Source of the DNA: Paucimonas lemoignei
GTDB lineage: Bacteria > Pseudomonadota > Gammaproteobacteria > Pseudomonadales > Pseudomonadaceae
Assembly (NCBI GenBank): GCA_900475325.1
Contig: LS483371.1
Span: 4,588,001 to 4,652,000, forward strand
Length of the DNA stretch: 64,000 nucleotides
Direction: 5' to 3'
Each line of letters begins with the position of its first letter. Within the stretch, counting starts at the first letter, position 1. Shown here in pieces: positions 1 to 64,000 of the stretch. The notes beneath the pieces are model-generated. The model was given only the letters and a program-made list of their open reading frames with translations. It was not told the origin of the DNA and searched no databases. A program made the translations under genes and the position numbers.

Positions 1-45
1 AAAGGTAAACAGGACAGTGAAGTAGGCGCAGAGGGTTCTTTTCAT
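1..45 (-). CDS. N-terminal fragment of an exported protein (partial)
   Basis: An ATG at 45 is preceded by AAGGA with a seven-base gap and opens a frame reading MKRTLCAYFTVLFTF before running off the left edge. Two basic residues followed by a hydrophobic run look like the start of a signal peptide or lipoprotein leader. Only 15 codons are visible, so the product cannot be named. Confidence 0.5.
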   Translation of the reverse strand, partial: MKRTLCAYFTVLFTF

Positions 46-151
46 CGGGGCATCCTTGTCTGGGTCACAGCGGCTCTGATGAACACGCTGACGCTTTGGA
101 CTGCGGCGGGCCCGGAAACGATCCCTGCACCGGGCGTTTAACGATGAAGCG

Positions 152-988
152 TCAGACCAGCTCGATGCGATCGGCGTGGATGACGATCTGGCCCTGCTTG
201 TAGAGCGCACCAATGGCCTTCTTGAAATTGCCTTTGCTGACGCCGAACAGGTTGCTGATCACCTGCGGGTCGCTCTTGTCGCTGACCGGCAGCACGCCGT
301 TGTTTTCCCGCAGCTTGCTCAGGATCTTGGAGTTCAGGCTGCTGGCGGCCTCTTCGCCCACTGGCTGCAGGCTCAGGCTGATGTTCCCGTCGGTGCGAAT
401 TTCCTTGATGAAGCCTTTTTCCTGCTTGCCCGCACGCATGAACTTGAAGACTTCATTCTTGTGGATCAGGCCCCAGTGCTTGTTGTTGATGATCGCCTTG
501 AAGCCCATATCCGTGGCTTCAGCGACCAGCAGGTCAACTTCCTGGCCGACGCTGTAACTGGCAGGCGTCTTGTCCAGGTAGCGGTCCAGACGGGCCGTCG
601 CGGTGATGCGGCGGGTGTGCTTGTCCAGGTAGACATGCACGACGCAGTAGTCGCCAGCCTGCAAGGTGCGCTTCTCTTCCGAGTAAGGCAGCAGCAGGTC
701 CTTGGGCAAGCCCCAGTCCAGGAACACGCCGATGCTGTTGACCTCAAGCACTTTCAGGCTGGCGAACTCACCGACCTGAACCTTGGGTTTTTCTGTGGTG
801 GCCAGCAGCTTGTCTTCGCTGTCCAGATAAACGAAGACGTTGAGCCAGTCTTCATCTTCGCTGGGAATATCCTTGGGGATATAACGGTTGGGCAGCAATA
901 TTTCGCCGTCCGCGCCGCCATCCAGATACAGACCAAAGTTAGTGTGTTTAACCACTTGCAAGCTGTTGTAACGCCCGATTAAAGCCAT
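152..988 (-). CDS. CvfB-like S1 RNA-binding protein
   Basis: This is a 278-residue cytoplasmic protein with the layout of the CvfB/YitL family. Three S1-like OB-fold repeats lie at about residues 3-65, 70-135 and 145-210 (GVFLDWGLPKDLLLP and GLIHKNEVF are typical S1 strands). A C-terminal winged-helix segment follows (GVSKGNFKKAIGALYKQG, about 250-270). CvfB proteins bind RNA and affect virulence-gene expression in Gram-positives; the role in Pseudomonas is not established. I chose the ATG at 988 because AGGG lies nine bases upstream. A GTG two codons earlier would sit only three bases from that site. Family assignment is fairly sure, function is not. Confidence 0.85.
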   Translation of the reverse strand: MALIGRYNSLQVVKHTNFGLYLDGGADGEILLPNRYIPKDIPSEDEDWLNVFVYLDSEDKLLATTEKPKVQVGEFASLKVLEVNSIGVFLDWGLPKDLLLPYSEEKRTLQAGDYCVVHVYLDKHTRRITATARLDRYLDKTPASYSVGQEVDLLVAEATDMGFKAIINNKHWGLIHKNEVFKFMRAGKQEKGFIKEIRTDGNISLSLQPVGEEAASSLNSKILSKLRENNGVLPVSDKSDPQVISNLFGVSKGNFKKAIGALYKQGQIVIHADRIELV

Positions 989-1358
989 GTGCACATACCC
1001 TCATTACGTGGGCGGCATTCTACCCGAGTTTGCGGGGGATGTTGCCGCTGCGCGCCAGGTTCGCGGCGCCCAGGCAAAAGCCGCGGAAAATCAGATGGTT
1101 GCCCGTCTGAGCTCAGGACGTCATCGGTCATCCACTCGTCAGATGCCGGACGCCAGATTTGCCCGGGTATTATTAACGGCTGAACCGGACGCTGAATTAT
1201 CTTTCAATTAAAACAACCGCTTAGCGGGCGAAAATAATTATTTCGCGAGGCCTGACGTTGATATGCACGTGTTTTTAGAAGGATATTGGACAAGCAATTG
1301 TCAAGTGATTCGTGTACCATTGCTGGCCGTATCAAGTTTATATAGGTTAATGGCAGCC
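989..1358. other. Gene-free stretch between CvfB-like gene and small ORF
   Basis: This 370-base divergent intergenic region must hold promoters for both flanking genes. The only clear structure is an AT-rich near-palindrome at 1228-1246 (GCGAAA, seven bases ATAATTA, TTTCGC), which could be a regulator site or simply AT-rich promoter DNA. I see no convincing sigma-70 hexamer pair and no short gene with a good ribosome binding site. Confidence 0.4.
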
Positions 1359-1538
1359 ATGCGCGTAAAAGCATCCAACTCGAAAGCAAAGCCAGCTCCA
1401 GCCGTTGAAACGAGCGACTCTATCAACGCCCAGATTGCTGCTTTCCTCAAGTCCGGTGGCGAAATTCAGCAGATTGCCAAAGGCGTCAGCGGCCAGACCT
1501 TCGGCCCGTCCAAGCAAATCACCCTCGGCAAGAAGTAA
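1359..1538 (+). CDS. Small conserved-looking hypothetical protein (59 aa)
   Basis: The product is MRVKASNSKAKPAPAVET... ending in FGPSKQITLGKK. It is a basic, proline/alanine-rich tail followed by a short amphipathic helix (INAQIAAFLKSGGEIQQIAKG, about residues 22-42). There is no signal peptide or membrane segment. The basic ends suggest nucleic-acid or ribosome contact, but this is inference. Start choice is uncertain: ATG at 1350 (adding MAA) is equally possible, because the nearby AGGTTA is too close to 1350 and rather far from 1359. The gene stands alone between the CvfB-like gene and a lipoprotein gene. I do not recognise a named family. Confidence 0.6.
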   Translation: MRVKASNSKAKPAPAVETSDSINAQIAAFLKSGGEIQQIAKGVSGQTFGPSKQITLGKK

Positions 1539-1751
1539 TTCTTCCCCGCTCCAAAGAATCGTCATGCGCTTTGACGGCTTGTAAATTCGAGCGCCAAAGC
1601 GCCAGATTCTGATCGGTGCACCCTCCTCGCACTTCACTCTGACTCTACTTCTGCTGGCCCGCCTCTGCCCTTGCGGTACTACAGCCGTTGATAAGTCTCG
1701 CGCCGACGGGCAGGATGATGTCTTGAAGCCAGCCCCCTGCGGAATGCACGA

Positions 1752-2264
1752 ATGAAGAACTGGATGCTGTTCGGCGCACTGATTTGTCTGACCGGTTGTG
1801 CCTCGCACACTTGCAACAACGTTCCTGATGATGGCTTTGAGCAAGGCAGTCAATGCCGTGCCGAGCAGTTGCTGTATCAGAACGACATGCTGCAGGCCAA
1901 GCTGTTGATCAGCGAAGCCGACCGGGAAAACTACGAATTGGCCGAAGCGATGCTGCGCCGCGCAGGGGTGAATGACGCGTCCGGTGAAGCCGAGTTTTAC
2001 ACGGCGGTGCTGTTGATCCGCCAGCAATCGGATCAGCCGCGGGTCATTGAGCTTCTGGAAAAAGCCGCCAAACAGAAGCATCCACTGGCTATCGCCTTGC
2101 TGTCCCAGCAATTGAGCATGACCGATCAAGAGCAGTCCCAGCGCTATCGTGCGCAATACGCTGAACTGGATGTCGCGAAAAGTGGCTACCCATCATTCGA
2201 GCAGGCGCTGGTGGTGATTCGCGGTCTGGTTATCCCGCAGAAGCAGGCGACTGCGGCAAATTGA
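1752..2264 (+). CDS. Outer-membrane-type lipoprotein, helical, unknown function
   Basis: This 170-residue protein has a clear lipoprotein signal: MKNWMLFGALICLTGC, with lipobox LTGC placing the lipidated Cys at residue 16. The mature part is helical, with two TPR/Sel1-like helix pairs (about 65-120: AEAMLRRAGVNDASGEAEFY and VIELLEKAAKQKHPLAIALL), so it may be a short solenoid. Residue +2 after Cys is Ala, compatible with outer-membrane sorting. It follows a 213-base gap and is 163 bases from the next gene on the same strand. I do not recognise a specific family. Confidence 0.75.
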   Translation: MKNWMLFGALICLTGCASHTCNNVPDDGFEQGSQCRAEQLLYQNDMLQAKLLISEADRENYELAEAMLRRAGVNDASGEAEFYTAVLLIRQQSDQPRVIELLEKAAKQKHPLAIALLSQQLSMTDQEQSQRYRAQYAELDVAKSGYPSFEQALVVIRGLVIPQKQATAAN

Positions 2265-2427
2265 TCCAGGCTGGATCGACGAACGGTCCACTCCCCCGGT
2301 TTTTCAAAGGTATGCTTGCGAGGCTCTATCTCGCGGCTTTCTTATTGCCTGCGCTTTTCTTTGGTGTCTTCGTTGGGCCTCTGGCCATTTCAACCTGCCC
2401 CCTCCGTAACTTAAAGGAGTGAGCGCC

Positions 2428-3153
2428 ATGCTCAATATTCGCCGTTGCGCCCTGTCTATGGGTGCCTTGCTCATTTGCCAGTCAGCTGCTGCCCAGGTCA
2501 TGGAGCGGGAGTTGGGCGACTTCAGCCTGAAGTTGGGAACCTCCCCCACGCGCAGCATGGCCCAGGGCCTGGTCACGCAGAATGGCGCGGGGTCGTTTCA
2601 TGGCGGTCTGGACCTGACCCACGACAGCGGTTTCTATATCGGCCAGTGGTCACCTAACGTGGGTGTTACGTCCGACAGCAGCCTGGAAGTCGATTCCTAC
2701 ATGGGTTTCAAAAAACCCTTCGACCAGACCCTCGGCTACGAGCTGGGCATGATCCGTTACAGCTACCCGGATACAAGCCAACTGGACACCCACGAGTTCT
2801 ACGCCGGCTTGCGGGTCCTCAACAGCCGCATTGGCGCAGCGTTCAGCAACGACATCGGGCGCCGCGACAGTACGCTGATTGTCGATCTGGGCGGCATCGA
2901 GCAGTTGGGGTTGGGCGTTCGGGTGCAATACGCCAACCATCAATACGATACGCCGCAGCAAATCTCCGACGGCAGCATGGTCACCGGCTTCAATGACTGG
3001 TCGCTGAACCTGTCCAAGCCGTGGATGGGGGTCGACATGAACCTCATCTACAGCAGTTCCAGCCTGAGCGGCAGTGATTGCACGGCCTACAGCGGGCACA
3101 ATCCGCAATGCGAGGGCATGTTCACCCTCAAGGCTGTACGCTCGTTTTTCTGA
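2428..3153 (+). CDS. TorF-type putative porin
   Basis: This 241-residue protein has a cleavable signal peptide (MLNIRRCALSMGALLICQSAAA) and alternating beta strands ending in a terminal Phe (AVRSFF), the usual outer-membrane barrel signature. Strand patterns such as GFYIGQWSPNVGV and SLEVDSYMGFKKPF match the TorF/Gcw_chp putative porin family as I recall it. That family forms small barrels of unknown substrate. The ATG at 2428 is preceded by AAAGGAG with good spacing; the GTG at 2419 lies inside that site and is rejected. A conserved-looking Cys pair (CTAYSGHNPQC) near the end could form a disulfide. Confidence 0.75.
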   Translation: MLNIRRCALSMGALLICQSAAAQVMERELGDFSLKLGTSPTRSMAQGLVTQNGAGSFHGGLDLTHDSGFYIGQWSPNVGVTSDSSLEVDSYMGFKKPFDQTLGYELGMIRYSYPDTSQLDTHEFYAGLRVLNSRIGAAFSNDIGRRDSTLIVDLGGIEQLGLGVRVQYANHQYDTPQQISDGSMVTGFNDWSLNLSKPWMGVDMNLIYSSSSLSGSDCTAYSGHNPQCEGMFTLKAVRSFF

Positions 3154-3215
3154 TTCACTGAACTGCTACTCTTGGGCCTGCTCTACACATCAGGCAGGTC
3201 AATCCAGGAGTGGTC

Positions 3216-4085
3216 ATGCGTACCCCGTTAAAAGCCTTCATTTCGCTGTTGATGGCCCTGCTGGTTGTGTCCGGTTGCAGCCGAATCGGGTTGGCCTATC
3301 GCAATCTGGACATCATCATCCCTTGGTCGCTGAGCGACTATCTGGACATGAACACCTCCCAGAAAGACTGGTTCAACACCCGCCTCAAAGATCATCTGAC
3401 CTGGCATTGCAGCACGCAGCTCCCGGGTTACCTGACCTGGCTGGATCGTATGCAGCAGATGGTGCAAACCAATCAGGTCAAGGCGGACGGGTTGCAGGCA
3501 CGGACCGAAGAAGCCAAACAGGCCATCGCACAGATCTCCCGGCAGATCACGCCCTCGGCGGTGGAGTTGCTGGTGCAGCTCGATGACAAACAAGTGCAGG
3601 AAATGCAGGCTGCCTTCGCCAAGGATCAGCGCAAGCGCGAAAACGAGTTTCTGAAGGAACCGCTGAACACGCAGATCAGCGAGCGTGCCGAACGCATGGA
3701 GAAACGCCTGACGCCCTGGATGGGCAAGCTGAGTCCGGCGCAGCAGCAGCGGATTCAGGAATGGTCAACCTCGCTGGGCGAGCAGAACCGGGCGTGGCTG
3801 GATAATCGGGCGCGCTGGCAGACGCTGTTTGTCGCCACAGTGCAGGAACGCCAGTCGCCTGAGTTCCCAGGCAAGATTGCCAAGCTGCTGCAAGACCGCG
3901 AAACCTTCTGGACCCCGCAATACCGCGCCGCGTATGAACGCACCGAGCAGGCCGCCATCTCGCTGGTGGTAGACCTGATGGCGCAGAGCACGCCGGATCA
4001 GCGTCAGCGCCTGTTGACGAAAATCGCTGATACACGCAAGGACTTCACCGACTTGAGTTGCTTGAAGGCTGCGACGGCGGGCTAA
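3216..4085 (+). CDS. DUF6279-like lipoprotein
   Basis: This 289-residue protein begins MRTPLKAFISLLMALLVVSGC, a lipoprotein signal with lipobox VSGC (Cys21). The mature protein is rich in long charged helices (for example residues 90-190) and contains the segment IIIPWSLSDYLDMN typical of the DUF6279 lipoprotein family found in Pseudomonas and relatives. Function is unknown; the location is probably the periplasmic face of a membrane. AGGAG lies five bases before ATG 3216. A 62-base gap from the porin gene suggests the two could share a transcript. A REPIN follows the stop. Confidence 0.75.
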   Translation: MRTPLKAFISLLMALLVVSGCSRIGLAYRNLDIIIPWSLSDYLDMNTSQKDWFNTRLKDHLTWHCSTQLPGYLTWLDRMQQMVQTNQVKADGLQARTEEAKQAIAQISRQITPSAVELLVQLDDKQVQEMQAAFAKDQRKRENEFLKEPLNTQISERAERMEKRLTPWMGKLSPAQQQRIQEWSTSLGEQNRAWLDNRARWQTLFVATVQERQSPEFPGKIAKLLQDRETFWTPQYRAAYERTEQAAISLVVDLMAQSTPDQRQRLLTKIADTRKDFTDLSCLKAATAG

Positions 4086-4155
4086 GGGTTGGAGCCCATT
4101 CGTTGGGTGCTACCGTCGCGGGTGTACAGCAAAATTCGTGGCGAGGCCCGTTTAA

Positions 4156-4249
4156 CTGTGGGAGCGAATTCATTCGCGAATGCGTTAGTTCAGACGATAG
4201 AGATGTATCGAATGTACCGGCCTCTTCGCGAATAAATTCGCTCCCACAG
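4156..4249. repeat. REPIN (GAATTC type)
   Basis: Two 25-base arms (4156-4180 and 4225-4249) are inverted copies with one mismatch, joined by a 44-base loop. Arms carry the core GTGGGAGCGAATTCATTCGC. The element lies between convergent genes and could fold into a long hairpin in RNA from either side. REP doublets of this kind in Pseudomonas are mobilised by RAYT transposases (known biology); no RAYT gene is in the window. Confidence 0.9.
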
Positions 4250-4304
4250 GTCCAGGGTTTCCCGCAGGTCCAAGTTCAACCTGCAGAGAGCCGCACCACC
4301 TTAA

Positions 4305-4700
4305 TCAGGCGATCTGGACCTTGCTAGCGACTTCTTCGAATGTTGCAGGATCCAGGGCATCTTGCTGGTCATCGAGCACCTCACGCGGGTGGTCGTTGCC
4401 TGGGATGCTGCTGTCAATCAAGGCCAGCAACTGCGCGCCTCGGGGAGACAGAATAAAGTTCTCGCCATTGCCGCCCTCGTCTTCAGGGCGCGGCTGAATG
4501 AAGCCACGATTGAGCAGTAGCGCTTCGTACTCCGCGGCAATCGCTTTCAAATGGTCCAGATTCCCCACCGCCTCGCCATCAGCGGCCATGGCGGCAGCGT
4601 GCTCTTCGGCGTACTTGCGGGGTTTGAATGTGTCGTCAGCGCTGTTCTGCACTTCATGCAGCAGTCGCTCGACAAGGTCCCAGTCATAAGGCTTATCCAT
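4305..4700 (-). CDS. Hypothetical protein, possibly DUF2513-like
   Basis: This 131-residue soluble acidic protein starts MDKPYDWDLVERLLHEVQ. The opening and the later segment NLDHLKAIAAEYEALLLNRGFI (about 45-70) followed by LSPRGAQLLALI resemble the winged-helix-like DUF2513 family, in which a helical start precedes a 'leave-the-bound-state' type helix-turn motif; this is only a resemblance. TGGAGG sits eight bases upstream of ATG 4700, fixing the start; a TTG further up overlaps that site. Single gene, flanked by a REPIN downstream. Function unknown. Confidence 0.6.
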   Translation of the reverse strand: MDKPYDWDLVERLLHEVQNSADDTFKPRKYAEEHAAAMAADGEAVGNLDHLKAIAAEYEALLLNRGFIQPRPEDEGGNGENFILSPRGAQLLALIDSSIPGNDHPREVLDDQQDALDPATFEEVASKVQIA

Positions 4701-4881
4701 TTTTATTACCTCCAACCAGCATGGGTGAATGACCTGTGACGTCCCGCCATCAGGCTTGCTACTGAACCTCTGACACGCCCGGGCAGCAGCCGTTCAGCAA
4801 CAGCCTCCGGGCGGTAGCGCTGAACTTTTGGCAGGATTTTCGCCTCAATCCCACAAGCCCATCATGGATATAGAGGCATGT

Positions 4882-5157
4882 ATGAAAACCCTGTTGAGTC
4901 TGACCACCGCATTGACGCTGCTCACCGCCCTGCCCGCCTGGGCGGCGTGCACGCCAGAAGAAGCCACGGCCAAACGCGAGCAACTGGCACAGGAAGTCCA
5001 GAAGCTGACCGAGCAAAATCCGGCCAAGGCCAAAGAGATCAACGACGAATTGCAGAAGATGGACCTGAAAACCGAAGCGGCAGAAGTCCCTGACAAGTGT
5101 CAGCTGATTGATGAGCGGATCAAAGAATTGGGGACGGCGGAGAAAAAAACGGAGTGA
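4882..5157 (+). CDS. Small periplasmic helical protein
   Basis: A 91-residue product has a standard signal peptide (MKTLLSLTTALTLLTALPAWA, cut before ACTPEE). The mature domain is about 70 residues, almost all helix with many Lys/Glu (EQLAQEVQKLTEQNPAKAKEI), and has two cysteines (ACTP and DKCQL) that could form a disulfide. This pattern is common for small Pseudomonas periplasmic proteins of unknown function. GAGG lies six bases before ATG 4882. The gene is followed by a perfect long inverted repeat that can end its transcript. Confidence 0.7.
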   Translation: MKTLLSLTTALTLLTALPAWAACTPEEATAKREQLAQEVQKLTEQNPAKAKEINDELQKMDLKTEAAEVPDKCQLIDERIKELGTAEKKTE

Positions 5158-5165
5158 AGCCTAGC

Positions 5166-5293
5166 AGACGTGGGACCGGCCGGGCGGCGTTCCGCTTTAG
5201 CCGGGAAGGCTGCATTCCTGACGCAACATATCCAGAGAATGCTCTGGCCTCTTCCCGGCTAAAGCGGAACGCCGCCCGGCCGGTCCCACGTCT
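5166..5293. repeat. Perfect 43-bp inverted repeat, REPIN variant / bidirectional terminator
   Basis: Arms 5166-5208 and 5251-5293 are exact reverse complements over 43 bases and enclose a 42-base loop. The arms start with the common GTGGGA end but continue with GCCGGGCGGCGTTCCGC and TTAGCCGGGA, unlike the other REPINs here. It sits exactly between two convergent genes, so each transcript would form the same very stable hairpin. A single diverged half of the same family is visible near 24958-24984. Confidence 0.9.
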
Positions 5294-5305
5294 CGGTGTC
5301 CTGGC

Positions 5306-6652
5306 TTACTCAGCCGCTGGCGTTTCGGTCTTGCGCTTTTTCAGCGGGGCCATGCCGTCTTTGCTGACCAGCGACAGGGCGTCGGTCTTCGGGCGGTTGG
5401 TGATTTTGCGTTTGGTCGGGGCCTTGGCGCCGGTCTTCTTCTTGTCACCTTTGGCGTCGGTCTTTTTCTTCTTCACACCGACCGCTTTGCCTGAAGCCTT
5501 GACCTTCTTCGGCCCGCCGTAGCTGCCTTTGACTTCCTTGATGGTGCGACGCTCAAAGCTTTGCTTCAGGTAACGCTCGACGCTGGACATCAGGTTCCAG
5601 TCGCCATGGCAGATCAGCGAGATCGCCAGGCCTTCGCCGCCCGCACGACCGGTACGGCCAATGCGGTGCACGTAGTCATCGCCACTGCGCGGCATGTCAA
5701 AGTTGATCACCAGATCCAGGCCTTCAACGTCCAGGCCACGGGCAGCCACGTCAGTGGCCACGAGGATCTTGGTACCGCCCTGCTTCAAGCGATCAATAGC
5801 GGCCTTGCGGTCCTTTTGATCTTTGTCGCCGTGCAGCACGAACGCTTTGTAATCCAGGGCCACCAGGCGACCGTACAAGCGGTCAGCCAGCGCCTTGGTG
5901 TTGGTGAAGATGATTGCCTTCTGATACGTCTCATTGGCCAGCAACCAGTGCACGATCTGCTCTTTGTGGCTGTTGTGATCAGCGGTGATGATCTGCTGAC
6001 GCGTGCCGGAAGCCAGCTCACTGACGCTGTTCACCTGCAAGTGCTGCGGATCGTTCAGCACCTTGCTGATCATTTCACGCAGGCCCGCACCACCGGTCGT
6101 TGCCGAGAACAAAAGAGTTTGCTGGCGATTGGAGCATTCGTTGGCGAGGCGCTCGACGTCTTCAGAGAAACCCATGTCCAGCATGCGGTCGGCTTCGTCG
6201 AGGACCAGCACTTCCACGTTCTTGAGGTCAAGGTTGCCAGCGTTCAATTGCTCCAGCAGACGCCCAGGCGTACCGATCAGAATATCCGGCACCTTGCGCA
6301 ACATGGCGGCCTGAACCTTGAAGTCTTCACCGCCGGTGATCAGGCCGGACTTGATGAAGGTGAACTGCGAGAAGCGCTCCACTTCCTTGAGCGTCTGTTG
6401 CGCCAGCTCACGGGTTGGCAGCAGGATCACGGCACGAATGTCGACGCGAACCTTGGCCGGGCCCATGAGGCGATTGAGGATCGGTAATACAAATGCAGCA
6501 GTCTTGCCGCTACCGGTTTGCGCCGTCACCCGCAGGTCACGCCCTTCAATGGCCAGAGGAATGGCCGCTGCTTGCACAGGCGTAGGCTCGACAAATTTAA
6601 GCTCGGCCACAGCTTTAAGCAGGCGTTCGTGCAGGGCGAATTCGGAAAACAC
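5306..6652 (-). CDS. DEAD-box ATP-dependent RNA helicase (SrmB/RhlE type)
   Basis: This 448-residue helicase shows all core motifs in order: Q motif (EPTPVQ), Walker A AQTGSGKT (about 43-50), PTRELAQ, TPGRLLE, DEAD (about 148), SATT, and HRIGRTGRAG in the second RecA domain. The tail from about residue 370 is a long Lys-rich low-complexity extension (KKKKTDAKGDKKKTG), typical of ribosome-assembly or RNA-decay helicases that use a basic tail to hold RNA. I chose GTG 6652 because GAGG lies eight bases upstream; the ATG at 6676 precedes that site. It acts in the cytoplasm on structured RNA. Exact orthology with SrmB is unproven. Confidence 0.9.
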   Translation of the reverse strand: MFSEFALHERLLKAVAELKFVEPTPVQAAAIPLAIEGRDLRVTAQTGSGKTAAFVLPILNRLMGPAKVRVDIRAVILLPTRELAQQTLKEVERFSQFTFIKSGLITGGEDFKVQAAMLRKVPDILIGTPGRLLEQLNAGNLDLKNVEVLVLDEADRMLDMGFSEDVERLANECSNRQQTLLFSATTGGAGLREMISKVLNDPQHLQVNSVSELASGTRQQIITADHNSHKEQIVHWLLANETYQKAIIFTNTKALADRLYGRLVALDYKAFVLHGDKDQKDRKAAIDRLKQGGTKILVATDVAARGLDVEGLDLVINFDMPRSGDDYVHRIGRTGRAGGEGLAISLICHGDWNLMSSVERYLKQSFERRTIKEVKGSYGGPKKVKASGKAVGVKKKKTDAKGDKKKTGAKAPTKRKITNRPKTDALSLVSKDGMAPLKKRKTETPAAE

Positions 6653-6831
6653 GGGTGTTACCTCGACGAAAAACAAAAATACGGCGCATAGCGTAACGGT
6701 TTCGGGCGCCAGAACCGAGTTTCTTTACCACCAACGGCCGATTTTGTTACGCAATTTTCCAATGGCTCCCTCTGAGGAGGTCATGAATGCTCTAATTAGC
6801 GCGCTTTTTCTTGAGGATTTACCCACACCCT

Positions 6832-8085
6832 ATGGATATTCAATCGTTATGGCTTCGCGTCCAGGACCTCTGGGCAGTTCTTGATCAACACCCCGTTTTA
6901 CACGCCAGCCTAGGGCTGATGTTGCTGCTGGTGGTCGCACTGGCTGCAGGGCGGCTGGCGCGCTTCCTGATCCTCTACGCGATGAAGATGCTGGGTCGAC
7001 AGCCGACGCTGCACTGGCTCAATGACCTGCTTCATAACAAGGTCTTCAATCGCCTGGCGCAAATCGTGCCCTCGCTGGTGATCCAGTTCGGCTTGAATCT
7101 GGTCCCGGATTTGAGTGACACAGCCAAGAACATCATCGGCAACATCGCCTTGGCGTTCACCATCACGTTCCTGACCCTGGCGCTGGGCGCGCTGCTCAAC
7201 GCGTTACTGGACATCTACGCCCGCACGACTCACGCCCGCACCCGCTCGATCAAGGGTTATGTGCAGCTGGCAAAGATGATTCTGTATATCTTTGCCGCGA
7301 TCATCATCGTCGCGACCCTGATCGACCGCTCCCCATTGCTGCTGCTCTCCGGTCTGGGTGCAATGTCGGCGGTCATTCTGTTGGTCTACAAAGACACCCT
7401 GCTGTCGTTTGTCGCCAGTGTGCAACTGACCAGCAATGACATGCTGCGCGTCGGCGACTGGATCGAAATGCCTCAGGTCGGCGCGGATGGCGACGTGGTG
7501 GACATCACCCTGCACACGGTCAAGGTGCAGAATTTCGACAAAACCATCGTGTCCATCCCGACCTGGCGCTTGATGTCCGAGTCCTTCAAGAACTGGCGGG
7601 GCATGCAGCAATCCGGCGGTCGACGTATCAAGCGCAGCCTGTGCATCGATGCCAGCGGCGTGCGTTTTGTGCGCGACGACGAAGAGCTGCAACTGAGTCA
7701 GGTTCACCTGCTTACGGACTACATCGGCCGCAAACAGGCTGAGTTGCTGGCGTGGAACGAGGCTCAGGGCAATGTTGCCGCCCTGTCAGCCAACCGCCGC
7801 CGCATGACTAACATCGGCACCTTTCGCGCCTATGCCCTGGCCTACCTGAAAAGCCATCCCGACATTCACCCCGACATGACCTGCATGGTCCGCCAACTGG
7901 AAACCACCTCCCAGGGCGTACCCCTGGAAATCTACTGCTTCACCCGAACCATCGCTTGGGCCGACTACGAGCGCATTCAGGGCGATATTTTCGATTACCT
8001 GCTGGCGGTGCTGCCGGAGTTTGGCTTGAGCCTGTATCAACAACCAAGTGGGGCGGATATGCGGGTGGGGTTGGCGAAAACGTAA
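6832..8085 (+). CDS. Mechanosensitive channel, YbdG-like MscS family
   Basis: The 417-residue inner-membrane protein has N-terminal hydrophobic helices (about 22-45, 75-95, 105-130, 150-175) and then the MscS pore helix and beta domain (GLGAMSAVILLVYKDTLLSFVASVQL and GDWIEMP, about 178-215). Its length and the C-terminal insertion (DDEELQLSQVHLLTDYIGRKQ) match E. coli YbdG, a low-conductance channel linked to osmotic adaptation. The start ATG 6832 has no close Shine-Dalgarno site; GAGGA lies about 14 bases upstream. It is divergent from the DEAD-box gene. A short frame at 6783-6884 overlaps the start (see findings). Confidence 0.88.
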   Translation: MDIQSLWLRVQDLWAVLDQHPVLHASLGLMLLLVVALAAGRLARFLILYAMKMLGRQPTLHWLNDLLHNKVFNRLAQIVPSLVIQFGLNLVPDLSDTAKNIIGNIALAFTITFLTLALGALLNALLDIYARTTHARTRSIKGYVQLAKMILYIFAAIIIVATLIDRSPLLLLSGLGAMSAVILLVYKDTLLSFVASVQLTSNDMLRVGDWIEMPQVGADGDVVDITLHTVKVQNFDKTIVSIPTWRLMSESFKNWRGMQQSGGRRIKRSLCIDASGVRFVRDDEELQLSQVHLLTDYIGRKQAELLAWNEAQGNVAALSANRRRMTNIGTFRAYALAYLKSHPDIHPDMTCMVRQLETTSQGVPLEIYCFTRTIAWADYERIQGDIFDYLLAVLPEFGLSLYQQPSGADMRVGLAKT

Positions 8086-8095
8086 TTGATCACCC

Positions 8096-8168
8096 TGTAG
8101 GAGCTGCCGCAGGCTGCGAAAACGGTGTGTCAGGAAGAATGCTTTCGCAGCCTTCGGCAGCTCCTACA
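8096..8168. repeat. REPIN (GGCTGCGAA type)
   Basis: Arms 8096-8121 and 8143-8168 are inverted copies of 26 bases with one mismatch, separated by a 21-base loop containing GGTGTGTCAG. It lies between the convergent channel and AbiEii genes and can serve as a hairpin for both transcripts. The same type recurs near 18.5, 31.8 and 50.1 kb. Confidence 0.9.
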
Positions 8169-8176
8169 AATTGCGT

Positions 8177-9073
8177 TCACATCTTGAAGCTGGTGCCGGA
8201 TGTATCACCCATCAAGGCCTGTTCGACGGGGGCATACAGGCTACGGACATGCGTGACGAGGAAGGTCCAGAAAGCCGGATCATTCACCGTTTGGGAAACC
8301 AGGTCAGCAGGTAGAAACCGGTTCATTTCCTTGCGGAAATCAGCCGCCACTCCAGCATCGTTAACCAGAATATCCAAGCGGTGTTTAAAGAGGTTCAGAA
8401 AAGCTGCTACCTCACAGTGATGATCACGAAGCTTATTGCCGACCAGATCAAGCGCAGGCGTGACGCCCTGCTGGCGCAACCAGACCATGTCCCAGAGATC
8501 ACGGTTCTTGATGCGATTGGGACGCAGAGCAAACGCCACGATCTTGTCGGCGTATATCTCTTCGCGAGTCTCGGCCTGCAGGATCAATCCGCTGGTGCCC
8601 ATGTCCACGCCGTAGGGGTTAAGCAACAGCATCGGCTGCGGCTGATAGCTGGGGATTGAACAGACATCAATGTTGATGCGTTGCGCGGGCAAGTCCTTGC
8701 GTCCAGGCCGGGTCTGGATCTTGAGCTTCCAGGTATCGACGTTGCCCTCCTCTCGAACCGGTTCGCTGATTTGCACTTCGAGCCCATATTTGGACTCCAG
8801 CCGCTCAATCAATACCTGAGCCAGCTCGGCAAATATCTGCCGATTGAAGTCGGCCCCGCCAGTGAAATCCAGATCTTCACTCAAACGATTGGAGCCGTAG
8901 CAGGCCCGCAGACAGGTGCCACCAATGAAGGTCAATCGAGCGAGCATCCCGGCGGAGCTGAGAGCCAGCATGATGTCGTGGTGCAAAAGCTCCTTCTCCA
9001 CAACCACACGCAGTGGCGCCAAGTCCTGTCTATTGCTAAGCGCTTCGCTGACCAATTCGTCAAACAAGCTCAT
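8177..9073 (-). CDS. abiEii: AbiEii-type nucleotidyltransferase toxin
   Basis: This 298-residue protein has the nucleotidyltransferase signature of AbiEii/AbiGii toxins near residues 50-75: GGTCLRACYGSNRLSEDLDF, with the two metal-binding Asp of DLD. In type IV toxin-antitoxin systems AbiEii is a reversible growth inhibitor; related MenT toxins add nucleotides to tRNA ends. Its ATG lies 14 bases inside the end of the upstream abiEi frame, so the two are translated together with the antitoxin first, as usual. The frame is intact, so the toxin is probably active. It could act as phage abortive-infection defence or as a stabilising cassette. A REPIN ends the operon. Confidence 0.9.
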   Translation of the reverse strand: MSLFDELVSEALSNRQDLAPLRVVVEKELLHHDIMLALSSAGMLARLTFIGGTCLRACYGSNRLSEDLDFTGGADFNRQIFAELAQVLIERLESKYGLEVQISEPVREEGNVDTWKLKIQTRPGRKDLPAQRINIDVCSIPSYQPQPMLLLNPYGVDMGTSGLILQAETREEIYADKIVAFALRPNRIKNRDLWDMVWLRQQGVTPALDLVGNKLRDHHCEVAAFLNLFKHRLDILVNDAGVAADFRKEMNRFLPADLVSQTVNDPAFWTFLVTHVRSLYAPVEQALMGDTSGTSFKM

Positions 9074-9629
9074 TGGCAGTACTCCAATCGATCAAATCCA
9101 TATTTCTTTTCGCCGCTTTCATGTCGCGTAATGCCTGCCCCGCGGATGCTCGCCATAGCCGGCAGGCGGCGTCGTATCGAATATTGCCAATGAGAGCCTG
9201 AGGTGATTGTCGTGTATGCACAAATTCGATAGTGCCCCACTTGCCGCAGGAAATAATGCTGCTGCGGCCCGAGGACATAAGCGTGATCCAATTGATCGGA
9301 ATCTGCGAGATAACCCCGAGATCGCTCAAGGCAGTTTCCAGACTGATGTAATTGAGTTGACTGGCACGCAGGCGAGCTGCGGCGTGGAACAAAACCCGTC
9401 CGGAATCCGGTTTTGCTGGCTCAAACAGGTAGAGCCCACGACAGAGCCGAATGAGATGCCCTTCGGCAGCCGCGCGGCTCAACAAGGTTTTGTAAGCGCC
9501 GTCGGATAAATCGGGGACCAGTGCTCGCAGATCCTCGGGGGTGAACAAATACCGTTCTGGACTCGCCAGCTTTGTCAGCTGCTGGATCAATCGGCGCATC
9601 GGCTGAGGGGAATCAGAGGGCCTAACCAT
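9060..9629 (-). CDS. abiEi: AbiEi antitoxin / transcriptional repressor
   Basis: The 189-residue product opens with a winged-helix segment (about 10-60: YLFTPEDLRALVPDLSDGAYKTLLSRAAAEGHLIRLCRGLY) and continues with the AbiEi C-terminal antitoxin fold (SQLNYISLETALSDLGVISQ). AbiEi proteins neutralise AbiEii without direct binding and repress their own operon by binding inverted repeats in the promoter (known for Streptococcus and Serratia examples). The expected operator is visible immediately upstream at 9636-9678. ATG 9629 lacks a strong ribosome site, which would suit low expression. Confidence 0.88.
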   Translation of the reverse strand: MVRPSDSPQPMRRLIQQLTKLASPERYLFTPEDLRALVPDLSDGAYKTLLSRAAAEGHLIRLCRGLYLFEPAKPDSGRVLFHAAARLRASQLNYISLETALSDLGVISQIPINWITLMSSGRSSIISCGKWGTIEFVHTRQSPQALIGNIRYDAACRLWRASAGQALRDMKAAKRNMDLIDWSTANELV

Positions 9630-9635
9630 GCTCGA

Positions 9636-9678
9636 GACTCAACAGTAGGTTTCACTTAATGTAACTTACCGTTGAGTC
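9636..9678. promoter_or_regulatory. Putative AbiEi operator (inverted repeat)
   Basis: Arms GACTCAACAGTAGGTT (9636-9651) and AACTTACCGTTGAGTC (9663-9678) are inverted copies matching at 14 of 16 positions around an 11-base AT-rich spacer. The repeat begins seven bases before the abiEi start codon, so a bound repressor would block both promoter and ribosome site. Position and symmetry match the autoregulation known for AbiEi; binding itself is inferred. Confidence 0.75.
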
Positions 9679-9699
9679 ATTCGCAACGCACAGCTCAGC

Positions 9700-10566
9700 T
9701 CAGGCCAAGGCCCCCTTGCGCACCACCCCCAACCGACTGACCCACAGCGACACCAGAATCAACACTCCACCAAACGCCAGACGCCCCAGTGGCTCGTCCT
9801 GATTCCAGATCAGCAGATTGATCAGTAAACCGACAGGCACATGCAGCACGTTGAACACAGCCAATGTGCCGCCGCTGACCAGGCATGCACCTTTATTCCA
9901 CCAGTACATGCCCAGTGCAGTCGAGCACAGGCCGAGGAATAGCAGAACCGCCCATTGATCGGCGGCATCCGGCAGGCGCTGGGCGTTGCCGAACATCAGG
10001 AACGCGGGCAAGGCGATGATCAGGGCGCCGAGGTAGAAGTAGCCGAAGCGCCGGTAATGGGGCAAATCGCTGGGGTAGCGGGCGACCAGATGCTTGTACA
10101 GGACTTGCCCGGCAGCGTAGGTGAAGTTGGCAACCTGCAGCAGCAGGAAGCCGCCCAGGAAGTTGCCGTCGATACCGTCCCAGCGGATCACCCCCGCGCC
10201 CAGCACCGCAACCAGTGCAGCCAGCAATGCCCATGGGTTGAAGCGGCGGTTGAGTGCATCTTCGATCAGCGTCACGTGCAGTGGCGTGAGGATGGTGAAG
10301 AGCAGCACTTCGGGCACGGTCAGCACCCGGAAGCTCAGGTAGAGGCACACATAGGTGATGCCGAATTGCAGCGCGCCAATCACCAGCATTCCGCGCATGA
10401 AGCTCGGCTCGACGCGGCGCCATTGCGTCAGCGGGATGAACACCAGCCCGGCCAGTACCACTCGGATCAACACGGCGAAGTAGCTATCGACGTGCCCGGC
10501 CAGGAATACGCCGATCAGGCTGAAGGAAAACGCCTGGATCAGCGTGACGAAAAGTAGATAACCCAT
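9700..10566 (-). CDS. EamA/DMT-family transporter
   Basis: This 288-residue inner-membrane protein has about ten hydrophobic helices arranged as two EamA halves (about 5-130 and 140-280), matching drug/metabolite transporters. The sequence style (FTYAAGQVLYKHL, GTLAVFNVLHVPVGLLINLLIW) recalls the carboxylate/amino acid/amine group that includes the E. coli biotin carrier YigM, but the substrate cannot be read from sequence. AGGGGG lies five bases upstream of ATG 10566. It stands alone, with the AbiE cassette downstream and a noncoding repeat region upstream. Confidence 0.82.
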   Translation of the reverse strand: MGYLLFVTLIQAFSFSLIGVFLAGHVDSYFAVLIRVVLAGLVFIPLTQWRRVEPSFMRGMLVIGALQFGITYVCLYLSFRVLTVPEVLLFTILTPLHVTLIEDALNRRFNPWALLAALVAVLGAGVIRWDGIDGNFLGGFLLLQVANFTYAAGQVLYKHLVARYPSDLPHYRRFGYFYLGALIIALPAFLMFGNAQRLPDAADQWAVLLFLGLCSTALGMYWWNKGACLVSGGTLAVFNVLHVPVGLLINLLIWNQDEPLGRLAFGGVLILVSLWVSRLGVVRKGALA

Positions 10567-10654
10567 GAATGCCCCCTATTGAAGGCGGCGACCTTAGCGG
10601 GTTGATGTTGGCTGTGTCCACAAGGTGCGGCAAACACCTTTTTCTGTAGGAGCG

Positions 10655-10723
10655 CACGAGCAACGCGAGGCCGCGATAGCGGTGTGTCAGACAGATCGTT
10701 ATCGCGGCTTCGCATTGCTCGTA
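10655..10723. repeat. REPIN-like inverted repeat (CACGAGCAA type)
   Basis: Arms 10655-10680 and 10698-10723 are inverted copies of 26 bases with four mismatches and a 17-base loop containing GTGTGTCAG. The preceding CTGTAGGAGCG is the usual outer end of these elements. It lies upstream of the transporter gene, outside its ribosome site. Confidence 0.8.
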
Positions 10724-10814
10724 CATGTATGCAGCGCCGACGATCAAAGCGCCACGCCTTGAATCGAGTAACGACAACAGCATTTTGGCGCTGCTTAGTG
10801 CGGTTTCGCCCTGA

Positions 10815-11075
10815 CGGTCGACCCCCTTTTGTTTCGGCAAAAGGGGGGAAAACCATTTTCGCTGACGTACGGCCCCTGGTTCCCAGGGGTTCCTTCGCTC
10901 CGGCACCGTGGTGTGGGCACGCGCCGAAGGGCCATCCCTGGCCCAGCGGCGCTCGCTCGGCATCCATGCCGAGCGACCCACACCACGGCACCTCCACTCA
11001 GCCTCCCGACGCTCGATTCGGCGGTGTCTGTGAAATCGTGGCAGGAAAAGCCAAAAGCAAGTCTGCTTTGCAGAT
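10815..11075. repeat. Multi-hairpin noncoding element
   Basis: Within a 562-base gene-free stretch (10567-11128) I see consecutive perfect hairpins. CCCCCTTTTG and CAAAAGGGGG pair at 10822-10847. CCCCTGG and CCAGGGG pair at about 10874-10890. A nested structure at 10906-10988 has outer 12-base arms CCGTGGTGTGGG and CCCACACCACGG and inner 10-base arms CGCTCGGCAT and ATGCCGAGCG. A short TCTGC/GCAGA hairpin lies at about 11061-11073. Overlapping frames on both strands have low-complexity, non-protein-like translations. It resembles a multi-copy intergenic repeat I recall from Pseudomonas genomes; copy number cannot be judged here. Confidence 0.6.
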
Positions 11076-11128
11076 TTCTACAGGCCTTCTCTCTCATACA
11101 AGTAAACATCCGCTACGTCAGGCAGAAC

Positions 11129-12343
11129 TTACTCCTTACTCAAATCAACCAACGGCTCTTTACGCACTTCAGTCTCACGCCCTGCCTGGATGTCTTTGAC
11201 CTTGCCCAACGCACCATCAACCGCCGCTTTGTCGGCCAGCAGGCTGTAGCTGATCTGGAACTGGCGCTGCTGTTTCGGCTCGATGGTCGGGACCAGGTTC
11301 AGCGGGCGCTGATAGCGACGGTTGTACGAGAAGCTGGTGCCAGGCTCTAGGCCGGTGACGTAACCCTGGCCTTTGGTGTCAGTGTTTTTCCACAGGGAGA
11401 ACACGGGCAGTTGCTGGGTGTTGAAGCCCAATGACACACCCAGATTGCCGGCCTTGTTATGCAGCACCGTGAGGGTATCGCCCTTGGCATCGCCGTAAGG
11501 CACGACGTTGTAGACGGTTTCGTCGTAGTCCGGGGTCGGCCCGCGATAGGTTTGCCAATCAGCCAGATCAGCCTTGGCTTTTTCGTTGAACGGAGAGACC
11601 TGCTTCACCGGCGCGGCGAAGCGTGCGCCCTGCTCCAGGAATGGCGTGCTGAAGTTGCTGTGGTACAGCGCCTGATATTCCTTCGGGTAATCGCCGTTGT
11701 TGGTCAACGTGTCGTTGAGGGTGAAGCGTGTGCTGCCTGGATCCGTGACCAGTTCGGTCTGCACCGAGAAGTCCACCTTCTTGAACGCCTGTTCCTTGAG
11801 TTCGCCTTTGAGACGAATCGCGTAAGGCGGGGTTTCGTCGATATGCAGCGTGACTTTGCTGGCCGGAATATTAGCCGCGCGGCCATGCAGGGTCAGCAGT
11901 TCGCCGTTGTCCATGCCCGGATGCCCGACCCACTCGTAACCGCAGCGGGTCACCAGTTCGTTGAAGCCTTCAAGCCAGCCCAGGCCGCCGCGGCCGTTGA
12001 GTTCGATAAAGGCCGGGTTGACGATGTCTTTGACCGGCGAATCCCAGCCCATGCGCACATCGCCAACCGAGGCCTGCAGCACGTTCATGCCGCGGGTGGG
12101 CACCACCGAGAGCTTCATCGTGCCGTTGTCGATATCAATCACGCTCACGCCTTCCTGCCGCCCGCCATGCAAGGTTCGCATCGTGACGCTGAACGGTTTG
12201 TTGGTCTTGACGCCAAGTTGCGCACTGGTGATTTGCTGATTCTGGGCGGGCTTGTCGGTGTCGAGCAGCACGTAGTCCCAAGCGGCAGCCTGTGAAGCGA
12301 CGGCAATGGCGCTGAGGCCGAAAAGCCAGGCAAGAGGTTTCAT
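11129..12343 (-). CDS. DUF4432 family protein, periplasmic aldose-epimerase-like
   Basis: This 404-residue protein has a signal peptide (MKPLAWLFGLSAIAVASQAAA). The body matches the DUF4432 family, which has the galactose-mutarotase-like beta-sandwich fold: VVPTRGMNVLQA (about 80-92), GFNELVTRCGYEWVG, LTLHGRAANIPA (about 150-162) and the late EPGTSFSYNR. Members are thought to act on sugars, but activity and substrate are unknown. Export to the periplasm is uncommon and suggests action on an external carbohydrate. The C-terminal tail (ETEVRKEPLVDLSKE) is charged. It is a single gene with 248 bases separating it from azoR. Confidence 0.8.
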   Translation of the reverse strand: MKPLAWLFGLSAIAVASQAAAWDYVLLDTDKPAQNQQITSAQLGVKTNKPFSVTMRTLHGGRQEGVSVIDIDNGTMKLSVVPTRGMNVLQASVGDVRMGWDSPVKDIVNPAFIELNGRGGLGWLEGFNELVTRCGYEWVGHPGMDNGELLTLHGRAANIPASKVTLHIDETPPYAIRLKGELKEQAFKKVDFSVQTELVTDPGSTRFTLNDTLTNNGDYPKEYQALYHSNFSTPFLEQGARFAAPVKQVSPFNEKAKADLADWQTYRGPTPDYDETVYNVVPYGDAKGDTLTVLHNKAGNLGVSLGFNTQQLPVFSLWKNTDTKGQGYVTGLEPGTSFSYNRRYQRPLNLVPTIEPKQQRQFQISYSLLADKAAVDGALGKVKDIQAGRETEVRKEPLVDLSKE

Positions 12344-12483
12344 GGGGGCAGTCCTTATTGGAATTATTGGATTCGCGACAGTCGCTAAATCGGATTAATC
12401 GATTCAGCTTGCACCCGAGTCTAGTCAAACTGACGAGAACAGGAAACGCCATTGCGTTAAATACCCAGAAAAAAGGCGCCCAG

Positions 12484-12524
12484 AAAAAAGCCCGATGGCC
12501 ACCCATAACGGGGCCTATCGGGCC
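12484..12524 (-). terminator. Rho-independent terminator downstream of azoR
   Basis: Read on the minus strand, a stem formed by CCCGATAGGCC and GGCCATCGGG (with a one-base bulge) closes a short loop and is followed by six T residues (the A run at 12484-12489 on the plus strand). It lies about 70 bases beyond the azoR stop. Confidence 0.7.
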
Positions 12525-12591
12525 ATGCACCCAGGAGCGGGAGGTGCCAAGGGAAGTTCGCTTACAGCAAGTGAATCAATAGCGTGCGCGG

Positions 12592-13191
12592 TCAGGCGAC
12601 CTGAGCCAGTTTGGCAACGGCCTGGTTGATGCCTTTCTCAACGAAGTCGCCACCCATGTTCAGGCCTTCGGCATGGATGAACGTGACATCGTGGATGCCG
12701 ACAAAACCCAGCACCTGACGCAGATAGGGTTCCTGATGGTCCAGGGCGCTACCGGCATAGATGCCGCCGCGAGCGGTCAGGACAAAGGCGCGCTTGCCGA
12801 CCAGCAGGCCTTGAGGGCCGGTTTCGCCATATTTGAAAGTCACGCCAGCACGCAGCACATGGTCCAGCCAGGCTTTGAGGGTGCTGGGGATCGCAAAGTT
12901 GTACATCGGCGCCGCCAGCACCAGTACGTCGGCGGCCACCAATTCGTCGGTCAACAGGTTGGAACGATCCAGCGCGGCCTGCTCGGTAGCGCTGCGCTGT
13001 GCGTCAGGTTTCATCCAGCCGCCCAGCAGGGTCGAGTCCAGATGCGGGACCGGGTCTTTGCCCAGGTCACGAACGGTGATCTGGTCCGCAGGGTGGGCAG
13101 CTTGCCACTGGCCAACGAATTGTTGAGTCAACTGGCGGGAAACCGAATCTTGCTGACGAGCGCTGCTTTCAATGATCAGTACGCGGGACAT
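12592..13191 (-). CDS. azoR: FMN-dependent NADH-azoreductase
   Basis: This 199-residue flavodoxin-fold enzyme matches AzoR throughout. The N-terminal phosphate-binding loop is IIESSARQQDSVSRQL. The flavin-contacting segment PMYNFAIPSTLKAWLDHVLR lies at about 95-114 and TARGGIY at about 139. The C-terminal sequence FVGIHDVTFIHAEGLNMG is also typical. It reduces azo and quinone compounds using NADH in the cytoplasm and is often linked to electrophile stress. Length equals the family norm. It is followed by a terminator. The LysR gene at 13865 points away from it, with one small gene between. Confidence 0.93.
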   Translation of the reverse strand: MSRVLIIESSARQQDSVSRQLTQQFVGQWQAAHPADQITVRDLGKDPVPHLDSTLLGGWMKPDAQRSATEQAALDRSNLLTDELVAADVLVLAAPMYNFAIPSTLKAWLDHVLRAGVTFKYGETGPQGLLVGKRAFVLTARGGIYAGSALDHQEPYLRQVLGFVGIHDVTFIHAEGLNMGGDFVEKGINQAVAKLAQVA

Positions 13192-13335
13192 GGGCTGTGG
13201 CCTCCAACGAATAATGTGTTTCGATGGAGTGAAGCTTAAGCAGGGTCGAATCGATTAAAAAGCGTAAAAACCTGCTTCAATATATCTAATAAATTGTTTT
13301 ATCGGTGCCGTCGCCCTACTCTGGTTACACCATCA

Positions 13336-13446
13336 CCCTGTAGGAGCGAACGTGTTCGCGAGGTAGCTTATTAGCCACGTTTATCTATCGGCTGCACATA
13401 CGCCTCGCGAACAAGGTGGAGCGCCACCCCGGTCGCTCCTACAGGG
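13336..13446. repeat. REPIN with nested hairpin insert
   Basis: A left arm beginning CCCTGTAGGAGCGAACG (13336) and a right arm ending in GGTCGCTCCTACAGGG (13446) are inverted copies, but the right side contains an extra self-complementary block, GGTGGAGCGCCACC. The same insert recurs in the element near 40.69 kb. It fills most of the 297-base gap between azoR and the next gene. Confidence 0.75.
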
Positions 13447-13488
13447 GGATGTGTTGCGGATATAAATCGCAGCACACCCATGCCAGCA

Positions 13489-13803
13489 TCATTCAGGCTT
13501 GCAGGTCAGACTGATGCGCAGTTTGATGATGCTGCGGTTGAATTTGGCTGAGACGTCCGCGCTTTTCTTCGCGGCGACGGTGATACGGCGGTTACGCGGC
13601 GCTTCGGGGCCATTGCGGAACACCACGCTGCACTTGGCATCGACGCTGCCGTAGTTGTTCACGGTGATCGAGCCGGTGTCGTAAAACGTATCGTGGGCGG
13701 TGTAATCGACTTCGACGCCTTCGTAGTGCTTTTCCACTTCGATGGGGTAAGCCCAGGCCGTCATCGGCAGCAGCGCCAGCACCACATAACAGAATCTGTT
13801 CAT
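13489..13803 (-). CDS. Small exported protein of unknown function
   Basis: This 104-residue protein has a signal peptide (MNRFCYVVLALLPMTAWA) and a mature beta-rich domain of about 86 residues (EVDYTAHDTFYDTGSITVNNYG, VVFRNGPEAPRNRRITVAA) with two Cys (KCSVVF, LTCKPE) that could pair. It resembles small Pseudomonas periplasmic proteins sometimes mislabelled 3-phosphoglycerate kinase in databases; nothing kinase-like is present. GGAGA lies six bases before ATG 13803, so the longer frame to 13884 is rejected. It is divergent from the LysR gene, sharing a 61-base promoter region, and may be its target. Confidence 0.7.
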   Translation of the reverse strand: MNRFCYVVLALLPMTAWAYPIEVEKHYEGVEVDYTAHDTFYDTGSITVNNYGSVDAKCSVVFRNGPEAPRNRRITVAAKKSADVSAKFNRSIIKLRISLTCKPE

Positions 13804-13864
13804 TGGCAGTCTCCAGAGAGGGATTGGCAGATTAGGACAAAGTGCAGCAAAAGAGGAGCGACAC

Positions 13865-14788
13865 ATGAAAGCCCCCCGCGTCACCCTTGATCAATGGCGA
13901 ACCTTGCAGGCCGTGGTCGACCATGGCGGCTTCGCCCAGGCAGCGGAAGTGCTGCACCGCTCGCAATCATCGGTGAGCTACACCGTGGCGCGCATGCAGG
14001 ATCAACTCGGTGTGCCCCTGCTGCGCATCGACGGACGCAAGGCGGTGCTGACCGAAGCGGGCGGCGTTTTGTTGCGTCGCTCCCGGCAACTGGTCAAACA
14101 GGCCAGCCAGCTGGAAGACCTGGCCCATCACATGGAGCAGGGCTGGGAAGCCGAAGTGCGACTGGTAGTGGACGCTGCCTACCCCAACGCGCGTCTGGTG
14201 CGCGCCCTGACCGCATTCATGCCGCAGAGCCGAGGCTGTCGCGTGCGTTTGCGTGAAGAGGTGCTGTCCGGCGTCGAGGAAGTGTTGCTCGAAGGCGTCG
14301 CCGACCTGGCCATCAGCGGTTTCAGCATCCCAGGGTATCTGGGCACGGAAATGAGCAGCGTGGAATTTGTTGCCGTCGCGCACCCGGAGCACGCCCTACA
14401 TCAACTGCATCGCGAGCTGAATTTCCAGGACCTGGAAAGCCAGCTGCAAGTGGTGATCCGCGATTCCGGCCGTCAGCAGCCCCGTGACGTGGGCTGGCTC
14501 GGTGCTGAGCAACGCTGGACCGTGGGCAGCCTGGCGACCGCCGCCACCTTCGTCAGCAGCGGCCTGGGCTTTGCCTGGCTGCCGCGTCACATGATCGAGC
14601 GCGAGCTGCGCGAAGGCGTGCTCAAGGCGTTGCCGCTGGATAAAGGTGGCAGTCGCAACCCGACCTTCTATCTTTACTCCAGCAAAGATAAACCCCTGGG
14701 CCCGGCGACACAGATCCTCATCGAGCTGATCCGCACCTTTGATACCGCACCGCTGACGGCCGCATTTGCCGCGCCGCAACAGGCCTGA
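13865..14788 (+). CDS. LysR-family transcriptional regulator
   Basis: This 307-residue protein has an N-terminal winged helix-turn-helix (about 5-65: WRTLQAVVDHGGFAQAAEVLHRSQSSVSYTVARMQDQLGVPLL) and a periplasmic-binding-like effector domain (about 90-295). LysR regulators bind near their own promoter and commonly control the divergent gene; here that is the small exported protein at 13489-13803, with azoR just beyond. The inducer is not known. ATG 13865 has GAGG about eleven bases upstream and fits the family start. The next gene follows after 55 bases on the same strand. Confidence 0.9.
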   Translation: MKAPRVTLDQWRTLQAVVDHGGFAQAAEVLHRSQSSVSYTVARMQDQLGVPLLRIDGRKAVLTEAGGVLLRRSRQLVKQASQLEDLAHHMEQGWEAEVRLVVDAAYPNARLVRALTAFMPQSRGCRVRLREEVLSGVEEVLLEGVADLAISGFSIPGYLGTEMSSVEFVAVAHPEHALHQLHRELNFQDLESQLQVVIRDSGRQQPRDVGWLGAEQRWTVGSLATAATFVSSGLGFAWLPRHMIERELREGVLKALPLDKGGSRNPTFYLYSSKDKPLGPATQILIELIRTFDTAPLTAAFAAPQQA

Positions 14789-14843
14789 GCGTGATCGCCC
14801 GAACCTGCTAGCCTCAATCCACTCGCCAGACAAGGAGTCGTCC

Positions 14844-15662
14844 GTGGCCCATTTCGAACATGACGGTTGCTCACTGCACTACGAAGAGTATGGCCAGGGC
14901 CCGCCTCTGTTGCTGCTGCACGGCCTGGGTTCCAGCTGCCGCGACTGGGAATACCAGATTCCGGCCTTTGCCGCGCATTACCGGGTGATCGTCATGGACA
15001 TCCGGGGCCATGGGCGTTCCGACAAACCCCGCGAGCGCTACAGCATTCGCGGGTTTACCGGCGACGTCGAAGCCTTGATCGAGCATCTGCACCTGGGCCC
15101 GGTGCATCTGGTCGGTCTGTCCATGGGCGGCATGATCGGCTTCCAGCTGGCGGTGGATCAGCCGCAGTTGCTAAAAAGCCTGTGCATCGTCAACAGCGCA
15201 CCGCAAGTGAAAGTCCAGAGTGCCAACGATGTCTGGCAGTACGCCAAGCGCTGGGCGCTGGCCCGGCTGCTGAGCATGCAAACCCTGGGCAAGGCGCTGG
15301 GCCAGAATCTGTTCCCCAAAGCCGAACAGGCCGAGCTGCGGCGCAAGATGGCCAGCCGCTGGGCCGAGAACGACAAGCGTGCTTATCTGGCCAGTTTCGA
15401 TGCCATCGTGGGCTGGGGCGTGCAGCACAAACTGGGGCGCATCGCCTGCCCGACGCTGATCGTCAGCGCCGACCGGGATTACCGCCCGGTGGCCGACAAA
15501 GAGGCCTACGTGAAGCTGATTCCCAATGCCAGGCTGGTGGTCATCGAGGATTCCCGCCACGCGACACCGCTGGATCAACCCGACGAATTCAACCGGGTTG
15601 TGCTGCAATTCATCCAGGCCACAGAGGTCTCAACCCCCGCCAGCGCCGGCGCGATCGGCTGA
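14844..15662 (+). CDS. Alpha/beta hydrolase
   Basis: This 272-residue soluble hydrolase has the oxyanion segment LLLHGLGSS (about 24-32), the nucleophile elbow GLSMGG with Ser93, an acid loop near SADRDYRP and a late catalytic His in DSRHATP. This is the usual Ser-Asp-His triad. No signal peptide is present. It resembles small-ester hydrolases and 3-oxoadipate-enol-lactonase-like enzymes, but no aromatic-degradation genes are nearby, so the substrate is open. The start is GTG 14844, with AAGGAG six bases upstream; the longer frame from 14766 overlaps the LysR gene and is rejected. Confidence 0.85.
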   Translation: MAHFEHDGCSLHYEEYGQGPPLLLLHGLGSSCRDWEYQIPAFAAHYRVIVMDIRGHGRSDKPRERYSIRGFTGDVEALIEHLHLGPVHLVGLSMGGMIGFQLAVDQPQLLKSLCIVNSAPQVKVQSANDVWQYAKRWALARLLSMQTLGKALGQNLFPKAEQAELRRKMASRWAENDKRAYLASFDAIVGWGVQHKLGRIACPTLIVSADRDYRPVADKEAYVKLIPNARLVVIEDSRHATPLDQPDEFNRVVLQFIQATEVSTPASAGAIG

Positions 15663-15756
15663 AGGCTGGGCAAGAAAAGCCAAACGTGATTACCTTGCCG
15701 CCTGCACTCGCACAATGATCGCAGTCGAACCCCCTCACTTCAGGATCAACTGAACC

Positions 15757-16323
15757 ATGCTGAAAAAAATCGCCATCGCCACCTGCTCCGTGCTGTTTGC
15801 CGCCAACCTCATGGCTGCAACCCCCGCCAAGCAGACTCATGTCGTGCTGGACACCAGCTTCGGCGCGATCGAGATCCAGCTCGAAGACACCAAGGCGCCG
15901 ATCAGCACCCAGAACTTCCTGGGTTACGTCGACAGCAACTTTTACAACAACACGATTTTCCACCGGGTAATCCCTGGTTTCATGGCCCAGGGCGGCGGTT
16001 TCACGGCGCAGATGCAGCAGAAGCCCACCAAAGACCCGATCAAGAACGAAGCTGAAAACGGCCTGCACAACGTGCGCGGTACCGTTGCCATGGCCCGCAC
16101 CTCCCAGGTGAATTCAGCCACCAGCCAGTTCTTCATCAACACCAACGACAACGCCATGCTCGACCACGGCACCCGTGACTTCGGCTACGCCGTGTTCGGC
16201 AAAGTGGTCAAAGGCATGGACGTGGTCGATCAGATCGTCAACGCCCAGGCGGGCAATAAGCAGGGCATGCAGAACGTCCCGCTGGATCCGATTTACATCA
16301 AGTCCGCCAAACGCGTCGACTAG
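15757..16323 (+). CDS. ppiA: Periplasmic peptidyl-prolyl isomerase (cyclophilin)
   Basis: The 188-residue protein has a signal peptide ([20 protein letters not shown]) and a complete bacterial cyclophilin domain: [15 protein letters not shown] (about 67-81), [19 protein letters not shown] (about 108-126) and the closing [13 protein letters not shown]. Length and export match E. coli PpiA (about 190 residues). It catalyses cis-trans isomerisation of prolyl bonds during folding of envelope proteins. The Trp found in eukaryotic cyclophilins near the end is absent, as is common in bacteria. It stands alone between a hydrolase and an ABC transporter gene. Confidence 0.93.
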
Positions 16324-16448
16324 ACTTCTGTGCGATAAGTGACGAGACCCCATGAAATCTTTTGCAGCAATGCAGGTTTCATGCGGGTCGGATCAGAAGT
16401 CTACCCGCTCAGTAAGGAGAGCCCGCCTAACCCGCGGCATCATCGCCA

Positions 16449-18281
16449 ATGCTCTATCGCCGTTTTGAAAAGCTGATCGACATTTTCCGTGACGCTCCCA
16501 CCGATGCTCCTCCCAATACTGTCCTGGCCTTCTACATCTACTACCTGCGTCAGGTGTGGCCGACCTTTGCCGCACTGCTGGTGGTGGGCCTGATCGGGGC
16601 GTTGATCGAAGTAGCGCTGTTCAGCTACCTGAGCCGCATCATCGACCTGGCCCAAGGCACGCCCGATAAAGATTTCTTCAGCATCCACGCCACCGAGTTT
16701 ATCTGGATGGCGGTGGTTGCGCTGGTGCTGCGGCCTGTTTTCGTCGGCCTGCATGACCTGCTGGTGCACCAGACCATCAGCCCCGGCATGACCAGCATGA
16801 TCCGCTGGCAGAACCACAGTTACGTGCTCAAGCAGAGCGTGCGTTTCTTCCAGAACGACTTCGCCGGTCGCATCGCCCAGCGCATCATGCAGACCGGCAA
16901 CTCGTTGCGCGATTCCGCCGTTCAGGCCGTGGACGCCCTGTGGCATGTGCTGATCTACGCCATCAGCGCCCTGGTGCTATTCGCCGAGGCCGACTGGCGC
17001 CTGATGATCCCGCTGCTGACGTGGATCGCCGCCTACATCGCGGCGCTGTGCTACTTCGTGCCACGGGTCAAGGAACGCTCGGTGGTGTCTTCCGATGCGC
17101 GCTCCAAACTCATGGGCCGTATCGTCGATGGCTACACCAACATCACGACGCTGAAGCTGTTTGCTCACACCAATTTCGAGCAGCAGTATGCCCGCGAAGC
17201 AATCACCGAACAGACCGAGAAAAGCCAATTGGCCGGTCGCGTCGTCACGGCGATGGACACGGTGATCACCAGCATGAACGGCATTCTGATCGTGACCACC
17301 ACGGGCCTGGCGCTGTGGCTGTGGACGGAGTCGCTGATTTCCGTAGGCGCCATCGCCCTGGCGACGGGCCTGGCGATTCGCATCGTCAACATGTCCGGCT
17401 GGATCATGTGGGTGGTCAACGGCATCTTCGAAAACATCGGCATGGTGCAGGACGGCCTGGCGAGTATTTCCCAACCGGTCAGCGTCACCGACCGTGATCC
17501 GGCACCGCGCCTTGAGGTGCAGCATGGTGGCGTGAAATTCGACGGTGTGGATTTCCACTACGGCAATGGCAACGGGATCATTCACGGCCTGAACCTGGAC
17601 ATCAAACCGGGAGAAAAGATTGGTTTGATCGGCCCGTCGGGTGCGGGCAAATCGACTTTGGTCAATTTGCTGTTGCGCATGTATGACGTGCAGGACGGGC
17701 GCATTCTGATCGACGGTCAGGACATTTCCCACGTGTCACAGGAAAGCCTGCGAGAACAGATAGGCATGATCACTCAGGACACGTCGCTGCTGCACCGCTC
17801 GATCCGGGACAACCTGCTTTACGGCAAACCGGACGCCACCGACGACCAGCTCTGGGAAGCGGTGCGCAAGGCGCGGGCCGATGAATTCATCCCGCTGCTG
17901 TCCGACGCCGAAGGCCGCACGGGCTTTGAAGCGCAGGTGGGTGAGCGCGGGGTGAAACTGTCCGGTGGTCAGCGCCAGCGCATCGCGATTGCGCGGGTAT
18001 TGCTCAAGGACGCGCCGATTCTGATCATGGACGAGGCCACCTCGGCGCTGGATTCGGAAGTTGAAGCGGCCATCCAGGAAAGCCTGGAAACCCTCATGCA
18101 AGGCAAAACCGTGATCGCCATCGCCCACCGCCTGTCCACCATCGCCCGGATGGATCGGCTGGTGGTGCTGGAACACGGCAAGATCGCCGAAACCGGCACC
18201 CACGCCGAACTGCTGGCCCATGGAGGGTTGTATGCCAGGTTGTGGCAGCACCAGACGGGTGGGTTTGTGGGGATTGATTGA
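16449..18281 (+). CDS. ABC half-transporter (membrane plus ATPase)
   Basis: This 610-residue protein fuses a six-helix exporter domain (about 35-320) to one ATPase domain (about 350-600). Walker A GPSGAGKST is near 396, the signature LSGGQRQR near 503, Walker B ILIMDEATSALD near 525 and the H-loop AIAHRLST near 560. This is the layout of homodimeric MsbA/multidrug-type exporters. No partner gene is adjacent, so it probably works as a homodimer in the inner membrane. Substrate is unknown; lipid or drug export are both possible. The start at ATG 16449 lacks a strong ribosome site, but the protein aligns well from MLYRRFEKL. Confidence 0.9.
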   Translation: MLYRRFEKLIDIFRDAPTDAPPNTVLAFYIYYLRQVWPTFAALLVVGLIGALIEVALFSYLSRIIDLAQGTPDKDFFSIHATEFIWMAVVALVLRPVFVGLHDLLVHQTISPGMTSMIRWQNHSYVLKQSVRFFQNDFAGRIAQRIMQTGNSLRDSAVQAVDALWHVLIYAISALVLFAEADWRLMIPLLTWIAAYIAALCYFVPRVKERSVVSSDARSKLMGRIVDGYTNITTLKLFAHTNFEQQYAREAITEQTEKSQLAGRVVTAMDTVITSMNGILIVTTTGLALWLWTESLISVGAIALATGLAIRIVNMSGWIMWVVNGIFENIGMVQDGLASISQPVSVTDRDPAPRLEVQHGGVKFDGVDFHYGNGNGIIHGLNLDIKPGEKIGLIGPSGAGKSTLVNLLLRMYDVQDGRILIDGQDISHVSQESLREQIGMITQDTSLLHRSIRDNLLYGKPDATDDQLWEAVRKARADEFIPLLSDAEGRTGFEAQVGERGVKLSGGQRQRIAIARVLLKDAPILIMDEATSALDSEVEAAIQESLETLMQGKTVIAIAHRLSTIARMDRLVVLEHGKIAETGTHAELLAHGGLYARLWQHQTGGFVGID

Positions 18282-18614
18282 CACCGATCCCACTGCTGTA
18301 ACAAGGCCTGTGGGAGCGACCGGAGGGGGAACGATAGGAGGTCCCCTGTCTGCCACGACGCGCTGTCGCATAGCAAACACAGGACCTGTGGGAGCGAGCT
18401 TGCTCGCGAAGGCAATGTTCCGGCCTCCAGAAATATATCCGATGTACCGGCCTTTTCGCGAGCAAGCTCGCTCCCACAGAAAAGCATTTCAATTCAAGCA
18501 GTTGTTTCGTATTTGATGAGAGCTGACTGAGGTTACGAGAGCTGCGAAGGCGGTCTATCTGACACACTGCTTTTCGCAGCCTTCGGCAGCGCCTACAGGG
18601 CCTGCGACATAGTC
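18282..18614. repeat. REPIN cluster in a 333-base gap
   Basis: Three elements fill this gap between convergent genes. A solitary REP half starts at about 18310 (GTGGGAGCGACCGG). A complete REPIN has perfect 25-base arms at 18386-18410 and 18455-18479 of the type GCGAGCTTGCTCGCGAA. A partly decayed GGCTGCGAA-type element spans about 18537-18598, with an intact right arm and an eroded left arm. No gene is visible between them. The hairpins may stop both converging transcripts. Confidence 0.85.
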
Positions 18615-19739
18615 TCAAACCTGCCGATACGGCAACGCCCCGCGGGCATCTTCGGCGTAGGCCAGGATGCCAACGCGTTCCTGATCCAGAAAATCACTCA
18701 CCGCATCCTTGAGGCCCGGGTGTGTCAAGTAATGCCATGAATGGGTGATCACCGGTTCGAAGCCACGAATGAGCTTGTGTTCACCCTGCGCTCCCGCATC
18801 GAAGCGTTTGTAGCCATGGGCGATGGCGTAATCCATGCCCTGATAGAAACAGGTCTCGAAGTGCAGCCGATCGAACTCGGCCAGGCAGCCCCAGTAGCGA
18901 CCATAGAAACTGTCGCCGCCCAACAGGCTGAACGCCATCGCCACGGGGCGTGAACCCTGCCGCGCAATCACCACGCGAATCGCTTCGGGCATGCGCTCGG
19001 CCAGCAGGCTGAAAAACTCCCGGGTCAGGTACGGCGACTGCCCGCGTACCTCGTAGGTATTGGAATAACAGGCGTAGACGAAGTCCCACAGCAACTCGCT
19101 CAGCTGATGACCTTCCAGCCAGTCAAATTCAATGCCCTGCCCCGCCACCTGTTCACGCTCTTTGCGCATCTGTTTGCGTTTGCGCGAACTCAATGCGTCG
19201 AGGAAATCCTGGAAATCCCGATAGCCACGGTTCTGCCAATGAAACTGGCAGCCATAGCGCTGCAACCAGCCCGGTTGCTCATCGAGAAACGCATCAGCCA
19301 GCGGATCAGTGAAGTTCACGTGCGCGCTGGACAGCCCTTCAGCCTCCAGATAACCCGGCAAGCTGTTGAGCAACTCAATTCCGGCCTCTGGCGACGCCGA
19401 CAGAATGCGCGGCCCGCTCACCGGGCTGAACGGCACTGCCCCCAACAGCTTGGGGTAATACGCGATGCCGGCCCGACGACAGGCGTCCGCCCAGCTGTGA
19501 TCGAACACGTACTCGCCGTAGGAATGCCACTTGCGATAGGCAGGCATCGCCGCGACCAGTTGACCCTCTCGATAATTGAGCACATGTTCGGCCTTCCAGC
19601 CAGAACGCGGCCCCAGGCTACCGCTGTCCTCCAGGGCACTGAGAAAGGCGTGACGCACGAAAGGCTGATTGCCGGGCAAGAGCGCGTCCCACTGCGAGGA
19701 CGCGATCGTGCTCAGGCTGTCGAGGGTCTGTACAGGCAT
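18615..19739 (-). CDS. FemAB-like / GNAT N-acyltransferase (PF04339 type)
   Basis: This 374-residue soluble protein matches the DUF482/PF04339 family of GNAT-fold proteins related to FemAB acyltransferases: WSDACRRAGIAYYPKLLGAVPFSPV-type text near 85-115, FHWQNRGYRDFQDFLDAL (about 165-182), the basic RKRKQMRKEREQV and the late YWGCLAEFDRLHFETCFYQG. The family is thought to transfer aminoacyl or acetyl groups, possibly in cell-wall metabolism, but no member I know of has a proven reaction. The start at ATG 19739 follows GAGA by nine bases; TTG two codons earlier is unlikely. The segment is quoted in parts for identification only. Confidence 0.8.
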   Translation of the reverse strand: MPVQTLDSLSTIASSQWDALLPGNQPFVRHAFLSALEDSGSLGPRSGWKAEHVLNYREGQLVAAMPAYRKWHSYGEYVFDHSWADACRRAGIAYYPKLLGAVPFSPVSGPRILSASPEAGIELLNSLPGYLEAEGLSSAHVNFTDPLADAFLDEQPGWLQRYGCQFHWQNRGYRDFQDFLDALSSRKRKQMRKEREQVAGQGIEFDWLEGHQLSELLWDFVYACYSNTYEVRGQSPYLTREFFSLLAERMPEAIRVVIARQGSRPVAMAFSLLGGDSFYGRYWGCLAEFDRLHFETCFYQGMDYAIAHGYKRFDAGAQGEHKLIRGFEPVITHSWHYLTHPGLKDAVSDFLDQERVGILAYAEDARGALPYRQV

Positions 19740-19822
19740 GCGCAATTCTCAAAGGCGGCTCAGGTGCGCCGAGTATCCCCCATTGGCGAGAATTGTTCAC
19801 GATCAGTGCGTGCGCTACGACG

Positions 19823-22800
19823 TCAGGCCGGTTCCGAGGCCATCAGGGCAATATCAGTGGTCAGTTGCAGCGCCTTACTGTCGACAGCCCGTTTAAGCGC
19901 CTGGAAAACCGCATTGACGCTGCTCAGGTAGTCATCGTCGGCCATGGTCTCGTGCTGCGCGTCGAGCAAGTCCTGACGCTCATGAAAAGGCAGCCGGACC
20001 TTGTCGAAGTCCTCTTGAAAGTGATCCTCCAGGAAGATCATCCAGTCCTTTCGGGCAATCAACGACTGAAGAAATTCAGGCGTGCTTTCCCTCGCCAGCA
20101 CCCGGGCCTTGGCGTTATCGAGCATGCTCTGATCCACACCGGAAATGCCTTCGAACAACATCCCTTCAGACTGGCCCGGCAACGCCAGCTCTTCGCGCAG
20201 GCGAGTGGGATAGACAAGCCTGACCTCAACCTGATCCAGGCGAGGTTGAGTGACGACCCGGGCATTGAAGTCTTGCAGTGCAATTCGCTCCAGCTCATCC
20301 AGACGCTCCAGGCCGCGCATCAGCTTGAACATGCCCACCGGGGTTTTGCCTCCCGGCAGCGATTCCAGCTGGAAAACCTGCACCCGGATGTCCAGCATAT
20401 TGAAAGTGATCATGGTGCCGTCGCCGCAGGTTTCCGGATGCGCCGCCAGGGCGAACAGTTCTTGCTGCAACGCCTCGGATCCGGCCATTGCATCGATCAT
20501 TCGCCACAGGCGCTCGGTCAACAGGAGGCGGTTGTCCCGGTAGTCAGCGGTCAGCAGCAGGTCATTGATCAGCAGCACAAACGCCTGCGCACCCGGCTCA
20601 CGTTGCAAGGCGTCCCAGCGCTGGTGCTGCTGCTCGTCACCGGTTTCAGACAACCACTGGGCGGTGCTCCGTGCCCAGTTATCGGCCAGGATAGTGCCTA
20701 TCCCCATGCGCATCAGTGCCGCTTCGTCAAAGAGGGTTGCTGCCCTGGCAATCGTCTCGGCATTGAGCGGGTTCTGATGCAGACGCAGATAGAGCGTGGT
20801 ACGCCCGGCAATGGAATGTAACGTCTGTTCATCAATATCCATGATCTGGTTATGACGCAGGTCGACGTGTCTTAACGACTCACGCATACCCAGTCCTGAC
20901 GGTATGACGGTGAGTCCGCAGTCCCTGAGGCGGATCTCCATCAGCGCGGGCCATCGGCTGACATCCAGGAGCGCAGCAATATTGACGCCCGAGCCCTCCA
21001 GCAGCAGGATTTTCAGAGAACTCATACGCTGCAAGCACTGCATCCCTTGCGTATCTACAAGGATCGGGTTGCGACTCAGCGTCAGGGTTCGCAGGCGGGT
21101 CAAGCTATCCAGAATCTCCGGCACAGATTCGATCCGGTTGTTACTCAAGGACAACCTGCGCAACTCGGGGAATTGTCTGACAAACGCATGCGCCCCTTCA
21201 GCGGTCAGGGCAATGTTTTCCAGCCTCAGGGCCTGGACATGATCGAAATTCGCCAGGATCGGGGGCAATGCGCCGATGTCCAGATTGACCAGATTCAACT
21301 GGTACGCTGAGTCCGGATCGTTCGGATCAATCAACGCCTCGGACTGTCGACGCCAGCAAGCCAGGATGCGTATCCGGGCTGCTTCCCGAGCATCGCCTCT
21401 GACACCAGCCAGCGGCTCGGTTTGCGTATACCGGGCCTGCGCCACCCAGCTATCGAGGGTGTGTTCCAACGTTGAGTACTCTGCGGTCAACTCGTTCAAG
21501 CGAGCTCTGACCTCGGCTTTTTTTTCCTGAGCGCTTCCAGTACAGGCCTCAGCCAAGGCTTGCAGGAAGCTTGTTATCTGGCGAACGGTGAACTGGGGAT
21601 ATAACACCTTGACCGCCAGTTCCGGGGAGAAGACCGGTGCGTTGGTTCTGAACCTGTCGAACAACCCGCGCAAGCGGCCGCTCAATGGATAGCCCACCCG
21701 TCCGTCAGCCAAACGGTCGGGCCAGATCATCCGCGGTTTGATCTGCTGAATGCCCAGGGCCTTCTTTACCCGCGAGCGTTGCGAAGTTGCCAGATCACCC
21801 AGCATGTTCTCCAGCTGATGCACATCGTGGGTCAGTTGCGTCTGACTCGATAAGGTGTTGGATAAAGTCGTGCGCAGCCGCGAGTTTCCAAACCTGGTGG
21901 CTTCCCCGTTTCTGTTGTAGGTCTGGTAGCTGTTACCCGTCTGCACCACCACCACGTCCACATTCCCATCCGCCAGCGAAGCCCTGGTACTGCCGATGCG
22001 GCAGATTGGCTCGCCATTGAATGTGTTTTTACGCACTTCAATCACCAAGTGTCGCGGCCATTGAGCCAATGAGCTGATCAAATCCAGACTGACTATGTCG
22101 CTGTCAGGGCTCTCCATGTGCAGATAGAAACATTCCAGCGCGCGGTTTATGCGCAACTGCTGCAGGTAATCGCGGGCATGCTCGGCCAGGCGCAACGGAA
22201 TACGCGCCGCGCTACTCATGCGCTGTAACTCCACGCTGTCGGCGAAACTGATGACTTCCCTGGCGACACTGAACGGCAGGCTCGGAAAGTCGCGCTGTAG
22301 CAGCTTGATCAACGGGTCGTCGGAACGATAGTAATCGGCATAGAACAGATCAAAAAGGCGTCTGCGCCGACCGCGGGCTTGAGCTGCAATACGCAATGCC
22401 AACTGCTGCCCGATGCTTGGTGTTGACTGAACATTGACCAGAAGCGATTCGACTTCAACCGGCTGCAAGCCACCTAGTAAGGCATCCAGAAGTGTCTGCA
22501 TATTTCCCGGGGTGTACATCACATCGACGTTGCGCGTGGCGTTTTGTCCGTTCGCGTGCCTGCTCAGTACACGCCCTTGAGCGTCCACCCTGCGCAGCGC
22601 GCGTTGTTCCGGCCAGCCTGGCATCGTCACGATGAAGTCCAGAAAGGGCTCAATGGACGGACCAACACCGGCATCCGAAAGGCCGCTGTGGTCAGCAGCG
22701 CCTATCTTTTGCATGAGGTCAATGAAATCAGTGACTGACTTATCGATGAAAAAACGCTGGGCGCAATCAATCAACAACGCTGGGGGCACCAGCTTGTCCA

Positions 22801-24823
22801 TGTGGATCTGGCGTAGCAGCGCCTCGTCTACCTGGGTTATCCGCAGGATCTGTTGGATCGTTGAGTCCGTAAACGACACGCAATCGCCATGCAAACGGCG
22901 GAATGCCTTATAGGCATCCCAGCCCATGGGGTCCTCACCTTCCACCCGCCAGGCGCCAGCACCGTTAGTCTCCAGAATCGGCGAGTATTTCTCTCGGCTA
23001 TCTGGAGTGACCATCCGCCACTTATTGAACAGCGAATCAAAAGCAATCTGATAGTAATGGCCGCCCATCGACAGCCAGGTTTTGCCTTTTACCTTGAACA
23101 GGCTGCGGTCATCGACAGAAGCCCCGCCGGGCAAAGCGTCCGGCTGCTGGAAAAACTCGAGATCCGGCTTCCATAAGCGAGTGCTGCCGTCTTCAGACTT
23201 GACCCGAACAAGGCCCTCGACGAACGCTGACGGCCTGGCGTGGTTGCCAAGCGGTTGAAGGTCGTCGATCCCATCATCCGATACCAGGGGTTGCGCACCG
23301 TTGTGACTACCCTCCATAGCCTTCAGTGCATCCACGAGAGTTTCCACCACCTGCTTGCCGTCCTCGTAGATTTTTTCCAGTCTTTCATATTCCCTGGCTA
23401 ATTTCGGAGCCAGCGCCAGCAGAATGTCTTTGCCGATCTCGTAGAGTTGACTCAAGGCTTTTTCGTTATCGCCATCAACCCAGTCCTCAGCGGCAATAAA
23501 GACATCTTTTACAAGGTCACGCACTTCAGAAGCAGGCAGGAAAACGTCGGCAAGATCAAAGGCGTAATGGGCAAGCGTCCTGAGCGGCGGAATGAATTCA
23601 GCCGCCGACAAATAGCCTGCGGACTCCACCGGCACCGCAATAGTTTTGGCGTCGACAATCAGCTTGGCGAACGCCTGGGCATAAAAATGTTTAAACGGGT
23701 GATCATTCCAGAGCGACCGGCACAGCGATAGATCCGCCCCAGGATCAAAGTTGCCATTGGGGTTGAACGCCCTGTGTAACTTTTCCAGGAATTCAGGATA
23801 GTCTTTTGCATCGACAAAACGCGTAAAGTAGCCGCGATAGTTGGCGTCGTTCAGGTTCACTCGCAGATCGTCAAGAAATGCACCGACTGAAGCATATTCT
23901 TTGATCGGATGCCGTGGTTCCCCGGGCATATAGACCACCAACGGACCATCGTCATTATCGGCTCCAACGTCGGCCTGAGGCTTGGCCAAGTGGGATTCGA
24001 TCAATATCACGCCATGCAACGCAATGCCCCAATCGTCGCTTGTCTCAAACAGTGCGGCAGAACAGTACCGCACCGGGCCACCTCGCCAGACAGCACGCCC
24101 ATCGGGCTTCGCGACTTCCAGCAGGACTCTATAAGCCTCTTCGCTGATATCGTCTTTCATCCGCGCGATATGGCTTAGCACTTCAAAGCGACAGCGCTCC
24201 TTGAGAATGAAAGCCTGTTCAACCACCGATTTGTTTTTGAGCACACTTTTCACATGCGCCAGGTACTTGCCACCCAGATCCAGCGATCGGCACATGTGCG
24301 CAAACGCAGTTGGGGTGATATCAACAAAGCCGGTCGAACAGGCTATTTTTGTCCCGCAGACCTCTTCAAGTTTCCCGATGATCAAGCCATTACGCTCGGG
24401 TGGAAAAGCCGCTGTTCGGTAATACAAAGCCGACGCGGGATGAAACTTCCTGTCGGCTGTAAAGTTGCGCAAGGCGGCCAGAAGAATGGGTTGCACATCA
24501 GCCTGGATAGACGGCTGGGTAGCAGTAATGTCCTCCAGAAAGAGATGCCGACAGTCGACATCCAGGGCGAACTGGGTGCGCAGCTGGTCATTCAACAATG
24601 GCCGGGCAAAGTCATAAATGGACTTGAGCGGTTTAATCGCCGAGGCAAAGGCCCGCTGGGCGGCCAGACTTTTAATCTGGCTTTGGTATAACGCCATCTG
24701 CAGCGAAGCAGTCTGCGAGGTATATCGGGTGAACCAGCTTTCCAGGTGTTGCAGCAGCAGATCCTGGTTCGGGTAGTTATCGTAGAAACTGATCGTCAGA
24801 TCCATCGTTGATTCCGTGGTCAT
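19823..24823 (-). CDS. Giant LRR protein with NEL-type E3 ubiquitin ligase domain (copy 1)
   Basis: This 1666-residue protein has three parts. The N-terminal region (about 1-1150) resembles the 'dermonecrotic toxin' DUF6543 proteins of Pseudomonas. Five to six leucine-rich repeats follow (about 1190-1330: LRRLSLSNNRIESVPEILDS, LRTLTLSRNPI). The C-terminal domain (about 1345-1666) is like the IpaH/SspH novel E3 ligases. In it ETCGDG places Cys1466 in the Cys-x-Asp motif, followed by FNMLDIRVQVF, as in IpaH. NEL enzymes transfer host ubiquitin onto target proteins inside eukaryotic cells. No signal peptide or type III secretion gene is visible, so the export route is unknown. ATG 24805 is an alternative start. 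Confidence 0.8.
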   Translation of the reverse strand: MTTESTMDLTISFYDNYPNQDLLLQHLESWFTRYTSQTASLQMALYQSQIKSLAAQRAFASAIKPLKSIYDFARPLLNDQLRTQFALDVDCRHLFLEDITATQPSIQADVQPILLAALRNFTADRKFHPASALYYRTAAFPPERNGLIIGKLEEVCGTKIACSTGFVDITPTAFAHMCRSLDLGGKYLAHVKSVLKNKSVVEQAFILKERCRFEVLSHIARMKDDISEEAYRVLLEVAKPDGRAVWRGGPVRYCSAALFETSDDWGIALHGVILIESHLAKPQADVGADNDDGPLVVYMPGEPRHPIKEYASVGAFLDDLRVNLNDANYRGYFTRFVDAKDYPEFLEKLHRAFNPNGNFDPGADLSLCRSLWNDHPFKHFYAQAFAKLIVDAKTIAVPVESAGYLSAAEFIPPLRTLAHYAFDLADVFLPASEVRDLVKDVFIAAEDWVDGDNEKALSQLYEIGKDILLALAPKLAREYERLEKIYEDGKQVVETLVDALKAMEGSHNGAQPLVSDDGIDDLQPLGNHARPSAFVEGLVRVKSEDGSTRLWKPDLEFFQQPDALPGGASVDDRSLFKVKGKTWLSMGGHYYQIAFDSLFNKWRMVTPDSREKYSPILETNGAGAWRVEGEDPMGWDAYKAFRRLHGDCVSFTDSTIQQILRITQVDEALLRQIHMDKLVPPALLIDCAQRFFIDKSVTDFIDLMQKIGAADHSGLSDAGVGPSIEPFLDFIVTMPGWPEQRALRRVDAQGRVLSRHANGQNATRNVDVMYTPGNMQTLLDALLGGLQPVEVESLLVNVQSTPSIGQQLALRIAAQARGRRRRLFDLFYADYYRSDDPLIKLLQRDFPSLPFSVAREVISFADSVELQRMSSAARIPLRLAEHARDYLQQLRINRALECFYLHMESPDSDIVSLDLISSLAQWPRHLVIEVRKNTFNGEPICRIGSTRASLADGNVDVVVVQTGNSYQTYNRNGEATRFGNSRLRTTLSNTLSSQTQLTHDVHQLENMLGDLATSQRSRVKKALGIQQIKPRMIWPDRLADGRVGYPLSGRLRGLFDRFRTNAPVFSPELAVKVLYPQFTVRQITSFLQALAEACTGSAQEKKAEVRARLNELTAEYSTLEHTLDSWVAQARYTQTEPLAGVRGDAREAARIRILACWRRQSEALIDPNDPDSAYQLNLVNLDIGALPPILANFDHVQALRLENIALTAEGAHAFVRQFPELRRLSLSNNRIESVPEILDSLTRLRTLTLSRNPILVDTQGMQCLQRMSSLKILLLEGSGVNIAALLDVSRWPALMEIRLRDCGLTVIPSGLGMRESLRHVDLRHNQIMDIDEQTLHSIAGRTTLYLRLHQNPLNAETIARAATLFDEAALMRMGIGTILADNWARSTAQWLSETGDEQQHQRWDALQREPGAQAFVLLINDLLLTADYRDNRLLLTERLWRMIDAMAGSEALQQELFALAAHPETCGDGTMITFNMLDIRVQVFQLESLPGGKTPVGMFKLMRGLERLDELERIALQDFNARVVTQPRLDQVEVRLVYPTRLREELALPGQSEGMLFEGISGVDQSMLDNAKARVLARESTPEFLQSLIARKDWMIFLEDHFQEDFDKVRLPFHERQDLLDAQHETMADDDYLSSVNAVFQALKRAVDSKALQLTTDIALMASEPA

Positions 24824-25203
24824 CTCAGTGAAATCCCAACGGTAATGAGTTGGACTTCACCAGGTGACATACACAGTTATCGCGCCCATTCAGTGAGACC
24901 GCCTTCAGCGCGGAATCGGTCGGACATCCGCGAGAGGTGTGTCGACTGCAATGGCCCTTTCCCGGCTGAAGCCGATCCCACAAGCATTCTCCCGAAACGA
25001 GCGCGAGGCTCTGGACCGCACTTCTTGGCGAAAGTTGCATTGTCATCGACGTGCCATTGCACTGCCACTTTTCTGAAATAACCCCCAGCGATACTGGCGC
25101 CAGTTTTTAGAACCGAGGGTACTAACCCTCAAAGCGCCCTGCCTGTGGGGCGGATTTTAAGGATGGCCTGCCGTCATCCTAAAACCCTGATATGGAGTTC
25201 ACT
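24824..25203. promoter_or_regulatory. Divergent promoter region with two palindromes
   Basis: This 380-base gap separates the first NEL gene from the porin gene. It holds one diverged REP half (about 24958-24984, CCCGGCTGAAGCCG). Two symmetrical sites lie upstream of the porin: a perfect 12-base palindrome ACTGGCGCCAGT at 25093-25104, and GAGGGT-ACTA-ACCCTC at 25115-25130. Their spacing from the porin start (about 75-110 bases) suits regulator binding near a promoter. No gene is seen; a 63-codon minus-strand frame here has no ribosome site. Confidence 0.5.
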
Positions 25204-26466
25204 ATGCGTCCTGTTTCTACACGTACTGCTGCCGCCCTGTGTGGTGGTCTGGTTCTGGCCATGAGCGTTCCGGCCAACGCCGCAGTCGACGCAAAACTGC
25301 TGGACATGCTCAAAGCCAACGGCTCGATCAATGCCGCTCAGTACGCTGAACTGCAAACCGAACTGGCCAAAGACCAGGCAGCCCAGAAACAAGCACTGGC
25401 AGACGTGCAGAACACCAAATCGACCACCCAGAGCGAGTTCGAGAAGAAGATCGCCTGGGCAGCCAAGACTCAGTTCAAAGGTGACGTGCGCGTTCGTCAG
25501 GAAACCATCAACATCGATGGCCAGACCAACAGCCAGGACAAAGACCGCCAGCGTATCCGCGCACGTCTGGGTGCCTACACCGAAATCAACCCGCAGGTGA
25601 GCACCGGCATCCGCATCGCCACCGGCGGCAGCAGCGACGCACGCTCCACCAACCAGGATCTGGACGGCTACTTCGTCAAGAAAGACCTGTGGCTGGACCT
25701 GGGCTACATCGACTACGCCCCGACTGCAGTGAAAAACCTGCACGTGATCGGCGGCAAGATGAACCAGCCTTGGGTCAGCATGGGCGACGTGATCTGGGAC
25801 GGCGACATTAACCCAGAAGGTCTGGCCACCACTTACAGCATCCCGCTGGGCGGCAAATCCGAACTGTTCGGTAGCGCCGGTTACTACACCCTCAAAGACA
25901 ACATCGACGGCGAAGGCACCCAGTTCCGTCACGACCTGAGCATGACCGCCGGCCAGTTGGGCGCGAAATTCGCACCCACCGATAACCTGAAATTGACCGT
26001 CGGCGGTAGCGTCTACGCCTTCGACAATGACAAGGACAGTGCTGCCCTGCGCGTCAACGGCAACACCACCAACCAGTTCCGTCTGTACGAAGGTTTCGGT
26101 CAGCTTGATATCAGCGGCCTGGGCCTGCCACTGGCGCTGTACGGTCAGTACGTCGTCAACAACGACAGCACCGACGACCAGGACACTGCCTGGTTGGCCG
26201 GTGTGAAGACCAAGGTGTTTGGTTTCGGTCTGGACTACAACTACCGCGATACTCAGCGTAACGCAGTGGTTGGCGCCTTCACCGACTCTGACTTCGCCAA
26301 CGGCACCACCGGTTCGCGCGGCCACAAGATCAAGGTCGGTTACGAAATCGACAAGAACTTCTCGGTCGGCGCCACTTACTTCCTGACCAAGGCTGACTAC
26401 GCCGTTGCCAGCCAGCGCGATGCTGATGCCAACACCTTGCAACTGGACGTTGAAGCTAAATTCTAA
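25204..26466 (+). CDS. Porin_5-type putative outer-membrane porin
   Basis: This 420-residue protein has a signal peptide (MRPVSTRTAAALCGGLVLAMSVPANA), a short coiled region (about 30-85, rich in Gln/Lys/Ala: ELAKDQAAQKQALADVQ) and then a beta barrel ending in Phe (LDVEAKF). The coil plus barrel architecture matches the putative porin family PF16930 found in Pseudomonas. The coil probably trimerises or reaches the peptidoglycan; the transported solute is unknown. GGAG lies six bases before ATG 25204; the in-frame ATG at 25192 sits just before that site. Codon use is strongly biased (expected for a highly expressed gene), and a strong terminator follows. Confidence 0.85.
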   Translation: MRPVSTRTAAALCGGLVLAMSVPANAAVDAKLLDMLKANGSINAAQYAELQTELAKDQAAQKQALADVQNTKSTTQSEFEKKIAWAAKTQFKGDVRVRQETINIDGQTNSQDKDRQRIRARLGAYTEINPQVSTGIRIATGGSSDARSTNQDLDGYFVKKDLWLDLGYIDYAPTAVKNLHVIGGKMNQPWVSMGDVIWDGDINPEGLATTYSIPLGGKSELFGSAGYYTLKDNIDGEGTQFRHDLSMTAGQLGAKFAPTDNLKLTVGGSVYAFDNDKDSAALRVNGNTTNQFRLYEGFGQLDISGLGLPLALYGQYVVNNDSTDDQDTAWLAGVKTKVFGFGLDYNYRDTQRNAVVGAFTDSDFANGTTGSRGHKIKVGYEIDKNFSVGATYFLTKADYAVASQRDADANTLQLDVEAKF

Positions 26467-26514
26467 GGAAGCCGCGGCAAGCTCCAAGCCACAAGCGTCA
26501 AGTTAGAGGCACGC

Positions 26515-26543
26515 TGGCTTGAAGCTTGAAGCTTGAAGCTTGT
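26515..26543. repeat. Short tandem heptamer repeat
   Basis: Just after the porin gene the heptamer TTGAAGC occurs three times head to tail and a fourth partial copy follows (TTGTGGC). An inverted relative (AAGCTCCAAGCCACAAGCG) lies at 26479-26498. Such AAGCTTGAAGC tracts are common scars in Pseudomonas intergenic DNA. Confidence 0.7.
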
Positions 26544-26550
26544 GGCTGCG

Positions 26551-26620
26551 AAGCCCGACATCGACCTGGCGGATCCCCATCATCCGTTTCGCCAGGTCAA
26601 TGTCGGGCTTTTTTGTTTTT
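26551..26620 (+). terminator. Strong terminator of the porin gene
   Basis: A 21-base stem (26551-26571 with 26590-26610, one mismatch) beginning AAGCCCGACAT and ending ATGTCGGGCTT is followed by TTTTTTGTTTTT. This is a classical intrinsic terminator about 85 bases beyond the porin stop codon. Confidence 0.9.
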
Positions 26621-26632
26621 GCCGTCACGACC

Positions 26633-26753
26633 TGTAGGAGCGCTGCAATTCAAATAGTTATTTTTTGATAAGAGGGCACGAGTCGCCCGAGACCAGCGAT
26701 GGCGGTGTGTCAGGCAGACCGCCATCGCAGCATTGCGATGCTCGTGAGCTCAG
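26633..26753. repeat. Interrupted REPIN (CACGAG type)
   Basis: The element starts TGTAGGAGCG and continues CACGAG ... GCGATGGCGGTGTGTCAG ... CGCCATCGC ... GCGATGCTCGTG, like the one at 10655. About 34 AT-rich bases (CTGCAATTCAAATAGTTATT...) are inserted between the outer end and the stem. It sits downstream of the second NEL gene. Confidence 0.65.
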
Positions 26754-26771
26754 GTGTTTTTCAGGCGCACA

Positions 26772-29700
26772 TCAATCCGAAATATCGCCAGCCGGTGATT
26801 CCACGCGGGCGGTTTGCAAAGCGATTTCTTGCGTCAGCCTCATGGCGTGGGCCTGGGCGGCGGCTTCCCGGGCTTTCTGGATCACTGCAATCTGCTCCAG
26901 ATACTCGCCATCGGTGAGCCTGGCTTTATCGGCCGTCAGCAATGCATCGAGGCGCTCATGAAACGGCGAGTTGATCACTGAGAAGTCTTCGAAAAACCGG
27001 GTTTCGAGAAAATGCGTCCAGAATTCCCGGGCCACCAGGCTCTGCCAGAAACCGGTTTTGGCCTCCAGCGCGAGCACACGTCTTTCGGCGTCCGCCAGCA
27101 TGGTTTTCGATACCCGTGCCAGGGCGCTGAACACCATGCTCTGAATCTGTTCCGGCAATTTCAGCCGCTTCGCCAAGCCTATTCGATAGGCCATGCGCAC
27201 CTCAACATGGTCCACGGTCTCCCCTAGCAGTTCGCGGACATGGATATTTTCCAGGGCAATTTTTTCCACCTCGTCCAGGCGCACCATACCTCTGACCAGT
27301 TTGAACATTTCTATGGAATGCCCGGCGCTTTCCGGCATGGCCAGAATATTGAAGACACGCACATGCAGCTCCAGATCGCTGAACACCAGCGCCACCCCAT
27401 CGCCACAGGTCTGCGGATGCGCCGCCAGGGCATACAACTCTTCACGCAACGCCTGGTTATCAGCGATGGCATCCAGCACCGCCCAGACCCGCGCCCTCAG
27501 CGTCTGCCGATGATTGGCAAAATCCGAGCTTTGGGTCAGGTCGTTCAACACCTGAAAAAAATCGGCGGCATTAGGCTCAGCCGCCAAGTCATCCCAGCGC
27601 GCGCGCCTGGCGTGGTGGTTTTGCTCATTCATTTGCATCATCCACACCTCCCCCACATCCGCGGCCGGAGCGGCATGCGGCCGAACATCGTTGATGCCGA
27701 TTCGCGCTCTGGCGATGTCATCGAGAAAATGCTCGGCGCGCAGCAGGGTAGCGTCATCCAGCGGGTTGTCATGCAGTTGGACCCGCACAATGGCGCGGCT
27801 GAGATTTTCCAGAGCCATATCAGAGAGGCCGGCAATCTGGTTGTTGCGCAGATCGGCAATCCGCAGATGTGGACGGCTCCACAAGCCACCGGGAATGCCC
27901 TCGATACCCGTGTTGCGTGCGTCCAATACCCTGAGTTGATTGAAGGTGCTGATGTCCAGTAACGGGCCGATGGGGCAATGATCCAGGCTCAGCACCCTGA
28001 GAGCTACAAGGTTGTTCAGGTGTTGCGCAGACAACGGGTCCAGCGCCAGCGGATTATCGCAGAGCGACAAGCGCTCCAGCTTCGTGCAATACCCCAGCGC
28101 AGCGGGGATAGAAGACAACCGGTTGTCATCCAGTTCAAGGCGCCGCAGATTGTTGAACTGCACAAGGAGCTGATCCGCACTTGCAGCCGTCAACTCCAAT
28201 CGCTGAGCGCGCAGCACGCCGACGTGATCAAAGCTGACAGCCAGCGCAGGCAGCCGCTCGATACACAGGTCACTCAAATCCAGCTCATACCCCAGAAACG
28301 CCCCCGCATCGTCATAACGGCGCATGCCCAGTCGTTTCCAGCAGAGTTTGATCCGCAGGGCCGCCTCTGCCTTGGCCTCGAAATTACTTTCCCACAGGTC
28401 CGCCTCCTGGCTATCCGACTCATCCTCCAGCCAGTCGTCCAGGCTGTTCTCCAGGGTTTTATATTCCCTGGCCAGTGCCTTGAGCCGCTCTTTGGCAAAA
28501 GTATTAAAGGCCCACGCAGGGCCGGTGTGCTCAGCCCTCAACTGGCTGAGCATGGCCTGCACCTCGCCATCGATGAAACCCGGATACAGGCCTTTGATGG
28601 CGAATTCCGGGGAGTAGTCGGACGCACCGGCACGCAGCCGGTTGAACAGCCGATTCAGGCGACCGCTCAGGGGATAACCCACGCGGCCGTCGGCCAGACG
28701 CTGCGGCCACTTGAAGCCCGGCTTGATCGGCTGCATGCCCAGGATCTGCGCCACCTTGTTACGGCGAGTGACGGCAAGATCACCCAGCAACATGCGCAGC
28801 CCGGATTCCGTGGACTGAGATGACATCCCCATGGCCCGTCGTTCGGCATCTGGCAATGTTTGCATCAGTGCACCGAAGAACGGCTGATTAACTGCGCCGA
28901 GTGGATTGCCATGACTGTCGAATGCCTGATATCCACCCTCGCTCTTCACCACAATCTGATGAAGCATCGCGCTCTGCCTATCGCCCACTGCTTCAAGTAA
29001 ATCACCTTTCAAATCACCTTCGCGCACGTCGATGGCAAGGTCAGCGGGCCAGCCCGGCAAACTCGACAGCAGGCCAAAGCCCGCCTTGAAGGTGTCGGGG
29101 TTATCGGTGACCTTCAGGTAAAAGCCCTCGTTGGCGCGGTTCAGACGCAGCTGTTGCTGATATTCCCGGGCTTGCTCGGCTATCCCCAGCGGGACACGCC
29201 GGGTCGCCAGCATCCGGTTGCGCTGGGCCAAATTGGCAGTCTTGAGCAACTCTACGGCGACCGTGTCCGGCAGGCCGGGAAAATCCCGGCGGATCATCTT
29301 GATCAGCGGCAGCTGCGAGCCATTTTCCAGCGCGTAAAGTGCTTCCAGCAGCGGGCCTTTGGCGGTGTCGGCCATCTCCGACAGCACACCGGCCAACTGA
29401 GCAACCTGCCTGGGCTTGCCTACGACCGGCTTGCCCAACAGCGTTTCGATCTGCTGCTCGTCCAGACTGGTCAGCACAGACTCAAGCAAGGCGGTCATGC
29501 TGCCTCGCGCATAATTCACTTGGGTGATGGAGCTGGTTGCGGGCGAAACGTTCCAGCGCGCCACCACCGCACCCTCGGCATCCGTAAGGCTCAGAGCCCG
29601 GTTCTGCGGCCAGCGCGGGTTTGAGGCCAGTAAGCTCAGGAAGGGTTCGATGCGCGCCACATCCAGCTGATCCAGCTCGTTGCGGCCCATGAGACTGGTG

Positions 29701-31715
29701 AATTCCTCTATCTGCCGTTCGATGGCAAAACGTTGTGCGCTATCGCTGAGCAGCGCCGGCGCGGGCAGTTTTTCTACATGCACCTGACGCAACAGCGCAT
29801 CGTCAGCGCCGGTGATGCGCAGCATCCGTTGCGCGGCCAGTTCGGTGAATTGTTGCTGTACAGGCCCAAGGCGTTTGAAGGCTTTGACCTCATCCCAGGC
29901 CATGGGATTTTCCCCTTCATAACGCCATGCTCCCACGCCGTTGTGCTCCAGAAGCGGTGAGTGCAGTTCGGGGTCAGAGGGGTGTTTGACCCGCCATTTG
30001 TTCAGGGCAGGATCAAGCTCGATGCGATACAGCTTGCCGTCCAGGGGCAGCCAGGTTTTGCCGTCCACCGTGATACGTCCCTGCACATCGGCCGGAACCC
30101 AGGACGGCAACGCGACTTTCTGTTCGAAGCACGCCAGATCAGGCTTCCATAAGCGGGTCAGGCCATTGCGCAACTTGACCGGGCTGAGACTTTCGATAAA
30201 CGGTGACGGCAGCACTTTCGGAGCCGCATGCACCGCTGCGCCCAGCACCGCCATGGCCGCAAGGTTTTCACCAATGGCGAACACATGGTTGAGCGCCTCC
30301 TCGGTTTCCCCGTGAGTCCAGTCCTCCACCGCGACGAACGCTTCGTGCAACAACTGCCCGGCCGCCACCACCGCCATGACCGCCCCCAGCACCGGCATGA
30401 AGAACCCCGCCACCATCAGCACATCCATCCCCGCCGACTCGAACGCCTGCCAGCGCTTGAGCCGATTCTTGCGATCCTCGTCGCGGGTGGGCACGGCAAT
30501 CAGCCGGGAATCCTGATAGGTCTTGGTCAGCATTTGGTCGTACAGGAACTCGAATACCCGCTTGTCGATAGGGCGCTTTTCCAGATACAGCTCAGCGTCG
30601 GTGTCATAGATATAAAGCGGAAAAATACGCTCGGTATGGGGCGCCGGGCGTATGTTCAGGCGCTCGTTGAGCTTGGTGAAAAACAACTGACTGCGCTCCA
30701 GGCTGACAAAGCGCTGGAAGTAATGCTGATAGCGGCGGCTGGCCAACCGGTCGCGCAACTCATCGGTGAAGGCGGTGAACGATTCATATTCCTTTATCGG
30801 CGTGATCGGGTCGCCCGGCAGGTACACCACGCATGGCAGATCATCACCCGCAAGGTTTGGCTCGATGAGCAGCGCCCCTGACAGGCTGCAGCCTGGAAAC
30901 GCTTTGGTGTCGAGCATGTGCAACTGCCGAGGCCGCACCGGCGCCCCATGCCAGCGCGGGCTGACATTGGGCTGGACCAGCTCCAGCAACAGCGCGTAGA
31001 CATCGGCGCTGATGTCGTTTTTCATCCGGGCGATATGCGCCAGCACCTCGATTGCGTCACGCTCACTGTTCATGAAGGCTGTGGCAACGTTCCGCGCGGC
31101 CTGGACTTTGGCTTGACCTGCTGGCGTCGCGGGTTTGAATACAGAGTCCAGGTGCTTCTGATACTGGCCACCCAGGTCCAGAGTACGGGCCATGTCGGCG
31201 AACTGCTCCGGTTTGATATCCAGCACACCGCTGTAACGAAAACGAAAGCGCGGGATCCAGTCGCGGAACTCAGGTCCCCAGATCAACTGGGTGTGCAACC
31301 CGTCTGCAGGCAGCAGAGCCGAGCCCGAATTGAACGTTTCGCCCGCTTCAAAATTCTGCAGTGCGGCTTGTAACAGGGTTTGCTTGAGCGGCGTGCGCAG
31401 GCGCAGCAACAGATAGTCATCGTGGTGCATGGTCACCAACTGGTTGGCGGTCACGTCCAGACGCAGCTTGAAGCGATCAAACAGTGCCTGGGTCAACAAG
31501 GGCGTGGCAAACGCTTCAATCGGGATCAACCGGCTGCGTATGGGCTCCACGATCTGGCGGGAGAGCTGGCTTTTGAGCTGACTCTGGTGCAACGCCAGGC
31601 GCAACGATTTTGGCGCGTCGAGGTACCAGGACGGAAGCTTGGTCTTGAGGAATTCGAGGTTGGCGTGGTCAGTGCCAAAGGGAGAGGTAGCGTCAGGGGT
31701 ATCTGTAGTGGACAT
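26772..31715 (-). CDS. Giant LRR protein with NEL-type E3 ubiquitin ligase domain (copy 2)
   Basis: This 1647-residue paralogue of the gene at 19823 shares the same order of parts. A DUF6543-like region occupies about 1-1120. Leucine-rich repeats cover about 1155-1340 (LRRLELDDNRLSSIPAALGY, LERLSLCDNPLALD). The NEL ligase end has QTCGDG, placing Cys1437 in the Cys-x-Asp motif, followed by FSDLELHVRVF. It also contains a strongly hydrophobic stretch at about 428-457 (VAGFFMPVLGAVMAVVAAGQ) that copy 1 lacks, suggesting membrane insertion. It has no signal peptide. Start choice is weak: ATG 31745 lies inside an inverted repeat, and neither ATG has a clear ribosome site. If exported, it would ubiquitinate eukaryotic proteins. 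Confidence 0.8.
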   Translation of the reverse strand: MSTTDTPDATSPFGTDHANLEFLKTKLPSWYLDAPKSLRLALHQSQLKSQLSRQIVEPIRSRLIPIEAFATPLLTQALFDRFKLRLDVTANQLVTMHHDDYLLLRLRTPLKQTLLQAALQNFEAGETFNSGSALLPADGLHTQLIWGPEFRDWIPRFRFRYSGVLDIKPEQFADMARTLDLGGQYQKHLDSVFKPATPAGQAKVQAARNVATAFMNSERDAIEVLAHIARMKNDISADVYALLLELVQPNVSPRWHGAPVRPRQLHMLDTKAFPGCSLSGALLIEPNLAGDDLPCVVYLPGDPITPIKEYESFTAFTDELRDRLASRRYQHYFQRFVSLERSQLFFTKLNERLNIRPAPHTERIFPLYIYDTDAELYLEKRPIDKRVFEFLYDQMLTKTYQDSRLIAVPTRDEDRKNRLKRWQAFESAGMDVLMVAGFFMPVLGAVMAVVAAGQLLHEAFVAVEDWTHGETEEALNHVFAIGENLAAMAVLGAAVHAAPKVLPSPFIESLSPVKLRNGLTRLWKPDLACFEQKVALPSWVPADVQGRITVDGKTWLPLDGKLYRIELDPALNKWRVKHPSDPELHSPLLEHNGVGAWRYEGENPMAWDEVKAFKRLGPVQQQFTELAAQRMLRITGADDALLRQVHVEKLPAPALLSDSAQRFAIERQIEEFTSLMGRNELDQLDVARIEPFLSLLASNPRWPQNRALSLTDAEGAVVARWNVSPATSSITQVNYARGSMTALLESVLTSLDEQQIETLLGKPVVGKPRQVAQLAGVLSEMADTAKGPLLEALYALENGSQLPLIKMIRRDFPGLPDTVAVELLKTANLAQRNRMLATRRVPLGIAEQAREYQQQLRLNRANEGFYLKVTDNPDTFKAGFGLLSSLPGWPADLAIDVREGDLKGDLLEAVGDRQSAMLHQIVVKSEGGYQAFDSHGNPLGAVNQPFFGALMQTLPDAERRAMGMSSQSTESGLRMLLGDLAVTRRNKVAQILGMQPIKPGFKWPQRLADGRVGYPLSGRLNRLFNRLRAGASDYSPEFAIKGLYPGFIDGEVQAMLSQLRAEHTGPAWAFNTFAKERLKALAREYKTLENSLDDWLEDESDSQEADLWESNFEAKAEAALRIKLCWKRLGMRRYDDAGAFLGYELDLSDLCIERLPALAVSFDHVGVLRAQRLELTAASADQLLVQFNNLRRLELDDNRLSSIPAALGYCTKLERLSLCDNPLALDPLSAQHLNNLVALRVLSLDHCPIGPLLDISTFNQLRVLDARNTGIEGIPGGLWSRPHLRIADLRNNQIAGLSDMALENLSRAIVRVQLHDNPLDDATLLRAEHFLDDIARARIGINDVRPHAAPAADVGEVWMMQMNEQNHHARRARWDDLAAEPNAADFFQVLNDLTQSSDFANHRQTLRARVWAVLDAIADNQALREELYALAAHPQTCGDGVALVFSDLELHVRVFNILAMPESAGHSIEMFKLVRGMVRLDEVEKIALENIHVRELLGETVDHVEVRMAYRIGLAKRLKLPEQIQSMVFSALARVSKTMLADAERRVLALEAKTGFWQSLVAREFWTHFLETRFFEDFSVINSPFHERLDALLTADKARLTDGEYLEQIAVIQKAREAAAQAHAMRLTQEIALQTARVESPAGDISD

Positions 31716-31721
31716 CGGATG

Positions 31722-31753
31722 TACCGTGAATGACAAAGGAGCCATTCACGGTA
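31722..31753. promoter_or_regulatory. Inverted repeat at the start of the second NEL gene
   Basis: TACCGTGAATG (31722-31732) and CATTCACGGTA (31743-31753) are perfect 11-base arms around a 10-base spacer. On the minus strand the repeat ends seven bases before ATG 31715 and contains the upstream ATG 31745. It could be an operator, or a leader hairpin that limits ribosome access. Confidence 0.6.
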
Positions 31754-31808
31754 TTTATCCGACAGCGAGATGTGACATAGCGGGGTATTACCCGGATGCA
31801 GAAACACC

Positions 31809-31883
31809 CTGTAAGAGCTGCCGTAGGCTGCGAAAGCGGTGTGTCAGGCAAATTGCTTTCGCAGCCTTCGGCAGCTCCTACAG
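31809..31883. repeat. REPIN (GGCTGCGAA type)
   Basis: Arms 31809-31837 and 31855-31883 are 29-base inverted copies with two mismatches and a 17-base loop beginning GGTGTGTCAG. It lies directly downstream of the fabH-like stop and upstream of the second NEL gene, so it can end the fabH-like transcript. Confidence 0.9.
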
Positions 31884-31889
31884 TTGGAT

Positions 31890-33011
31890 TCAACGCTTGC
31901 GCAAAATCACGCTGCCAATGGAATAACCGGCACCAAAGGAGCTCAACACGCCCAGCGCGCCCTTTGGCAGATCGTCCTGGTATTTGTGCAGGGCAATCAC
32001 CGAACCCGCCGAACTGGTGTTGGCGTAGGTATCAAGAATCACCGGGGCCTCTTCCACCGTGGCATCGCGGCCCAGCAGCTTTTTGACGATCAGGTGATTC
32101 ATGCTCAGGTTGGCCTGATGCAGCCAGAAGCGCTGCACATCGCTGACGTTCAGGCTGTTTTCCTCAAGGTGTGCGCCAACCAGATCGGCGACCATCGGGC
32201 ACACTTCGCGGAACACCTTGCGGCCTTCCTGCACGAACAGCTTGTCCGCCGAGCCCTCGCCTTCGTCCGATGCACGATTGAGGAAACCGAAGTTATTGCG
32301 AATGTTATTTGAGAAACTGGTCAGCAATTTGCTGCTGACGATATCGAACTGATATGGCGAAGTAGCCAGATCAGCACGCTCCACCAGCACCGCAGTGGCT
32401 GCATCACCAAAGATGAAATGGCTGTCGCGGTCGCGGAAGTTCAGGTGGCCGGTGCAGATTTCCGGGCTGATCACCAGCAAGGCGCGGGCCTGGCCCAGTT
32501 GAATGCTGTTGCTGGCCGCCTGAATGCCGAAGGTCGCTGACGAGCAGGCCACGTTCATGTCGTAGCCAAAACCCTGAATGCCTAGCGCAGCCTGAATCTC
32601 GATGGAAATCGCCGGGTAAGCCCGTTGCAGGTTGGAGCAGGCCACGATCACCCCGTCGACATCGGCTGCCGTCTTGCCTGCACGCTGCAACGCCTGCTCG
32701 GCGGCAGCAACGCCCATCTGGCAAAGGATCGACCGCTCGTCGTTGGAGCGCTCCGGCAAGCGTGGCTTCATGCGTTGCGGGTCGAGGATGCCGGCCTTGT
32801 CCATGACAAAACGGCTTTTGATGCCGGAGGCTTTCTCGATAAACGCAGCATTGGACTCGGTCAGCGCCTGCACCTCACCGCGCTCGATGGCGGCGGCGTT
32901 TTCGCTGTTGAATTGAGCAACGTAAGTGTTGAAAGACTGCACCAGCTCTTCGTTGGAAATGCTGTCGGCCGGGGTGTACAGGCCTGTGCCGCTGATGACG
33001 ACGTTGTGCAC
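31890..33011 (-). CDS. Beta-ketoacyl-ACP synthase III-like enzyme
   Basis: This 373-residue thiolase-fold enzyme shows the KASIII triad: Cys156 (NVACSSATFG), His298 (LHQANLS) and Asn331 (TYANTSSAG). The closing FGAGYSIGSVILRK is also typical. It is about 55 residues longer than E. coli FabH, with an insertion near 30-85, and belongs to the longer Pseudomonas group. A related P. aeruginosa gene near the same locus diverts beta-oxidation products into fatty-acid synthesis, as I recall. GTG 33011 follows GAGGAA by six bases and is preferred over the upstream frame. Its place next to T6SS genes looks positional rather than functional. Confidence 0.88.
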   Translation of the reverse strand: MHNVVISGTGLYTPADSISNEELVQSFNTYVAQFNSENAAAIERGEVQALTESNAAFIEKASGIKSRFVMDKAGILDPQRMKPRLPERSNDERSILCQMGVAAAEQALQRAGKTAADVDGVIVACSNLQRAYPAISIEIQAALGIQGFGYDMNVACSSATFGIQAASNSIQLGQARALLVISPEICTGHLNFRDRDSHFIFGDAATAVLVERADLATSPYQFDIVSSKLLTSFSNNIRNNFGFLNRASDEGEGSADKLFVQEGRKVFREVCPMVADLVGAHLEENSLNVSDVQRFWLHQANLSMNHLIVKKLLGRDATVEEAPVILDTYANTSSAGSVIALHKYQDDLPKGALGVLSSFGAGYSIGSVILRKR

Positions 33012-33355
33012 GGTCGTTCCTCTCTTATTGATCAATGCAGGTATCGACCTGCTCGGCGGTGCGCTGAACCCTCATTCTGGGACCGACGTACCAATATAAA
33101 TGCGTAGAAAACCCACGGTGCGAATAAAACGGGGCAAACACTTCGGGTTCAAGGGGCGGAGTGTGCCATATCGGCCCGTGTTTGTGGGAGTTGCGGTTGA
33201 TCGATGGCTAAACCCGCCGCCCCCGTAGGACCGGCTTAGACAATTCTCGTAGGACCTTTCCCAAACCCCCTTCCCTGCATTGAGCGGGCGGTGTTCATCG
33301 GCCAACCTTGCGCCTTCGCCACGGGCCGTCCGCCCAGTTCGGCAAGGAGCCTGCA
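33012..33355. other. Gene-free divergent region before the T6SS effector
   Basis: This 344-base gap lies between the fabH-like gene (minus) and the effector gene (plus). It includes an eroded REP trace around 33183-33240 (GTGGGAGTTGCGG ... GTAGGACCGGCTTAG) and otherwise shows no gene, terminator or clear operator. Promoters for both neighbours must be here, but I cannot place them. Confidence 0.4.
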
Positions 33356-36300
33356 ATGACCCAATCTTTCATGACCCCGCGCGGGCACATGGCCAACCTC
33401 GTCGCCAAAGCACAACGCGATGACCCCCTCGACGCAGCGGGTATGTGCCCGCTGATGATGCAGACCCTGCAACTGCTGCCGGTGCGCTATGGCCGGGTCG
33501 AAGACCTCGATCCGTCCCGTGAGCTGAGCATGCCTTATACGCTGGAGTCCCGGCCGTTGGGGTTTCGTCTGATTCGAGATGGTTTTTTGTACGTCATCGA
33601 CAGTTCGACGGGTTTGCTGCACGAGTACAAGACGCAGGACGGTTCGGTGGTGGCCCTGCTGTTCAAGGGCAGCGAAGTGACTGCCAATCGTCGCGCTGCC
33701 GTCATCGAGACTGATCCGGCGCTGCTGTTTTCCCGCTCGGCCACGCTGCACGTAGCCTTTTCCGAGGTGCAGTGGACGGCGTTCAAATGCGCTCAGGTGA
33801 TGAAAGTCGCGGCCGAGCGCGAGTATTTCATGCAGCGGGTGAGCTTCGAAAACGTCCAGTACGGCAAAGGCGTGGATTTGTTCGATGATCGGCACATGGC
33901 CGTCTGGCTGGCCGAAACCAGTGCCAGTTGGGCGGACAAACCGGGCGATACAAGCCCCGAGATCCCCTACGCCTGGGAACACGCGCCGCTGTACCGGCAG
34001 ACCATCCTCGAAGAATTCACCAGCCAGGTCACCGCTGAGCACAAGCATGATTTTCTGTTTCTCGCCGTACGTGATGACGTCGGCGTGATGCGTGATCTGG
34101 CCCAGCATCAGGATCAGGTCGTGGAGCAGATCGCCAACTGGGCGCAGAGCCAGAATGGCACAGTGGAGCGCGATTATTTGCTGGGCTGCTATATCGAATC
34201 CCTGACCCAGATCACCGAAGAGGACCTGGGTAAACGGGCCAAAGCCAGCCCTGCGCTCAAGGCGTTGCTGGACGACATTGAACGCCTGCAAGAGCCGGAA
34301 CGCAGCCAGACTCGCCAGACGTTGCGGGAGGTGATGAGCGAAGACAGTAGCCAACACCCTGCTCCGCGCCTTGAAGACCCCGATTTACCTGCCGAGCTGC
34401 AGGCTCGCCTCAAAGCACTCCCTCCAAGCGCCGAGCCGCCGCATATGTACGCAGGCCATGAAGTTCGGGTGTACACGCTTCAACAGTATTACCTTGAGCA
34501 ACGCTTCGTCGGCACCAGCCCCGCGTTCATCGCCCGGCATCGTCAGACGCTGTGGGGACTCTATCGCCAGATGGACAAACCCACCAAAGACGCACTCTAC
34601 GGTGCCAAATTCGGCCAGCGCGGCATCAACGACCTGATTGATCGCCCGCGCATGGACGCCTTTCTCAAGCAGCAACGGGCGGTGTTGCAGCCGCTCAACG
34701 AAGAACTGGAAAAGATCACTCAGGACCGCATCAACCTGTTGATCAAAAACCGTCTGCACCGGGCGATCTGGTATTACGACATCGAAGACGCCGAGCAAGT
34801 CGACCACGCCTTGCTCACCGAATACGCCTGCCTGAAAGACATATGCCGCAGTGACAAGGCAGTCGATTCAGTGCTGGCCTGGCTCAAGCTCAACCCCGCC
34901 ATGTCCCGCCCGATGTTCTACGCCGCGCCCTTGAGTGCGCAAACCGAACTGGCTGTGCAGTTCGCCGCCTTCACCAACGCAGGCTGGCTGTTGATCAAAG
35001 ATGCCCCCACGTGGATGGAGCGCCTCAAACAATGGGGCGCAGGCCTGGTGCTCGACACCGAGCGACTGTCGCCCACGACCCAAGTTAACCTCTCGGCCGC
35101 GTGGGGCACTCTGGCTCCGGCGTTGCAGACGGGTATCCAGCAGGCCGTGCAGGCCTTTTTGCAGGAGCTGGACAAAGGGCAATTGCCAGACATGGAAACG
35201 CTGTTTCGCCGCCTGCCCAACACTGCGGGTGTGGCGATCCTTGAGGCAGCGCGGCGCGAGAACGTCACCTTCCAATTCGCCAGCGCCGAAGACCTGCAAC
35301 ACTTGGGCAAGACCCTCCAGGCCGTGCAGCAGAAACGTGACCACCTGCGCTACCTGACCAACTACGCCCGCGAGCAAAAAGCCCGTGACCCGTACTGGCA
35401 CCAGAGCACCGATGCCGACTGGACCAGGGAACAACGCCAGAAGACTCAGCAGTCCTTGAGCGAACTGGAACAACACATGGCCAAGGCCATGAGCCCGGTG
35501 GCCGATCTGCCGACCGACTCAACCCACCTGCAAACCGCGTCCTCCGGCAAACCGGGGTTGGCGCTGGTGTTTCCGGCACAGCAGCATCGTGAGGTGCGTT
35601 CGGTGCTGGAGAGTTATCGCAAGGGGGTGATGACGGCACCCAAGGCCGGGTTGCTGGGGGATGGGGCTGGGTTGTTGGTGTTTGTGGCGCAGGTGGTGAA
35701 TTTGGTGGTTGTGAGCAGGGAGGTTTTATCGCAGCCGAAGGCATCTAAAGATCTAACACCTTTGCTTACCCCGATTACCGCGACCATAGCAGCAGGATTC
35801 GGCGCGGCACAGGGTATTGCGGATACGGCACTAGGCGCACATGCAGCAGAGCTGGCGAGAAACCTGAAGAAAGCTGAGCTGCTGGGTGTCCATGTGCAAA
35901 TGGGGAAAATGCATATTGGCCTTGGAATGGCCGGCTACTTGGGAGGAATGATTGCTTCCTCTATGAGCCTCGCGAGCTCACATAAAAATTGGCAAGAGTC
36001 GGTCCGCAACGGTAATCGCGATGCGCAGATCGGAGCCACCCTCAGCATGCTGGGCAATAGCGGTTTTCTAGCCAGCAACAGCTATGGTTTTGCTCACACG
36101 ATTCAAGCCTTTAGGCATGTGCTTGCTGCCGAAGCTGGTAGCGCCGCGCGAACCGCTGCATGGGCGGCTGCGGGCGTACGCCTGTCCACGATTTTCTTAC
36201 GGTTCAACGTAGCAGGGATTTTGCTCACAGCTCTTGAGCTGTCCGGCAGTTGGTACTACAACCGCAATAATCTCAGCCGTCATGATCGCTGGTTACTGAG

Positions 36301-36877
36301 TACCCCATGGGGCCAGGGGCAGGATCCTGACCAATGCCTTTCATTGTCTCTTGCGCATTACCTCAAAGAACTGCGCGCGCATTACCAAGCCCCACGCATA
36401 CAAATCATACCGAGCAGCGATGACGTGCCGCGCCAGTTTTTGCTGCATTTCCCGACGCTGTACGCTGTCGAGCTGACCAAACCTGTCGGGAGTCATGCCA
36501 GCGCTAGCGTGCTCAATATTGGTGGCTACCAAGTTGCTCGCGAACAAACCGGACGGGACCGAACCCCAGAGCGCTGGAGGCCTTTGGGAGAGGCCTTGGA
36601 AGATCGTATGCACATCAAGCAACTCAATCCCTTGATCGTGGAATTCACGGACTTGCGCAGCCTGATCAAACCAGAGGTACTCAGTCATTCCGACATCGTG
36701 CTCTCAATCCAGCTGGGGCCCATCATTTCTTCAGGGCAACACGAAGCCAATGTGTATGAGGTACGCTTCCCGGTGGTAGGCGAAAGTGGCGACTTCCCGA
36801 CGGTCTACCTCGACCCACCGGGAGAGTGCGAGTACTTCAAGATCAATCCAGACCTCCTGCCTATGGTGAGTAAATAA
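33356..36877 (+). CDS. VasX-like T6SS pore-forming effector (BTH_I2691 family)
   Basis: This 1173-residue protein begins with the VasX N-terminal type region (about 20-200: CPLMMQTLQLLPVRYGRVED, then SRPLGFRLIRDGFLYVID), used for loading on the T6SS. A long helical middle follows. From about 755 to 965 come at least four hydrophobic helices (LLVFVAQVVNLVVVSREVL, ITATIAAGFGAAQGIADTAL, GLGMAGYLGGMIASSMSL, FNVAGILLTALELSG), then a beta-rich end. VasX of Vibrio cholerae inserts in target inner membranes and dissipates their potential. AAGGAG precedes ATG 33356. The stop is one base before the first putative immunity gene. Base composition falls from about 35740 on. Confidence 0.85.
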   Translation: MTQSFMTPRGHMANLVAKAQRDDPLDAAGMCPLMMQTLQLLPVRYGRVEDLDPSRELSMPYTLESRPLGFRLIRDGFLYVIDSSTGLLHEYKTQDGSVVALLFKGSEVTANRRAAVIETDPALLFSRSATLHVAFSEVQWTAFKCAQVMKVAAEREYFMQRVSFENVQYGKGVDLFDDRHMAVWLAETSASWADKPGDTSPEIPYAWEHAPLYRQTILEEFTSQVTAEHKHDFLFLAVRDDVGVMRDLAQHQDQVVEQIANWAQSQNGTVERDYLLGCYIESLTQITEEDLGKRAKASPALKALLDDIERLQEPERSQTRQTLREVMSEDSSQHPAPRLEDPDLPAELQARLKALPPSAEPPHMYAGHEVRVYTLQQYYLEQRFVGTSPAFIARHRQTLWGLYRQMDKPTKDALYGAKFGQRGINDLIDRPRMDAFLKQQRAVLQPLNEELEKITQDRINLLIKNRLHRAIWYYDIEDAEQVDHALLTEYACLKDICRSDKAVDSVLAWLKLNPAMSRPMFYAAPLSAQTELAVQFAAFTNAGWLLIKDAPTWMERLKQWGAGLVLDTERLSPTTQVNLSAAWGTLAPALQTGIQQAVQAFLQELDKGQLPDMETLFRRLPNTAGVAILEAARRENVTFQFASAEDLQHLGKTLQAVQQKRDHLRYLTNYAREQKARDPYWHQSTDADWTREQRQKTQQSLSELEQHMAKAMSPVADLPTDSTHLQTASSGKPGLALVFPAQQHREVRSVLESYRKGVMTAPKAGLLGDGAGLLVFVAQVVNLVVVSREVLSQPKASKDLTPLLTPITATIAAGFGAAQGIADTALGAHAAELARNLKKAELLGVHVQMGKMHIGLGMAGYLGGMIASSMSLASSHKNWQESVRNGNRDAQIGATLSMLGNSGFLASNSYGFAHTIQAFRHVLAAEAGSAARTAAWAAAGVRLSTIFLRFNVAGILLTALELSGSWYYNRNNLSRHDRWLLSTPWGQGQDPDQCLSLSLAHYLKELRAHYQAPRIQIIPSSDDVPRQFLLHFPTLYAVELTKPVGSHASASVLNIGGYQVAREQTGRDRTPERWRPLGEALEDRMHIKQLNPLIVEFTDLRSLIKPEVLSHSDIVLSIQLGPIISSGQHEANVYEVRFPVVGESGDFPTVYLDPPGECEYFKINPDLLPMVSK

Positions 36878-36878
36878 C

Positions 36879-38006
36879 ATGGCAAAGGAGATTGCAGCCC
36901 CGCCGCCGATAAACCACACCCCTTATGCTGGCATGCAAGAGGCTTTCCCAACGGGGCAGGTTACTTATCTTGCCCCGCTACCGCTTCCAACCGATTTACC
37001 TGCGCAGGATTACGGGCAGGCTGTCGGAGAAGTGAACAAAACCTACTTAGACTTTGGAGTCGGCTTGCCTGCTGTTTTCGCCTGGCAAATGGGGCTGGGC
37101 ACACCTTTCTGGGCAATTTGGTGCTATGGACTTTTTGTACCTTTTTTCATGTGGTTCCTGGGAATTGCGGACGGGAACTCAATGGAAGACTCTGTAGAAT
37201 TTGCGCTACAAGTTATGCCTTACACACTGGAGATGGGAGGCTGGGGCGCCGCTGTGGCCCTAACCATCTACATCACCATCACCTTCCACCACCTCCTCAA
37301 ATACAAAGAAGTCGTCCCCACCCGCTTCAACCGTCAACGCCGGGAAGTCTGTTTCGTCCCGCGCGGCCACACCGAGCCTATCTTCGTGCCGTGGGAGTCG
37401 TTATCAGCTTGGGTGGTGCAAGCTCGAAGCGTGACGCAGTACGGCCCCGATATTCGCTACGCCATGGGCGTCGGTTTTTATCATCCGCCCCACGACGAGC
37501 ATTACAGCCTGGAGTTTTTCTGCGCGGGGTTTGATCTGGCGGTGTGCAATTGGGAGGCGATTCGCGCGTACATGGAGTACGAGGTGCACAGCCTCAAGGA
37601 CATCCAGGACCCGCTGGAGCTGCAAAACCCCGGCGACCCGCCCCACGAAGGCCTGCACACGTTTTACAACGCTCGCGAACGCATGCGTCGACGGCGCAAG
37701 AATCGTGAGGTGGGTTTTTTCTATCCCTTCTGGTGGTACCTGTACCACGTGCTGACCCTGTGGACCTTGCCCAACTACCTCACCGAATGGGAGATACGCC
37801 GCATCAAGAGCATCGGCCGCGCGGTAGTGCCCGATGCCATGCAACGCTGGTCCGAACCGCTCCCGCCTGAGCAATGGGCCAAGCCCAGCGCTGAACTGCT
37901 GCGCATGAGCCAGGCAGTAAAAACCCTGCGCGAGAAACGGCCGAGTCAGAACCTTGCGTCACGATTTGCCGAGGTGCCGCGGGCGGATCGAGGCACTGCC
38001 CAATGA
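36879..38006 (+). CDS. DUF6708-like membrane protein, putative immunity protein (copy A)
   Basis: This 375-residue protein has a soluble N-terminus, two hydrophobic spans (about 62-97 and 120-139), a conserved cytoplasmic-looking domain (RFNRQRREVCFVPRGHTEPI, about 149-168) and a second hydrophobic patch (FYPFWWYLYHVLTLWTL, about 285-301). I recall DUF6708 proteins next to VasX-like effectors. Membrane location and one-base spacing after a pore-forming toxin fit an immunity role like TsiV2, but this is inference. It differs from copies B and C mainly at residues 75-133 (TPFWAIWCYGLFVPFFMWFL here). The variable window is visibly poorer in GC than the rest. Confidence 0.75.
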   Translation: MAKEIAAPPPINHTPYAGMQEAFPTGQVTYLAPLPLPTDLPAQDYGQAVGEVNKTYLDFGVGLPAVFAWQMGLGTPFWAIWCYGLFVPFFMWFLGIADGNSMEDSVEFALQVMPYTLEMGGWGAAVALTIYITITFHHLLKYKEVVPTRFNRQRREVCFVPRGHTEPIFVPWESLSAWVVQARSVTQYGPDIRYAMGVGFYHPPHDEHYSLEFFCAGFDLAVCNWEAIRAYMEYEVHSLKDIQDPLELQNPGDPPHEGLHTFYNARERMRRRRKNREVGFFYPFWWYLYHVLTLWTLPNYLTEWEIRRIKSIGRAVVPDAMQRWSEPLPPEQWAKPSAELLRMSQAVKTLREKRPSQNLASRFAEVPRADRGTAQ

Positions 38007-38024
38007 ACCAGGGAAACGCTCAAC

Positions 38025-38104
38025 CTGTAGGAGCCAACGTGTTGGCGAGACGTTGGCACTGCGTCATCCGAAATGCCGCCTCGCGAACAAGTTCGCTCCT
38101 ACAG
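38025..38104. repeat. REPIN between copies A and B
   Basis: Left arm CTGTAGGAGCCAACGTGTTG (from 38025) and right arm ending AAGTTCGCTCCTACAG (38104) form an imperfect hairpin. It lies within the duplicated unit, between stop 38006 and start 38142, and may weaken transcription of the next copy. Confidence 0.8.
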
Positions 38105-38141
38105 ACAAGCGCCAGCCTCGTGCCCGAGGTGAAGAAATAAC

Positions 38142-39269
38142 ATGGCAAAGGAGATTGCAGGCCCGCCGCCGATAAACCACACCCCTTATGCTGGCATGCA
38201 AGAGGCTTTCCCAACGGGGCAGGTTACTTATCTTGCCCCGTTACCGCTTCCAACCGATTTACCTGCGCAGGATTACGGGCATGCTGTCGGAGAAGTGAAC
38301 AAAACCTACTTAGACTTTGGAGTCGGCTTGCCCGCTGTTTTTGCTTGGCAAATGGGGTTGGGTATACCTTTTTGGGGTATGTGGTTTTTTGGACTTTTCG
38401 CACCTGCTCTTGCTTGGTTGTTCGGGATAATGTTCGGCGGCTCCATGGAGGAGGCTGTAGAGTTCGGACTTCAAGTGATGCCAGAAGGCTTCGAAGTAGG
38501 AGGCTGGGGCGCCGCCGTGGCCCTCACCATTTTCCTCTCCATCACCTTCCACCACCTCCTCAAATACAAAGAAGTCGTCCCCACCCGCTTCAACCGTCAA
38601 CGCCGGGAAGTCTGCTTCGTCCCTCGAGGCCACACCGAGCCTATCTTCGTGCCATGGGAATCCCTGTCAGCCTGGGTAGTGCAGGCTCGAAGCGTGACGC
38701 AGTACGGCCCCGATATCCGCTATGCCATGGGCGTCGGCTTTTATCATCAGCCCCACGATGAGCATTACAGCCTGGAGTTTTTCTGCGCGGGGTTTGATCT
38801 GGCGGTGTGCAATTGGGAGGCGATTCGCGCTTACATGGAATACGAGGTGCACAGCCTCAAGGACATCCAGGACCCGCTGGAGCTGCAAAACCCCGGCGAC
38901 CCGCCTCATGAGGGTGTGCACACGTTTTACAACGCGCGAGCGCGGATGCGTCGACGGCGTAAAAATCGTGAAGTGGGTTTCTTCTATCCGTTCTGGTGGT
39001 ACCTGTACCACGCGCTGACCTTGTGGACCCTGCCCAACTACCTCACCGAATGGGAGATACGCCGCATCAAGAGCATCGGGCGCGCGGTGGTGCCCGATGC
39101 CATGCAACGCTGGTCCGAACCGCTCCCGCCTGAGCAATGGGCCAAGCCCAGCGCTGAACTGCTGCGCATGAGCCAGGCAGTAAAAACCCTGCGCGAAAAA
39201 CGGCCCAGCCAGAACCTTGCCTCCCGATTTGCCGAGGTGCAGCAGGCGGATCGAAGTAAAACCCAATGA
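38142..39269 (+). CDS. DUF6708-like membrane protein, putative immunity protein (copy B)
   Basis: A second 375-residue copy is identical to A and C over most of its length (for example residues 139-200) but has its own sequence in the membrane window (IPFWGMWFFGLFAPALAWLF, then GIMFGGSMEEAVEFGLQVMPEGFEV, quoted in part). All three copies keep the same length, so variation is by substitution without insertions or deletions. Its C-terminus (QQADRSKTQ) is the most diverged of the three. Its spacer has GAGGTGAAGAAATAAC before ATG instead of the effector tail. There is no strong Shine-Dalgarno site, so expression may rely on read-through from the effector transcript. Confidence 0.75.
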   Translation: MAKEIAGPPPINHTPYAGMQEAFPTGQVTYLAPLPLPTDLPAQDYGHAVGEVNKTYLDFGVGLPAVFAWQMGLGIPFWGMWFFGLFAPALAWLFGIMFGGSMEEAVEFGLQVMPEGFEVGGWGAAVALTIFLSITFHHLLKYKEVVPTRFNRQRREVCFVPRGHTEPIFVPWESLSAWVVQARSVTQYGPDIRYAMGVGFYHQPHDEHYSLEFFCAGFDLAVCNWEAIRAYMEYEVHSLKDIQDPLELQNPGDPPHEGVHTFYNARARMRRRRKNREVGFFYPFWWYLYHALTLWTLPNYLTEWEIRRIKSIGRAVVPDAMQRWSEPLPPEQWAKPSAELLRMSQAVKTLREKRPSQNLASRFAEVQQADRSKTQ

Positions 39270-39287
39270 GCATGGCAAGCCCCCAAC

Positions 39288-39367
39288 CTGTAGGAGCCAA
39301 CGTGTTGGCGAGACGTGCGCACTGCGTCATCCGAAATACCGCCTCGCGAACAAGTTCGCTCCTACAG
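39288..39367. repeat. REPIN between copies B and C
   Basis: This is the same type as the element at 38025-38104, with a few substitutions in the loop. It occupies the same place relative to the flanking genes, confirming that the REPIN was copied together with the gene. Confidence 0.8.
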
Positions 39368-39404
39368 ACAAGCGCCAGCCGCATGCCCATGGTGAGTAAA
39401 TAAC

Positions 39405-40532
39405 ATGGCAAAGGAAATTGCAGGTCCGCCGCCGATAAACCACACCCCTTATGCTGGCATGCAAGAGGCTTTCCCAACGGGACAGGTTACTTATCTTGCC
39501 CCGTTACCCCTGCCCACCGATTTACCTGCGCAGGATTATGGGCATGCTGTCGGAGAAGTGAACAAAACCTACTTAGACTTTGGAGTCGGATTGCCCGCTG
39601 TTTTCGCCTGGCAAATGGGGCTGGGCGGCCCGTTTTGGGCAGTTTGGTTTTTTGGATTATTTTTCCCCGCACTTGACTGGTTACTTTCAATCGCGGAGGG
39701 AAGGAGATTGAAGCAGGCTAATGAGTTTTCACTACAAATGATCCCTGGCGGCCTGGAAATGGGAGGCTGGGCGGCAGCAGCGGCCCTCACCATCTACCTC
39801 ACCATCACCTTCCACCACCTCCTCAAATACAAAGAAGTCGTCCCCACCCGCTTCAACCGCCAACGCCGCGAAGTCTGCTTCGTCCCTCGAGGCCACACCG
39901 AGCCTATCTTCGTGCCATGGGAATCCCTGTCAGCCTGGGTAGTGCAGGCTCGAAGCGTGACGCAGTACGGCCCCGATATCCGCTATGCCATGGGCGTCGG
40001 CTTTTATCATCAGCCCCACGATGAGCATTACAGCCTGGAGTTTTTCTGCGCGGGGTTTGATCTGGCGGTGTGCAATTGGGAGGCGATTCGCGCTTACATG
40101 GAATACGAGGTGCACAGCCTCAAGGACATCCAGGACCCGCTGGAGCTGCAAAACCCCGGCGACCCGCCTCATGAGGGTGTACACACGTTTTACAACGCGC
40201 GAGCGCGGATGCGTCGACGGCGTAAAAATCGTGAAGTGGGTTTCTTCTATCCGTTCTGGTGGTACCTGTACCACGTGCTGACCTTGTGGACCCTGCCCAA
40301 CTACCTCACCGAATGGGAGATACGCCGCATCAAGAGCATCGGCCGCGCGGTGGTGCCCGATGCCATGCAACGCTGGTCCGAACCGCTCCCGCCTGAGCAA
40401 TGGGCCAAGCCCAGCGCTGAACTGCTGCGCATGAGCCAGGCAGTAAAAACCCTGCGCGAAAAACGGCCCAGCCAGAACCTTGCGTCACGGTTTGCCGAGG
40501 TGCAGCGGGCGGATCGAGGCACTGCCCAATGA
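39405..40532 (+). CDS. DUF6708-like membrane protein, putative immunity protein (copy C)
   Basis: The third 375-residue copy shares its first 74 residues with B and its last residues (RADRGTAQ) with A. The membrane window (GPFWAVWFFGLFFPALDWLL, SIAEGRRLKQANEFSL) is distinct, with a more basic loop. Both flanks resemble those of copy A: the effector tail upstream, and CAATGAACC-GGGAAACGCTC downstream. C thus looks like a copy of the A unit with a changed window. It is the last gene of the array and is convergent with the DUF4123 adaptor gene. The role is inferred, as for copy A. Confidence 0.75.
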   Translation: MAKEIAGPPPINHTPYAGMQEAFPTGQVTYLAPLPLPTDLPAQDYGHAVGEVNKTYLDFGVGLPAVFAWQMGLGGPFWAVWFFGLFFPALDWLLSIAEGRRLKQANEFSLQMIPGGLEMGGWAAAAALTIYLTITFHHLLKYKEVVPTRFNRQRREVCFVPRGHTEPIFVPWESLSAWVVQARSVTQYGPDIRYAMGVGFYHQPHDEHYSLEFFCAGFDLAVCNWEAIRAYMEYEVHSLKDIQDPLELQNPGDPPHEGVHTFYNARARMRRRRKNREVGFFYPFWWYLYHVLTLWTLPNYLTEWEIRRIKSIGRAVVPDAMQRWSEPLPPEQWAKPSAELLRMSQAVKTLREKRPSQNLASRFAEVQRADRGTAQ

Positions 40533-40549
40533 ACCTGGGAAACGCTCAA

Positions 40550-40699
40550 CCTGTAAGAGCCAACGTGTTGGCGAGACGTCGGCATTACGTCATCCGAAAT
40601 ACCGCCTCGCGAAGAGGCCAGTAAATCAGCATGTATTTCTGAAGGCAGGAACATTGCCTTCGCGAGCAAGGTGGAGCGCCACCCCGGTCGTCCCACAGG
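40550..40699. repeat. Mosaic REPIN after copy C
   Basis: It starts like the array REPINs (CTGTAAGAGCCAACGTGTTGG) but then continues with CGCGAAGAGGCCAGTAAATC and ends with CGCGAGCAAGGTGGAGCGCC ... GTCCCACAGG. It is therefore composed of two or three REP families joined together. It separates the convergent immunity and adaptor genes. Confidence 0.75.
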
Positions 40700-40756
40700 T
40701 CCTATGTTTGCTCCGCGACAGCGCTGTGGCAGGGACACAGCGGAATCTCCTACCGG

Positions 40757-41629
40757 TCAGTGAGTTGCGCTTCGCTGCGCAGCCAGTTCAGCGGCACGCT
40801 CTACCCGCTGGAAGCTTGTCAACTCGGATTTGACGTTTAAAAGCTCGGCAATATCCGGATGCTGAACCAGCAAATCATCTCCGAGAGAACCGAAGACATT
40901 GGCGTACAGCCAGATTTCCCGCTCCCGCTCGAAGCCTCTTGCGATAGCCGAGCGGGCGATCTGATGGATGTGTTCCAGGCGCTGTTGCGGACTCAGATCG
41001 GCTCGATACTCAGGAAAGAAGCGCTGCATATGCAGATACAGCGCTGCAATGGATTTATCAAAGGCTACCGCTTGTAACGCAGCCCATTGAGCATCGCTTG
41101 CCGAATAAGGTTGCTCGTACATCGGGATGGCGGCTTCTGAGGGGCGTCTGAAGTGCGTCCATTCAGAAAGCGGCGTATTGGCAATCATGATCTGCTGGCA
41201 GGGGCCAAACAGATCCGCGCGCGGATAATCATCGCCACCAAACAAGGCACGTGCCACTGCAGGGTCGGAGATACGCAGGTACATCTCTTCGTCCTGAGGC
41301 GGCCGAAAGCTGGTCAGCCAGCGCATATGGGCCAGCAACTGTTGCCACGAGCCATCACTGACCAGCACGTACCCCCATTGGTGCGCGATATTGGCCAGGA
41401 ACTGCAAGAGCACTGGGTCGTCGCGATCCCGCAAGCGTATCAGACAAGGGGAGCAGTGGCTGATTGATGCCCATTGGGTGCCCAGATAGAGCACGTCAAC
41501 CTGGACTGCTGGAGACCACTCATAAATGCGCCGCAGAAGATCTTTGACCTGCAGGGCATCCAGAAGAAGGCCGACCGTTCGATCCCATGGAAAGTCTTCG
41601 GGCAAGGGATTGATAAACGTCATGCTCAT
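40757..41629 (-). CDS. DUF4123 T6SS effector adaptor
   Basis: This 290-residue soluble protein has the DUF4123 pattern: an N-terminal VDVLYLGTQW strand, HCSPCLIRL, then HQWGYVLVSD and LLAHMRWLTSFRPPQDEEMYLRISDP-type text at about 85-130, with a helical C-terminal half. DUF4123 adaptors (TEC/Tap, VasW in Vibrio) hold an effector and load it on its cognate VgrG. Its ATG 41629 overlaps the vgrG stop as ATGA, so it is translated with vgrG. The likely client is the VasX-like protein 4 kb away, although that gene is on the opposite strand. A second ATG at 41623 is possible. Confidence 0.85.
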   Translation of the reverse strand: MSMTFINPLPEDFPWDRTVGLLLDALQVKDLLRRIYEWSPAVQVDVLYLGTQWASISHCSPCLIRLRDRDDPVLLQFLANIAHQWGYVLVSDGSWQQLLAHMRWLTSFRPPQDEEMYLRISDPAVARALFGGDDYPRADLFGPCQQIMIANTPLSEWTHFRRPSEAAIPMYEQPYSASDAQWAALQAVAFDKSIAALYLHMQRFFPEYRADLSPQQRLEHIHQIARSAIARGFEREREIWLYANVFGSLGDDLLVQHPDIAELLNVKSELTSFQRVERAAELAAQRSATH

Positions 41630-43662
41630 AGCGCCCCCTTCCTTGCCTCGGCACACCGGCGACAATACCCCTCCCCGCGTTCAACATTCCTTGATTGTTG
41701 GTAGGGAACCAACGAAGGAGCCCCAGGTAACGGCACTTTGGGAAGCAGAGCACTAGGTAAGGCTGGAGCTGCTGGCATCCCTGGCGTGGGTACACCTCCG
41801 GGCAAAATCGGCACGCTGCTGAAAATCCCAGCCGGGCTGATATGTATCCAGTGCGGTCCGGCTTTAATCGTCGCGCTGAGGCCAGCGTTGATCACCACAT
41901 TGCTCTTGGAAGACTCCAGATGCACTTGCGCAAAAGCACTCACTAAATAACTGCTCGCCTCAATATGCTGACTCCCCACCACCGTCAGCGAGTCATCCTC
42001 ACCAATCTTGGTATTACGCGCGCCGTGGGTCAGGTGATGTTCGTCGGCCTTCAACTCATGGCTAGACAGCCCGGCCACCAGCACGCTGCGTTGGTTATCC
42101 ACTTGGATCGACTGATCATTAAGCACCAGCTCGGACCAGTCCCGCTGCGCGCGGATGGCGATTTCTTCGCGGCCTTTGGCGTCTTCGATGCGCAGCTCGT
42201 TGTAGCCGGCGCCACTTGGGCTGCTTTGGGTTTTGAGCAGGGTCTGGGTCTTTTGGGCGGGCAGGTTAAGCGGCACGCGGGTGGTCGCGTTGGGCAAGCA
42301 GGCTTGAACGTAGGGCTGATCCGGGTCTGACTCGAAATAGCCGACCACCACTTCCATGCCGACCCGGGGGATCATCGCGGCGCCGTATTGATCATGGGCC
42401 CAGCCGGTGGCGACCCGCAGCCAGCAGCTGGAATGCTCATTAAGCCCGCCCTCGCGGTCCCAGAAGAACTTGACCTTGACCCGCCCGTATTCGTCGCAAT
42501 GCACTTCTTCACCGGGCGGCCCGGTGACTAACGCGTGCTGGCTGCCGAGCAGTCGGGGTTTGGGATGTTTGAGCGGTGGACGGAAGGCCGTCAGCCCCGG
42601 AATCGCTTCAAAGCTGTTGCGATAGCCCTGACTAAACTCGCCGGGCATAACAACGTGATTCGCGAACTCTTCCAACACCTGCGGCTGTTTGCCAGTGTGG
42701 ACCACAGAGGTCAGCAGCCACTGAGCGTTCCAGTCCGGGTTGGGGTGTTCGAGCTGAAACAGATGGCCGCTGATCAGGGCCGGTTGGTCACTTTCGCCAC
42801 TGGCCTGACGGTAATCACTGCGGTGGCGCTCCAGAGCTTTGCGGGCCTGACGACCACCCGTGTCGCCGTCGGTATACGCCGCCGGGTAAGCGTAATCTTC
42901 GAGGTCCTTGCGCCCTTCGCCATCGGCGGATTTGAGCAGATCCACGGTTGGCTGCTCGAAGTGATAATTCTGCCGCGCGACTTTGCCGGTGCGTGTAGCA
43001 AGGCGCAGCCTGAAGCTGCTGATGACCGGCGCCTCGCCGACCAATCCACTGCCCTGCTTGTACAGAACCGGCGCCTGCACAATGGGCAGCTGGATCGGAT
43101 CGTCAGCGAACACCAGCAGGTGTTTATCAGGGCTGTGCTGGAAGTGAAAATGCAGGCCTTCTTCTTCACACAGGCGCCGCAGAAAATGCAGGTCAGTTTC
43201 GTGGTATTGGGTGCAGTACTCACGAGCTTTACACGGCTCGCGCAGCTTGAAGGCGTATTCGTCGGCAAGGATGCCGTGGTCTTTGAGCAGTTGGCCGATG
43301 ATGTCGGGCACACTGCGGTTCTGGAAGATTCGATGATTGCTGCGGTACTCAAGCCGTTTAAGGTTGGGCACCAGCTGAATGAAGTAATGGGTGAAGCGCT
43401 TGCCGGAATCGCCCTGGCTGATTTCGCCGACCTGGCCGTGCAGGCCGTTGCCCCCGCCGTTGAGAAAGCCATCAAAGCGTAAATAGGCCTGACGATGCAG
43501 CAGCGCTTCCAAATCAAGATTGGCCCGCTCACTGACCAGCTCAATCCGCGCACTGAACGGCCGGCTGATTGCCTCCTGGGCGTGGAATTCCAGCACACGA
43601 AGATCGTGCTCGATACCAGCAATATCCAGCGTAAACGAGGCGCGATTGGCTTGGGTCGACAT
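41626..43662 (-). CDS. vgrG: T6SS tip protein VgrG
   Basis: This 678-residue protein has the VgrG order: gp27-like domains (FTLDIAGIEHDLRVLEFH to about 330), a gp5-like OB fold (ATGWAHDQYGAAMIPRVGMEVVVGYFESDPDQPYV-type text near 410-445), then KTQSSPSGAGYNELRIEDAKG and the beta-helix needle. It carries no C-terminal enzymatic domain. Instead there is a proline-rich tail (LPGGVPTPGMPAAPALPS) ending in CRRCAEARKGAL. It forms the membrane-piercing trimer on the Hcp tube and carries the adaptor-bound effector. AAGGA lies eight bases before ATG 43662. Core T6SS genes are absent, so this is a satellite island. Confidence 0.93.
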   Translation of the reverse strand: MSTQANRASFTLDIAGIEHDLRVLEFHAQEAISRPFSARIELVSERANLDLEALLHRQAYLRFDGFLNGGGNGLHGQVGEISQGDSGKRFTHYFIQLVPNLKRLEYRSNHRIFQNRSVPDIIGQLLKDHGILADEYAFKLREPCKAREYCTQYHETDLHFLRRLCEEEGLHFHFQHSPDKHLLVFADDPIQLPIVQAPVLYKQGSGLVGEAPVISSFRLRLATRTGKVARQNYHFEQPTVDLLKSADGEGRKDLEDYAYPAAYTDGDTGGRQARKALERHRSDYRQASGESDQPALISGHLFQLEHPNPDWNAQWLLTSVVHTGKQPQVLEEFANHVVMPGEFSQGYRNSFEAIPGLTAFRPPLKHPKPRLLGSQHALVTGPPGEEVHCDEYGRVKVKFFWDREGGLNEHSSCWLRVATGWAHDQYGAAMIPRVGMEVVVGYFESDPDQPYVQACLPNATTRVPLNLPAQKTQTLLKTQSSPSGAGYNELRIEDAKGREEIAIRAQRDWSELVLNDQSIQVDNQRSVLVAGLSSHELKADEHHLTHGARNTKIGEDDSLTVVGSQHIEASSYLVSAFAQVHLESSKSNVVINAGLSATIKAGPHWIHISPAGIFSSVPILPGGVPTPGMPAAPALPSALLPKVPLPGAPSLVPYQQSRNVERGEGYCRRCAEARKGAL

Positions 43663-43814
43663 GGGGCAAGTCCTTGGCCGAAAAAAGCCGCAACTTTGCA
43701 CTTTATCGATTGGGTCGTCAGTCAGGCGTACGACCCGAAGTTTGTGGGAAGTTTCTGTATTTATTTACCCAACACCCTGCCACGAAAACTCCGCAATCAC
43801 TGATGGGCACGGAC

Positions 43815-43904
43815 CTGTGCGAATTCATTCGCGAAGAGGCCAGTACCGTCGATGCATCTTCATCGACATTAACATTGCCCTCGCGAATGAATTCGCTCTC
43901 ACAG
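43815..43904. repeat. REPIN with shortened left arm (GAATTC type)
   Basis: Left arm CTGTGCGAATTCATTCGCG lacks the usual GGAG after GTG, and the right arm has CGCTCTCACAG instead of CGCTCCCACAG. The element is decaying. It lies between hrpA and vgrG, in the promoter-side gap of vgrG. Confidence 0.8.
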
Positions 43905-43927
43905 GAATTGCGCCAACCGGAAGTGAC

Positions 43928-46900
43928 CTACCCCTCCACCTGCCCCCACTGCTTGCTCAAACGCTTGTCGGACACCGGCATTTTGGTGCCCAGTTGCTGG
44001 GCGAACAGTGAGACGCGGTATTCCTCCAGCCACCAGCGGTAGGCGGTGAGTTCCGGGTCGCGTTTGCCTTCCTGGGCGTGTTTGCTGGCGCGGGCCTGGT
44101 ATTGCGCCCACAAGCCTGCAAGCTCGATGCTCCAGACCCGGTCTTTCTGGACCTGGCCGGGGAGTTTCTCCAGGCGCATTTCGATGGATTTCAGGTAGCG
44201 CGGCAGTTCCTTGAGCCACTGGGCCGGGGTTTCGCGGACAAAGCCCGGATAGACCAGGTTGCCCAGCTGCGACTTGATGTCGTTGAGTGCCACGGCTTCG
44301 GCCAGGTTGATCTTGCCTTTGAAGCGCTTCTGCAAACCGTGCCAGAGCTTGAGGATTTCAAGCGTCAGCTTCGCCAGACGTTCAGCGTGTTCGGTCCAGG
44401 CGCCGCGTTTGCGTTCGGCCAGGGCCAGTAGCCCGGCGCCATCGCGCGGCAACGCGGGTTCGCCTTCCAGCACGCAGCTGTCGAGGCTGGCCAGCAGGAT
44501 GTCTTCGACCAGCGCATCAATGCGCCCCAGTTCCCGGTGCAACAAGGCCAGCTCGGTTTGCCCTGGCAGTTTGCTGCGCAGGAACTTTGCGGGCTCGGCC
44601 AGCTGTTGAAGCAACAAACGCTGCAAGGCGCGGCGATGCTGATACTCCGCCTCGGCAGCGGTGGAGAAGCGCCCTTCCTTGACGGTGCCCGCCTCTTCCA
44701 CCAGCGCCGGGTAAACCGTCATGGACAACCCGGCGATGTTCTGCTGAGTTTTTGCCGCCACCGGGGCGAAGACTTTCGCCTCCACCGGTTGCTGGCTTTT
44801 CGCCGTTTGCGGGACCGCCAATGCAGCCTGACTGGCCTCGGCAAAGCGTGCGGTCAACTCGTCCAGCTCGCGACCTTCGCCGAGGAACTTGCCGCTGCCG
44901 TCGACGATTTCCAGGTTCATCTTCAAGTGGCTTTCAAGCTGCTGCGTCGCTTCGGCCCAGGCCTCGTCGCTGACCCGCGCACCGGTCATGCGCAGGAGTT
45001 CGCGGCCCAAGGCTTGGGGCAGCGAACCTTCGCCAAAGGTAATGCGCTGCAACGCCGCCTTGATGAAGTCCGGCACCGGCACGAAGTTCTTGCGGACCGC
45101 CTTGGGCAGGTTGCGCACCAGGGCAATGCATTTGGTTTCCAGCAGCCCCGGCACCAGCCACTCCAGACGCTCGGCGGGCAGCGAAAGCAACAGCGGCGCA
45201 GGCACGCGCAGTGTGACGCCATCGCGGGGATGGTTGGGCTCGAAGTGGTAAGTCAGCGGCAGGGTCAGGTCGCCCAGCTTGAGGGTGTCCGGGTAGTAAG
45301 CGGCAGTGACTTCGTTGGCCTCGCGAGCCAGCACGTCTTCTTCACGCATGATCAACAGCTGTGGGTTCTTCTGACTCTCGGTTTTGTACCAATGATCAAA
45401 GGTCGCGGTCTGGTGGATCTCCGCCGGGATGCGTGCTTCGTAGAAGCTGTACATCGTGTCTTCGTCAGCCAGGATGTCGCGACGGCGGGCCTTGGCTTCC
45501 AGTTCGTCGAGGGTTTCCAACAGCTTGGCGTTGGCACTCAGGCACTTGGCCCGGGTATTGATCTCGCCACGCACCAGCCCTTCGCGGATAAACAGCTCAC
45601 GGGACACCACCGGATCAATCGGGCCGTAATGCACGGGCCGGCGACCGATCACGATCAGGCCAAACAAGGTGATCTGTTCGAACGCGACGACCTGACCACG
45701 CTTTTTCTCCCAATGGGGTTCGAAGTGGTTCTTCTTGATCAAGTGCCCGGCCAGAGGTTCGATCCAGTCGGAGTCGATCTTGGCGACCATGCGTGCATAC
45801 AGTTTGGTGGTTTCCACCAGCTCGGCGGTCATCAGCCATTGCGGACGTTTTCTACCAAGACCCGATGACGGGTGAATCCAGAAACGCCGCTGCCGCGCAC
45901 CCAGGTAATCGCCCTCTTCCGCTTTCTGGCCGATCTGGCTGAGCAACCCGGACAGGATCGCCTTGTGGAATTTCGGGTAATCGGCCGGCTCTTTGTTGAC
46001 CGTCAATTGCAGGTCGCGGCAGATCAGGCTCAACTGACGATGAGCATCGCGCCATTCACGCAGGCGCAGGTAATTGAGGAAATTGCGGCGGCACCAGTTG
46101 CGCAGCGGGCTGGCAGTCAAGGCCTGACGCTGCTCTTCAAAGCCACGCCACAGATTGACCAGACCGGCGAAGTCCGAGTCGGCGTCTTTCCATTGTGCGT
46201 GGGCCTGGTCCGCCGCTTGCTGGCGTTCCGGTGGACGCTCGCGAGCGTCCTGCACGGACATGGCGCTGGCCACGATCAATACTTCCTGCAAACTGCCCTG
46301 CTTCGCCGCTTCCAGCAACATGCGACCCATGCGCGGGTCCACCGGCAAGCGCGCCAATTGGCGGCCCAGCGGGGTCAGCTGGTTTTCGCGGTTGACCGCT
46401 GACAGCTCCTGCAACAGGTTGAAACCGTCGCTGATGGCCTTGCCGTCCGGCGGTTCGATGAACGGGAAGTCGGTGATCTCGCCTAGGCGCAGATGCAGCA
46501 TCTGCAGGATCACGGCGGCGAGGTTAGTGCGCAGGATTTCCGGGTCGGTAAATTCCGGACGCCCGTTGAAATCTTCTTCGCTGTACAACCGCACACACAG
46601 CCCCGGCTCGACCCGGCCGCAACGGCCTTTACGCTGGTTGGCGCTGGCCTGGGACACGGCTTCGATCGGCAGGCGCTGAACCTTGGCGCGATAGCTGTAG
46701 CGGCTGATGCGCGCGGTGCCGGTGTCGATAACGTAACGGATGCCTGGCACGGTCAGGGAGGTTTCCGCAACGTTAGTGGCCAGCACCACACGACGGCCGG
46801 GGTGTGACTGGAAAATCCGCTGCTGCTCGGCAGGCGACAGGCGCGCGTAGAGCGGCAGGATTTCCGTGTGTTTGAGTTGCGCCTTGCGGAGCATTTCGGC

Positions 46901-47839
46901 AGCGTCGCGGATTTCCCGTTCGCCGGGCAGAAACACCAGCACATCGCCGGGGCTCTTGCGTTCGCTGCGCTCAAAAGCCGCCAGCTCGTCGAGGGTGGCG
47001 AGAATCGCCTGATCGACGGTCAGGTCGTCTTCAACGCTGTTGCCCTCCTCGTCCTGCTGGGAGGTCAGCGGGCGATACCAGGTTTCCACCGGGAAGGTCC
47101 GGCCGGAAACCTCGACGATAGGCGCGTCGTTGAAGTGCTCGGAAAAGCGCTGCAAGTCGATGGTCGCCGAGGTGATGATGACTTTCAGGTCCGGGCGACG
47201 GGGCAGCAGGGTTTTCAGGTAGCCGAGCAGGAAGTCGATGTTCAGGCTGCGTTCGTGGGCTTCGTCGACGATGATCGTGTCGTAGCGCTCAAGAAAGCGG
47301 TCGTGCTGGGTTTCAGCCAGCAGGATGCCGTCGGTCATCAGCTTGATCAGGGTGCTGCTGTCGCTTTGGTCTTCGAATCGGACCTGATAGCCGACCAGCG
47401 CACCCAGCGGCGTGCCCAGCTCTTCTGCAACCCGGCTGCCGACACTGCGCGCCGCAATCCTGCGCGGTTGGGTATGGCCGATCAGGCCGTGTTGGCCGCG
47501 GCCGATTTCCAGGCAGATTTTCGGCAACTGAGTGGTTTTACCCGAGCCCGTCTCACCGGCAATGATCAGCACCTGGTTTTTGAGCAACGCCTCTTTGATT
47601 TCGTCGCGCTTGGCGGCAATGGGCAGGCTGTCGTCATAACGAATCACCGGCACGCTGTCGCGCCGCGCCGTGACCTGGGCAAACGACGCCTGCACCTTGG
47701 CCACCCACTGCGCCAGCTTTGCCTCGTCGGGCTTCTTGCGCAGCTCATGCGACTGGCGACGCAAGCGATGACGATCGCTGATCATCGCGTGGTCGAGGTT
47801 ATTCAGGAGTTGGTCAATCGAGGGCGTTTGATCGGTCAT
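43928..47839 (-). CDS. hrpA: ATP-dependent RNA helicase HrpA
   Basis: This 1303-residue DEAH-box helicase has GETGSGKT (about 92-99), DEAHERSLN (about 194), SATID, the second RecA domain with QRKGRCGRVEPG, helicase-associated and OB-fold domains, and the large C-terminal DUF3418 region typical of HrpA (about 700-1303). E. coli HrpA is about 1300 residues and acts on stalled or stable ribosomes and mRNA. ATG 47839 begins MTDQTPSIDQLLNNL; the longer frame to 47923 lacks support. HrpA marks the right border of the T6SS island, and in P. aeruginosa an hrpA-type gene also lies next to a vgrG locus. Confidence 0.93.
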   Translation of the reverse strand: MTDQTPSIDQLLNNLDHAMISDRHRLRRQSHELRKKPDEAKLAQWVAKVQASFAQVTARRDSVPVIRYDDSLPIAAKRDEIKEALLKNQVLIIAGETGSGKTTQLPKICLEIGRGQHGLIGHTQPRRIAARSVGSRVAEELGTPLGALVGYQVRFEDQSDSSTLIKLMTDGILLAETQHDRFLERYDTIIVDEAHERSLNIDFLLGYLKTLLPRRPDLKVIITSATIDLQRFSEHFNDAPIVEVSGRTFPVETWYRPLTSQQDEEGNSVEDDLTVDQAILATLDELAAFERSERKSPGDVLVFLPGEREIRDAAEMLRKAQLKHTEILPLYARLSPAEQQRIFQSHPGRRVVLATNVAETSLTVPGIRYVIDTGTARISRYSYRAKVQRLPIEAVSQASANQRKGRCGRVEPGLCVRLYSEEDFNGRPEFTDPEILRTNLAAVILQMLHLRLGEITDFPFIEPPDGKAISDGFNLLQELSAVNRENQLTPLGRQLARLPVDPRMGRMLLEAAKQGSLQEVLIVASAMSVQDARERPPERQQAADQAHAQWKDADSDFAGLVNLWRGFEEQRQALTASPLRNWCRRNFLNYLRLREWRDAHRQLSLICRDLQLTVNKEPADYPKFHKAILSGLLSQIGQKAEEGDYLGARQRRFWIHPSSGLGRKRPQWLMTAELVETTKLYARMVAKIDSDWIEPLAGHLIKKNHFEPHWEKKRGQVVAFEQITLFGLIVIGRRPVHYGPIDPVVSRELFIREGLVRGEINTRAKCLSANAKLLETLDELEAKARRRDILADEDTMYSFYEARIPAEIHQTATFDHWYKTESQKNPQLLIMREEDVLAREANEVTAAYYPDTLKLGDLTLPLTYHFEPNHPRDGVTLRVPAPLLLSLPAERLEWLVPGLLETKCIALVRNLPKAVRKNFVPVPDFIKAALQRITFGEGSLPQALGRELLRMTGARVSDEAWAEATQQLESHLKMNLEIVDGSGKFLGEGRELDELTARFAEASQAALAVPQTAKSQQPVEAKVFAPVAAKTQQNIAGLSMTVYPALVEEAGTVKEGRFSTAAEAEYQHRRALQRLLLQQLAEPAKFLRSKLPGQTELALLHRELGRIDALVEDILLASLDSCVLEGEPALPRDGAGLLALAERKRGAWTEHAERLAKLTLEILKLWHGLQKRFKGKINLAEAVALNDIKSQLGNLVYPGFVRETPAQWLKELPRYLKSIEMRLEKLPGQVQKDRVWSIELAGLWAQYQARASKHAQEGKRDPELTAYRWWLEEYRVSLFAQQLGTKMPVSDKRLSKQWGQVEG

Positions 47840-47929
47840 CAGGTGCGCAAGGTCTTCTGAGGGGTGCAAAGGCGGGGATTGTCGCAGATTTGGCAGGGAT
47901 GATGCAGAGGAGTCGGACAACATCGGACA

Positions 47930-48020
47930 TGTAGGAGTTGTCGGAGGTTACGACGGCGACGAATGCGGTTCGTCTGACACACCGCCTTCGCGACCGTCGT
48001 AACCTCCGATTGCTCCTACA
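47930..48020. repeat. REPIN (GGTTACGACGG type)
   Basis: Left arm TGTAGGAGTTGTCGGAGGTT (from 47930) and right arm AACCTCCGATTGCTCCTACA (to 48020) are inverted copies, with ACGACGG continuing the stem and a loop holding TCTGACACACCGC. This type also makes up the left half of the element near 62.8 kb. Confidence 0.85.
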
Positions 48021-48054
48021 GGTCCTGCGTTTCTTCAGAAATATCTCCGACCGC

Positions 48055-48089
48055 CGAAAAACAACAAACCCCGCACTGGGCGGGGTTTG
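48055..48089 (-). terminator. Terminator of fadD1
   Basis: CAAACCCCGC (48065-48074) and GCGGGGTTTG (48080-48089) form a perfect 10-base stem with a five-base loop. On the minus strand the T-rich run TTGTTGTTTTTC follows. It lies just after the fadD1 stop codon at 48105. Confidence 0.85.
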
Positions 48090-48104
48090 GGTAACTGGCA
48101 ATGC

Positions 48105-49796
48105 CTACTTCTTCAACCCCAACTTCTTCAATTCCTCATCACGCAATTCGCGGCGCAGGATCTTGCCGACGTTGGTGGTAGGCAGCGCGTCGCGGAATTC
48201 GACGCTGCGCGGGACCTTGTAGCCGGTCAGGTTGGCGCGCATGTGTTCCATGACTTGATCCTTGGTCAGGGTCATGCCGGGCTTGACCACAACGAAGACC
48301 TTGATCGCCTCACCGGATTTGTCGTCCGGCACGCCGATGGCTGCGCATTGCAGCACGCCGGGCAGTGTGGCCAACACATCTTCGAGTTCGTTGGGGTACA
48401 CGTTGAAGCCGGAAATCAGGATCATGTCTTTCTTGCGATCAACGATGCGCATATAGCCGTCTGGCTGGATCAGGGCGATATCGCCCGTCTTGAGCCAGCC
48501 CTCGGCGTCGATCATTTCATCGGTGGCTTCCTGGCGCTGCCAGTAGCCTTTCATGACTTGCGGTCCCTTGATGCACAGCTCGCCGATCTCGCCCAGCGGC
48601 AGCTCGTTGCCCGCGTCGTCGATGACTTTGCACAGCGTCGACGGCGCAGGGATGCCGATGGTGCCGATCTGGATTTTCTGATTGGGGTTGCAGCTGGCCA
48701 CTGGGCTGGTTTCGGTCATGCCGTAACCTTCGCAGATCGCGCAGCCGGTCACTTCCTTCCAGCGCTCGGCGGCGGCCAGTTGCAGGGCCATGCCACCGGA
48801 CAGCGTGACTTTGAGGGCCGAGAAGTCCAGGTTGCGGAACTCAGGGCTGTTGCACAACGCGACGAACAGCGTATTGAGGCCCACGAAACCGCTGAACTTC
48901 CATTTGGACAGTTCCTTGACCATGGCGGGCAGGTCGCGGGGGTTGCTGATCAGAATGTTGTGGCTGCCGATAAGCATCATCGACATGCAGTGAAAGGTGA
49001 ACGCGTAGATGTGATAAAGCGGCAGCGGCGTGATGACCACTTCGCAGCCTTCGTTCATGTTCGACCCCATCAACGCCTTGCACTGCAGCATGTTGGCGAT
49101 CAGGTTGCGGTGGGTCAGCATGGCGCCTTTGGCGACGCCCGTGGTGCCGCCGGTATATTGCAACACGGCCACGTCGCCACTGGCAGGTGACGCCTCGGTG
49201 AACGCCTGACCACGACCTTTGTTCAGCACGTCATTGAATTTGATGGCCGCAGGCAGGTGATACGCCGGGACCATCTTTTTGACGTACTTGATCACGCTGT
49301 TGATCAGCAGGCGTTTGAGGGGCGGCAACATGTCCGCCACTTCGGTGACGATCACGTGCTTGATGCCGGTCTTGGGCACGACCTTTTCAGCCAGATGCGC
49401 CATGTTCGCCAGGCACACCAACGCCTTGGCGCCGGAGTCGTTGAACTGGTGTTCCATTTCCCGCGCGGTGTACAGCGGGTTGGTGTTGACCACGGTCAGC
49501 CCGGCGCGCATGGCACCGAAAACAGCGACGGGGTATTGCAGAACGTTGGGCAACTGCACGGCGATACGGTCGCCAGGTTGCAGATCGGTGTGGTGCTGAA
49601 TCCAGGCCGCAAATGCGCCGGATTGCTCGTACAACTCACCATAAGTGAGCGTCTGGCCCAGATTGCTGAAGGCCGGCTTGTTGGCGAAACGCTCACAAGA
49701 CTGCTTCAATACGGCCTGGACGTTTGGGTATTCGTCAGGATTGATCTCGGCAGCAATGCCGGACGGATACTTGTCCTTCCAGAAGTTTTCAATCAT
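48105..49796 (-). CDS. fadD1: Long-chain fatty acid-CoA ligase FadD1
   Basis: This 563-residue adenylate-forming enzyme carries the AMP-binding motif YTGGTTGVAKGA (about 213-224), EGYGMTETSPV (about 355-365), the hinge RIVDRKKDMI and the fatty-acyl CoA ligase signature around LKTGDIALIQPDGY. It activates fatty acids to acyl-CoA at the inner membrane for beta-oxidation. A paralogue lies just upstream on the same strand, the arrangement I recall for PA3299/PA3300 (fadD1/fadD2). ATG 49796 starts MIENFWKDKYPSG and aligns with the paralogue's MQPDFWNDKRPTG; the frame's earlier start at 49916 adds an unrelated leader. Confidence 0.92.
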   Translation of the reverse strand: MIENFWKDKYPSGIAAEINPDEYPNVQAVLKQSCERFANKPAFSNLGQTLTYGELYEQSGAFAAWIQHHTDLQPGDRIAVQLPNVLQYPVAVFGAMRAGLTVVNTNPLYTAREMEHQFNDSGAKALVCLANMAHLAEKVVPKTGIKHVIVTEVADMLPPLKRLLINSVIKYVKKMVPAYHLPAAIKFNDVLNKGRGQAFTEASPASGDVAVLQYTGGTTGVAKGAMLTHRNLIANMLQCKALMGSNMNEGCEVVITPLPLYHIYAFTFHCMSMMLIGSHNILISNPRDLPAMVKELSKWKFSGFVGLNTLFVALCNSPEFRNLDFSALKVTLSGGMALQLAAAERWKEVTGCAICEGYGMTETSPVASCNPNQKIQIGTIGIPAPSTLCKVIDDAGNELPLGEIGELCIKGPQVMKGYWQRQEATDEMIDAEGWLKTGDIALIQPDGYMRIVDRKKDMILISGFNVYPNELEDVLATLPGVLQCAAIGVPDDKSGEAIKVFVVVKPGMTLTKDQVMEHMRANLTGYKVPRSVEFRDALPTTNVGKILRRELRDEELKKLGLKK

Positions 49797-49975
49797 GGAA
49801 GCCGGCTCCTCAGCGACAGCGAATTCTTCACATCGCTTATACGCGATGATTTTCTTGTGTTTTGGAATTTTGCGGTAAACGCTTCGTTGCTTTAGAACTG
49901 GGTATGACAGCGTCAAAAGCGCGCCGAGAGTAGCAGCTTTGCAATAGGTCGCCTAGAGGCAAAGAAGGGCCCCAC

Positions 49976-49991
49976 AGTCACTAAAGTGACT
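49976..49991. promoter_or_regulatory. Palindrome upstream of fadD1
   Basis: AGTCACT-AA-AGTGACT is a perfect seven-base inverted repeat with a two-base spacer, about 180 bases before the fadD1 start codon in a 374-base intergenic region (49797-50170). It could be an operator for a TetR- or GntR-type regulator. It does not look like the PsrA consensus. The rest of the gap holds only a REPIN and no gene. Confidence 0.45.
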
Positions 49992-50080
49992 CAAGAATAG
50001 ATCGCAGTCACGATTAGAGCTTTAAGCCTATTTGTCGCGAATATGGCTGAAATAGGCGGTTTAGGGCAGTAGTTGCATGC

Positions 50081-50155
50081 CTGTAGGAGCTGCCGAAGGC
50101 TGCGAAGCGATTAATCTGATGCACCGCAGTTCGCAGCCTTCGGCAGCTCCTACAG
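50081..50155. repeat. REPIN (GGCTGCGAA type), perfect arms
   Basis: Arms 50081-50106 and 50130-50155 are exact 26-base inverted copies enclosing a 23-base loop. It lies directly after the fadD2 stop, between the two ligase genes, and may lower fadD1 read-through from the fadD2 promoter. Confidence 0.9.
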
Positions 50156-50170
50156 AAATCATGCTTGCCC

Positions 50171-51859
50171 TTAAGCGATATCGCGCAACTCCCGCCTGAG
50201 GATCTTGCCCACTGGCGTCATGGGCAGCGAGTCGCGCAACACGATTTGCTTGGGGACTTTATAGGCGGTGAAGTTCTCTTTGCAGTACAGCTTGAGCTCT
50301 TCAACGCTGACACCCCCTTCACGCGGAACGACAAACAGCTTCACCGCTTCACCTGAACGCTCATCAGGCACGCCGATGACTGCGCAGTTGGCCACACCCG
50401 GGTGGGCCATGATGACGTCTTCGATCTCATTGGGGTAAACATTGAAGCCGGAGACGATGATCAGGTCTTTTTTGCGATCAACAATGCTCACGAACCCGTC
50501 GTGGTCGATCACGGCAATGTCGCCGCTCTTGAACCACCCGTCTGCGTCCATGGCTTCGGCGGTGGCCTCCGGGCGATTCCAGTAACCAAGCATGACCTGC
50601 GGGCCCTTGATGCACAGTTCGCCACGCTCGCCCAGGGGCAACTCGTTGCCTTCATCGTCGATGACTTTCATGGCCGTACCCGGCACCGGAATCCCCACTG
50701 TACCCAGGCGGGATTTGTCGCCATAAGGGTTGGAGCTCGCCACCGGCGAAGTTTCGGTCAGGCCGTAGCCTTCGACAATCCGGCAGCCCGTCATCTGCTC
50801 CCAGCGCTCGGCAGTGGCCTTGACCAGCGCCGTGCCGCCGGAGTTGGTGCTCTTGAGGCTGGAGAAATCCAGCGACTTGAAATCCGGGTGGTTCATCATC
50901 GCCACGAACAGCGTGTTCAAGCCGATCATCGCCGTAAAACGCCACTTGCCCAGTTCCTTGATGAAGCCGCCAATGTCCCGAGGGTTGGTGATCAGAATGT
51001 TGTGGTTGCCGCTGACCATCATGCACATGCAGTTCGCCGTGAATGCATAGATGTGATACAGCGGCAGTGGCGCGATCATGATCTCCTTGCCTTCCTGAAA
51101 CACCGGTCTGCCGTCATTGCCGTGTTGCGACATGCACGCATAAACCTGCTGCATGTTGGCTACCAGATTGCCGTGGCTGAGCATCGCGCCCTTGGCCAGG
51201 CCTGTCGTGCCACCGGTGTATTGCAGCACGGCAACGTTTTCAAGGGTCAGGGGCACCGTCTGCACGGGATGACCACGGCCAAGGCGCAGGGCGTTTTTGA
51301 ACAACGTCGCCTGCGGCAGGTTATAAGCCGGGACCATCTTCTTGACCTTGTCGACGATGGTATTGACCAGCCAGCCTTTGGCGGCAGACTGCATGTCCCC
51401 CATGCGCACTTCGATCAGGTACTGGATGTCGGTATCGGGCAGGACTTCCTGAACCAGCTTGCCGAACAGGTTGAGATAGACGAGCGCCCTGGCGCCGGAA
51501 TCCTTGAATTGGTGGCGCATTTCCCGCGCGGTGTACAACGGATTGGTATTGACCACCACCAGCCCGGCACGCATGGCGCCGAAGACAGCGATGGGGTATT
51601 GCAGAATATTGGGCATCTGCACGGCAATGCGATCACCGGGCTTGAGCTCGGTGTTTTGCTGCAGCCAGGCAGCAAAGGCAGCCGAATGCCGGTCCAGCTC
51701 CGCATACGTCAGGGTCACGCCCATGTTGCTGAACGCGGGCCGGTCGGCAAACTTTCGACAGCTGCGCTCGAACACTTCGACGACCGATTTATAAGCATGC
51801 AAATCGATCCCGGGCGTAACCCCTGTCGGTCGTTTGTCGTTCCAGAAGTCAGGTTGCAT
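50171..51859 (-). CDS. fadD2: Long-chain fatty acid-CoA ligase FadD2
   Basis: This 562-residue paralogue of the neighbouring ligase has YTGGTTGLAKGA (about 212-223), EGYGLTETSPV (about 353-363), GDIAVIDHDGF and RKKDLIIVSGFNVYPNEIED-type text near the C-terminal hinge. It makes acyl-CoA from fatty acids. Gene order (hydrolase divergent, FadD1 downstream) matches the P. aeruginosa fadD2-fadD1 locus. ATG 51859 starts MQPDFWNDKRP; no strong ribosome site is visible. The divergent promoter region holds a 15-base palindrome at 51904-51918 that may control both directions. Confidence 0.9.
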   Translation of the reverse strand: MQPDFWNDKRPTGVTPGIDLHAYKSVVEVFERSCRKFADRPAFSNMGVTLTYAELDRHSAAFAAWLQQNTELKPGDRIAVQMPNILQYPIAVFGAMRAGLVVVNTNPLYTAREMRHQFKDSGARALVYLNLFGKLVQEVLPDTDIQYLIEVRMGDMQSAAKGWLVNTIVDKVKKMVPAYNLPQATLFKNALRLGRGHPVQTVPLTLENVAVLQYTGGTTGLAKGAMLSHGNLVANMQQVYACMSQHGNDGRPVFQEGKEIMIAPLPLYHIYAFTANCMCMMVSGNHNILITNPRDIGGFIKELGKWRFTAMIGLNTLFVAMMNHPDFKSLDFSSLKSTNSGGTALVKATAERWEQMTGCRIVEGYGLTETSPVASSNPYGDKSRLGTVGIPVPGTAMKVIDDEGNELPLGERGELCIKGPQVMLGYWNRPEATAEAMDADGWFKSGDIAVIDHDGFVSIVDRKKDLIIVSGFNVYPNEIEDVIMAHPGVANCAVIGVPDERSGEAVKLFVVPREGGVSVEELKLYCKENFTAYKVPKQIVLRDSLPMTPVGKILRRELRDIA

Positions 51860-51903
51860 TTGTTTTTATCCTCTTACCTGAGAGTCGCTGCGGGCTTGCC
51901 CGA

Positions 51904-51918
51904 CGTTAGCAGCTAACG
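51904..51918. promoter_or_regulatory. Palindrome in the fadD2/hydrolase divergent promoter
   Basis: CGTTAGC-A-GCTAACG is a perfect seven-base inverted repeat around one base, 45 bases upstream of fadD2 and about 137 before the hydrolase gene. The position fits an operator, for example for a TetR-family fatty-acid regulator; the regulator is unknown. Confidence 0.5.
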
Positions 51919-52054
51919 CGAGGAAGGCAAATATGGCGGGGTGCAACATCATTACCATGAATTACAGAGCTGACCGGCCCGCGATTGGTCATCCGCTATA
52001 CACTCCAGAGAACGTGCCATGGCAAGGTGTACCACTGCAGCTCAAGGAGTCGTC

Positions 52055-52999
52055 ATGAAACAGCAGGCCTTTTGGCTCGACGCCAGTGACCACAGCCGGA
52101 TATTCGTCAATGCGTGGCTGCCCGACCCGCCACCCAGAGGCGTGGTGATGCTCGCTCACGGCATGGCCGAGCACAGCGGCCGTTACGCAAGGCTCGGTGC
52201 GGCGCTGTGCCAGGCAGGCTTTGCCTTGTATGCCCATGATCAACGCGGGCACGGTAAAACGGCCGCCCAAGGCATGCTCGGGCACTACGCCGACGACCAG
52301 GGCTGGAGCAAGGTGGTGGGCGATCTGGCCAGCGTGAATCAGGCCGTAGGCCAGCGGCATTCAGACGCGCCGGTGTTTCTGCTCGGTCACAGCATGGGCA
52401 GTTACGTCGCCCAGGCTTATCTGATGCACCATGGCGCCGGGTTGCAGGGGGCGATTCTCAGTGGCTCGAACTTTCAGCCAGTGGCCCTTTATCGCAGCGC
52501 CCGCTTGATCGCACGCGCCGAACGGCTGCGCCAGGGCCGGACCGGGCGCAGTCAGTTGATCGAGTGGCTGTCGTTCGGCACGTTCAACAACGCCTTCAAG
52601 CCGGTGCGTACGCCCTTCGACTGGCTGAGCCGTGACACCACCGAAGTCGACCGCTATATGCAGGACCCGCTGTGTGGCTTTCGCTGCACCAATCAGTTCT
52701 GGTTTGACCTGCTCGGTGGCCTGCAGCAAATCAGCAAGCCCGCCAACCTCGCGCAGATCGATCCGGGGTTGCCGCTGCTCATCATCGGCGGTGAATGTGA
52801 TCCGGTGAGCGAGGGCAAGCGTCTCAAGGATCTTGCTGACGCATTGGGCGCAGCTGGGCATCAGCATGTGCAGCTCACGGTCTACCCGCACGCGCGACAC
52901 GAAGTGTTCAATGAAACCAACCGCGATGACGTCACCCGCGATGTGATCGCCTGGCTGGAACAGGCACTGCAACAGCCAAGGCCGCGCCGGGCGGAGTAA
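52055..52999 (+). CDS. Alpha/beta hydrolase, monoacylglycerol-lipase type
   Basis: This 314-residue hydrolase has the Hydrolase_4/lysophospholipase layout: LAHGMAEHSGRY (about 33-44), YAHDQRGHGKT (about 60-70), nucleophile GHSMGS near Ser116, acid in GGECDPVSEG and catalytic His in YPHARHEVFNE. Such enzymes cleave monoglycerides or lysolipids and would feed fatty acids to the neighbouring ligases. No signal peptide is present, so it is cytosolic or membrane-associated. AAGGAG five bases before ATG 52055 fixes the start. It is divergent from fadD2 and followed after 63 bases by phaJ1, probably one transcript. Confidence 0.87.
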   Translation: MKQQAFWLDASDHSRIFVNAWLPDPPPRGVVMLAHGMAEHSGRYARLGAALCQAGFALYAHDQRGHGKTAAQGMLGHYADDQGWSKVVGDLASVNQAVGQRHSDAPVFLLGHSMGSYVAQAYLMHHGAGLQGAILSGSNFQPVALYRSARLIARAERLRQGRTGRSQLIEWLSFGTFNNAFKPVRTPFDWLSRDTTEVDRYMQDPLCGFRCTNQFWFDLLGGLQQISKPANLAQIDPGLPLLIIGGECDPVSEGKRLKDLADALGAAGHQHVQLTVYPHARHEVFNETNRDDVTRDVIAWLEQALQQPRPRRAE

Positions 53000-53062
53000 G
53001 CGCGCTGTTACAATCGTTTGGCGCCGCGATGGCAATCCATCTTCAACCGTTCAGGATCACCC

Positions 53063-53533
53063 ATGACACAAGTTACCAACACCCCTTACGAAGCCCTCGA
53101 AGTCGGGCAGACCGCCAGTTTCAGCAAAACCGTGGAAGAGCGCGATATCCAGCTGTTCGCGGCGATGTCCGGTGACCACAACCCGGTGCACCTGGACGCT
53201 GAATACGCAGCCTCGACCATGTTCAAGGAGCGTATCGCCCACGGCATGTTCAGCGGTGCCTTGATCAGCGCGGCCGTTGCTTGCGAATTGCCTGGGCCGG
53301 GCACTATTTATGTCGGCCAGCAGATGACCTTTCAGAAGCCGGTCAAAATCGGCGATACCCTGACGGTGCGCCTGGAAATCCTCGAGAAGCTGCCGAAGTT
53401 TCGGGTGCGCATCGCCACCCGCGTGTTCAACCAGCGCGAAGAAATTGTGGTGGATGGCGAAGCAGAAATCATCGCGCCGCGTAAGCAGCAGACCGTGACG
53501 CTGACCACCCTGCCGGCGATCAGTATCGGTTGA
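53063..53533 (+). CDS. phaJ1: (R)-specific enoyl-CoA hydratase PhaJ1
   Basis: This 156-residue hot-dog-fold protein has the MaoC/PhaJ active-site stretch: FAAMSGDHNPVHLDAEYAA (Asp and His of the hydratase-2 motif) and FKERIAHGMFSGALIS (about 55-70). Length and sequence agree with P. aeruginosa PhaJ1 as I remember it. It hydrates trans-2-enoyl-CoA to (R)-3-hydroxyacyl-CoA, linking beta-oxidation to polyhydroxyalkanoate synthesis. Its position after a lipase and next to fadD genes supports this. ATG 53063 begins MTQVTNTPYEALEVGQ, the family start. A REPIN follows. Confidence 0.9.
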   Translation: MTQVTNTPYEALEVGQTASFSKTVEERDIQLFAAMSGDHNPVHLDAEYAASTMFKERIAHGMFSGALISAAVACELPGPGTIYVGQQMTFQKPVKIGDTLTVRLEILEKLPKFRVRIATRVFNQREEIVVDGEAEIIAPRKQQTVTLTTLPAISIG

Positions 53534-53560
53534 GGCATTGCGCCCGATGCGCTGATCACG

Positions 53561-53650
53561 GTGGGAGCGAATTTATTCGCGAAGGGGCCATTACAATCGC
53601 CGAATATAGGTCGTCTGCAAGGCCGCATTCGCGAATGAATTCGCTCCCAC
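53561..53650. repeat. REPIN (GAATTC type)
   Basis: Arms 53561-53583 and 53628-53650 are 23-base inverted copies with one mismatch. It follows phaJ1 and lies just before the terminator of the small opposite-strand gene. Confidence 0.88.
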
Positions 53651-53676
53651 AGGATTGCAATTCAATTCAAGCGAAC

Positions 53677-53701
53677 AAAAAAAAGGCGACCGAAGTCGCC
53701 C
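53677..53701 (-). terminator. Terminator of ccoM with UUCG loop
   Basis: On the minus strand GGCGAC-TTCG-GTCGCC (53700 down to 53685) forms a six-base stem with the extra-stable UUCG tetraloop, followed by eight T residues (A run 53677-53684). It lies about 40 bases after the ccoM stop. Confidence 0.9.
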
Positions 53702-53741
53702 AAAATGCCTTGCGTGCTCTTTTTATTGGAAGGCCTCTGCC

Positions 53742-53852
53742 CTATTTGCGTTTTTGCGAGTCCTTCCAGATGAATAGTCCGAAGCCTGCAAAGAACACCA
53801 GCATCAGGCCAACGGTTACGACACCGGCCACCACCACATTGTCGAGAAACAT
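53742..53852 (-). CDS. ccoM: CcoM-like small subunit of cbb3 cytochrome oxidase
   Basis: The 36-residue product MFLDNVVVAGVVTVGLM VFFAGFGLFIWKDSQKRK (split for reading) is a single membrane helix with a short basic cytoplasmic end. It closely resembles CcoM, the small assembly/stability subunit of cbb3-type oxidases described in Pseudomonas stutzeri. GGAGG seven bases before ATG 53852 gives a strong start. An Anr/FNR-type promoter lies just upstream, as expected for the low-oxygen cbb3 oxidase, and a UUCG terminator follows, so this is a complete one-gene unit. It is too short for usual gene callers. No other oxidase genes are in the window. Confidence 0.85.
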   Translation of the reverse strand: MFLDNVVVAGVVTVGLMLVFFAGFGLFIWKDSQKRK

Positions 53853-53885
53853 AACCGTGCCTCCTGCTCTGTTGTCCCTGTTCGA

Positions 53886-53934
53886 TGGAGCTAGATTACC
53901 CAGAGCCGGGTAGATGGGAATTGACCCACATCAA
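53886..53934 (-). promoter_or_regulatory. Anr/FNR-dependent promoter of ccoM
   Basis: On the minus strand TTGATGTGGGTCAA (53934-53921) matches the Anr box TTGAT-N4-GTCAA. The -10 hexamer TAATCT (53898-53893) starts 22 bases later. If the -10 box occupies -12 to -7, the Anr box is centred exactly at -41.5, the class II activation position. The start point would be near 53886, about 34 bases upstream of ATG. Confidence 0.88.
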
Positions 53935-53940
53935 TGGCAG

Positions 53941-53965
53941 TGCACGCTCGGTGCGCGAGCGTGCA
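53941..53965. other. Stem-loop upstream of the ccoM promoter
   Basis: TGCACGCTCG and CGAGCGTGCA (10-base perfect arms, five-base loop) lie six bases beyond the Anr box. No T run follows on either strand. It may insulate the ccoM promoter from transcription entering from the gene at 54146-54307. Confidence 0.6.
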
Positions 53966-54025
53966 GATAAATGATTGCAGTGAGGGGGATTGGAGAGGTG
54001 CCACAAAGGCCCGGTATCTACAGGA

Positions 54026-54121
54026 CCTGTGGGAGCGAATTCATTCGCGAAAGCTATATTCCAGCCGCTGGATATCAGTGGGATGTAGCGGCCTCTTCGC
54101 GAATGAATTCGCTCCCACAGG
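54026..54121. repeat. REPIN (GAATTC type), perfect arms
   Basis: Arms 54026-54051 and 54096-54121 are exact 26-base inverted copies with a 44-base loop. It lies downstream of the small gene at 54146-54307 and can end its transcript. Confidence 0.92.
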
Positions 54122-54145
54122 GGAAATCACTCTGCAGCCCAAGCC

Positions 54146-54307
54146 CTAACGCTTCTTCGGCTTTTTCTTCGACTTCTTTTTGCCCGACTCAAGGGGCATC
54201 GCCTGCTCGAAGGCGTTGCGCACTTCGTTCAGACGCTTATCGTTCAGATCGTGAACCCGCTTGGCGCGCTCGGCACCCAGGTCGATCAGCTTTTCATCTG
54301 CGCTCAT
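54146..54307 (-). CDS. Small basic-tailed hypothetical protein (53 aa)
   Basis: The product MSADEKLIDLGAERAKRV continues as one charged helix (HDLNDKRLNEVRNAFEQAM) and ends in a lysine-rich tail (KKKSKKKPKKR). This is like many small Pseudomonas proteins of unknown function, possibly nucleic-acid associated. ATG 54307 is chosen because the family-like acidic start begins there; upstream codons read as low-complexity DNA overlapping the LysR promoter. The ribosome site is weak. It is divergent from the LysR gene. Confidence 0.6.
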   Translation of the reverse strand: MSADEKLIDLGAERAKRVHDLNDKRLNEVRNAFEQAMPLESGKKKSKKKPKKR

Positions 54308-54467
54308 GGCCAGCGACTCTCGAACACGTGGAAGTTGGGCCAATAATGCGCAATCGCGAGACCTATGACTAGCAGCGATGCTGGCAGATGCATCAGGGGC
54401 TCGCCCCGGCGAAGCTTTTGGCCGCACAATCGGCGACTACGCTGCATCGCCAAAGGACCTGACACCC

Positions 54468-55415
54468 GTGCCCCCTACCCCGACCCCAGCCGCTTCGACA
54501 CAAGCGGCGCTGCATGGTGACCTGCCACCCTTGCTCACCCTGCGCGCGTTTGAAGCGGTTGCGCGGCATCTGAGCTTCGTCAATGCGGCCCGCGAACTGT
54601 CCGTGACCCAAAGCGCCCTGAGTCATCAGGTGCACAAGCTTGAAACCTATCTCGAATGCCGACTGTTCATCCGTCGCACCCGCGCCATCGAACTGACCGA
54701 AGCTGGCCGCAGTTACCAGTTGCAGATTCGTCAGGCGCTGGAAAACATTGCCGGAGCCACACGCATTATTCGCCAGCCCGCAGCAGCGCCCCAGGTTCTG
54801 CGCATCGGTCTGCTGGCCTCTTTCGCGACGATGTGGCTGGCTCCGCGTCTGCCGGGTTTCATCTCGGCCAACCCGGATATCCGGCTCGAACTGGCGCCGT
54901 CCTACGAACTTGCCGACGTGGCAGGCGGTGAGGTCCACCTGGCTATCCGCTACGGCAAGGGTGGCTGGCCCGGCGTCAATGGTCTGCGTCTGATGAATGA
55001 ACGCCTGTTCCCCGTGTGCAGCCCCCAGTACAAAGCCCAATGGCTGGAGGCGCAGCATGATGCCAACCACGAGGGCCTCGCGCCCGGCCCGCTGCTCACT
55101 GCCCAGGCGGCCGTCCCTTTCGAATGGCTTGACTGGGCCCGACAGCTGCGTAACGACATCAGCCAGGTTCCGAGCCTGATGCTGCACGACTACAACATCG
55201 TGGTGGAGGCAGCAGTCGCCGGTCAGGGCATAGCAATGGGTCGCGAGCGCCTGATCCGGCGACGTTTGCAGGAAGGCTCGTTGGTCCGGCTCCTGCCCGA
55301 CGCCCTCTATGAAGGGGACATCGGCTACTGGCTGGTAACCGACAACAATCCGCTGGACAGCGCAGCGCAGCGCTTTGCCGACTGGTTGATCATGATGTGC
55401 CGCGAGGATGATTGA
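54468..55415 (+). CDS. LysR-family regulator (GcvA-like)
   Basis: This 315-residue regulator has an N-terminal helix-turn-helix (about 20-75: LRAFEAVARHLSFVNAARELSVTQSALSHQVHKLE) and an effector-binding domain with the GcvA-group feature LAIRYGKGGWPG (about 165-176). GcvA-type proteins respond to glycine or related amines. It probably controls the RidA/aminotransferase pair that starts 113 bases downstream. GTG 54468 with AAGGA ten bases upstream is the likeliest start; the frame extends to 54378 without a ribosome site. Confidence 0.82.
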   Translation: MPPTPTPAASTQAALHGDLPPLLTLRAFEAVARHLSFVNAARELSVTQSALSHQVHKLETYLECRLFIRRTRAIELTEAGRSYQLQIRQALENIAGATRIIRQPAAAPQVLRIGLLASFATMWLAPRLPGFISANPDIRLELAPSYELADVAGGEVHLAIRYGKGGWPGVNGLRLMNERLFPVCSPQYKAQWLEAQHDANHEGLAPGPLLTAQAAVPFEWLDWARQLRNDISQVPSLMLHDYNIVVEAAVAGQGIAMGRERLIRRRLQEGSLVRLLPDALYEGDIGYWLVTDNNPLDSAAQRFADWLIMMCREDD

Positions 55416-55527
55416 GCGATTTCGATACGTCGGGTGAAATCTTTCAGTTTGTCGAACCGAATGCCGCACGCCCATTGTGGCCGCCCTTGTGTGGCGTCTG
55501 TGTGGCGCCTTTGCGGAGATACACTCG

Positions 55528-55998
55528 ATGACTGACAGCCTGCTTGAACGAATCGCGAAACTGGACCTGCAACTCCCAACCCCGGACGGCCCGGCGGGTA
55601 ATTACGTCAGCACCGCGATCAGCCAGAACATGCTGTATGTGTCGGGGCAAATCCCGATGCAAGAGGGTCGGCCTGCCTATGTCGGTCGCGTCGGAGAAGC
55701 CCTGAGCGAAGAACAAGGCGCAGCCGCTGCACAACTGGCAGCACTGGGCCTGCTCGCCCAGCTACAGACGGTGATCGGCGACGATCTGTCAAAACTGGTG
55801 CGTGTGGTGCGGCTCGGTGTGTTTGTCGCCTGCCCCACTGATTTCACCCGCCAGGGTGCCGTAGCCAATGGCGCTTCGAATCTGCTGGTCAGCGTGCTGG
55901 GTGAAGCAGGTCGCCATGTGCGCACCTCGGTAGGCGTTTCGAGCCTGCCCGCCGGAGTGCCAGTTGAAGCGGATGCCATTTTCGAGTTGAGACCATGA
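55528..55998 (+). CDS. RidA/YjgF-family enamine/imine deaminase-like protein
   Basis: This 156-residue protein belongs to the RidA superfamily (YjgF/Rid): PAGNYVSTAISQNMLYVSGQIP (about 23-44), the central LVRVVRLGVFVACPTDF (about 90-106) and the end RTSVGVSSLPAGVPVEADAIFEL (about 132-154). Its length and the HVRTSVG pattern fit the longer RidA-like group rather than classical RidA. RidA proteins remove reactive enamine or imine intermediates released by PLP enzymes. That matches the next gene, a PLP aminotransferase-fold enzyme whose ATG overlaps this stop (ATGA). GGAG lies nine bases before ATG 55528. Confidence 0.87.
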   Translation: MTDSLLERIAKLDLQLPTPDGPAGNYVSTAISQNMLYVSGQIPMQEGRPAYVGRVGEALSEEQGAAAAQLAALGLLAQLQTVIGDDLSKLVRVVRLGVFVACPTDFTRQGAVANGASNLLVSVLGEAGRHVRTSVGVSSLPAGVPVEADAIFELRP

Positions 55999-57203
55999 CG
56001 CCGCCTATCACCGACGAGCAGATCCTGGCACTGCGGGCCGCGACTCCGGGCTGTCAGCAGGTGATCCATTTCAACCATTCCGGCGCCTCGCTGCCCAGCG
56101 AAGCGACGGGCGCGGCAATGGTAGCGCAGATGACCCGGGAAATGATCTGCGGCCCGATGGAGGCTGCAGCCCACGGCGAGACGCTGCTCGAAAACGCGCG
56201 CCACACCGCCGCGCGATTGCTCAACACCAACGCCGCCAGCATTGCCTTCCTGAGCAGTGGCTCGGCCGCCTGGGGCATGGCGTTCAGCGCTCTGGGCCAA
56301 TGGCAGCCGGGCGATCGGATTCTGGTCGGGCGTCACGAATGGGGCGGCAATCTGGCGTGCATCGCCAGCGCGGTTGCCGCCGGGGCAAGCCTGGAGGTCA
56401 TCCCCTGCGACGCGAACGGCGCGGTATCGGTACCGGCGCTGGAAGCCATGCTCGATGAACGGGTGCGGCTGATTTCCCTGACCTGGCTACCGGCCAACGG
56501 CGGCCTGATCAATCCGGCCCAGGCCATTGGCGCCGTCGCCAGACGCCACGGCATCCCCTATTTCATTGATGCAGGCCAGGCGTTGGGGCAAATCACCGTG
56601 GATGTCGAGCAATTGGGCTGCGATGTACTCAAGGGTGCCTGTCGCAAGTTTTTGCGTGGCCCTCGGGGCACCGCGTTGCTGTACGTGCGGGCGGGATTCG
56701 TCGATAAATTGCAGCCGCCGTTTGTGGATGTGAGCTCTGCGCCCGGCAACAGCGAAGGCTTCACCCGGCGCAACGATGCGCGACGCTTTGAAACCAGTGA
56801 GCTTTCCCTGACCCTAATGGCCGGGCTGGACAACGCTCTGAGCGAAGTCGAAGCCTTGGGTGTAAGCGCTATCGAGCTGCGCATTCAGCATCTGGCGTCG
56901 GCAGCGCGCCACCGCCTGGCAAGCATCAACGGCATCACACTGCGCGATTGCGGCAAACCGACACAGCAGTCAGGACTGATTTCATTCACGATGGAGGGCC
57001 GGGACGCCCTGGACATCAAAAGGACGCTGGGGACACAGGGCATTAACATCGGAGCAAACGGTACGGCGTATACACCACTGGACATGCAGGCAAGAGGCCT
57101 GACAAACATCGCACGCGTGTCAGTCAGTCACCTGAATACCCTGGCGGAAATCGATAGCCTGGTCAGCGCGCTGTTCAACATGAAACAGAGCGACATAAAG
57201 TAG
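55995..57203 (+). CDS. Class V aminotransferase-fold PLP enzyme
   Basis: This 402-residue enzyme has the class V fold-type I features: FNHSGASLPSE at the start (about 25-35), TWLPANGGLINP (about 164-175), YFIDAGQALGQ (about 191-201) and the PLP-lysine region GACRKFLRGPRGTALLYV (about 215-232). It resembles cysteine desulfurase/isopenicillin-N-epimerase-like proteins of unknown substrate. It lacks the Cys loop expected for a classical desulfurase in the part I can judge. Its start overlaps the ridA stop as ATGA, so the two are made together: the enzyme could create a reactive imine and the RidA protein remove it. Confidence 0.85.
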   Translation: MTPPITDEQILALRAATPGCQQVIHFNHSGASLPSEATGAAMVAQMTREMICGPMEAAAHGETLLENARHTAARLLNTNAASIAFLSSGSAAWGMAFSALGQWQPGDRILVGRHEWGGNLACIASAVAAGASLEVIPCDANGAVSVPALEAMLDERVRLISLTWLPANGGLINPAQAIGAVARRHGIPYFIDAGQALGQITVDVEQLGCDVLKGACRKFLRGPRGTALLYVRAGFVDKLQPPFVDVSSAPGNSEGFTRRNDARRFETSELSLTLMAGLDNALSEVEALGVSAIELRIQHLASAARHRLASINGITLRDCGKPTQQSGLISFTMEGRDALDIKRTLGTQGINIGANGTAYTPLDMQARGLTNIARVSVSHLNTLAEIDSLVSALFNMKQSDIK

Positions 57204-57211
57204 ACTCAGGC

Positions 57212-57550
57212 TTAGACCTGCACATCGACCCACAACCCCTGGCGAGGCTCTTCGTCCATGAGCGGCACCACGGGCACGGTGTGATCGGCATTCAATGCAA
57301 TGCCCGGCACGGCCAGGTGTTCGGGTTCATCGGCGCCTTCTTCACGGCGGCGCTGCTGTTCTTCGTGACGCTTCTGTTCTTCAAGCAGCAGCCAGGCGTT
57401 TTGCTCGTCTTCTTCGTTGCGCAGGTCAATATTGGTTTCGCTGGAAGTCGGCTGAACTGGCACCACAGGAGGAATGTCTGGCACCTGTTTAGCCGGGTCC
57501 AGCTGCGACGTGACGGGTACCGCACTCAGAGGAAGCGTCTGGATAAACAT
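57212..57550 (-). CDS. Acidic hypothetical protein (112 aa)
   Basis: The product begins MFIQTLPLSAVPVTSQLD and is rich in Pro, Glu and Gln, with a helical central part (DEQNAWLLLEEQKRHEEQQ, about 48-66) and no signal peptide or membrane helix. It looks intrinsically disordered. Similar short Pseudomonas proteins carry misleading labels such as aspartate-semialdehyde dehydrogenase in databases; nothing supports that. GGAG sits ten bases before ATG 57550. It is convergent with the aminotransferase gene (8-base gap) and divergent from rapA. Confidence 0.65.
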   Translation of the reverse strand: MFIQTLPLSAVPVTSQLDPAKQVPDIPPVVPVQPTSSETNIDLRNEEDEQNAWLLLEEQKRHEEQQRRREEGADEPEHLAVPGIALNADHTVPVVPLMDEEPRQGLWVDVQV

Positions 57551-57768
57551 GATTTTTAGTCTCCTGTTTGAGTGGATGTCGGCCGCCTGTTCGTCGACTT
57601 GACCCCGTAAATGAGAAACTTTCGACTATGTTTTTGGCAACTAGTGCCTTGAACGGGCCTAATTGCCGAAAACACGGGATAAATCGTCGCGTTTTAGCAC
57701 TGCGCCTTTGGCCTGAGCGACGTGTTCCGTTAACATAGTCGGCTTTTTCACGGCGGGAGACAGGCAGC

Positions 57769-60615
57769 ATGGCGCAGCAGTATCAACCGGGGCAACGCTG
57801 GATTAGCGACAGTGAAGCCGAGCTGGGTTTGGGTACCGTTCTGGCACAGGACGGCCGCTTGTTGACCGTGCTCTACCCGGCCACTGGCGACACGCGTCAG
57901 TACGCACTGCGAAACGCACCGCTCACGCGGGTACGTTTTTCTCCTGGTGACGTGATCACCCACTTCGAAAACTGGAAGATGACCGTGCGTGAAGTCGACG
58001 ATGTCGACGGCTTGCTGGTTTACCACGGTCTCAACGCCCAGAACGAAACGGTCACCCTGCCGGAAACCCAGCTGTCGAACTTCATTCAGTTCCGCCTGGC
58101 CACCGACCGCCTGTTCGCCGGCCAGATCGACCCGCTGGCCTGGTTCTCGCTGCGCTATCACACCCTTGAACACACCAGCCGCCAGTTGCAATCCTCGCTG
58201 TGGGGCCTGGGCGGTGTGCGCGCGCAACCCATCGCGCACCAGCTGCACATTGCCCGCGAAGTCGCTGACCGCATCGCCCCTCGCGTACTGCTCGCGGACG
58301 AAGTGGGCCTGGGCAAGACCATCGAAGCCGGTCTGGTCATCCATCGCCAGCTGCTGTCCGGGCGCGCCAACCGCATCCTGATCCTGGTGCCGGAAAACCT
58401 GCAGCACCAATGGCTGGTGGAAATGCGCCGCCGTTTCAACCTGCAGGTGGCGCTGTTCGACGCCGAGCGCTTCATCGAAAGCGATGCCAGCAACCCGTTC
58501 GAAGACACCCAGCTCGCGCTGGTCGCCCTTGAATGGCTGGTGGAAGACGAAAAGGCTCAGGATGCGCTGTTCGCGGCGGGCTGGGACTTGATGGTGGTCG
58601 ACGAAGCTCACCACCTGGTCTGGCACGAAGACAAGGCCAGCCCTGAGTATTCGCTGGTCGAGCAACTGGCTGAGGTTATCCCTGGCGTATTGCTGCTGAC
58701 CGCGACCCCGGAGCAGCTGGGCCAGGACAGCCACTTCGCCCGTCTGCGTCTGCTGGACCCGAACCGTTTCCACGATCTGCATGCGTTTCGCGCCGAGAGC
58801 GAGAACTATCGCCCGGTGGCCGAGGCTGTGCAGGAGCTGCTGGATAAAGGTCGTCTGTCGCCCAAGGCGCAGAAGACCATCCACGATTTCCTCGGTGCCG
58901 AAGGCGAAACGTTGCTGGCCGCTGTCAACGACGGCGACGAAGAAGCCAGCGCCCGCCTGATTCGCGAATTGCTCGACCGCCATGGCACTGGCCGGGTGCT
59001 GTTCCGTAACACCCGCGCTGCCGTGCAGGGCTTCCCGGAGCGTAATCTGCATCCGTACCCGCTGCCCTGCCCTGCCGAATACCTGGAACTGCCGGTGGGC
59101 GAACATGCCGACCTGTACCCGGAAGTCAGCTTCCAGGCTCAGCCCGATGCTAGTGAAGAAGAGCGCTGGTGGAAGTTCGACCCGCGTGTCGACTGGCTGA
59201 TCGATACCCTGAAAATGCTCAAGCGCGTCAAGGTGCTGGTGATCTGCGCCCATGCCGAGACGGCCATGGACCTGGAAGACGCCCTGCGCGTGCGCTCCGG
59301 CATCCCCGCAACCGTGTTCCACGAAGGCATGAACATCCTCGAACGCGACCGCGCAGCGGCCTATTTCGCGGATGAAGAATTCGGCGCGCAGGTACTGATC
59401 TGCTCGGAAATCGGCAGTGAAGGTCGCAACTTCCAGTTCGCCCACCACCTGGTGTTGTTCGATCTGCCTGCACACCCGGATTTGCTCGAGCAACGTATCG
59501 GCCGTCTGGACCGTATCGGCCAGAAACACACCATCGAACTGCACGTGCCGTTCCTGGAAACCAGCCCGCAAGCGCGGCTCTTCCAGTGGTATCACGAAGC
59601 GTTGAACGCCTTCCTCAACACCTGCCCGACCGGCAACGCCCTGCAACATCAGTTCGGCCCGCGCTTGCTGCCGCTACTTGAAAGTGGGGACGACGATGAA
59701 TGGCAAGCGCTGATCGATGAAGCCCGCGCCGAGCGCGAGCGTCTGGAAACCGAGCTGCACACCGGTCGCGATCGCCTGCTGGAGCTCAACTCCGGCGGCG
59801 CTGGTGAAGGTGAAGCGCTGGTGGAGGCGATCCTTGAGCAGGATGACCAGTTCACCTTGCCGATCTACATGGAAACCCTGTTCAACGCATTCGGCATCGA
59901 CAGTGAAGACCATTCGGACAACGCCCTGATCCTGCGCCCGAGTGAGAAAATGCTCGACGCCAGCTTCCCGCTGGGTGACGACGAAGGCGTAACCATTACC
60001 TACGACCGCAACCTTGCACTGTCTCGCGAAGACATGCAGTTCATCACCTGGGAACACCCGATGGTGCAGGGCGGCATGGACCTGGTGCTGTCCGGTTCCA
60101 TGGGCAACACCGCCGTGGCGCTGATCAAGAACAAGGCGCTCAAGCCCGGCACTGTATTGCTTGAATTGCTGTACGTCAGTGAGGTGGTTGCGCCGCGCTC
60201 CCTGCAATTGGGCCGTTACCTGCCGCCAGCCGCCTTGCGCTGCCTGCTCGATGGCAACGGCAATGACCTGTCGGGAAGGGTTTCATTCACCACCCTGAAC
60301 GACCAGCTCGAAAGCGTGCCACGGGCCAGCGCCAACAAGTTCATCCAGGCTCAGCGTGACGTGCTCAACCCGCAGATCAATGCCGGTGAAGCGCGTATTG
60401 CACCGAAACATGCTGAGCGCGTAGCTGAAGCACAACGTCGCCTTGCGGCTGATACCGAAGAAGAACTGGCCCGCCTCACCGCCTTGCAAGCGGTCAACCC
60501 GACCGTGCGCGACAGCGAACTGGTTGCGTTGCGCGAGCAGCGTGAACAAGGCCTGGCGATGCTGGATAAAGCCGCGCTGCGCCTGGAGGCGATTCGGGTG
60601 TTGGTGGCGGGTTAA
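57769..60615 (+). CDS. rapA: RNA polymerase-associated ATPase RapA (HepA)
   Basis: This 948-residue Swi2/Snf2 protein has N-terminal Tudor-like domains (about 1-110: [20 protein letters not shown]), Walker [15 protein letters not shown] (about 176-189), DEAHHLVW (about 281), [12 protein letters not shown] and [11 protein letters not shown] in the second lobe (about 545-580), then the spacer and C-terminal domains. Length is close to E. coli RapA (968). It recycles RNA polymerase after termination under salt or stress conditions. GGAG lies nine bases before ATG 57769. In PAO1, as I recall, hepA (PA3308) sits close to the same fadD and MHYT genes. Confidence 0.95.
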
Positions 60616-60657
60616 AAACTCGCTCCTACAGGTGGGAACTTGAACCTGTAGGAGCTT

Positions 60658-61265
60658 GAACCCTGTGGGAGCGAATTCATTCGCGAAGAGGCCGGTACAG
60701 TCGATGCATCTTCATCGGTCTTGATATTGCCTTCGCGAATGAATTCGCTCCCACGAGATCCATGCACCACTCAACATTTCAGCAATCCAAGCCCTCGTTC
60801 ACCAGCTCATCGCCCCGGATGGGAACCCGAACCTGTGGGAGCGAATTCATTCGCGAAGAGGCCGGTACATCCGACGCACTTCCATGGGTCTTGAGAGTGC
60901 CTTCGCGAATGAATTCGCTCCCACGAGATCCATGCACCACTCAACATTTCAGCAACCCAAGCCCTCGTTCACCAGCTCATCGCCCCGGATGGGAACCCGA
61001 ACCTGTGGGAGCGAATTCATTCGCGAAGAGGCCGGTACATCCGGCGCACTTCCATGGGTCTTGAGAGTGCCTTCGCGAATGAATTCGCTCCCACGAGATC
61101 CATGCACCACTCAACATTTCAGCAACCCAAGCCCTCGTTCACCAGCTCATCGCCCCGGATGGGAACCCGAACCTGTGGGAGCGAATTCATTCGCGAAGAG
61201 GCCGGTACATCCGGCGCATTTCCATGGGTCTTGAGAGTGCCTTCGCGAATGAATTCGCTCCCACG
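60658..61265. repeat. Tandem array of four REPINs, 170-bp period
   Basis: Four GAATTC-type REPINs lie head to tail: the core GCGAATTCATTCGC starts at 60671, 60841, 61011 and 61181, exactly 170 bases apart. Each unit is a hairpin of 25-base arms plus an identical spacer beginning GAGATCCATGCACCACTC. The first unit differs in its loop; units 2-4 are almost identical, so they expanded recently. Apparent frames across the array read the repeated text NEFAPT and are not genes. The 675-base gap (60616-61290) contains nothing else, apart from a REP half near 60630-60655. Confidence 0.93.
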
Positions 61266-61290
61266 GGGATCTCACTACGTGCTCAAGATC

Positions 61291-62643
61291 TCAAGCAACC
61301 GATACAAGCGGCTCATCCGCCGTCATCCCCTCTTTCATCCGCAACGCATCCCGACTGAAGCACCGCGAAGCCAGGTACAGAAACACCAGGGTCAGGCCCA
61401 GCGCCACGGGGATCAGGTACATCGCGTCGTGCAAGCCGACCGCCTTGAACGCTTCACTCATCTGCTCGGCCCCTGCCGCCGCCATGGCTGCGTGGGCAAA
61501 GTGATCCGAGAGCAGGCCAACTACCACCGGGCCTAACCCGCCACCCAGCAGATACAAACCGGCGAAGAACAGCGCCATGGCCGTCGCCCGCAGACGAGGC
61601 TCGACCACGTCCTGAATCGCCGTGTACACGCAAGTATAAAAGTTGTACGCAAACAGCCAGCCCAGGCTGAACACCCCGACGAAAACTCCAATCTCGATAC
61701 GCCCGGCGTGCAACGCGTAAGCCGTTGCCAGGGTGGCCACCAGCATGCTGCCCGCCGCAAACAACAAGCGGCCATTGGCGAAGCGCTGGTGCAATTTGTC
61801 TGCGACCCATCCGCCCAGCGTCAAGCCGACCAGCCCGGTCAACCCGACGATGACGCCGGTCGCGACTGCGGCCTCCTGCAGAGGCAGCAGGAAGTAACGC
61901 TGCAGCATGGGCACCATGAAGGAATTGCAGGCGTAGGTCGCGAAGTTGAAGGTCAGGCCCGCCAGCACCAGCCAGCCAAAGGTGGGAATAGTCAGCACTC
62001 GGCGAATGGGCTTTTCGATTCTCTCTTGCGACATCCGCACGCTTTCTGCGGCCCCACGCTTGGGCTCGCGGATGAAAAACATGAACACCGCCAGTACCAG
62101 ACCCGGCACCGCGGCAATAAAGAACGGAGCACGCCAGCTGTCAAACGCCTGGACCATCGCGCCGATGGTGAAGAAAGCCAGCAACAAACCCAGGGGCAAG
62201 CCGAGCATGAAAATCCCCATGGCCCTGGCCCGCCGATGCGCCGGGAACAGATCACCGATGAGCGAATTGGCGGCCGGCGCATAACTGGCCTCGCCAATGC
62301 CAACGCCCATGCGCACCAGCAGGAACGTCCAGAAGCTCCCCGCCAACCCGTTGATCGCCGTGAGTCCGCTCCACACTGCCAGCCCCCAGCCCATGATTTT
62401 CTTGCGTGAGCCATTGTCAGCCATGCGCCCCAGTGGCAATCCGGCAATGGCGTACACCAGGGTGAACGCCGTACCGATGATGCCCAGCTGAAAATCGCTC
62501 AGATGCCATTCCATGCGAATGGGTTCGATGATGATCGCGGGAATGGTCCGGTCGAAAAAGTTGAACAGATTGGCCAGAAACAGCAGAAACAGAACCCGCC
62601 AGGCGTTCGAAGCCTGGGGGGAAGGTGTCGGTGAGCTGTGCAT
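61291..62643 (-). CDS. MFS transporter, spinster-like
   Basis: This 450-residue inner-membrane protein has twelve predicted helices and the MFS loop motif GRMADNGSRKK (about 65-75) with FFDRTIPAI near helix 1, as in spinster-like MFS proteins. The second half repeats the pattern (GGWVADKLHQRFANGR, about 285-300). Substrates of this group include sphingolipid-like or organic-acid compounds, and none can be assigned here. GGAAG seven bases before ATG 62643 supports the start. It is a single gene, divergent from the MHYT-GGDEF gene. Confidence 0.85.
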   Translation of the reverse strand: MHSSPTPSPQASNAWRVLFLLFLANLFNFFDRTIPAIIIEPIRMEWHLSDFQLGIIGTAFTLVYAIAGLPLGRMADNGSRKKIMGWGLAVWSGLTAINGLAGSFWTFLLVRMGVGIGEASYAPAANSLIGDLFPAHRRARAMGIFMLGLPLGLLLAFFTIGAMVQAFDSWRAPFFIAAVPGLVLAVFMFFIREPKRGAAESVRMSQERIEKPIRRVLTIPTFGWLVLAGLTFNFATYACNSFMVPMLQRYFLLPLQEAAVATGVIVGLTGLVGLTLGGWVADKLHQRFANGRLLFAAGSMLVATLATAYALHAGRIEIGVFVGVFSLGWLFAYNFYTCVYTAIQDVVEPRLRATAMALFFAGLYLLGGGLGPVVVGLLSDHFAHAAMAAAGAEQMSEAFKAVGLHDAMYLIPVALGLTLVFLYLASRCFSRDALRMKEGMTADEPLVSVA

Positions 62644-62801
62644 GTGAAGGCTTCCTGCTTTTATTGTTATGGGCAAACCACTGCCATCGCGAAGCAGGCT
62701 AGGACGGCTTCCCGGATTTGTCGCGGGACATCATCGGCAGAAATGATTCGATATGTGGCTGGGCGCGACCTTCATGGCTATTCAAATTCCCACGACGGCC
62801 T

Positions 62802-62885
62802 CGTAGAAGTTGTGGGGGGTTACGACGGCGACGAATGCAGTGGGTCTGACACACCGCATTTCGCAGCCTTCGGCAGCTCCTGCAA
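62802..62885. repeat. Chimeric REPIN
   Basis: The left half (TTACGACGGCGACGAATGC) belongs to the type at 47930, while the right half (TTTCGCAGCCTTCGGCAGCTCC) belongs to the GGCTGCGAA type. The two arms therefore no longer pair well. It lies in the 397-base gap 62644-63040 between divergent genes, which otherwise shows only AT-rich promoter-like DNA at about 62895-62935. Confidence 0.75.
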
Positions 62886-63040
62886 CGGTCCGAATATAAC
62901 TTTTAGTTATTGTGTTAATTCCAAATTGATTGGACCACCCACTCCATTATTACTGGCGCCATTTTTTCAGCTCCTATACTCACCCCGGTATTGCCACAGT
63001 TCTGGTGGCCAACCCTGGTATTGAACATATAGGGCTCGCT

Positions 63041-64000
63041 ATGGAATGGCTGGGTTTGCATCTGTTGTCCGGGCCACCGCCCGAGGGAATGCTGCTCCTC
63101 GACTGCATGCACAACATGTTTTTGATGGCTCTGTCGTACGGGGTCATCTGTGCCGCCTGTTTTGCGACGCTGGACATCGGCGAGCGCATCATTCATGTGG
63201 AAAACCAACGCAGCCGCCAACGCTGGCAGGTGCTGGGTGCGCTGTGCCTGGCTGGCGGCGTGTGGGCCATGCACTTCATCGGGATGCTCGCGTTTGAAAC
63301 GCCCATGCCGGTCCGCTATGACTTGCCGGTGACTGTGGCCTCACTGTTCATCGCGGCAGTCTCCGGCGCGTTCGCGATTCGCGCCATCAGCCAGGAGGTA
63401 CTCGGCCCTGGGCAATGGCTGCTCAGTGCGGTGGGCATTGGCCTGGGCGTCGGTGTCATGCATTACGTGGGCATGTCAGCCTTGCGCTCCCCTGCCATTC
63501 AGTATTACCAAACCGGTCCGTTTGGCCTGTCGATCCTGATGGCTGTGCTTTGCGGCGCAGTGTTTCTACTGCTGCCCGGTTATCTGCGCCAAGGCAGCGG
63601 CCCGTTCCACCAGATGCTCAAGTACGGGGCCAGCATGCTGCTGGGTGCCGGGTTGCTGGGCACCCACATGATGGGCATGTGGTCGCTGAACCTGGTGCTC
63701 CCGACCCATATACAGCTCCATTCGGCCGAGCCAGGTAATGGCATGCAGCTGGGGCTGACCATCGCGATCATTTCGTTTCTGATCATTGGCGGCAGCATCA
63801 GCGCGTCCATGGCCGACAAAAAGCTGCAGAGCAAGGAGCACGACCTGCGTCGGGTCAATGCACTGCTCAGCCAGCTGGATCAGGCGCGGGTCTCGCTGCA
63901 ACAGGTGGCGCATTACGATGCCTTGACCAACCTGATGAACCGCCGGGGTTTCAACCAGGTCTTTGCCGAAAAGCTCCTCGAACATGCCGCCAGCAACGGC
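63041..64000 (+). CDS. MHYT-GGDEF membrane signalling protein (NbdA/MucR-like), 3' end missing
   Basis: The visible 320 residues start MEWLGLHLLSGPPPEGMLLL. They contain seven hydrophobic helices (about 20-265) with three MHYT-type motifs (WAMHFIGMLAF, GVMHYVGMSAL, GTHMMGMWSL), a domain thought to bind copper and sense oxygen or NO. A coiled linker follows (about 270-290), then the opening of a GGDEF domain (HYDALTNLMNRRGFNQVF). The frame is open at the right edge, so whether the cyclase site is intact and an EAL domain follows cannot be seen. P. aeruginosa NbdA (PA3311) has this architecture and similar neighbours. AGGG lies six bases upstream of ATG 63041. Confidence 0.85.
   Translation, partial: MEWLGLHLLSGPPPEGMLLLDCMHNMFLMALSYGVICAACFATLDIGERIIHVENQRSRQRWQVLGALCLAGGVWAMHFIGMLAFETPMPVRYDLPVTVASLFIAAVSGAFAIRAISQEVLGPGQWLLSAVGIGLGVGVMHYVGMSALRSPAIQYYQTGPFGLSILMAVLCGAVFLLLPGYLRQGSGPFHQMLKYGASMLLGAGLLGTHMMGMWSLNLVLPTHIQLHSAEPGNGMQLGLTIAIISFLIIGGSISASMADKKLQSKEHDLRRVNALLSQLDQARVSLQQVAHYDALTNLMNRRGFNQVFAEKLLEHAASNG

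What the first reader, a model, noticed from the sequence alone, without database searches (positions are those of the whole stretch)
36879..40532. Three immunity-like membrane proteins, identical except for one membrane window
The three 375-residue proteins match almost perfectly over residues 1-74 and 139-365 but differ sharply at about 75-133, the predicted membrane-spanning part. The window keeps its length, so no insertion or deletion is seen. This pattern fits diversifying selection or segment exchange on a specificity region, with gene conversion keeping the rest uniform. Next to a VasX-like pore former it suggests an immunity repertoire against different pore-forming variants. The immunity function is not shown by sequence.
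Basis: partly seen in the sequence, partly recalled or inferred. Interest (0 to 1): 0.85.

Follow-up and report, generated by a model that had tools for sequence, protein, structure and literature searches.

The report
Toxin-immunity array with swappable membrane hairpin
Three tandem copies of a bacterial membrane protein that probably protects against a pore-forming weapon differ almost only in the membrane hairpin that probably recognises the weapon, and relatives suggest that hairpin and weapon vary together while the rest of both genes is kept uniform.

Summary
In detail: three intact 375-codon genes, spaced exactly 1263 bp, differ at 24-26 of 60 residues in codons 75-134 but at 0-2 of 74 and 1-4 of 231 in the flanks, without indels. 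Synonymous divergence is raised there too and omega is 0.23-0.42, so this is old segment divergence between homogenised flanks, not ongoing positive selection. The genome holds a second, very similar effector with two more copies; copy 3 carries the hairpin of that locus's first copy, with a sharp junction at codon 74/75. In relatives, 55 of 55 same-locus pairs with C-termini over 90% identical have windows at most 80% identical. The window of the effector-adjacent copy tracks the effector's pore segment, the next copy's does not; two of three clades show the tracking, the third does not. Two locus pairs share a tract from pore segment to hairpin. Best reading: a VasX/Ptx2-type effector with one cognate and two orphan immunity genes whose specificity lies in an exchangeable membrane hairpin. 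Protection itself is not shown.

The parts
33356..36877 (+). Effector A, 1173 aa, VasX_N domain, homologue of the Ptx2 toxin
   Evidence: PF20249 77.7 bits against cut-off 27; PDB 9qpv_A, 790 bits, residues 6-1169. Start codon chosen by me; the ORF list begins at an upstream TTG, 33308
35693..36232 (+). Variable pore segment of effector A, residues about 780-959
   Evidence: Differs from effector B with pS 0.60-0.72 against 0.02-0.28 upstream; predicted long helices at 765-971 and hydropathy peaks; co-varies with the immunity window in relatives
36879..38006 (+). Immunity-like gene A1, probable cognate
   Evidence: Starts 1 bp behind the effector stop; position-1 windows track the effector in relatives
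38142..39269 (+). Immunity-like gene A2, probable orphan
   Evidence: Intact ORF; window closest to P0004, 0.95, whose genomic context is not known
39405..40532 (+). Immunity-like gene A3, probable orphan with a B-type hairpin
   Evidence: Intact ORF; cassette shared with B1
37101..37280 (+). Variable window of A1, codons 75-134
   Evidence: predicted helices 66-97 and 102-141
38364..38543 (+). Variable window of A2, codons 75-134
39627..39806 (+). Variable window of A3, codons 75-134; codons 75 to about 115 are B1-like
   Evidence: Codons 75-90 identical in DNA to B1; 23 of 30 informative sites in the window side with B1, 3 of 74 outside
38007..38141 (+). Spacer A1-A2 with a genome-wide repeat (38083-38102) and, at its end, about 30 bp like the end of effector B
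   Evidence: 36 copies of the 20-mer in the genome; end compared by eye
39270..39404 (+). Spacer A2-A3 with the same repeat (39346-39365) and, at its end, about 30 bp like the end of effector A
40757..41665 (-). DUF4123 (Tap-type) adaptor, convergent with the array
   Evidence: PF13503 71 bits against cut-off 25.8
41626..43701 (-). VgrG spike protein
   Evidence: PF05954, PF22178 and PF04717, all over cut-off

Best explanation
The locus encodes a type VI secretion effector of the VasX/Ptx2 kind and three inner-membrane immunity proteins. A1, directly behind the effector, is its cognate immunity; A2 and A3 are retained orphans against other effector variants, A3 against the variant encoded elsewhere in the same genome (effector B). 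Recognition lies in a two-helix membrane hairpin (residues about 66-141) that meets the pore helices of the incoming effector (about 780-960); the rest of the immunity protein is a common scaffold. New specificities arrive by homologous recombination, as a tract from the effector's pore segment across the gene junction to the hairpin, or as a hairpin cassette alone; a displaced effector leaves its immunity gene and sometimes a 3' remnant; recombination among copies keeps the flanks alike. Shown: the mosaic, the cassette in A3, the family-wide pattern, co-variation in two of three clades, shared tracts, effector remnants in relatives. Inferred: topology, contact between hairpin and pore helices, protection, and which effector A2 and A3 answer.
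For: Mosaic and dS; B-type cassette in A3; second locus in the genome; 55 of 55 same-locus pairs; dS of array mates against same-type windows; first-copy window tracks effector 781-980 (0.40, P 0.001, 37 loci), its C-terminus does not (-0.14), and in 22 loci 0.50 for the first against 0.07 for the second copy, exchange test P 0.006; 20 disjoint close pairs 0.59, P 0.006; tracts and mirror pairs; effector fragments in 28 of 63 spacers; predicted hairpin. [quoted passage not shown]
Against: No protection assay. Clade 2 (12 loci) shows no tracking at 781-980. In clade 1 the first/second contrast is unresolved (8 loci: 0.40, P 0.062 against 0.32, P 0.107). The N-terminus, too, tracks the pore segment. 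First copies of one window type against extra copies that match a first copy elsewhere: not significant (9 against 19 pairs, P 0.33). Cross comparisons of first with second copies also correlate (0.32, n=75), and the second-copy window follows effector 1000-1200 (0.25, P 0.015). In the fine map, pairs of segments outside the window are as strong or stronger. L148/L159 have similar pore segments (0.94) but different first-copy windows (0.58); the second copy of L148 is the match (0.98). A3 has an A-type N-terminus, so its fit to effector B may be partial.
Confidence: 0.8

Rival explanations
1. Linkage only: the effector's 3' half and the immunity gene's 5' half lie side by side and move together by recombination; the hairpin does not read the pore helices.
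For: Tracts do run across the junction; the immunity N-terminus tracks the pore segment as well.
Against: In L064/L065 and L050/L051 the effector 3' end between the two blocks is alike (pS 0.01 and 0.10) while both blocks differ. In clade 0 tracking is absent for effector 1000-1200 (-0.05), which lies nearer to the immunity gene than 781-980 (0.40); in clade 1 that part tracks too (0.37).
Confidence: 0.08
2. Relaxed constraint: any hydrophobic hairpin will do, so the window drifts while the scaffold is conserved.
For: The window is membrane-spanning by prediction; omega there is higher than in the flanks.
Against: Synonymous sites diverge as well; windows of one type in different loci are conserved, with omega mostly below 0.25 (28 values shown of 52 pairs); first-copy windows track the effector.
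Confidence: 0.05
3. The genes are not immunity genes but serve the effector otherwise, for example in loading or membrane insertion.
For: No immunity assay; no Pfam, NCBIfam or PADLOC family; a strongly conserved C-terminal part of unknown role.
Against: Extra copies without an own effector are kept as full-length ORFs in many loci; a separate DUF4123 adaptor is present; in the related Tke5 system co-expression of Tki5 rescues cells (PMC12909789, passages).
Confidence: 0.07

Closest known systems
Ptx2 of Pseudomonas aeruginosa (PDB 9qpv) and Tke5-Tki5 of P. putida (VasX/BTH_I2691 effectors)
   Same: Effector A aligns with Ptx2 over nearly its whole length. Tke5 is a pore former neutralised by Tki5 through its alpha-helical region (PMC12909789, passages).
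   Different: No hypervariable hairpin or tandem immunity array is described in the passages I saw; the Ptx2 structure paper was not available. Homology of Tki5 to these immunity proteins was not tested.
Orphan immunity arrays of Vibrio cholerae T6SS clusters
   Same: Extra immunity genes behind an effector-immunity pair, explained by displacement of effectors (PMC5361080; abstract and first part of the Results read).
   Different: There the extra genes are of different immunity types; here they are one protein with an exchanged hairpin and homogenised flanks.
CDI ionophore toxins with CdiI hairpins
   Same: Two-helix membrane hairpin immunity, polymorphic on both sides of the predicted interface, cognate-specific in assays (PMC11630599, passages).
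   Different: CdiI has 72-100 residues and is little more than the hairpin; here the hairpin sits in a 375-residue conserved protein. No homology was tested.
Recombinase-associated orphan immunity (rAID) of gut Bacteroidales
   Same: Arrays of orphan immunity genes with changes at the effector interface (PMC12247911; abstract and outline read).
   Different: SUKH-domain proteins in recombinase-associated clusters, not membrane hairpins behind the effector.

Membership tests
VasX/BTH_I2691 pore-forming T6SS effectors | N-terminal VasX_N (MIX-type) domain | tested here: met
   PF20249 77.7 bits, cut-off 27
VasX/BTH_I2691 pore-forming T6SS effectors | NCBIfam model NF041559 over its cut-off | tested here: not met
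   114 bits, cut-off 150; so I call it VasX/Ptx2-like and do not file it under that model
VasX/BTH_I2691 pore-forming T6SS effectors | Homology to a characterised member | tested here: met
   Ptx2, 790 bits, residues 6-1169 of 1173
VasX/BTH_I2691 pore-forming T6SS effectors | Ion-selective pore in the target membrane | not testable with these tools
   Only predicted long helices and hydropathy peaks
T6SS immunity protein | Gene directly behind the effector, same strand | tested here: met
   1 bp spacing
T6SS immunity protein | Variation matched to the effector | tested here: inconclusive
   Met in clades 0 and 1, not in clade 2
T6SS immunity protein | Protects against the effector | not testable with these tools
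   No assay
Orphan immunity array by effector displacement | Effector remnants in front of extra copies | tested here: inconclusive
   28 of 63 spacers among the fetched loci; 0 of 2 in the window by tblastn, only about 30 bp of effector-end likeness by eye
Orphan immunity array by effector displacement | Extra copies match first copies of other loci | tested here: met
   A3 with B1; 15 of 36 and 3 of 13 extra copies in clades 0 and 1
CDI CdiI hairpin immunity | Homology | not tested
   Compared only as a working principle (PMC11630599, passages)

The most novel reading that the evidence does not exclude
A split specificity locus: two short segments in two genes, the effector's pore helices and the immunity hairpin, are kept as matched haplotypes of many old types shared between Pseudomonas species, probably by frequency-dependent selection, while recombination keeps the rest of both genes alike. 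It would be a bacterial counterpart of linked self-recognition loci, with orphan hairpins stored in tandem as a memory of past or neighbouring weapons.
Probability: 0.5. Interest if true: 0.8.

Novelty: new variant of a known kind. Interest (0 to 1): 0.7.

Why it matters
It would pin recognition of a widespread family of pore-forming effectors to about 45-60 residues and turn the question how membrane immunity proteins read their toxin into a simple matrix test, with natural near-identical proteins as ready-made controls (A1, A2, A3, B1, B2). It also suggests that counting immunity gene families underestimates repertoires: 63 homologues with a C-terminus at least 80% identical to A1 fall into 33 window types at 80% single linkage and 49 at 90%.

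Tried and rejected

Rows dropped before counts: of all ORFs matching in the fetched loci, those on the minority strand, immunity ORFs under 330 aa, and groups that hold an immunity protein identical to one already kept (155 groups to 114); effector ORFs under 680 aa for the co-variation tests. The effectors kept are not all complete: several are cut by contig ends or lack the N-terminus. L057 and L082 were left out. One search scored only the best 4 candidates per genome; the 40 loci do not cover every genome with a match; one search kept 80 of 155 relatives.
Full report
What is there. Three intact genes of 375 codons follow a 1173-aa effector gene, with 1 bp between the effector's stop and the first start; their spacing is exactly 1263 bp. 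They are nearly identical outside codons 75-134, where 24-26 of 60 residues differ. The effector has a VasX_N domain and aligns over nearly its full length with the Ptx2 toxin of P. aeruginosa; it stays below the cut-off of NCBIfam NF041559 (114 against 150 bits). vgrG and a DUF4123 adaptor gene lie convergent behind the array. The genome has one match to the sheath family T6SS_VipA and eight VasX_N genes. The immunity proteins match no Pfam, NCBIfam or PADLOC family. A protein search found 1698 homologues; none of the 120 listed has a Pfam domain and the names given are nearly all 'hypothetical' or 'uncharacterized protein'.

Not point-by-point selection. Synonymous sites are affected too: window dS 0.86-1.23 against 0.05-0.31 in codons 1-74 and 135-365; omega in the window is 0.23-0.42. 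In relatives, 56 pairs of array mates have median dS 1.69 in the window and 0.21 in the C-terminal part, while 52 pairs from different loci with windows at least 80% identical have 0.47 and 0.36; of 30 such pairs listed, 28 have an omega for the window, 26 of them at most 0.23. So the windows look like old lineages, each under purifying selection, between flanks homogenised within arrays.

The second locus. The same genome has a second effector (B) with two more copies at 392-398 kb. Effectors A and B are near-identical up to about residue 760 and differ from there on: pS is 0.02-0.28 before residue 781, 0.60-0.72 in 781-960 and 0.33-0.39 after it; in the first immunity genes it is 0.59-0.76 in codons 1-125 and 0.06-0.38 after. 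Copy A3 has the N-terminus of its array (0 of 74 residues differ from A2) but the hairpin of B1: codons 75-90 are identical in DNA to B1, codons 61-74 only 74%; A3 sides with B1 at 23 of 30 informative sites in the window and at 3 of 74 outside (Fisher 5.9e-14). This is direct evidence for exchange of a cassette of about 40 codons.

The family. Of 398 genomes of the genus, the own one included, 46 have a match at E <= 1e-60. Forty loci from these, 80 of 155 relatives in named genomes, three further loci of the own genome and the window gave 114 effector-immunity groups after removal of duplicates. Of 76 same-locus pairs, 55 have C-termini more than 90% identical; all 55 have windows at most 80% identical, median 0.50. 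The nearest relative of a C-terminus is an array mate for 41 of 58 genes, of a window for 4 of 58 (clade 0; clade 1: 6 and 2 of 17; clade 2: 10 and 4 of 14). The predicted structure (pLDDT 82) puts the window on a hairpin of helices 66-97 and 102-141; hydropathy peaks lie at 79-97 and 122-140.

Matching with the effector. Effector positions below are those of each clade's reference. In clade 0 (37 effector ORFs of at least 680 aa with a first copy) a scan along the effector, corrected for overall effector identity, peaks at 801-860 (0.36-0.38, 0 of 300 permutations) and stays raised to 980; lower isolated peaks lie at 341-380 (0.22), 461-500 (0.16) and 1041-1080 (0.24). For effector 781-980 the partial rho is 0.40 (P 0.001) for the first-copy window, 0.26 (P 0.007) for its N-terminus and -0.14 for its C-terminus; in the 22 loci with a second copy it is 0.50 (P 0.001) for the first and 0.07 (P 0.29) for the second window. 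Exchanging first and second copies at random gives P 0.006 for that difference. Clade 1 (14 loci): 0.49 (P 0.009), and 0.61 (P 0.002) for 801-860; effector 1000-1200 is raised too (0.37), and with 8 loci the first/second contrast is unresolved (0.40 against 0.32). Clade 2 (12 loci) does not show tracking at this place.

With 90 close locus pairs (77, 10 and 3 in clades 0, 1, 2) the pore segment follows the first-copy window (0.65) and N-terminus (0.46), not the C-terminus (-0.15) or the second-copy window (-0.06, n=25); cross comparisons of first with second copies give 0.32 (n=75). Twenty disjoint pairs give 0.59 (P 0.006) for the window and 0.53 for the N-terminus. The segment 781-980 was picked from clade 0 itself, the permutations ignore phylogeny, and in a map of 36 x 59 segments other pairs pass as well, the strongest outside the window. 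The contrast of first and second copies and the disjoint pairs are therefore the stronger evidence. An instructive exception is L148/L159: similar pore segments (0.94), different first-copy windows (0.58), but the second copy of L148 matches the first of L159 (0.98).

Exchange as a tract. L055/L099 and L119/L138 are nearly identical at synonymous sites from effector residue about 781 to immunity codon about 150 and diverged on both sides (effector 480-740: 0.32 and 0.17; immunity 161-360: 0.28 and 0.28). Seventeen pairs, not independent of each other, show the mirror image: chosen as alike in effector 480-740 and immunity 161-360 but different in the pore segment, they differ in the immunity window as well (pS 0.36-0.84 in 17 of 17). 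In L064/L065 and L050/L051, each pair from one genome, the effector 3' end between the two blocks is alike (pS 0.01 and 0.10) while both blocks differ, which speaks against linkage alone.

Origin of the extra copies. Of 63 spacers between immunity genes, 28 contain a stretch like an effector, nearly always ending near the effector's 3' end (tblastn E <= 0.01; the shortest 11 residues, two of 884 residues in L068 and L080). This is expected if new effectors displaced old ones and left their immunity genes, the model for V. cholerae (PMC5361080; abstract and first part of the Results read). In the window tblastn finds none (0 of 2 spacers), but each spacer ends with about 30 bp like an effector end, B-like before A2 and A-like before A3 (by eye). 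Extra copies have a window match of at least 0.8 to a first copy behind an effector ORF elsewhere in 15 of 36 (clade 0) and 3 of 13 (clade 1) cases.

Mechanism. Most likely the hairpin sits in the inner membrane and meets the effector's pore helices; this is inferred. From the literature: Tki5 neutralises constructs of the related Tke5 that contain the alpha-helical region (PMC12909789, passages), and CdiI hairpins protect against their cognate ionophores with little cross-protection, with variation on both sides of the predicted interface (PMC11630599, passages). What the conserved C-terminal part does is open; fold searches gave no answer.

Novelty. Nine text searches of open papers were made (several listings are capped). 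No title or abstract start in them describes a hypervariable hairpin in immunity proteins of this family or a specificity segment split over effector and immunity gene. Most subscription papers are not held, and a search for Ptx2 did not list its structure paper. Orphan arrays and co-diversified hairpin immunity are each known; joined in one homogenised scaffold they make a new variant of a known kind.

Noticed in passing
window 26772-31745 (-) and 19823-24823 (-): Two large proteins (1657 and 1666 aa) with ToxA_N, leucine-rich repeats and a NEL-type E3 ligase domain.
   Followed up: no
window 38083-38102 and 39346-39365: A 20-base repeat, probably of the Pseudomonas REP kind (name recalled), is part of the duplicated unit and occurs 36 times in the genome.
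   Followed up: partly
L019 and L020: More distant VasX_N effectors of the same genome, each followed by one or two immunity-like genes about 30% identical to A1.
   Followed up: no
L050, L051, L069-L072, L084 and others: Several draft assemblies end close to these arrays, so copy numbers in drafts may be too low.
   Followed up: no
genomes G016, G139, G207, G275, G353: Some immunity-like copies contain one stop codon, as expected for decaying orphans.
   Followed up: no
L080: Behind a first effector-immunity pair lies a second effector in two pieces, followed by further immunity copies.
   Followed up: no
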